Virus record (IMG/VR): IMGVR_UViG_3300044987_000462
Location: 1 to 32,052 of that record
Source of the DNA: a virus
Length of the DNA: 32,052 bases
Reading direction: 5' to 3' (one strand)
The translations under genes were made by a program, and so were the position numbers. Positions 1-32,052 of this stretch are shown one piece after another. The notes under the pieces were generated by a model, which was not told where the DNA came from, made no database searches, and saw only the letters and a list, made by a program, of their open reading frames with translations. Position 1 is the first letter of the stretch. Every line of letters starts with the position of its first letter.

Positions 1-308
1 TAGTTATACAAGACCTGATGAATGCGTTGAATATTAGGCAAGGACAAAAAGTAGGACAACCGGGATATGGTACTTCACTGTGGTCTTTTGTATTCGAACC
101 CAACACCGCTGATGTTCAGTTTCAAATAGAAGCAGAAATTCGTAGAGTAGCCAGTCTGGATCCTAGACTACAACTAAATTCAGTTAAAGCCTTCCCGCAA
201 GAACACGGAATATTGCTTGAAGTTGAAATGTCGGTCACCCCATTCAATAATGCTCAGATATTGAGTGTGTTCTTTGATAGCAATACCAGTCGAGCCGTAA
301 TACAATAA
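1..308 (+). CDS. 25: Baseplate wedge subunit gp25-like, 5' truncated by window
   Basis: This is a small baseplate wedge protein of the gp25 (GPW/gp25, lysozyme-like fold) family, which joins gp6 and gp53 in the T4 wedge. The reading frame is open to the first base: five codons (V-I-Q-D-L) precede the first ATG at 18, and the family normally has a further helix there, so the real start lies upstream of the window. Family marks visible are an N-R-QGQKVGQPGYG stretch matching the T-x-x-G-x-R-x-x-P-x-FG signature, then LWSFVFEP, then an alternating helix and DPRL, equivalent to YEPRI in T4 gp25. The C-terminus is a short beta hairpin. It lies 57 bases upstream of the gp6-like gene, a pairing that supports the call. 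The lysozyme name is historical; no catalytic claim is made. Confidence 0.85.
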   Translation, partial: VIQDLMNALNIRQGQKVGQPGYGTSLWSFVFEPNTADVQFQIEAEIRRVASLDPRLQLNSVKAFPQEHGILLEVEMSVTPFNNAQILSVFFDSNTSRAVIQ

Positions 309-340
309 TCCTATCCTATTACAAGCACGGTTTTAGGTAT

Positions 341-348
341 GATAAATA
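341..348 (+). promoter_or_regulatory. T4-like late promoter motif GATAAATA before the gp6-like gene
   Basis: GATAAATACTT lies in the 57-base gap between the gp25-like and gp6-like genes and differs from the T4 late box TATAAATA at the first two positions. By T4 analogy, transcription would start about six bases further on, near 354, just before the purine-rich AAAAGAGA that serves as the SD for the ATG at 366. The same TAAATA core recurs in the other larger gaps of the window. Confidence 0.55.
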
Positions 349-365
349 CTTAAAAGAGAACAACT

Positions 366-3300
366 ATGGCGACAAGCGCAAGACAATCTTCCCTATTCGG
401 TGTAAATGACTGGAAAGCTATTTACCAAACATTCAGAGAAGCTGATTTTCGTAGTTTTGATTATGAAACGCTTCGTAAGAGTTTCATCGACTATCTGCGT
501 GTCTATTATCCGGAAACGTTTAATGACTTTATTGAAAGTTCAGAATTTATTGCAATTCTGGATGTCATGGCGTTCATGGGTCAAGGTCTCGCATTTAGAA
601 ACGACTTAAACGCCAGAGAAAATTTCATTGACACTGCTGAGCGTAGAGACTCCGTTGTTAAACTAGCCAACTTAGTAAGCTATACTCCTAAACGAAACTT
701 AGCTGCGCAGGGATATTTGAAAGTAGTTAGTATTCAAACCACTCAGAATATCTCTGATTTGAACGGGGTTAATTTAAGCAATCTTCCAATATTATGGAAT
801 GACCCGGCAAACGCTAATTGGGCTGAACAATTTAATACTATTATTAATGCTGCATTGATAAACACACAGCGGGTAGGTCGCCCGGGCAATCAGGCTGATT
901 TATTAGGGGTGACTACTAGTGAGTATACTCTTAGTATTCCGGCGGATAATATCCCTGTAGTGCCATTCACCTCAACAGTAGACAGCCTCAATATGAATTT
1001 TGAGCTAGTAAGTGTTACAAGTGTAGATAAAGATTATATATATGAAATTCCACCGATCCCATCGGGTAGATTTAATATGCTATATCGTAATGACAAATTA
1101 GGATATGGTAGTCCAAATACCGGATTTTTCTTTTACTTTAAACAAGGTGGCCTACAAAATTCTGATTTTAACTTAGAGCAGCAGATTACCAATCAGGTAA
1201 TCAACATAGATATTCAGGGCATCAACAATACTGACACATGGCTATATCAGCTTAGCGACAACAATGGCACCAGCGCACTTTGGAAACAAGTTGAGAATGT
1301 CTACGCCGATGCTTATCTGCAAACTGAAACTAGTAACAGAGCAATCTTTGCAGTAACTTCTAGATTTAACGATCAAGTAAGTTACACGTTTGGTGACGGG
1401 GTATTCTCGGAAATCCCAGTTGGAGCATTTAGGGCATATGTTCGGGCTGGTAATGCGCTTACCTACACCATCGACCCGTCAGAAATGCAGGGCATCTCTA
1501 TAACATTCTCGTATCTTAGCAGAGTGGGTAGAGTGGAACAATTAACAGTTGGGCTAGAATTACAGCTGCCAGTCTCTAACGCTCAAGCAAGAGAATCATT
1601 AGCAAGCATTAAACAACGGGCACCTACTAGATACTACTCGCAAAATCGTATGGTCAATGGAGAAGATTATAATAACTTCCCTTATACACTATACAGTTCA
1701 ATTCTTAAAAGCAAAGCTATTAATCGTAGCTCGATTGGTGTTTCTAAAAATCTAGACCTACTTGATCCAACGGGAAAATATTCAAGTTTAAATTCGTTTG
1801 CTACTGACGGTGCAATTTGGCAAAATGATACCACCGATAGTCTAGCATTGACTATTAATTCTATCGGTAACATTATCACATTCCTGACTGACACCTTAGC
1901 TTCCACATTGTCATCTAATCGTGCGATACAATACTATACGCAAAATTATGCTACGTATTCAGTTGACGATTCAGGAACTAATACAGTTTATTGGCAAACC
2001 AGTTCAGTAGACGCTAGCTCGGTAACAGGATATTTTTACACTAAAGTAAACAATGTCAACACTCCGATCGGATTGGGTACGTACTCCACAACCAATGTAA
2101 AGTACATCACAACCGGCGCGCTTCTCAAATTTACTGCACCTCCTGGATATTATTTTGATAGCAATAATAGATTGGTAGCTGGCATTGCCGGCCCGTCAGA
2201 TATTACTTCGATATGGACAACAGTTCTTAATGTTATTGGTGATGGGTACAATAACGGGTTAGGTGGGTTTACTAACGGTACTGGGCCAGTCACGTTAAAC
2301 GGATATGTACCATCTAGCACACCGACAATTACGGTATTACCATCGTTTGATAATACGTTAGCGAACGAGATTATACAGGAATGTATTACTAGAATGGAGT
2401 TACAACAGAACTTCTCACTGGTGTTTAATAACGCATTAACAGTGAATCAGCTTCGTTGGAGTATCAATCAATACAACGATGTAAATTACTTTGTCAACTT
2501 CTTAAGTTTAGGTGGTAATAGATATAGCATTACATCGCGTTCATTAGCATATTATTTTGGTAGTGTAAAAGATACTAGATTCTCATTTGAACGAGATAAA
2601 TTGGTGTATGATCCCTTCTCTGGAAAGATTTTACAAGATTTTATTAAGGTGCTAGCTACTAATACACAGCCTAGTTCTAATTATCCACTAGCAACTTCTG
2701 TTTCGGCTAACATTGTTGGGCAGACTGTTGAATCAGATGGATATATCAATGATTTTGAAGTAGAGATATCAAGCACCGATATTAATAATCGTGGCTTAAT
2801 TTTAAATCCTACATTCTTTCAAACAGTCACTGGATATGTATCTGGTAATACAAACATTGGTATATATGTCTTTTTTGAACTAATAGAGGACGCACTAAGT
2901 CTGTCTAGATATCAAATAGTGCCGTCAACTGATGTAGTTTACACCTATCCTACTAATACCCAAGTAGAAGTTTCCAAGTATGATTATCCACTGGGACAGA
3001 TATTCTACGCATATGCTGAAAATATATTTTATATTACTGTGCAGGATATTACGGTATCTACGCCGTATTATGTCTTAGTACCGCAGCCTCAATATTCTAC
3101 TAAACCCGGGCGACAAGGTCTGCAGTTCCAATATCGGCACAACTCTAATAACACCACTCGTATAGATCCAGCAACTACTAATATTATAGATTTGTATGTA
3201 GTAACGCAAGCATATTATACAGCATATCAAAATTGGATACAAGACACTACAGATACAATACCACAACCAAATCAGCCAACTATTAGTGAATTGAATCAAG

Positions 3301-3734
3301 AATACGGTGAAGTAAATAATTACAAAATGCTGAGTGATAGTGTTATTTTAAACAGTGTTGTCTTTAAACCATTATTTGGTCCTAAAGCAGCACCTGCACT
3401 TAGATCAACTATCAAAGTAATTAAAGCCTCTAACACGAACGCTAGTGACAGTGAAATTCGTAGCGCAGTACTTACGGCTATGAATAATTATTTTTCAATT
3501 AACAATTGGAATTTTGGAGATACGTTTTACTTCTCAGAATTAAGTGCATATCTGCATTCGGAAACAGGGGAACTAATTAATTCAGCAGTATTAGTTCCCA
3601 ATGACCCAACAATGGCTTTTGGAGATTTATATGAAATTAAATGCGCACCGTACGAAATATTTGTAAACGCGGCCACAGCAAATGATGTGTTAGTTATCGC
3701 AGCCCTCACCCCAGCACAATTACAAATAAGATAA
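366..3734 (+). CDS. 6: Baseplate wedge subunit gp6-like, enlarged (1122 aa)
   Basis: This is a structural protein of the contractile-tail baseplate, of the gp6/Baseplate J type, which dimerises to tie wedges together. The N-terminal part follows the T4 gp6 pattern: a helix with SFIDYLR, then [19 protein letters not shown], then a [19 protein letters not shown] stretch (about residues 89-107). Further along are a beta strand and FGDGVF (about 343-348, the FGxG turn of these proteins) and an [21 protein letters not shown] segment (about 418-438) that in this family precedes the core Baseplate J fold. The C-terminal 130 residues, with [11 protein letters not shown] and [12 protein letters not shown], look like the terminal alpha/beta domain. 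At 1122 aa it is far longer than T4 gp6 (about 660 aa); the extra length lies mainly in the middle (about 480-800) and is beta-rich and Ser/Thr/Asn-rich. SD is AAAAGAGA, 6-13 bases before the ATG. Confidence 0.85.
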
Positions 3735-3742
3735 GTACTATT

Positions 3743-6700
3743 ATGGCCACAAGAATTAGAACATTATCATTTCTTCCGGAAATATTCCAAACACCCACTA
3801 ACGCTCAATTTTTGAGTGCTACCCTCGATCAATTGGTATCGCAACCAAATACTAAAAAAATTGAAGGGTATATCGGTAGTAAATTTGGATATGGCATTAA
3901 TGCCAAAGACTATTATGTAACTGAACCTACTAAAACTAGGGTTGATTACCAATTAGATCCGGGTGTTGTTTTTACTAAACCCAACGAATCTGTTGCTCAA
4001 GATTTTATTAGCTATCCCGGTATATTGGATGCTCTTCAAATAGAGGGTGGCCTCACTGAAAACAACAACAGACTATTCAATAGTGAATTCTATTCGTGGG
4101 ATTCATTTACTAACTTAGATAAGATAATTAACTTCAACCAATATTATTGGCTTCCTGAAGGTCCTGATCAAGTTACTGTATCTACTGAAACTGTATACAG
4201 CAGTACCGCATATGCTGTAACTGATCTAGCAAACGGATATCAAATCTCTCCTGTGGGTACGGCCGGCGGCACTATAAACCCAACCTTGACAATGCTTCGT
4301 GGTGGGTCATATACGTTTGAAGTTAATCAAAATTCTGCTTTTTGGATACAAACTGAACCGGGCGTTAGTGGGTATAGCCCTACTCAACCAAATATATATA
4401 CACGTGAGGTATATGGTGTATCAAATAACGGAGCAATGAATGGCATTGTAACGTTCGCTGTACCTAGTAAAACTGCACAAGACGACCAGTATAATTTTCC
4501 CGGGAACAATGTTGTTGGTGTAGTAAGCACATTGCCGTATAGCGACATCAATGGACAACTACTATCGCAAGTGGGAAACATTGACGGGATAACTTCTCTG
4601 GACGGGCTAACTGTAATGTTTTACAATACAGGATATCCATCTGAGATTGGATTTGTATCCAACTTCTTTGACTATACTAATTATGATGAAAATAATAACC
4701 TAGTTCCAGCAGAAACTATCACAGTGACCGATACCAGTGCAACTGGAAATTTAATCACTTGTAATTCTACTGCAAATCTATCAGTAAACGATACTATCAC
4801 CTTTACCGGAACTACATTCGGTGGAATACAATCTTACTTTACCGGCACACCTACAGTAATAGCTGCCGGGTCGTTTGCTATCGGGCAAGAATATGCTATC
4901 ACTACTATTGGAACAACGGATTGGATAGCGGCAGGTGTAACAGCAAGTGCTGACATTACAGGCTCTATTGCTGGATACGCATTAACAGTTACTACAGTAA
5001 ACTCAGGCTCGCTAGTTATAGGACAAACACTAGCAGGATTTGGAGTTACCGCAGGTACAGTAATTGTTAGTTATGATTTAGCTACAGATACATACACGCT
5101 AGATCAATCACAAACTGTAGCTAGTACTACTATTTACGGGTATGATATTGTAGCGGGTAAGATATTCACTGCGATAGCTGCTGGATCTGGCACCGGCAAT
5201 GCGACTGCCTTTTTACCAACAATATACTATATAAGTTCAATTTCGTCATTGACAGAATTTACTGTCTCCGCTCTGTTAGGCGGTAGCGACGTAGTACTAA
5301 CCACTGCATCTGGATCAATGATCGGTAATATCAATCAAGGTTTATATGAAGAGGGATATTACACTACAGTAAGTCAGACCTTTTACACAATTACTTATGT
5401 CGGTGACCCAACGGACCCTGTTATAAGATTGATCCCAAGTAGCTCTATACCTACTAATGAAAAGATAACAGCGTTGTATGGTACACAATGGTTGAATAGA
5501 TATTTCTATAAAAATCCAGCCGGCGCCATTGTGTTAATCCCCTACATAACTGCGCCTCTAGATATATTGTATTACCAAGATGGAACTTCAGCTAATAAAG
5601 TTGGCATCATTAGATTGATCGAGAGTAATGTTACTAACACCTTGGATGTTGATGCTGATATTTTGGGTAGAAAGAATTTCACATCATCAACCGGGATTGT
5701 ATTTACAAATGGATTGAAGGTGGTATTTCAGGGAGACATCGTTCCCGCAAGCTATAAATCAGGGCAATATTATGTTGAAGGTGTTGGCAGCGCAATAGAA
5801 CTAGTACCGGTTTCTGATTTAATATCACCCGAAAGTTTTACATCTAGCACATACATACCATGGGATACTCTAGCGTATGATATTGGAAATTGGGAAGGTA
5901 ACTCGTATGTTCCGGTAACACCCGATTATATAACCATATCTAGAAATTCATTAGACAAAAATGCCTGGTCAAGGAGTAATCGTTGGTTCCACGTAGACGT
6001 AATCAACGCGGCAGCACTGTACAATAACAATCCCAATTCAGTAAGTGTTTATGCTACCGCAGATAATAAAGCTAAACGCCCCATTATCGAATTTTATCCT
6101 AACTTACGGTTGTTCAACGCTGGAACAGAAGGTAAGTCGCCCGTTGATTTTATCGACACCAGAACTATAGATGCATTCTCTTTAGTAGCAGGACAACAAA
6201 ATTACTATCCTGACGTTACAGTGTACACCGCGTATAGCGGAACTATCGCATCTACTGATTATGTATCCGCTAGAATAGCTACTGATACTATCGGTACCGT
6301 GGCTCTTCCCGCAGTTTCAAATACTATTACTTGCGATAGCACGGTTGGTTTTAGAGTTAATGACCTGATAGTGTTTAATGCGGTTGACTTGGGACCAGTA
6401 TTTGGAGGGGTCGTAGCTGAAGCAAATTATTATGTAAAAGAAATTATTGATTTAGTTACATTCACTATCTCATCTGAACAAAACGGTGATGTATTTGCCT
6501 TGTCAAGTTCGTCGGGGTCAATGCGATTTTATTGGACACCACGCAGCACTGAAGTTGTAGTAGACAACACCGACGTAACAGGAACATTTGCTCTGGGGCA
6601 ATATGTTACCGACTCAACTAATTTAATACCAACCAACGCGCTGATAACTGCGATCACCGTAACTACTAGTCAAACGATATTTGAAGTATCGTGGGATGCA

Positions 6701-9700
6701 AGTTCAGGCAGTTTCTTCGCCGGCACTTCCACTGCGTCGATTATAGCAACTGATACCACCAATGACACCTATGCGTTATTTGACGGTGCTCGGGTAGCGT
6801 TCACAGTAGATACAGATAAAAATGTAAGAGATAAGATTTATGTATGTCGTTTTTCGACAGTTACCAGCACTACTGATCCGGTAATTACGTTGACTGAGGC
6901 TACTGACGGACAAGTGTTAGTTAATCAACAGACCGTTGCATTACGTGGATATTTTAATCAAGGTAACGAATTCTATTTTGATGGTGTGGAATGGATTAAA
7001 ACACAACAGAAAACTCAAGTAAATCAACCACCCTTGTTTGATGTATTCGATGATAACAGCATAAGCTTTGGTGACGCAGAAATTTACACCGGAACTTCGT
7101 TTAAGGGAAATAAATTATTCGCATATGGATTGGGTTCCGGACTTGTAGATGGTATTCTTGGATTCCCTATCCGATACAGCTCCATTGACAACGTGGGTGA
7201 TATATCATTTGACATATCTCTTAACCTAGACACATTTAATTATGTTAATGGTTCTTCACCGATCACACAAAAAACCAACACTGGTTATGTGTACAATTAC
7301 CCAACTCGCGTTGTGTATGAAAGACAATTGGGATGGCAGACAGCGATCTCACCGAGCGTACAATATCAAATTTTTGAATTCTCATATAGCACACCATCAC
7401 CTACTTCAGTGTATATATGTGATATTGCGCCAATGGATAGTACCACAACAGTCTGGCCTACTATTCAAGTTTACATTAACAATGTACTACAAACCGCTGC
7501 AGATTACACTGTTACTACCACTAGTAACAGTACTACTGTTACGTTCATTGATCACGCGGTACTTAACCCTGTTCAAATATTAATATTAAGTGACCAAGTT
7601 AGTCCTACCGCTTACTACAGTATTCCAATTAACTTAAATAACAATCCACTAAATGCAGACGTTACCACAGCAAACGTAGGTGATATTAGAGGACAATATC
7701 AAAGTATATTCTATAACAATCCTGACACAACTGGAAATGTATTTGGTTCGAACAATTACCGTGACTTGGGTAATGTAGTTCCATATGGCACCCGTATTAT
7801 TCAAAATAGCGCATCGTTGGTATTACCTGGCACATTCTTGCGAAAACAAAATCATAATTTGTTTAACTCGTTGATGTTCAACAGCAGAGAATATATTAAA
7901 TTTAAAACTCTATTAGTTGATACGGTTAACAATGCGTCTTATTCACAGCGGTATGATCCTGCAACAATGTTGGATGATGCGCTGGATCAGATTGTTGCGT
8001 CTAAGACTGAGGAGCAGCCCTTTTTCTGGAGTGATATGGTGCCATCTAAGGCCCCGTATATTTCCAATTCTTATTCATTCGCAAACAGTTTAGATGTAAG
8101 CATTTATAAATTAAGCACCACATACGATTTTACTAAAGCAAATTACAATGGCGTTTTAGTATATCTCACACGAACAACAATCGGTGTCACTTCTGTTAAA
8201 CAACTAATTGTAAATGTTGATTATGTTATCAGTACTGATTCACCGTCACTAACGGTAACGCTAGATTTACTACCTAATGACATTATCACCATTAACGAAT
8301 ACAATCAAACATATGGTAGTTATATACCTAACACACCTACTAAATTGGGCCTATACCCTGCATATACCCCGGGCGTAGTGTTAGACAGTGATTATGCTCA
8401 GCCTACCTATTTTATTAAAGGGCACGATGGTTCTTACAATAAGTTGTATGGTAACTATGATGCGACTTTAGAATTACTGATAGACTTTAGAGATCAAGTA
8501 TTGTTAGAATACGAATTGCGGGTGTTTAACAACTTAAAGTTAAGTTCAATTATTCCTATTAAAGAATATGAAGTGTTGCCGGGCTTTTTCAGAGAAACCG
8601 ACTATTCATACAATGAATTCTTAGAGGTGTATAGCGCATCATTCTTAAATTGGGTTGGACAAAATAGAATCAATTACAAGAGACAACTTTACAACAAGAA
8701 TGACCAGTTTACTTATAATTATTATCAAAGTGGAAATAAGATAAACAAGAAACCTATTGAGCAAGGCTATTGGAGGGGAATTTATCAATATTATTATGAT
8801 ACTACTACACCTAACAGTACACCTTGGGAAATGTTAGGGTTTACCGAGAAGCCAACTTGGTGGCAAGACAGATATGGTCCAGCACCGTATACCAGTGATA
8901 ACTTGATTTTATGGAATGATTTAGCACAGGGAATTGATTGGAATAACGGTGTACCTATTGTAATCAAACAAGCTATTAGACCTGAACTGTTACAAGTATT
9001 GCCGGTTGACACTGAAGGCAATCTAGTATCACCCCTAGATTCAATAGTAGGCAGTTATAATAGTAACATATTCCAACGTGATTGGAAAGTGGGAGATGAA
9101 GGCCCTGCAGAATTAAGCTACAGAAGAAGTAGCTCTTGGCCCTTCGACCTAATGAAAATATTAGCTTTAGCTAAGCCTGCTCAATTCTTCAATTTAGGTG
9201 TAGATTTAGATAACTACAAATATAATCTTGAATTTGACCAGTATCTAGTTAACAACAGAAGCCATCTTGTTATTAGTGATGTTCAAATATACGGATCAGG
9301 TACTGCTAAAACTAGTTATATCAATTGGATCGTTGATTACGAAAAACAAATTGGAGTAGATGCTACTCAGAATATCACCAACTTGTTATTTAACTTGGAT
9401 GTTAGATTGGTATATCGCTTAGCGGGATTTAGTGACAAAACATTATTAAAATTCTATGTTGAAAAAGGCACAGCAAATAATAGAAATGCGTCCTTATTAA
9501 TTCCAGACGAAAGCTATGCGGTATTGTTATATGACAATCAACCTTTTAAGAAGATTGTGTATTCAGGCGTTGTCATTCAAATAGTTGACAGCGGATATAC
9601 TGTATATGGCAATTCACAAACTGCTGCATATTTCAAAACATTAAAGCCATTGGCTAACGGTAATACAAGCATTACTGAAGTGGATGCATTACGGGTAAGA

Positions 9701-12700
9701 ACGGCAAACGACTACTCAACTCAAGAAGTAATCGTACCCTATGGTTCGCTGTTCTACACAGTAGAGGAACTAGCACAGTTTCTAAGAGCATATGGAGCAT
9801 ATCAAGAAGCTCAGGGTATGGTATTCTCATCTATTGAAAATGGTTTAGAAGTTACCTGGAATCAAATGATAGCTGAACTGCTATACTGGGCGCAAACTGG
9901 ATGGGAAGTTGGCAGTGTGTTGACTATAAATCCGGCCGCTAGCACTATGGAAATAAATCGTGACGGGTACATTGTTCAACCGTTAACAATGCGTGAAACT
10001 AACTTTGTATTGAATCAGAATTTATATCCAATTCAATCAATGGATCTTGCAATTGTGCGCGACGAAACGCAATTTGTTATCAAACCATTAAATGCCGGTG
10101 ACACCCTTGCGTATGGTCAATTTAATATACATAGCATTGAGCATGGCATTGTTTTTGATAACATTACCCTGTTCAATGATGTCATCTACAATTTAACTAC
10201 AGGTTTGCGTCAACTTCGTATTGTGCTGCGTGGAACAAAAACTGCTGACTGGAATGGTACGATCAATGCTGCTGGATTTATTCTCAATCAAGATAATATA
10301 CAAGAATGGAATCGAACATTAACTTATACCAAAGGTGTTATTGTACAGTATAAAAATAAATACTGGACTGCGTTACGAGTAATACAACCTAGCGAGACAT
10401 TCAACAGCAATGACTGGAAACGGACAGACTACGAACAAATTCAAAAAGGGTTGCTACCAAACTCAAGCACTCGCTCATATGAAAGCACATTGTACTATAA
10501 TGTTGACAAGGCTAACTTAGAATCAGATGCTGATTTATTAAGTTTCTCGCTTATTGGATATCGCCCACGTGATTATCTTGCGTTAGCCGACTTAACTGAC
10601 ATTACTCAAATTAATGTATACAAGAATTTAATTAAGAACAAAGGAACACTTAACGCTGCTAGTGCGTTCAAGGGAGTTAATCTACCGCAGGGTGGAATTA
10701 ATTATGAGATTTATGAAAATTGGGCAATCAAATCTGGCGAGTTTGGCGGGGTTCTCAACAGCAATTTCGTAGAGTTTAAGATTAATGAAAACTATATGAC
10801 CGGTAATCCCTCAATTGTGGGATTAACTAATGGTGTATACACGGATGGTGTGCAACAAGAAGTACCACTGTACTCACTGTATAACTATGGTAGACCAGTC
10901 TTTGATCCAAATGTTTTACCACAGATTTCATCAGCATTGCCACCAACTTTATTGCCCGATGCAGGCTATGTCAATTTTAATGATGTAAAAATGTCAGCTT
11001 TTTATTACTCGCAGTTAGCTAGCGCAGTTGATAAAAACGGTAAGGTTGTGCCTATACAAGATTTTTATGTTCGAGATTATCTTTGGTTAGCAAATTATCT
11101 CGAACAATGGCAAGTATACACACCTGCTTCTATTGGTCAAGTAATTTATGTAAAGAATAATTTGAATGGTACTGCTACAATAACATTCAATCAGGCGCAT
11201 AACTTAGTTCAATATCAACCATTCGCAATCGTAAACTTCAATCCAGCAGTTAATGGATATTTCTTAGCATCACTAATTGTTGATCCACAGCGAGTATTAG
11301 TAAATCTAACTCTTGATGCAAATACTAGAAACATCACTGGGCAAGGTATTGGACTGTTGTTCCAATCTCAGCGTGTAGCTACCCCAGCCGACATCGCCAC
11401 ACTCCCACTCTTAAGCGCAGAGTTCACAAAAAATACAGTATGGGTAGATACGAACACTGATGGTGATTGGGCTGTATATAGAAAGAGTATTAATTACCAG
11501 TACGATACTGAAACCATTCGCCCAACAGGCGTGACCTTTGGTAGTGCGGTAGCATACACTTCAACACTAGGATATTTGGTTGGCGATGCTCAAGCAGGTG
11601 AAGTCTATAGATACACCTTTAACGATTTGGCTAACGACTACCAATTGATTCAAACAATCACGCACGATACTTCATTTGGAGCAACAATCGCATATGCCGG
11701 TGATATGTTCTTCATATCGGAACCAAGCAGCGCGGCTCCTAAAGTATATGCCTATCAGTTAAGCTCAACACTCACTAATGATGATTTAACCTTGTTCCAA
11801 ACTGCTATTGCTGCCCCTGCAAGTTCAATCAACTGGGGTAAGGCTATAGCTGTGTCAGGTGATACAAATTGGGTATACATATCTGACTATGATAATCCTT
11901 CGACACCTAACTTAGTCTATGTATACAGAAAATCACAGACAACGGATGAGTATGAATTGTCAACTACCATCACAACAAGTGGGCTAGTCGCGGGTGATAA
12001 TTTTGGTTACTCTATTGCAACTGATTATTACGGTGATACTGTTATCATAGGTACCCCTAACCAAGACTATAGCCCTACAATTGATAATTGGGGATATACA
12101 TATGTGTTTTCTAGGGCGGTGCAGAATATAGAAACATCGCAGAATAGTATTCCTGATGTTGCACAAATATTTCAATTGGTATGGACACCTAGCACCACAG
12201 TTACTGATGTTAGCGCAACAGATGCGACAACAGATGTCATAACTTGCACTAGCACTAGTGGATTTGTAGTTGACATGCCGGTACTATTCTCCGGAACTGT
12301 GTATGCTAGCAGCAACATTTCTCCAAGCACAATCTATTTTATTGAAAGTGTTGTTAGTGCAACTGAGTTCCGTATTAAAACTTCGGTAGATGCTATAATC
12401 CCGTTAGCTTTAGGCACTAGTAGTGGGAGCGGGATGATAGCTAACGTCCAGTCTACTCCTATCTATGTATCAGTTAATGGTACATTAGTAGACAACAGTA
12501 ATTATGGAGTGATAGGTAATACATTAGTATATCCTAGCACATTGTCAGCCGGCGATATTGTTACTATAAGCGGAGATCAGTTTACATTAGTTCAAACTCT
12601 AACTTCAGAGGTAACACCAAAAGTCGGAGTTCATTTTGGAAATAGCGTAGATACTACCACCCACGCATCTGAAGTTATCATTGGCGCACCGTTCGAATTG

Positions 12701-15700
12701 ACTACGCAGACAGAAGAAGGCGCTGTGTATCGCTATACCAATGGTGGTGGAAAATATGGAATGGTAATCGGTACTACTGACACCAATGTTACCTCTACCA
12801 GAACACTGTTAATTAATAATTTTGCTGTATATATTCCGATCGGAAATGCGACAGTTGCTGCTAATTCTATTTCTCAAGCAGGTATACCAAACATTGTGGC
12901 AACTGCTAGCAATGGTAAACTGATTATATCATTAATAAATTATGATTTAGCTATCCCAAATGAAAAGCTATTGATAGCTGTGGTGGATACTACCACATTA
13001 ACTGAGTTAGGTATTTCAATTTATACTCAGACACAAACTATCAACTGCCCACACATTACTGGACCTACACAATTTGGTACAGTAGTTAAATTCAATGAAT
13101 TTGATTCCTTCGTAGCTAGTGCCCCGACTGGTACTAGATATGCGGCTACGACCTTTGATTTCACTGATGATGAAAATTTAGACAATGACACGGTGTTTGA
13201 TAATAACGCAACGCAATGGATAGACCAGTTTGTTAATGCAGGTGCGGCGTATATGTTTGACTATCTAGCGGTGTTTGGTGAAAATCTAGACAACACTGGT
13301 AAGTTTGTATATTCGCAAAGTGTGAATGACGTAAATCTAGAGTACGGTGCTCAGCCAATGTATGGTCAAGCAATGGATTTCAACAACTATCACGTTATTG
13401 TTGGTACCCCTGCATTTAGACCTGGTTATGACAATGGGCTAGTAACATTGTACACTAATAGTTCAGGAATCACTGATTGGTCTGTATATAGAAGCTCAGC
13501 AGCAGTAGTTGACATCAACCGAATTCAAAACATACAGTTGTTTAGCGCAGAAACTAACAACACGCTAATTAATTTAGATTTCATTGATCCGCTTCAAGGG
13601 AAAATATTAGGTGCGGCCCGCGAAAATATTGATGTCATATCAAACTCAGATCCGGCTCATTACAATAACACTACGGTTCGTAGAGGGATAATCTGGGGAG
13701 CTGAGCACGTTGGTCAACTGTGGTTTAACACATCAACAACGCGATTTGTAAATTATCACCAAAATGATGTAACCTACAATAGTAGATACTGGGGCGCAGT
13801 CTTCCCGGGGAGTAATGTCACGGTGTATAGTTGGATTGCAAGCCCAAATCTACCGGTAAATTATAATGGCCCTGGTACTGTGTTTAATGTAGATTCATAT
13901 GCTATACAGTATGTAGAGACAGCTAGTGGTACATTATCACCGATATATTATTATTGGGTGAGAAATACCAATATCATTTTTGAGAAGACTGGAAAGACCT
14001 TAGCAGATTCAGTTGTTGAATCATATATTGCTCAGCCTAGAAATTCAGGCATAAGTTGGTTTGCACCATTGTTGCCTAGCGCATTTGGATTGTATAACTC
14101 TGCGGCCTATATTAACGCAAATGACAGTGTTCTTCAAATGGGATTTAGCACCGGCACGAATGATGATGTAGCACACAGTCAATATAGTTTAATTAGAGCC
14201 AACTACGCTGATGATTTCTTACCGGGATTCCCGGGCATAGGTGGAACATTAATTCCTGAATCATTATACGACCGATTGCTAGATGGATTGTGTGGAGTAG
14301 ATGAATTTGGAGCAGTTGTACCCAATCCATATCTACCCAAAGCAGTTCAAAATGGAGTGCTAGCTCGACCAAGACAAAGCTTCTTTATCAATAGATTTCT
14401 TGCGCTTAAAAATTATCTAACATATGCTAACACTATTTTAGCACAGTTTCCAATTACTGAAACAAGACAATATTCTTTCTTATTTACTGAGGGTCCAATA
14501 AACCCATCAACCGGTACTCCATTCTTTGTCACTGCTGATTATTGGGAATATGCAAATTGGTGGGCAATTGGTTACAATGATAACACTAAGTCTGCACTGC
14601 AAGTGCCACTCTATGCCAATCTACTCACGCTATCAGTAGCTGTTAATACTATTGTTACCGTCGCTGCAAACAGTACTGGTAATGCAGAGACTTATATTTA
14701 CAATACTGATGGGACTTGGACTCGCATTGGATTAACGAACGGTACTATTAAATTTAAATCTGATTTGTGGGATTATGCCACTGCACGGATAGGATTTGGA
14801 GATAACTTCTATGATACCAATCCATATGATGCATATCCGAGTGAAGAGACTAGAAATATCTTACGAGGATTGAACGAACAAATTTATATAAACGATTTAC
14901 TAGTCTTTAGAAATAAGAGTCTAATATTGATGTTTGAGTATATCCAAAGCGAGACTATTGATTCACAAAACTATTTGCCTTGGTTGAATAAAACCTCATT
15001 CATTGATGTGTCACACACCATTCGTGAATTGCGTCCTATCAGTATATATCAATCAGATAACCAAGACTTTTTGGCAGGATATTTAAATGAAGTAAAACCT
15101 TACCACGTGGTAATTAAAGAGTTCTTATTTAAATACACCGGTGCTGATGTCTATGCCGGAGATATCACTGATTTTGATTTGCCTGCAATTTTTGATTCAT
15201 CAGTTCAACAATTCATCACCCCTGAGTTGGTATACTCTAACCCTAGCTTAGTATCACAGTTTTTACCTAGTAGTCCGATTTGGTCTGATCCAAGTTATAT
15301 TTCTTGGTATAATAATTATGGGGTAAGCATTACTGGACAAGACAATGTTCAGATAGCTATATTGGACACCTATATTGCGTTGAATACAACAGCATTCGCT
15401 ATATCAAACGCTCAGGGAATACCTATTAATGGGGTATTTAAAATTGGAAATGAACTTATCGCTTATGCAACGGTTGACAGATCAGTCAATGTGGTCAGCG
15501 GCCTAACTCGTGGGGTTAGCAATACACCTATCACCAATCACATTCCAGGAGAGTTAATATACATTGATTTACCAGCAGTGTTGTTATTAGATGGCGGAAG
15601 AGGCTATTCTGAGCCACCGCGTGTAATAGCTTATATTGATACGACAATTTACCCAGCACCATCACAGCCTGCGGTATTAGAAGCAGTAATGACATTAGAT

Positions 15701-18700
15701 TCCGTATTAAGTATAACCGTAATTGACCCGGGTCAAGGATATGCAGTATTACCTCAGATTATAATTGATTCTGCTATATCAAGTGAGTTTGCTAGTACAG
15801 CAGTCAGTCCAAGCTATAATACCATTCAATTGTACGCCCCGTTGCTACAAACCGGAGACTTGATCAAGTATACTGTTGGAATTGGTAGCACTGCGATTGG
15901 TGGATTGACAAATAATCAATGGTATTATGTTAATGTATTAGAGACAGTACCTACTGTTACCGTAGCGTTGTATTCCAATTACAGAGATGCTCTCCAGGAT
16001 CAAAATAGAATTGTATTATTCTCGACTGGTACAGGAACTACTCACGCACTAAGTGTAGGAGCTAAAGCATCTTGCATATCCAGTGCGGCCCCTATCAGAG
16101 AAAATAATATTGCGTTACGATTTGACAGAACTACATACAATTCACAAGTAACTGATTGGGAGATGGACCTATATTATGGTTCATACTTTGCCGGATTCGC
16201 AGGTGCGTACAATGACCCACAATCAGTAGCCAGTTCTTCTATACAATTACAAAGTACACAACCGGCTATTAGCACTATTCTGTCCAGTGCCCAAGGGGTA
16301 GGCTTTGAAATTGTCGATGTTCGGAATGAGCAAACAGTTTCGTATTCTTCACTGATACGCCAAGTTGCTGAAATAATTGCGTTAAATCACGCTATTCGGT
16401 TAACACCTCTTGATGATGGCTCTAATAATCCAAATGCGTCGGGTTCTACTATTGGTTTCTATGTTAATATGCCAATTGTATTCAAAGGTGCTGTGTTAGG
16501 TGGATTGGTAAACGATACAGTGTATTATGTTAATAGTATAGTAGATGCTACAGACTTCACTATTTCACAATCAGTAGATGGACCTATCTTTGCTCTGACA
16601 GGTGGTACAGTTAGTGCTGCTGGTTTAGAATGTTCAGTTGGCGAAGTAACTAATCTTGCAGTACTTACGATTAATTATCCAGGCATCTTAGAGGTTACTG
16701 CGACTACGACAAGTACTAACACTATAACTATTCCGGTTACCTTGGTGGGGACAGGTGGCACTAATGGCTTCTATGTTAACTTACCGGTATTCTTTACAGG
16801 AACCGTATTTGGTGGGATAGTTGAAAACGAAATATATTATGTTACAACTGTACTCGATGAGCAAACGTTCACTATCGCTGAGTCCAAAGATCCAACAATG
16901 TTAGATGTGTCCGCTACTGCTGCTAGCACAGACTATGTTACAATATCAACTGATACCCAATCTCTAAAAATAAATGATCCTGTAATTTTTAACTCAATGG
17001 TAATACTTGGAGTGGATGTTACCGTGTTTGGCAACATTGTTTCAGGCACAACATATTATGTTGCTAGCATTCCTAACAATAATTCAATACAATTATCTGC
17101 TGTAGTTAACGGATCAGTATTTCCATTAGCAGATCAGGCTGCTAGCGTAGACCCCTTGCTTCCTACTAACGCAGTATTAACCAGTCAACGAAATGTTGTT
17201 CAGTTGTCTACCGCAACAGGAAGTATGACTATTAATGTGTCTATCCCGGTTAGCCCTGGTCAGATTAACGGTCAACAATTTACTTTATACAACACTTCAG
17301 AGCAATATCCTGACTTGGCAGGACCGGTTAGTTCATTAGTTACGCGAGAGATACAATCAACTATTGATACCGTAGATAGGGTTGCGATCAGTAGCTACAG
17401 TGGTGGATTAACAAACATATATGATAATTTTCCATTACAGGTTGAAACAAATATTGGTGGCCTAGTAACAGGAACAACATACTATGTAGTAGATTCTGGA
17501 TACATTGAGGTAGACGTTACTTCTACTTCACCATCTATTGCGTCAGCGGTAATTACCGGAGACATACTATCAGGCGCGCCAGTAAGCTTACTAACAGTTA
17601 CCGGTGTCACATCGGGCGCGGTAGTTCCGGGCTGTTCTTTGGCCGGCGGCACCGTCATTCCTGGCACTAAGGTGGTCTCACAAATAGCCGGCACACCTGG
17701 CGGGGTAGGCTCTTATTTTGTAACAAACTCACAAAATGTTATAAGCTCAACACTTACTTGCTCTCTAAGTGCGGTAACTTGTGACACGACTGATTCATTA
17801 TACATAGGTATGCCGATTATATTCTCCGGTGTACCGCTAGGCACTATCGATCTCAATGTAGAATATTATGTTAGACATATTGTTAATGGAACACAGTTTG
17901 TGCTGACTAATACACCGGGAGGGGCAATAACAACCCTGACGGTAGACAACGGAGTAATGACAGGTACCGGATCACCGTACATACAAGTATCAACAAGTCT
18001 TGGTGGAAGTGTAGAAGTATTAACTACCGAGACTGCGGTAGTTAATTTAGTCCAGTATCCGCTAACACCACCACTATTCAGTGTTAGTTATCGTATGGGT
18101 GGCTATCAGGCTATTATCACTGATTCGGGTACAGGATATGCTATTGATAATACCATCTTAATATCAGGCAGTAGCGTGGGAGGAACAACTCCGAATAATG
18201 ATCTTACCCTAACTGTTGTGGCAATCGGGACTAGCGGTGAAATAACAAGTGTTATCAGATCAGGCACAGTGCCTGGTATTTCTGACAGCTATTATTTGCG
18301 AGTAATTTCATCTACTGAATTAGCTGTATTCTCAAATCCGTTAATGACTGTACCGGTATCAGGTATTGATTTCCCCTATATAGGCATAATCTCAACTACG
18401 GTAACCGGAACTACTAGTGGATCAAATAGTATTACAGTTAACAGCGTAAGTGAATTTGCAGTTAATGATGCAGTGGTGTTTACTGGATCAGTAGCCGGAG
18501 GATTAATATTAGGACAAATATATTACGTGCTCACTGTATCACCGCTAACTGTTGGTACTGTTCCCAACGATGTTGGTTCTGTTGAAGTGTTGTCTACTAC
18601 TTTATTGCAAGATTTCACAATGGCTAAGTATGGCTCATATGCAGTCTTACCGGAACCGTTCTATTTTAATCAGAGTATTGTTCGGTATAACAATAGAGTC

Positions 18701-21700
18701 TACAGTTGTCTAATTAGCAACCACGATTCTGAATTTATATTTGGTAAGTGGCAGTTGTTAGATTCAGGTGATCGCAGATTAAATGCTTTAGATAGAGTTA
18801 TTGGTTACTATCAACCGACTGCTAATATGCCCGGCTACGACTTAACTCAATTAGTTAGCGGGATACAATATCCAAACAGCACGTATAAAGGCAATGCGTT
18901 TGCCCCTGACGAACAGTTCCAAATAGATACTATCTTACAGGATCAACCATTCTATCCCACTGAAGTTGATATGAAAGCGATAATCTGGACCGGAACAAGT
19001 TACTTTAGTCCTGCTGAAACATCAACGTATTCGGGTGTTGTGTCGGGCAGTGACGGTGAAAATTGGGTTATTGATAAACTAGCCAACTCAGTGTTAAGTC
19101 TGACTGGTATTATATATGTAAATGGAATATACCTTATCACGACTACTAACATTGCTACTCCTATCTTACGTAGTACTAACGCGATCACTTGGACTGCTGG
19201 AGGCCGCTATATACCCACAGCTTTGTTACCGAACGAGTCAGTAACCTTAAGCTCATCAGGTATGGCATTGAATTCTGTTGGGTATCGTGACGGAGTGTAC
19301 ATTGTGGCCGGCAGCAGCATTGCATCAAGTGTTGACGCATCTATCTGGACAAATAGATTTACGTTCACAAATGGATTGGTTAACACTTTGTACGGCGTTA
19401 AGGGAGTGAGTACAAACTCATATTATGGATTTGTAGCCATAGGTAAAGGGCAGATTCCTGATTATTCAACCGGACTAACTGAAACTATAGATGTAAATCT
19501 GGTGCTAACTAGCTTAGACGGTATCTCATGGTCACAAAGCCCGGCTTATAGTTTTAATGGGTTTTATAGCATAACGGACAACGGTAATATTATGGTTGCT
19601 GTTGGAGAGAACGGTGTTATTTACACTAGTCAAACTGGCATTGTTTGGCTAGGCGTGAATGAAGTTGCAGTTGTTAGTGTAAATTCTGACACTAATAATA
19701 TCAACGTTTCTAATACTGATGGATTCTTGGTAAATGATGAGATTAGATTCTCTAACTCTTTTAACGTAATATCGTCTTCTGTCACCTATTATGTGGTGAA
19801 CATTATTACCCAATCACAACTTCAGATTAGTACTTCATTGGGTGGACTGCCAATCACGTTAAATGATGTTAATCCAAGCACAACAACTTATATGTATTTG
19901 TATCCAAGTACAAGTGATCTAAATGATGTGTTATTTGATAATTCTATATTTATGGCCGTCGGTAATGACGGGTTAATTAGAACATCGGTGGACGGTTATG
20001 TATGGGTAACGCAAGTCTCTGGTACGCTAGAAAACTTAAATAGTTTGGTATATAACGCGACTGCGGCTACGTGGACTGTGGTAGGTGATAACAACACTAT
20101 TATTCTAAGCTCTGATAATGGAGTAACTTGGACTAGCTCTTCGATATTTGTTGTAGTACCCACTGTGTATGATGTACAGGGTGATCCGTTTCAGGCTGGA
20201 TATGGTCCTGAGGAACTAGTAGCCGGCATCATAAGCGATAACATAACGTTGACAGTGGCTACTAGACCTGGCACAAATTGGCCAGAAACTGTATATCAGC
20301 ACGTGGGTTATAACGTGCTGTCAATCGAAATACAACCAACCTCAGCCACTCAGACTGATTACAGTTTTGATTTAGTAGCACAGACCCCGGCGCAACTTGC
20401 AGTGTTTGTCATCGACGGCATTACTGGTACGAGCACCTCGATATACGAACCTGATTACAGTATCGATTGGATTACTAATGTGATAACTTTAGCTATCCCG
20501 TTATCTTTCACTCCAATCACTGATACATTACGAATTGATGTGTATGAAACAGGAAACGGAAACCAATTGGTTAAGGCTAATACAAAGACAGATCCAATTC
20601 GTGTTAATCTAACCACAGGGTGGAATGAAATATATGTAAATTGTAACTATTCTGCTACTATATTCTCCGGCAGTGGCGTTATTAGACCTGGAACGGCACC
20701 CATAGCAGTTGAAGCAATAAAAACTACTGCGATAGAGAATACTATTACTTGCGTGGGAGTAAAGGATTTTGTACTTAATGACCCGATAACATTCCAAGGT
20801 ACTACGTTTGGCAACATATTAGAAGATACTACCTATTATGTTAAAACAATTAGCACAGTAACTAGTAGTATTACTGTATCAAGTTCATATAATTTCACTT
20901 CAGGTACTGCAGGTCCTACTTTTGTGGTTACAACTGCTGTGGGTTCGATGTATGTAGTTATTGCTGTTGGATCGGGCGCGCCGTGGGCTGAACCATTAAT
21001 GTATCACAATGGTGTGAAATTATTGCACGGGTTAACTGGAACAGTCACCAGAACTAAAGCAACAAATAATGCAGTAACCTGTAACACAACAGGTGGGTTG
21101 GTAGTAGGTACTGTAGTAGTCTTTAGTGACACTATGTTTGGTGGGATTATTATACCGCAAACAACATACATCATTTATAGTATCGTAGATGCTAATGAAT
21201 TTACATTAGAGGATCCTGCTAATCCAGGTAATGTGTTAGTGCTTACTACTGCAACCGGTGGAGCAGAATTCATATCAAATGACTATTCATTTGGTATAGC
21301 CGAGAATGGGGTTTCAGCGAAAATTATGCTAGCTGCGTCATACAATAACACAGTAGATTACTTAACCTATACTTTGTTCGGGGAAACTACCCCTACACAA
21401 TACGGATACACTATCCCGGAAACAGAACTGTTTACCGGTGACGGAACTACCGATACGTTTGTATTGGCAAATTATGTCGCTGATGATAACCCGACAAATG
21501 CTATCGTTGAAGTTAACGGATTACGACAGTCTGATACTGAGTATATTATTGATAATTCATTAAATGAGATAGTATTTACTACGGCTCCATTACTAAATGA
21601 CGTTATTGCGGTTACATCATACAATTTAACTGATAGACAGTATCTGAATACGCAATATGGGATTACTGGTGTCACGGTATCTGACATAACTTCTATTAGT

Positions 21701-23305
21701 AATGTTATTACTCCACCGATATCAATCACTAACATAACAGCTACTACTGCAGGGACTAATTTAATCACTTGTAATTCTACTAGTGGGTTTGTTGCCGATC
21801 AAACGGTAGAGTTCAAGGGAACTAGTTTTGACGCGAGCATTAACTCAGCCGGTACTGTTTATTTTGTACTATCCGGGTTTACAAGCACCGAATTTCAGAT
21901 TAGTACAACGCTCGGCGGAAGTGCAGTAGTATTAGTTGGAGGTACAGGACTATTGGTCGCGTATGTTGGCGGTCAGCCAGCTGTGCGTGTAACAACTGGA
22001 ATGGTTAATAACTTATCTGAAAACGACATAGTAAGAATAGACGGCGTGGTTGGGTCTACTCAACTAAACAACAATACGTATTATGTTCATGTGATTAATG
22101 ACGTACAATTTGACTTGTATGAACAACCATATGATCCGGCTTACTCAGCGGTAAATTACCCAATAACTTCGGTGTCATCATATACTAGTGGAGGATATGT
22201 TTGGCTAAGTAATTCCTTTGAAATTATAGACACCACAGCCAGTGACACTGCCTCTCTGCATAACAAAATTGTAGTCCCCTCAACTGCATTATTAGTAGTA
22301 GATACGCCCGTCATATTTACTGCGCCAGGCTCAATAATAGGTGATATTACATTGGGCGGTATTGTTGTTGGCACCACATACTATATTATTGAAATAACTA
22401 GTGTGACAGAATTTGTAATATCTGAAGAGAGGAACGGCACACCGTTTATATTAACATCAGATTCTGGAACAATGTATGTAACACAATGGGAACAAACTAA
22501 TGTGAATAGATTGTGGGTTACTGTAAACGGATACAGAATCCCATCATCAAGTTTACGGTTGAACCCGGCGAATGAAATTGGCATACTAACAGTTGTTGAT
22601 GCGGCTGATGAAGTAATAATAACCAGTATGATGCCATCGGCGACTCCTAATGAGGAAGTGTACTTGTTAAACGTAAATCAGCAGAATTCTGCAGCGGTGT
22701 ACAGGGCTAACACATTGACAAGAACTTGGTTAGTTCAGCCACTATTTAACACTGATACTGTAATTTATGTTGATGACATTACTCGTTTGACAGATACTGT
22801 TACTCAGATAGCAACTGCTCCTGCGGTAGTGGCAAATCTAATGAGTATTGGTTTAACAGCAGATAAGAGGATTATTTCTAATGTATCGGTGTATAACAAC
22901 ACTACTTCTGCGGAAATAAACAGTAGTAATTATAAAATTGTGATAGAGGAACTGTCTCCAATCTTGCAAATTACTTCAGGATCTTGGATAGCCCCGGGTG
23001 ATCAGTTGACTATTACAATAATTGAAGGTAATTTAATTTACGTTAACGGAGAGCAAATAAAGTTCTCGTCAGTGGACACAGTGAATAATACACTGTCTGG
23101 ATTACAACGCGGGGCAAATGGTACCGGTGAACAAGTTTATGTTCCTTTATACAGCGAAATATTTAGCATCTTATCATCTAACCGTATGACAGATGTACAA
23201 TACAATCAAACTTGGAATTCTTATACTTTCAATCTAGTAGATGGCGATCCATTACAAATTAGCACAACTGCTTCTGCAATTTTCTTAAATCAGGATCAAT
23301 CGTAA
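3743..23305 (+). CDS. Giant mosaic baseplate/tail structural protein (6520 aa), in the gp7 position
   Basis: This single uninterrupted reading frame lies directly after the gp6-like gene (8-base gap, poor SD). Its place matches T4 gene 7, and T4 gp7 also carries a propeller, but homology to gp7 is inferred only. I recognise the N-terminus (residues 1-300, with [15 protein letters not shown] and [10 protein letters not shown]) as a type found in marine T4-like phages. Other parts, approximate residues: core without obvious repeats 530-850, 1000-2180 and 3230-3870; CBM5/12-like patches 2186-2228 and 4973-5006; FG-GAP propeller 2597-3230; GxGY-type turns 3950-4020 and 4800-4850; Asp-box propeller 5075-5470; about 14 copies of a module with the pattern ITCxSTxGFxVND, then FxGxxFGGI, YYVxxI, FTIS and a closing GSM, mainly at 4220-4935 and 5657-6245. 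Two copies of a GELIxY/SGLxRG module sit near 3880-3940 and 6428-6465. It has no signal peptide or membrane segments. Very likely a virion adsorption-apparatus component. Confidence 0.8.
4723..5320 (+). repeat. Triple nested modules inside the giant protein (residues about 327-526)
   Basis: An outer ITC/FGGI...YYIS/GSM module begins near residue 327 and reaches FGGI at 359-362, but its expected next strand (YYISSI) appears only at 495. The roughly 130 residues between are a second module: [17 protein letters not shown] at about 377, resuming as [17 protein letters not shown] at 472. That module is itself interrupted at residues 405-469 by a third, ITGS...LTVTTVNSG...SQTVASTTI. The third module occurs again at residues 4604-4672, which confirms its borders. 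Confidence 0.65.
4748..4771 (+). repeat. 24-base direct repeat, copy 1
   Basis: The same 24 bases occur at 21758-21781, in the same reading frame (encoding NLITCNST) and at the same position of the TYYV module. Most other module copies have drifted at the DNA level. Confidence 0.8.
10298..10425 (+). other. CBM5/12-like carbohydrate-binding patch in the giant protein
   Basis: The pattern [21 protein letters not shown], a spacer with a Pro, then NDWKR matches the small chitin-binding-type module (W...Y-x-x-G-x-x-V-x-Y-x-x-x-x-Y...P...W). Key residues are the W, the KG turn, the YKNKYW strand and the closing W. This suggests sugar binding, but the module is also a common structural knob. Confidence 0.4.
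11531..13430 (+). repeat. FG-GAP-type seven-motif beta-propeller region in the giant protein
   Basis: Seven motifs of the type (F/W/Y)G-x-A/S-hydrophobic followed by hydrophobic-I/S-x-P are visible: [33 protein letters not shown]...IIGTP, HFGNSV...[13 protein letters not shown]...VASAP and MYGQAMDF...IVGTP. This fits an integrin-like FG-GAP propeller. Between the fourth and fifth motifs lies an unrelated ITCTST/GSGM module (about 12200-12440); between the fifth and sixth lies another insert (about 12775-13050, with [12 protein letters not shown] and TQTINCPH). The fold is inferred from motif spacing. Confidence 0.6.
16420..18545 (+). repeat. Array of degenerate ~75-residue TYYV modules, first cluster
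   Basis: Successive module copies at about residues 4226-4295, 4316-4388, 4389-4496, 4570-4600 (lacking its C-terminal part), 4676-4740 and 4885-4935 share a hydrophobic-ND/NxP strand, a (V/L)FxG strand, a GG(I/L)V turn, TYYV, and an FTI/FVL strand. They have diverged at the DNA level. A second copy of the ITG...SQ-V module is inserted at 17552-17758. Confidence 0.6.
18658..18760 (+). other. Second CBM5/12-like patch in the giant protein
   Basis: [18 protein letters not shown], a short spacer, then FGKWQLL repeats the strand-turn-strand-W layout seen at 10298-10425. It lies directly before the Asp-box propeller. The function is inferred only. Confidence 0.35.
18967..20150 (+). repeat. Asp-box (BNR-like) propeller region in the giant protein
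   Basis: Seven Asp-box-like motifs (S-x-D/N-x-G-x-x-W type) occur in order: [42 protein letters not shown] and SSDNGVTW. They are separated by hydrophobic strands such as [10 protein letters not shown] and [10 protein letters not shown], as in Asp-box propellers. One ITC-type module (about 19670-19875) interrupts the series between the fifth and sixth motifs. Confidence 0.6.
20713..22475 (+). repeat. Array of degenerate ~75-residue TYYV modules, C-terminal cluster
   Basis: Five copies are visible near residues 5657-5738, 5768-5843, 5994-6073, 6079-6138 and 6160-6245. Key landmarks are [57 protein letters not shown] and [17 protein letters not shown], each followed by a YYV, YII, YFV or YII strand pair. 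Short linkers of different sequence separate them. Confidence 0.6.
21758..21781 (+). repeat. 24-base direct repeat, copy 2
   Basis: Exact match to 4748-4771, about 17 kb away, bounded on both sides by mismatches. See copy 1. Confidence 0.8.
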
Positions 23306-23307
23306 AT

Positions 23308-23319
23308 GATAAATAAATA
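23308..23319 (+). promoter_or_regulatory. Overlapping T4-like late promoter motifs GATAAATA / AATAAATA
   Basis: Two overlapping copies of the TAAATA core (23308-23315 and 23312-23319) fill the 16-base gap after the giant gene. By T4 spacing, transcription would begin near 23321-23325, at or just inside the start codon of the next small gene, which also lacks an SD. Confidence 0.5.
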
Positions 23320-23321
23320 AT

Positions 23322-23474
23322 ATGAATGAAAAGACCTCAGCCAGTCAAGAAAAACAGCAAAATAAACCGGAATCCAAGCCCAACGACGTTGGTGGATTCT
23401 ATTTTTTGTCACATCTGAAAATATCTGATCCTAATTCAAACGAAATTCTAGTACAAAAAAGAGGCGATAGCTAA
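23322..23474 (+). CDS. Small protein (50 aa) mimicking the N-terminal motif of the next gene
   Basis: This reading frame is too short for routine ORF calling. Residues 1-22 are hydrophilic and rich in Lys, Gln, Glu, Ser and Pro, likely disordered. Residues 24-50 end in LKISDPNSNEILVQKRGDS, which copies the start of the following protein (LKIHDPNTGEILVDKRNSI): 12 of 16 residues of the core are the same. The protein stops exactly where the downstream protein continues with its INYENMS stretch. The stop codon overlaps the next start (TAATG at 23472-23476), which suggests translational coupling. There is no SD before the ATG. The role is unknown; a competitor, assembly partner or leader for the next protein are all possible. 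The copied motif, coupling and packing support it as real. Confidence 0.6.
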   Translation: MNEKTSASQEKQQNKPESKPNDVGGFYFLSHLKISDPNSNEILVQKRGDS

Positions 23475-24094
23475 TGTCAGTCATTACTTTATCATACAAA
23501 ATTGAAGGTTTTCTAAAAATACACGACCCTAATACCGGAGAAATATTGGTAGATAAAAGGAATAGTATAAATTACGAAAATATGTCTGAAGCTATCGCGG
23601 ACACGCTAAGCAGTCGAGGCTACGGAGAAATCTATCAGATGGCATTTGGAAATGGCGGGGCATCAGTTGATGAAACTGGAACTATAACCTATTTACCACC
23701 TAATACAACCGGTCAGAATGCGGCATTGTACAACGAAACTTATGTTAAAATTGTAGATGATACTAGCGTTTTTAACTTAGATCCAACAAGAAATAAAATG
23801 ACCGTGTCTCATACCACTGGAAAAGTCTATACCGATATTCTGGTACAGTGCTTACTAGACTACGGTGAGCCTGCAGGACAAGCTGCGTTTGACAATAGTA
23901 CGCAGACAGCAGGCGAATATGTTTTTGATGAGCTTGGATTATTAGCTAATTACGGTACAGATAGCGGAGGGAATGTTATAACTAGATTATTAACCCACGT
24001 AATCTTTCACCCAGTACAAAAAAGTTTGAACAGACAGATACAAATTGATTACACCGTTAGGATCCAATCCTTAACGAATTTAGTAACAATTTAA
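23474..24094 (+). CDS. Phage virion structural protein, KIxDPxTGEILVDKRN family (206 aa)
   Basis: I recognise the N-terminal pattern GFLKIHDPNTGEILVDKRNS followed by INYENMSEAIADTL, and the C-terminal LLTHVIFHPVQKSLNRQI with a final beta hairpin, as a conserved protein of T4-like aquatic phages encoded among tail genes. No enzyme motif is visible. The middle (residues 60-150) is mixed alpha/beta with an FGNGGAS turn. An SD-like AGAGG lies about nine bases before the ATG, inside the upstream 50-codon gene, and the start overlaps that gene's stop. The position after the giant structural gene and before the fibre genes suggests a tail or baseplate accessory subunit; the exact role is unknown. 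Confidence 0.6.
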   Translation: MSVITLSYKIEGFLKIHDPNTGEILVDKRNSINYENMSEAIADTLSSRGYGEIYQMAFGNGGASVDETGTITYLPPNTTGQNAALYNETYVKIVDDTSVFNLDPTRNKMTVSHTTGKVYTDILVQCLLDYGEPAGQAAFDNSTQTAGEYVFDELGLLANYGTDSGGNVITRLLTHVIFHPVQKSLNRQIQIDYTVRIQSLTNLVTI

Positions 24095-24102
24095 CATAAA
24101 TA
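24095..24102 (+). promoter_or_regulatory. T4-like late promoter motif CATAAATA
   Basis: CATAAATACA begins at the base after the stop codon of the 206-aa gene. A start near 24108 would give a leader of about 17 bases containing the SD GGAG (24112-24115) before the ATG at 24125. This spacing is typical for a T4 late gene. Confidence 0.55.
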
Positions 24103-24124
24103 CAAGGCAGCGGAGTTAAAGAAT

Positions 24125-25351
24125 ATGGCATATACGATTGTTAAAAGTGACGGTACAGTATTAACGACCATCGCCGATGGTACTATTAATACTACTAGTA
24201 CAAGTCTTGGTCTTCCGGGTAGAAATTACGCAGGTTATGGACAGGCGTTAGATACTAACTTCACCCATATGGCTGAGAACTTCGCTGACACGGCGCCACC
24301 GGCCAATCCTCTAAGAGGGCAGCTATGGTATAATACAAACAACAGCACACTGTATGTGTGCCCTACTGACGGAGAGTCTAACGCAGCAGCATGGTTGGGG
24401 TTGACATCTACCAGTAGTGGTGGTGCAACGACATTTGGTGCAGTTACAGTCACTGGTAATTTGTCGGCGAATAATATATCTGCGGTAAATAATTCAAATG
24501 CGAATGCGATATTCACTTCATATTTGACGGTATCTGCGAATGCAAGTATAGTAGATTCAACTACAACGACTGCTAATATCGGTACGCTTACTACTACTGC
24601 GATCACCACCGGTGCTGCTACTACGGCAGGGACGTTGACAGGTTTGTGGACTATTAATGGTGGCCCGGGAGGCGCTAACGCTAACGCTGTTATTTTTAAT
24701 ACCGGTGGAATTTTCATTAGTAATTCTGCTGGCGCGAATTTATACGGTATTAAGACAGACAAATATATGTATGCTAATGGCACCCCTATTAGCTTTGCAG
24801 GCACCTATGCGAATTCGAACGTAGCTAGTTATCTACCGGTATTTGGTGGAAACATCTTATCTTCAAATATTCAAACTCCTATCTTAACGACCGGCGTGTC
24901 GTCAAATGCAGGGGTAATCACTGGTAATTGGACATTAAGTTCAGGTTCGCGGCTAAATGCTACATACGCTGACTTGGCTGAAAGATTTGAAGCTGATGAT
25001 TCATACAGCCCTGGCACAGTGGTTGAACTCGGCGGTGATAAAGAAATTACTGCTGTCAGACACGATTTAAGTGAAGATGTATTTGGAGTAATCTCTAATA
25101 CTGCGGCATATTTAATGAACTCGGGCGCCGGAAATGATTCTACTCACCCGCCAGTTGCTGTTAGCGGCAGAGTTCAAGTTAAGGTTACTGGTCCAGTTAG
25201 AAAAGGTCAACGATTAGTAAGTGCTGGAAATGGTATTGCTAGAGCAGCCATAGTCGGTGAAGCAAGCGCATTCAATACTATCGGCAGATCATTAACTGAG
25301 AAGGCTTCTACTACTATCGGGACAGTAGAAGCCATCGTAATGATTAGATAA
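24125..25351 (+). CDS. Tail-fibre-like protein with C-terminal G2-peptidase-like domain (408 aa)
   Basis: The N-terminus (MAYTIVKSDGTVLTTIADGT, then LGLPGRNYAGYGQALDTNF) is the attachment type seen in many short tail-fibre proteins of T4-like phages, and GQLWYNTNNSTLYVC near residue 65 is a familiar fibre segment. Residues about 95-200 form a Thr/Ser/Asn/Ala-rich, low-charge shaft. The C-terminal 130 residues, from YADLAERFEADDSYSPGTVV to PVAVSGRVQVKVTGPVRKGQ, resemble the G2-peptidase/intramolecular chaperone type domain, which folds as a beta barrel at fibre tips and is sometimes self-cleaved. I cannot place a catalytic pair here, so cleavage is not claimed. It likely forms trimers on the virion and contacts the host. 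SD GGAG lies 9 bases before the ATG. Confidence 0.65.
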   Translation: MAYTIVKSDGTVLTTIADGTINTTSTSLGLPGRNYAGYGQALDTNFTHMAENFADTAPPANPLRGQLWYNTNNSTLYVCPTDGESNAAAWLGLTSTSSGGATTFGAVTVTGNLSANNISAVNNSNANAIFTSYLTVSANASIVDSTTTTANIGTLTTTAITTGAATTAGTLTGLWTINGGPGGANANAVIFNTGGIFISNSAGANLYGIKTDKYMYANGTPISFAGTYANSNVASYLPVFGGNILSSNIQTPILTTGVSSNAGVITGNWTLSSGSRLNATYADLAERFEADDSYSPGTVVELGGDKEITAVRHDLSEDVFGVISNTAAYLMNSGAGNDSTHPPVAVSGRVQVKVTGPVRKGQRLVSAGNGIARAAIVGEASAFNTIGRSLTEKASTTIGTVEAIVMIR

Positions 25352-25360
25352 GGATAATAA

Positions 25361-26314
25361 ATGACTTACGCACAATATGGCTTGATTGAAGCCACAGATT
25401 ATAACACTTTGGTTGGTGGAAACCCTGTAATTACTAGTGGCAGATTGAATACCGTATGGGCTACTGGTGGTACAGCAGCCGGATATGGGCAAACTGCTGT
25501 TGCTAATGTCGCCGTCGGAACTAGTGTAACCGCATCTCAGTGGGCTTCACTCATTAACAATACTGCAAATTCAGCATCACATCAGGGTTCTTCAATTACC
25601 AGTGTAGTTGCCCCTAGTGCGGGAGGAACAGTAACATATTTGTCAGCTATTCCTACTAACCTAACCACTATCTATACCAATCGGCTAAACGCAGCAACGC
25701 AAGGTAGTACTAGTTCTAACACAGCGACATACGCAAGTACTTGGAGCTCGGCTTTAACCTTCGTCCATACTATAACATTTGCTTCGGGTGATGCGGCTAG
25801 ATACTTCTTTAACGCGGGTGGGCAGTTGGCAGTAACGTGTTCGCATCCAGCTGGAACTGGCATCAATTTACTATTAAACGGATTAGCTAGTAACATTGGT
25901 ACTGTGGTATTAAGCTCCCCTACATCAGGTTCGATCACAGTGGCATCTACTTCGTATAATGGAGTGACTAAAATAGCCGGCGGCGGCAACACTCCTACTA
26001 TTAGTGCTAACTCTGGTTATTATGCGCAAACAACATCAAATGCTAATGTGTTTACTCAACTAGCATCGACTGGCCCATCTGGTTATTTAAGCACGTTTAT
26101 TCGTGTAATAACTAAATCAAATGGAACTCAGGGATCAAATGGTGACGCCGGAAGCATAATTACCATTTACACACTGTGGGATGAAGTACCTGACGGACTC
26201 TCAGCGTCTGCTGGATCAGCTACTACGGTGACTATACGGCCGCCTGAATCAGTTTATTTGCCATCAGCATCGTGGGGCGCGCCCGCAGTAACTGGCACGG
26301 TTACTGGCTCGTAA
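25361..26314 (+). CDS. Tail/fibre-associated structural protein (317 aa)
   Basis: I recognise the opening (MTYAQYGLIEATDYNTLVGG, then LNTVWATGG and GYGQTAV) as a conserved protein encoded beside tail-fibre genes in marine phages. It is rich in Gly, Ser, Thr and Asn with short beta strands and no enzyme motif. The last 40 residues (TTVTIRPPESVYLPSASWG) look like a terminal beta strand with a Pro-rich tail. There is a nine-base gap after the fibre gene with SD AAGGA, and no promoter-like motif in between, so the two genes are probably co-transcribed from 24095. The exact role is unknown; fibre, fibre adaptor or head decoration cannot be separated from sequence alone. Confidence 0.55.
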   Translation: MTYAQYGLIEATDYNTLVGGNPVITSGRLNTVWATGGTAAGYGQTAVANVAVGTSVTASQWASLINNTANSASHQGSSITSVVAPSAGGTVTYLSAIPTNLTTIYTNRLNAATQGSTSSNTATYASTWSSALTFVHTITFASGDAARYFFNAGGQLAVTCSHPAGTGINLLLNGLASNIGTVVLSSPTSGSITVASTSYNGVTKIAGGGNTPTISANSGYYAQTTSNANVFTQLASTGPSGYLSTFIRVITKSNGTQGSNGDAGSIITIYTLWDEVPDGLSASAGSATTVTIRPPESVYLPSASWGAPAVTGTVTGS

Positions 26315-26330
26315 TTTTTAATTACTCCCC

Positions 26331-26372
26331 TGTATCCATCTAAATACTCTTAAGGAGTGTTAGATGGATACA
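26331..26372 (+). promoter_or_regulatory. Perfect 13-bp inverted repeat enclosing SD and start codon
   Basis: The arms are TGTATCCATCTAA (26331-26343) and its exact reverse complement (26360-26372), with a 16-base loop. A further ACTC/GAGT pairing inside the loop (26346-26349 and 26355-26358) covers half of the SD. AAGGAG (26352-26357) is in the loop and the ATG (26364) is in the right arm, so in a read-through mRNA both would be hidden. A transcript started at the late-promoter-like motif overlapping the left arm would lack that arm and be open for translation. Confidence 0.7.
26339..26346 (+). promoter_or_regulatory. T4-like late promoter motif TCTAAATA before the modification cassette
   Basis: TCTAAATACTC keeps the TAAATA core found in the other larger gaps but is the weakest match to TATAAATA. 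A start six bases downstream would be near 26352, giving an mRNA that begins at or next to the SD AAGGAG. It would drive the whole run of overlapping genes that follows. Confidence 0.45.
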
Positions 26373-26669
26373 CAAACATTAATTAGTGATGCCCGAGCTA
26401 GATTCAATCATAGCTCAGCCAAAGCCTACCTTAAAGAAAAATATGATAGCAAGCTTATTGTTGCTGATCAAGGTGGTCTTTGGAAAGTCAATTTAGAAAC
26501 AATCAATTTCTTAAACGCCACTCTCTCTGATACAATCATTCTCATAGACACATTCGCTAATCCAGTTAAAGTAAATCGCAGCGACCTTTTAACTAAATTA
26601 CAATCCATCTACGATGAAACCATGCAAGAATGGTATGATGAATGGAGTGAACTAGAGAGAAAGCGATGA
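26364..26669 (+). CDS. Conserved-looking hypothetical protein (101 aa), first gene of the modification cassette
   Basis: I do not recognise the family with certainty. Visible: an N-terminal helix (residues 1-30) with charged residues, a short beta hairpin (LIVADQGGLWKVN, 31-43), then a strand pair with TIILIDTFANPVKVNRSDLL, and a strongly charged C-terminal helix (about 75-101) with several Trp, Glu and Lys. This looks like a small soluble alpha/beta protein, perhaps a binding partner of the enzymes that follow. SD AAGGAG is optimal. Its stop overlaps the next start by ATGA. Its start region lies in the 13-bp inverted repeat, so its expression is probably limited to late transcripts. Confidence 0.6.
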   Translation: MDTQTLISDARARFNHSSAKAYLKEKYDSKLIVADQGGLWKVNLETINFLNATLSDTIILIDTFANPVKVNRSDLLTKLQSIYDETMQEWYDEWSELERKR

Positions 26670-27469
26670 CTAGAGGTGCAATCTTGTTTGCCTTTAACTC
26701 GCCAAAGTATAACTATTACACAATGGCAGTAGCAACAGCTAAACGTATAAATCATTTTTTATCAATGCCGGTAACCATAGTCACGGATGAAAGTTCAATC
26801 CCAGACCAAGTTGACTATCAATTTGATAATGTGATAATAACTAAGCCGGATAAAGGCAACATTCGTGATTATAGTATTTGGATTAATAAGGGCAGATACC
26901 AAGCATATGAACTTAGTCCATATGATGAAACCTTGCTCTTAGATACCGACTATATGGTTAATTCATCTAAACTGTTAAAAACATTTGAGACTTCAATTGA
27001 TTTTTGCTGTCACGATGCCACTACTTTTCTGATGAATGTGGGCGCAGCGCAAGAAGTATTAAGCGCATACAGCTATAAAACACTATGGGCCACTGTGATA
27101 GCCTTTAGAAAAACCAATAGAGCAAAGCAAATATTTGAGTGTTTGGAAATGGTTCAGAAAAACTATGAGCATTATGGTAATATTCATAGTTTTATAGGAG
27201 GGGTCTATCGTAATGACTATGCGTTAACGTTAGCACTTAGGATTGCTAATGGGCATTTAATGCAAGCAGAAGATATCATTCCATGGAACTTAACCCATAT
27301 TGGCAAGAACACTTCAATCTATGCAAATTCTACTGATGAATTTAATACTGAATATACTGTGATGTTTGATAATTGGCAACGTGCTAAGATCCGAAAAGAA
27401 TATATGACTATTAAAGATATGGACTTTCACGTTATGCAAAAAGATAACTTCTTAGAGTTAATAAAATGA
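26666..27469 (+). CDS. GT-A-like glycosyltransferase, first of a tandem pair (267 aa)
   Basis: This is a probable sugar transferase of the GT-A fold. The N-terminal half alternates strands and helices (GAILFAFNSP, MPVTIVTDES), followed by YQAYELSPYDETLLLDTDYM. D93-T94-D95 is a DxD motif at the end of a hydrophobic strand, where GT-A enzymes bind the nucleotide sugar through a metal. The C-terminal half has a probable acceptor region (LWATVIAFRKT at about 142-152, DYALTLALRIANG near 188-200). Acceptor and sugar are unknown. The next gene is a clear paralogue of the same length, and start and stop overlap by ATGA on both sides, so the genes are translationally coupled. The closest T4-phage theme would be a virion or DNA modification; the location beside fibre genes favours a virion or surface target, which is inferred. 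Confidence 0.6.
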   Translation: MTRGAILFAFNSPKYNYYTMAVATAKRINHFLSMPVTIVTDESSIPDQVDYQFDNVIITKPDKGNIRDYSIWINKGRYQAYELSPYDETLLLDTDYMVNSSKLLKTFETSIDFCCHDATTFLMNVGAAQEVLSAYSYKTLWATVIAFRKTNRAKQIFECLEMVQKNYEHYGNIHSFIGGVYRNDYALTLALRIANGHLMQAEDIIPWNLTHIGKNTSIYANSTDEFNTEYTVMFDNWQRAKIRKEYMTIKDMDFHVMQKDNFLELIK

Positions 27470-28269
27470 CTAAAGGATTTGTAATCCTCGCTCAAAATAC
27501 CGCTGATGTTGACTATGTTAAATGTGCTGAGGTCTTGGCACAAAGCATTAAAGCTCAAATGCCATCTGCTAATGTATCACTTATTAGCGACAACACTACT
27601 CTATGTAAAGCATTTGATCAGGTTATTAAGCTACCATACGGTGATATTGATCCTACTAGCAATTGGAAGCTATCTAATGATTGGCAAGTATATGAGGCTA
27701 GTCCATATGAATACACTATTAAGTTAGAAGCAGATTTGTATCTACCTAGCTCTATAGACCATTGGTGGCACACTCTACAGCAGCGTGATGTTGTGATATC
27801 CACGACCATTAGAAACTTTAGACAAGACATTTCTACTTCGCGAGCATACAGAAAATTTATTGACGACAATGCATTGCCGGACTGCTACAACGCTATCACC
27901 TATTTTAAGAAATCTGATACTGCTCGTTTGTTTTTTGAAGTAGTGAGGGATATATTTGAAAACTGGAATCAATATATTGCTATTCTCAAATGTAATAGAG
28001 ATGAGCTACCAACCACAGATTGGGTATATGCTATTGCCAGTCACATTGTTGGCGTAGAAAAAACAACACTGCCTAACTTTACAGCAATGAGCATGGTGCA
28101 TATGAAACAGTTTATTAATGATTTGCCCACCGCAGATTGGACAGATACGTTTGTTTATGAAATACTGCCCCACACCTTACGGGTAAATACTAACCCACAA
28201 TTGTACCCATTTCACTATCAATTGAAGAATTTTTGTGATAAAATAAGTAAGAGTTTATATGCAAGATGA
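27466..28269 (+). CDS. GT-A-like glycosyltransferase paralogue with altered DxD (267 aa)
   Basis: Same length and layout as the gene before it: MTKGFVILAQN against MTRGAILFAFN, and WQVYEASPYEYTIKLEADLY against YQAYELSPYDETLLLDTDYM. The DxD is here E88-A89-D90, so the first Asp has become Glu; one acid of the pair is kept. The C-terminal halves differ more but share an N/T-A-hydrophobic-x-(Y/F)-(K/R)-K strand followed by a helix (CYNAITYFKKSDTARLFFEV). It could be an enzyme with another metal or donor preference, or a non-catalytic partner of the first. It overlaps the upstream gene by ATGA, and its end overlaps the next gene by 11 bases. Confidence 0.55.
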   Translation: MTKGFVILAQNTADVDYVKCAEVLAQSIKAQMPSANVSLISDNTTLCKAFDQVIKLPYGDIDPTSNWKLSNDWQVYEASPYEYTIKLEADLYLPSSIDHWWHTLQQRDVVISTTIRNFRQDISTSRAYRKFIDDNALPDCYNAITYFKKSDTARLFFEVVRDIFENWNQYIAILKCNRDELPTTDWVYAIASHIVGVEKTTLPNFTAMSMVHMKQFINDLPTADWTDTFVYEILPHTLRVNTNPQLYPFHYQLKNFCDKISKSLYAR

Positions 28270-28609
28270 TGATGATTATATAATTTTATGGGAAGCTCCA
28301 AAGATTATCCCACCTGAGTTTCGTTTATATTATAGCGACACTGGCAAGGTAATTTGTTATACTTGTGAAAAACTTGATGGAAACTACATCATTATCGATG
28401 CTAGTAGCTATGCCGCGGGAAGACCTGATGTTAGAGTCATTGATGGAAAAATATCAAATCTATCAGAATGTGTCGTAGTCACTAAATTGATGCCAGATGC
28501 CATTACCGGGCAATCGTGCGTGACAGAAGATATAAGCATTGTAGTTGGTGCAGGTTATGTCGGGGATACGATTAAATGGAAATTAAACACGTATGAACTT
28601 AGGAACTAA
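28259..28609 (+). CDS. Unknown small protein (116 aa) between glycosyltransferases
   Basis: I do not recognise this protein. It starts with five acidic residues (MQDDDDYI), then ILWEAPKIIPPEFRLYYSDT, with a beta-rich middle (KVICYTCEK, NYIIIDASSYAAGRPDVRVIDG) and a short C-terminal beta pair (ISIVVGAGYVGDTIKWKL). It has no transmembrane segment or signal. The start lies 11 bases inside the preceding gene and the stop abuts the next start, so it is clearly part of the same operon. It may be a partner or acceptor protein of the neighbouring transferases, but nothing in the sequence proves this. Confidence 0.6.
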   Translation: MQDDDDYIILWEAPKIIPPEFRLYYSDTGKVICYTCEKLDGNYIIIDASSYAAGRPDVRVIDGKISNLSECVVVTKLMPDAITGQSCVTEDISIVVGAGYVGDTIKWKLNTYELRN

Positions 28610-29560
28610 ATGAATTCAAACATAGTAGATATAGCAGATTTAGACGTTGTGTATCTAAGCTATGATGAACCCCAAAAGGAAGAATTTTGGCTTAAGATTA
28701 AGAATATGATACCCTGGGCTAAACGGGTTGATAATGTTAAAGGTAGTGACGCCGCACATAAAGCTGCGGGCCTTGCAAGTGATACTGAACGATTTATTCT
28801 AATTGACGGTGACAATATGCCTGAAGAAAGTTTCTTCAATTTACAATTAGACTTTACCAACAAAGACCCTACCTTTAAACTAGCGCAATTTCGTTGGAAA
28901 GCAATAAACAGCATTAACGGTTTGCGCTACGGTAACGGTGGTATGTCGTCCTGGACACAGGAATATGTTGCCAATATGAAAACTCACGAACATCAAACTG
29001 ATGGTGACGTATCACGCATTGCTGATTTTTGTATGGACGGCAAAGACAATTTGTATTGGGCAATGCACGATTGTTATTCAACAACGTATCCTAACTATAC
29101 TCCATTTCAAGCCTGGCGAGCAGGATTCCGAGAGGGTGTCAAGATGAGTTTAGATAGAGGTGCGAGGCCTAGCATAGAGCAATTTAAAGAAACCGTCGCA
29201 ACTAGAAATTTAAACAATTTGACCATCTGGCATAATGTAGGTGCTGATGTTGAGAATGGCTTATGGGCTATCTATGGCGCAAGACTGGGCACTTACATGA
29301 CCATGTTGACTGAGTGGGATCCTGCAAATGTTCAATGGTTTGATAATTACACTGCTTTATGGGAAGAACATAAAGGTCTAGACCCTGAAAAAGAATTAAC
29401 TTTATTGGGAGAATCACTAGCAGCTAAATTAGATTTACCTATGTGTACATTAACTTTTTCACAGAGTAAATTCTTTAAGCGACATTATAAAGCTGACTTC
29501 CGCAATATAGGCCCATTAGTAACAGAAATGGATGTAATTAGAAAAATAGAGGGATGGTAA
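28610..29560 (+). CDS. GT-A-like glycosyltransferase family protein (316 aa)
   Basis: The N-terminal part follows a GT-A layout: LDVVYLSYDEPQKEEFW, MIPWAKRVDNVKGSDAAHKA, then TERFILIDGDNMPEESF. D66-G67-D68-N69 gives a DxD at a strand end. The phrase YLSYDEP...AKRVDNVKGSDAAHKA is one I remember from aquatic phage proteins annotated as glycosyltransferase-like. It differs from the two tandem paralogues upstream in sequence around the DxD and in length, so it is a separate lineage. Residues 100-200 are rich in Trp, Tyr and His (YGNGGMSSWTQEYV, NLYWAMHDCY) and may form the acceptor site. The start follows directly on the previous stop with SD AGGA; four bases separate it from the radical SAM gene. 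The substrate is unknown. Confidence 0.6.
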   Translation: MNSNIVDIADLDVVYLSYDEPQKEEFWLKIKNMIPWAKRVDNVKGSDAAHKAAGLASDTERFILIDGDNMPEESFFNLQLDFTNKDPTFKLAQFRWKAINSINGLRYGNGGMSSWTQEYVANMKTHEHQTDGDVSRIADFCMDGKDNLYWAMHDCYSTTYPNYTPFQAWRAGFREGVKMSLDRGARPSIEQFKETVATRNLNNLTIWHNVGADVENGLWAIYGARLGTYMTMLTEWDPANVQWFDNYTALWEEHKGLDPEKELTLLGESLAAKLDLPMCTLTFSQSKFFKRHYKADFRNIGPLVTEMDVIRKIEGW

Positions 29561-29564
29561 GAGA

Positions 29565-30959
29565 ATGTCATCAGAACAAAAAAGAATCAAAGATATTAAA
29601 ATACGAATCGAGAATGAAGTAGGGCCTACCTTCTGTCTTGCTAAATGGCATCATGTGACTATGTATTTACAAACAGGGGAGACACATAGTTGTTATCACC
29701 CGCAGCCACATAAGATTCCACTAAGTGAATTGAAAGACAACCCATCTGCGTTGCATAACACCATGCATAAGAAGTTAGAACGTAAAGAAATGCTTGCTGG
29801 TGAGAAACCTAAGGGGTGTCAATACTGCTGGAACATTGAAGCAATGGGCCCAGATTACATAAGTGACCGTCATATTCGTAACGCTAGTATTTTTACTGAA
29901 GAACGGTATGAGCAGACGGTTAAGGGTCCGTGGGATCAAAACATAAATCCAGAATACTTAGAAATTAACTTTGGTAATGAATGTAATTTCAAGTGTGGAT
30001 ATTGTCATCCAAAGTACAGCACACGATTCTATAATGAAATCAAAGAGAATGGCCCAGTCACTACAGTAAAGAATCATCGTTGCGACATTGATTGGATGAA
30101 ACTATACCAACGTGAAGAAGAAAATCCATACGTTGATGCATTCTGGGAATGGTGGCCTGAATTACGAAAGACATTGAATATCATGCGAGTTACTGGCGGT
30201 GAGCCAACCATGCACCGCAGCACATGGCAGTTGTTAGATAAGATTGCCGCTGACCCTATGCCGTGGTTGGAGTTGAATATTAACAGTAATCTAGGGACTA
30301 AAACCAGTTTAGTTGAAAAGTTAAGTGATAGTGTTAAGCAACTGTGTGATGACGGAAAGATTCGCTCATTTAAACTATTCACCAGCTTAGACACATGGGG
30401 CCCGCGCGCCGAATATATTCGTACTGGATTGGATTTGGAATTGTGGGAAAAGAATTTTCACACATACTTACAACGCACAGATAGTCCGATCACATTTATG
30501 ATTACCTTCAACATCTTCAGTGTAACTACCTTCAAGCAACTGCTTGTGAAGATGCTGGAATGGCGTAATCAATATGGATGGTACGACGACATAAAGAGTC
30601 ATCGTGTTAGATTTGATACTCCATACTTACGGGATCCACTGCAGTATGATATGAACATTCTTCCCAAAGAAGAATTTATGCCCTATATGCATGATTCTCT
30701 ACAGTTTATGTTGGAGAATGTTGATGATACTGCTAGTAATAAATTCACTACCGTTGAATATGAAAAGTTCAAGCGAGTAGTTGATTACATGGCAGAAACT
30801 GTGTATTCAGATGATAAACTACTAGAAGGACGCCGCGATTTTTACAATTGGTTTAATGAATTGGATGAGCGGCGAGACACAGATATGGTATCTATATTCC
30901 CTGAATATATAAACTTCTATAGAATGTGTCAGACAGATAACCGATTAAATCCACTATGA
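29565..30959 (+). CDS. Radical SAM protein with N-terminal twitch-type domain (464 aa)
   Basis: The radical SAM signature CNFKCGYC gives the CxxxCxxC cluster ligands C140, C144 and C147; TGGEPT (211-215) is the SAM-contacting GGE motif. N-terminal Cys residues C24 (FCLAKW), C43 (HSCYHP), C85 and C88 (GCQYC) are spaced as in the twitch/half-SPASM domain, which holds an auxiliary iron-sulfur cluster; in this group it lies before the core rather than after it. Later strands include SFKLFTSLDTWGPRAEYIRTG and FMITFNIFSV, consistent with the barrel. The C-terminal 80 residues lack further Cys clusters apart from one near the end. Twitch and SPASM enzymes typically modify peptides or sugars; the substrate here is not deducible. 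ATGA overlaps the next gene. A weak SD, AAGAGA, precedes the ATG. Confidence 0.85.
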   Translation: MSSEQKRIKDIKIRIENEVGPTFCLAKWHHVTMYLQTGETHSCYHPQPHKIPLSELKDNPSALHNTMHKKLERKEMLAGEKPKGCQYCWNIEAMGPDYISDRHIRNASIFTEERYEQTVKGPWDQNINPEYLEINFGNECNFKCGYCHPKYSTRFYNEIKENGPVTTVKNHRCDIDWMKLYQREEENPYVDAFWEWWPELRKTLNIMRVTGGEPTMHRSTWQLLDKIAADPMPWLELNINSNLGTKTSLVEKLSDSVKQLCDDGKIRSFKLFTSLDTWGPRAEYIRTGLDLELWEKNFHTYLQRTDSPITFMITFNIFSVTTFKQLLVKMLEWRNQYGWYDDIKSHRVRFDTPYLRDPLQYDMNILPKEEFMPYMHDSLQFMLENVDDTASNKFTTVEYEKFKRVVDYMAETVYSDDKLLEGRRDFYNWFNELDERRDTDMVSIFPEYINFYRMCQTDNRLNPL

Positions 30960-32052
30960 ACAAAGAATATTTATTAACAGAAAGCAAATCATTCTGTATG
31001 CTGCCATGGGTACATTTCAACACCAGTCCAACTGGCGATGTTCTGCCGTGTTGCATAGGAAAAACACCAATCGATGAGTTTGGTTATCATAAAGTCATTG
31101 CCAATTCAAACAAAGATAGCATGATGGAAATTGTCAATGCTACTGAGATGAAGAAACTGCGTGTTGATATGTTGCGTGATGTTAAAAATCCAATATGCGC
31201 GACCTGTCACAAGCATGACAGCATGGATATGGGAAGTTTTCGAACTAGCTCTAACAAACAATACGGTAACTATTTTGATACTGCTGTTACTCCTACCCGG
31301 GAAGATGGGTCCCTGACTGAATTTAAGATGAGATACTTTGATATCAGATTCAGTAATATTTGTAATTTTAAATGTAGGACTTGCGGACCCGATTTTAGTA
31401 GTCAATGGGAACAAGAGAATCTAAAAAACAATATCAGCCGCCGCATTATTTTAAAGAATAATAAAAAGGAATTTTTACAAGAGGTCTTAGATCAGATTCC
31501 CCATATGGAAGACGCTTATTTTGCCGGTGGTGAGCCGCTTATCACAGAGGAACATTACATAATGTTAGAAGAAATGATAAGGCAAGGTCGCACAGACATA
31601 GCATTGCGCTATAACACGAATTTTAGCAATCTAAAATTCAAAGATAAAGATTTGATGGGTCTTTGGAAGAAGTTCAAGCATCATATTCAAGTTTATGCTA
31701 GCGTAGATCATTACGGCGAACGTGCGGAATATATACGCCATGGCACCAATTGGGCCGACATAGAATATAATTTTGTAATGGCTAAAAAATCGCCATTCAT
31801 CAGGTTGCAAATGAATACTGTGCTAAGTTTATATAATTACAAGACATTTCTAGAGTTTTATCAATATCTATTTGATAAAGACTTGTACCCGGTCACTGCT
31901 CACTTTTCAATATATAATATGTCTAGTCCTGAATACCTTACTTCAAATGTTTTACCACAGCATCACAAAGATGAGGGCAGATTAAAACTATTATCACTAT
32001 TAGACCTAATGCGGGAACGCGGATTCTCTGCTAATACTCCGTCGCTTACCGC
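30956..32052 (+). CDS. Second radical SAM protein with N-terminal twitch domain, 3' truncated by window
   Basis: The frame starts at the ATGA overlap with the preceding gene and is still open at the last base (365 codons seen), so it was not listed as a closed ORF. The N-terminus has the classic twitch layout: FCMLPWVHFNTSPTGDVLPCC with C14, C32 and C33, then ICATCH with C81 and C84. The core signature CNFKCRTC gives C136, C140 and C143, and AGGEPLI is at 190-196. It also shares Y-x-S-V-D-x-Y-G-E-R-A-E-Y-I-R-x-G (TSLDTWGPRAEYIRTG in the neighbour), so the two are related paralogues, though their N-terminal domains differ. The twitch motif here is closer to the common LPWxHLxxxPxGxxxPCC form than in the first. 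Substrate unknown; co-expression with glycosyltransferases suggests joint action. Confidence 0.85.
   Translation, partial: MNKEYLLTESKSFCMLPWVHFNTSPTGDVLPCCIGKTPIDEFGYHKVIANSNKDSMMEIVNATEMKKLRVDMLRDVKNPICATCHKHDSMDMGSFRTSSNKQYGNYFDTAVTPTREDGSLTEFKMRYFDIRFSNICNFKCRTCGPDFSSQWEQENLKNNISRRIILKNNKKEFLQEVLDQIPHMEDAYFAGGEPLITEEHYIMLEEMIRQGRTDIALRYNTNFSNLKFKDKDLMGLWKKFKHHIQVYASVDHYGERAEYIRHGTNWADIEYNFVMAKKSPFIRLQMNTVLSLYNYKTFLEFYQYLFDKDLYPVTAHFSIYNMSSPEYLTSNVLPQHHKDEGRLKLLSLLDLMRERGFSANTPSLT

Follow-up and report, generated by a model that had tools for sequence, protein, structure and literature searches.

Which molecule is modified by a phage gene cassette that combines glycosyltransferases (GTs) with radical SAM (rSAM) proteins and lies directly behind tail genes? 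The question is raised by IMG/VR record IMGVR_UViG_3300044987_000462, a complete record of 32,052 bases that is analysed here at full length as the window, in which seven coupled genes (A101-B267-C267-D116-E316-F464-G365) occupy positions 26364-32052 of the + strand. The favoured answer, given a probability of about 0.55, is that these genes form a cytoplasmic system with which the phage modifies at least one of its own tail proteins. The genes are as follows.

A101: 26364..26669, + strand, small conserved protein and first cassette gene (184 relatives, median identity 62%)
B267: 26666..27469, + strand, retaining-type GT-A glycosyltransferase by predicted fold (glycogenin/GT8-like), with DTD at residues 93-95
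C267: 27466..28269, + strand, B267 homologue and probable GT-A glycosyltransferase (HHalign, alignment), with ExD instead of DxD
D116: 28259..28609, + strand, small conserved protein (179 relatives, median identity 56%)
E316: 28610..29560, + strand, GT-A-like domain (residues ~1-164) plus a helical C-terminal part (model, Foldseek)
F464: 29565..30959, + strand, N-twitch radical SAM protein (NF033640)
G365: 30956..32052, + strand, N-twitch radical SAM protein, the second of the two, truncated at the record end (NF033640, SPASM PF13186)

Three of the junctions (26666, 27466 and 30956) are ATGA overlaps, that at 28259 is an overlap of 11 bases, the genes abut at 28610, and 4 bases lie between genes ahead of 29565; the seven-gene coupled cassette described in the first-pass annotation, with its ORFs and all of its junctions, is borne out by the coordinates. 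The same annotation expected the cassette to run past the window end, as it does: G365 is cut at 32052 and is short by ~50-60 aa (versions in relatives have ~410-430 aa), and relatives carry further genes there. A101 and D116 have no match to any family or to GenBank phages, and in the relative L065 the position of D116 is taken by a 190-aa protein.

The window versions of B267, C267 and E316 match no GT family of Pfam or NCBIfam, and no GT family model is matched by the 41 members of the B267/C267 family at E 0.1. PHROGs returned only phrog_1903 (a PHROG of unknown function), for C267, and PDB profile searches gave nothing significant for GT assignment. Thus, as HMM support is lacking for the three proteins, no named GT family is claimed. 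The structures of B267 and E316 were predicted from alignments of relatives. The B267 model (pLDDT 93) finds GlyE, glycogenin and alpha-1,3-galactosyltransferase in Foldseek (E about 5e-7) and aligns with glycogenin-1 over 207 residues (Z 16.8, rmsd 3.7), a predicted fold that strongly supports a GT-A retaining enzyme. The B267 and C267 families are related by HHalign (prob 99.3, E 3.1e-20, 207 columns), and D95 of the DTD motif (93-95) of B267 is invariant across both, C267 carrying ExD; by this homology C267 is a probable GT-A glycosyltransferase. Both proteins are filed under the GT-A fold, not as members of GT8 or GT6. The E316 model (pLDDT 82) has a best Foldseek E of 2.3e-4, with a PBCV-1 capsid glycosyltransferase among the matches. 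E316 is termed GT-A-like, an assignment that its predicted fold moderately supports, since its best Z is 10.1 over ~142 residues (to B4GALNT1) and nucleotidyltransferases are matched too. D66-x-D68 of E316 is invariant in the alignment of relatives, matches of the family to GT2 occur at E 0.03-0.1 only and in single members, and no close homologue is present among GenBank phages. The earlier reading of three glycosyltransferases is supported by predicted fold (strongly for B267, moderately for E316) and by homology (C267), with no match to a curated family.

F464 and G365 are assigned to NF033640 (N_Twi_rSAM) by score and domain order, with 314.1 and 324.3 bits, respectively, against a curated cut-off of 170; their initial naming as two N-twitch rSAM proteins is upheld. 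The N-terminus of G365 also matches SPASM (PF13186, 5.3e-10). In an alignment of nine members that includes both proteins, C18, C36, C78 and C81 are invariant, as are C133, C137 and C140 of a CxxxCxxC motif (numbering of L007 11242-12477). Thus, the predicted sites of the SAM cluster and of the auxiliary cluster are both kept. The rSAM relatives among GenBank phages are only 22-25% identical and are found in Vibrio phages K566/K567 and one marine fragment. Genome contigs gave no match to a single rSAM query and 33 loci to an rSAM alignment; most of the loci inspected hold a lone gene in an unrelated setting. The bacterial NF033640 members inspected are mostly lone genes, whereas in these phages the family forms tandem arrays. 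When 12 related records were searched with NF033640, five of 303-525 kb had 6-17 matches each (E 0.001), with 5-12 genes per record over the curated cut-off; control bacteria had none over it. The NF033640 counts are preferred because PF04055 undercounts these rSAMs. The numerous N-twitch rSAM paralogues form an enzyme pool, and no reported activity for them was found in the open-access texts searched.

SPASM/twitch clusters are frequent in peptide-modifying rSAMs. The SPASM match of G365, a cluster type common in such enzymes, and the numerous rSAM paralogues per genome are consistent with a RiPP-like or small-molecule product (toxin, signal or antibiotic) that is matured by the rSAMs, in which case the tail linkage would reflect shared late transcription only and A101 and D116 may be RiPP substrates. 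Such a product is considered improbable, as sugar enzymes dominate the gene content and a scan of 228 loci for a C-terminal Cys motif gave four hits, with no repeated core and no Cys/His-rich repeated C-terminus.

Three genes upstream of the cassette are relevant here.

t206: 23474..24094, + strand, tail-region virion-type protein (phrog_11259, E 6.7e-68)
t408: 24125..25351, + strand, tail protein with a C-terminal autoproteolytic chaperone-like (Peptidase_G2) region (PF11962)
t317: 25361..26314, + strand, tail/fibre-like protein specific to the lineage, immediately ahead of the cassette (co-occurring with it in 62/62 loci)

The t206 protein is 50-52% identical to its counterparts in Atu_ph07 and Phosso and 44% to those of 121Q-like phages, identities that place the window among the Atu_ph07/Rak2-like jumbo myoviruses. 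The source is a large aquatic phage. The t408 protein scores 26.2 bits against PF11962 (cut-off 25), and its ends match a 626-aa protein of Phosso and a 607-aa protein of Atu_ph07. The tail slot is without a cassette in phage 121Q and Vibrio phage 2.275.O. A shared lineage with the Moraphages (PMC12619734) was weighed and dropped: they have other predicted hosts, and the accessible text of that paper makes no mention of radical SAM.

The cassette thus adjoins virion genes and not replication genes, which argues against DNA hypermodification, a scheme in which the GTs would glycosylate modified bases while the rSAMs alter the base or sugar. Virus-encoded GTs that modify DNA are established knowledge (cited in the accessible text of PMC12619734), and a weak match to Tet_JBP, below its cut-off, occurs in one large record. 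However, Tet_JBP, the only modified-base route searched, is absent from nine of ten large records and over cut-off in none of the ten, and the glycogenin/GT8/GT6-like fold of B267 is that of protein- and glycan-acceptor enzymes. DNA hypermodification is accordingly given very little weight.

The association with tail genes is kept among relatives. Searches of IMG/VR yielded 69 loci for G365 and at least 596 and at least 545 candidate stretches for F464 and E316, respectively, counts that are not independent because many loci come from the same sites. In the fetched loci, E316 and F464 have a median identity of 78%, and A101, B267 and C267 one of 62-70%; neighbouring genes share a strand and, from A onward, overlap by medians of 1-11 bases. 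The search for this gene order in other phages, proposed at first pass, recovered it in ~180 IMG/VR loci (partly redundant), and this conservation is more than chance. Of 62 loci recruited by the upstream tail gene t206 alone, each with 9 kb or more of downstream sequence, all 62 have A, B, C, E, t317 and t408, and 61 have D; F occurs in 54/62 and G in 46/62 (both partly limited by locus length). Among 61 loci with 9.5 kb past E, 46 have F, and the G-type rSAMs number from 0 to 4. Ten large records (264-525 kb) have one adjacent B-C pair each. Thus, A-E form a fixed GT block, and the rSAM/sugar-decorating block varies in content. Independent scattering of the genes, named beforehand as the result that would count against a common system, was looked for and not found for A-E beside the tail genes. 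The t317-A-B-C-E-F-G order is retained even in L064/L065, where B and C are only ~30-34% identical, so that t317 stays joined to the cassette down to ~30% identity.

Modification of a tail protein draws its support from this placement of A, B, C and E (62/62 loci) and D (61/62) directly behind the tail genes, from the persistence of the order in L064/L065, and from the GT-A fold of B267 and the GT-A-like fold of E316 with a capsid glycosyltransferase among its matches. The most likely targets are the fibre-like protein just upstream (25361-26314) and perhaps that at 24125-25351; t317 is, we infer, a candidate substrate of the cassette. Against a tail-protein target, some relatives keep the GT block with few rSAMs, and rSAM action may therefore be optional or separate.

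Beyond the point at which the window ends, relatives carry up to three more N-twitch rSAMs and a 325-aa rSAM, as well as a 437-aa protein without family, SGNH-like proteins (recognised by eye), a B12-rSAM and a nucleotide-sugar epimerase (PF01370, 6.5e-41). Certain other relatives have either a carbamoyltransferase or a UDP-glucose dehydrogenase accompanied by a methyltransferase. The first-pass statement that nothing suggests nucleotide-sugar synthesis does not extend to these full cassettes, which hold the epimerase and, in some relatives, the UDP-glucose dehydrogenase or carbamoyltransferase; the apparent absence of such genes from the window is due to the contig end. Nucleotide-sugar epimerases occur in 10/10 records of 264-525 kb.

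The epimerase, SGNH, carbamoyltransferase and UDP-glucose dehydrogenase genes of the relatives are usual in surface-glycan loci, the first three being typical of surface polysaccharide clusters too, a point against a tail-protein target. They would fit enzymes that alter the LPS or capsule glycan of the infected cell, e.g., blocking superinfection. On a Bdellovibrionia contig, two similar rSAM genes form a pair close to a carbamoyltransferase-like gene, and the polysaccharide clusters of jumbo phages are interpreted as acting on the host surface (PMC7824862). The same holds for the host recognition cluster of pelagimyophages (PMC7029224, 2020), a tail-adjacent variable island with several GTs (GT8 most represented) and radical SAM cassettes, in which the GTs are proposed to remodel the host surface, although their function there is putative. 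By contrast, the ten records of 264-525 kb have neither an initiating glycosyl-phosphate transferase (PF02397) nor a Wzx-type flippase (PF01943), so that a glycan made by the phage would reach a protein in the cytoplasm more readily than a lipid-linked polymer of the surface, unless the host's enzymes step in; host carriers and flippases could indeed replace the absent phage ones. The lack of these genes, together with a tail-protein linkage that is fixed across wide divergence, favours a virion target, and modification of the phage's own tail proteins is preferred over host-surface remodelling, which is judged rather unlikely.

The cultured relatives tilt the balance in the same direction. 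Agrobacterium phage Atu_ph07, grown on Agrobacterium C58, and Sinorhizobium phage Phosso, grown on Sinorhizobium meliloti, have in the slot past the tail homologues a cupin, an rSAM/SPASM gene, a protein of 296-306 aa that ends in CHxSCHxSCHxSRSRR (CH-tail protein), small proteins and further rSAM genes. With the major capsid protein MCP AUZ94997 (gp215), the portal AUZ94980 (gp198) and the prohead core protein AUZ94986 (gp204) as numbering anchors, the CH-tail protein AUZ94952 of Atu_ph07 is gp170. This is the first gene of CDS 170-215, given in the accessible text of PMC6102473 as the cluster of Atu_ph07 virion proteins identified by mass spectrometry; gp170 itself was presumably among those detected in the virions. 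The slot of the cultured phages therefore points to a virion protein and, with the missing Bac_transf- and Wzx-type genes, underlies the preference for a virion target. Its rSAMs score weakly, far below cut-off, against RiPP maturases (PapB, DynA and DarE), a resemblance that counts towards the RiPP-like product considered above.

The likeness of the two cassettes lies in the shared slot behind homologous tail genes and in the combination of small accessory proteins with several rSAM genes. They differ in that Atu_ph07 and Phosso have conventional rSAM/SPASM enzymes, a cupin and the CH-rich-tail protein, whereas the window has GTs and N-twitch rSAMs. BLAST of one cassette against the other found no homologous gene beyond weak rSAM similarity. 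The CH-tail protein family is found only in Atu_ph07 and Phosso among GenBank phages, and a search of IMG/VR with the Phosso rSAM returned a single record, apparently Atu_ph07 itself. The tail proteins upstream of the cassette have no detectable homology to the CH-tail protein; t317, tried as a homologue, was rejected (HHalign t317 vs CH306, prob 0.26). Thus, the comparison shows that the tail slot hosts rSAM cassettes, and the parallel is one of position and kind, not of descent.

If tail proteins are the target, B267, C267 (GT-A) and E316 (GT-A-like) would put sugars on a tail/fibre protein, and F464, G365 and the downstream paralogues of relatives would then act on the sugar once attached or on side chains close to it, with epimerisation, dehydration, cross-linking or C-methylation as candidate chemistry. 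Supplying or decorating the sugars may fall to the epimerase, the SGNH proteins, the B12-rSAM and, in the relatives that have one, the carbamoyltransferase. The tail tip would be changed as a result, with an effect on the binding of receptors or on escape from the surface defences of the host. A more speculative and doubtful extension is that the rSAMs rebuild the tail protein or its attached glycan, as a virion-scale counterpart of RiPP maturation, and that jumbo phages swap rSAM cassettes in the tail-gene slot.

Tail-adjacent islands of GTs and rSAMs are already reported in pelagimyophages, and the cassette type is therefore not wholly new. The likeness, by description, is that of tail-adjacent GTs with radical SAM cassettes in large myophages. 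The cassette of the window differs in its fixed gene order, in the conserved block A-E, in its tandem run of several N-twitch rSAMs and in its carriers, the tail genes of the window resembling those of Atu_ph07/Rak2-like jumbo viruses. The pelagimyophage cluster is defined by a position between VrlC and gp14. Virus-encoded GTs that act on virion proteins are represented by the PBCV-1 capsid glycosyltransferase and by mycobacteriophages, of which the capsid and tail-tube glycans are described by Freeman et al. 2023 (cited in the accessible text of PMC12619734). Those systems target the capsid or tail tube, whereas here a tail/fibre protein is the putative target, and the accessible accounts describe no radical SAM component, of which the window cassette has two. 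In the open-access texts searched, no fixed GT block accompanied by arrays of N-twitch rSAMs was found in Atu_ph07-like jumbo phages, nor any rSAM acting on a virion protein.

Atu_ph07 and Phosso, whose tail slot holds an rSAM cassette of a different build, render the idea testable now. If it is true, phages use radical chemistry on their own adhesive parts, and both the recognition of receptors and the evasion of host surface defences would gain a further layer, one that host-range prediction from sequence only would miss.

The homologs of E316, a protein with a GT-A-like domain and a helical C-terminal part, include fusion proteins. In more distant phages (L043 and L026), a long N-terminal region is fused ahead of the E316-like domain, and in L043 this region is repetitive. 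The features of the relatives (coordinates within each locus) and of the window include:

L043 3783-6164 and L026 3599-6373, E316-like domain fusions
L118 13942-14601 and L232 11224-11898, DUF481 proteins with a likely signal peptide
L217 11895-12599 and L219 10956-11630, sulfotransferase-like proteins (resemblance by eye)
L230 20098-20988 (Atu_ph07 AUZ94952) and L231 19300-20220 (Phosso), proteins with the C-terminus CHxSCHxSCHxSRSRR
Window 3743-23305, single ORF of 6,520 aa, noted by position

The DUF481 proteins, which are possibly outer-membrane barrels, lie within or adjoining the radical SAM (rSAM) run in a few relatives. The sulfotransferase-like proteins adjoin E316 or rSAM genes and have no match in Pfam (E 0.01). 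L232 is contig NZVE01000006.1 of a Rhodobacteraceae MAG; it holds phage tail genes and the cassette, shares 74-99% identity with IMG/VR relatives for most genes, and probably comes from a phage and ended up in the bacterial MAG through binning. Vibrio phage K566 (L229, an isolate record of 254,938 bp) has an rSAM-rich stretch with four distant NF033640-like places and, nearby, a PagP-annotated gene.

In Atu_ph07 and Phosso, the place of the 6,520-aa ORF is taken by the giant structural protein, which has about 4,450 aa in Atu_ph07. In these cultured relatives, the CHxSCHxSCHxSRSRR-ending proteins are flanked by rSAM genes and, by gene numbering, fall on the border of the virion-protein cluster; they look like substrates for rSAM enzymes.
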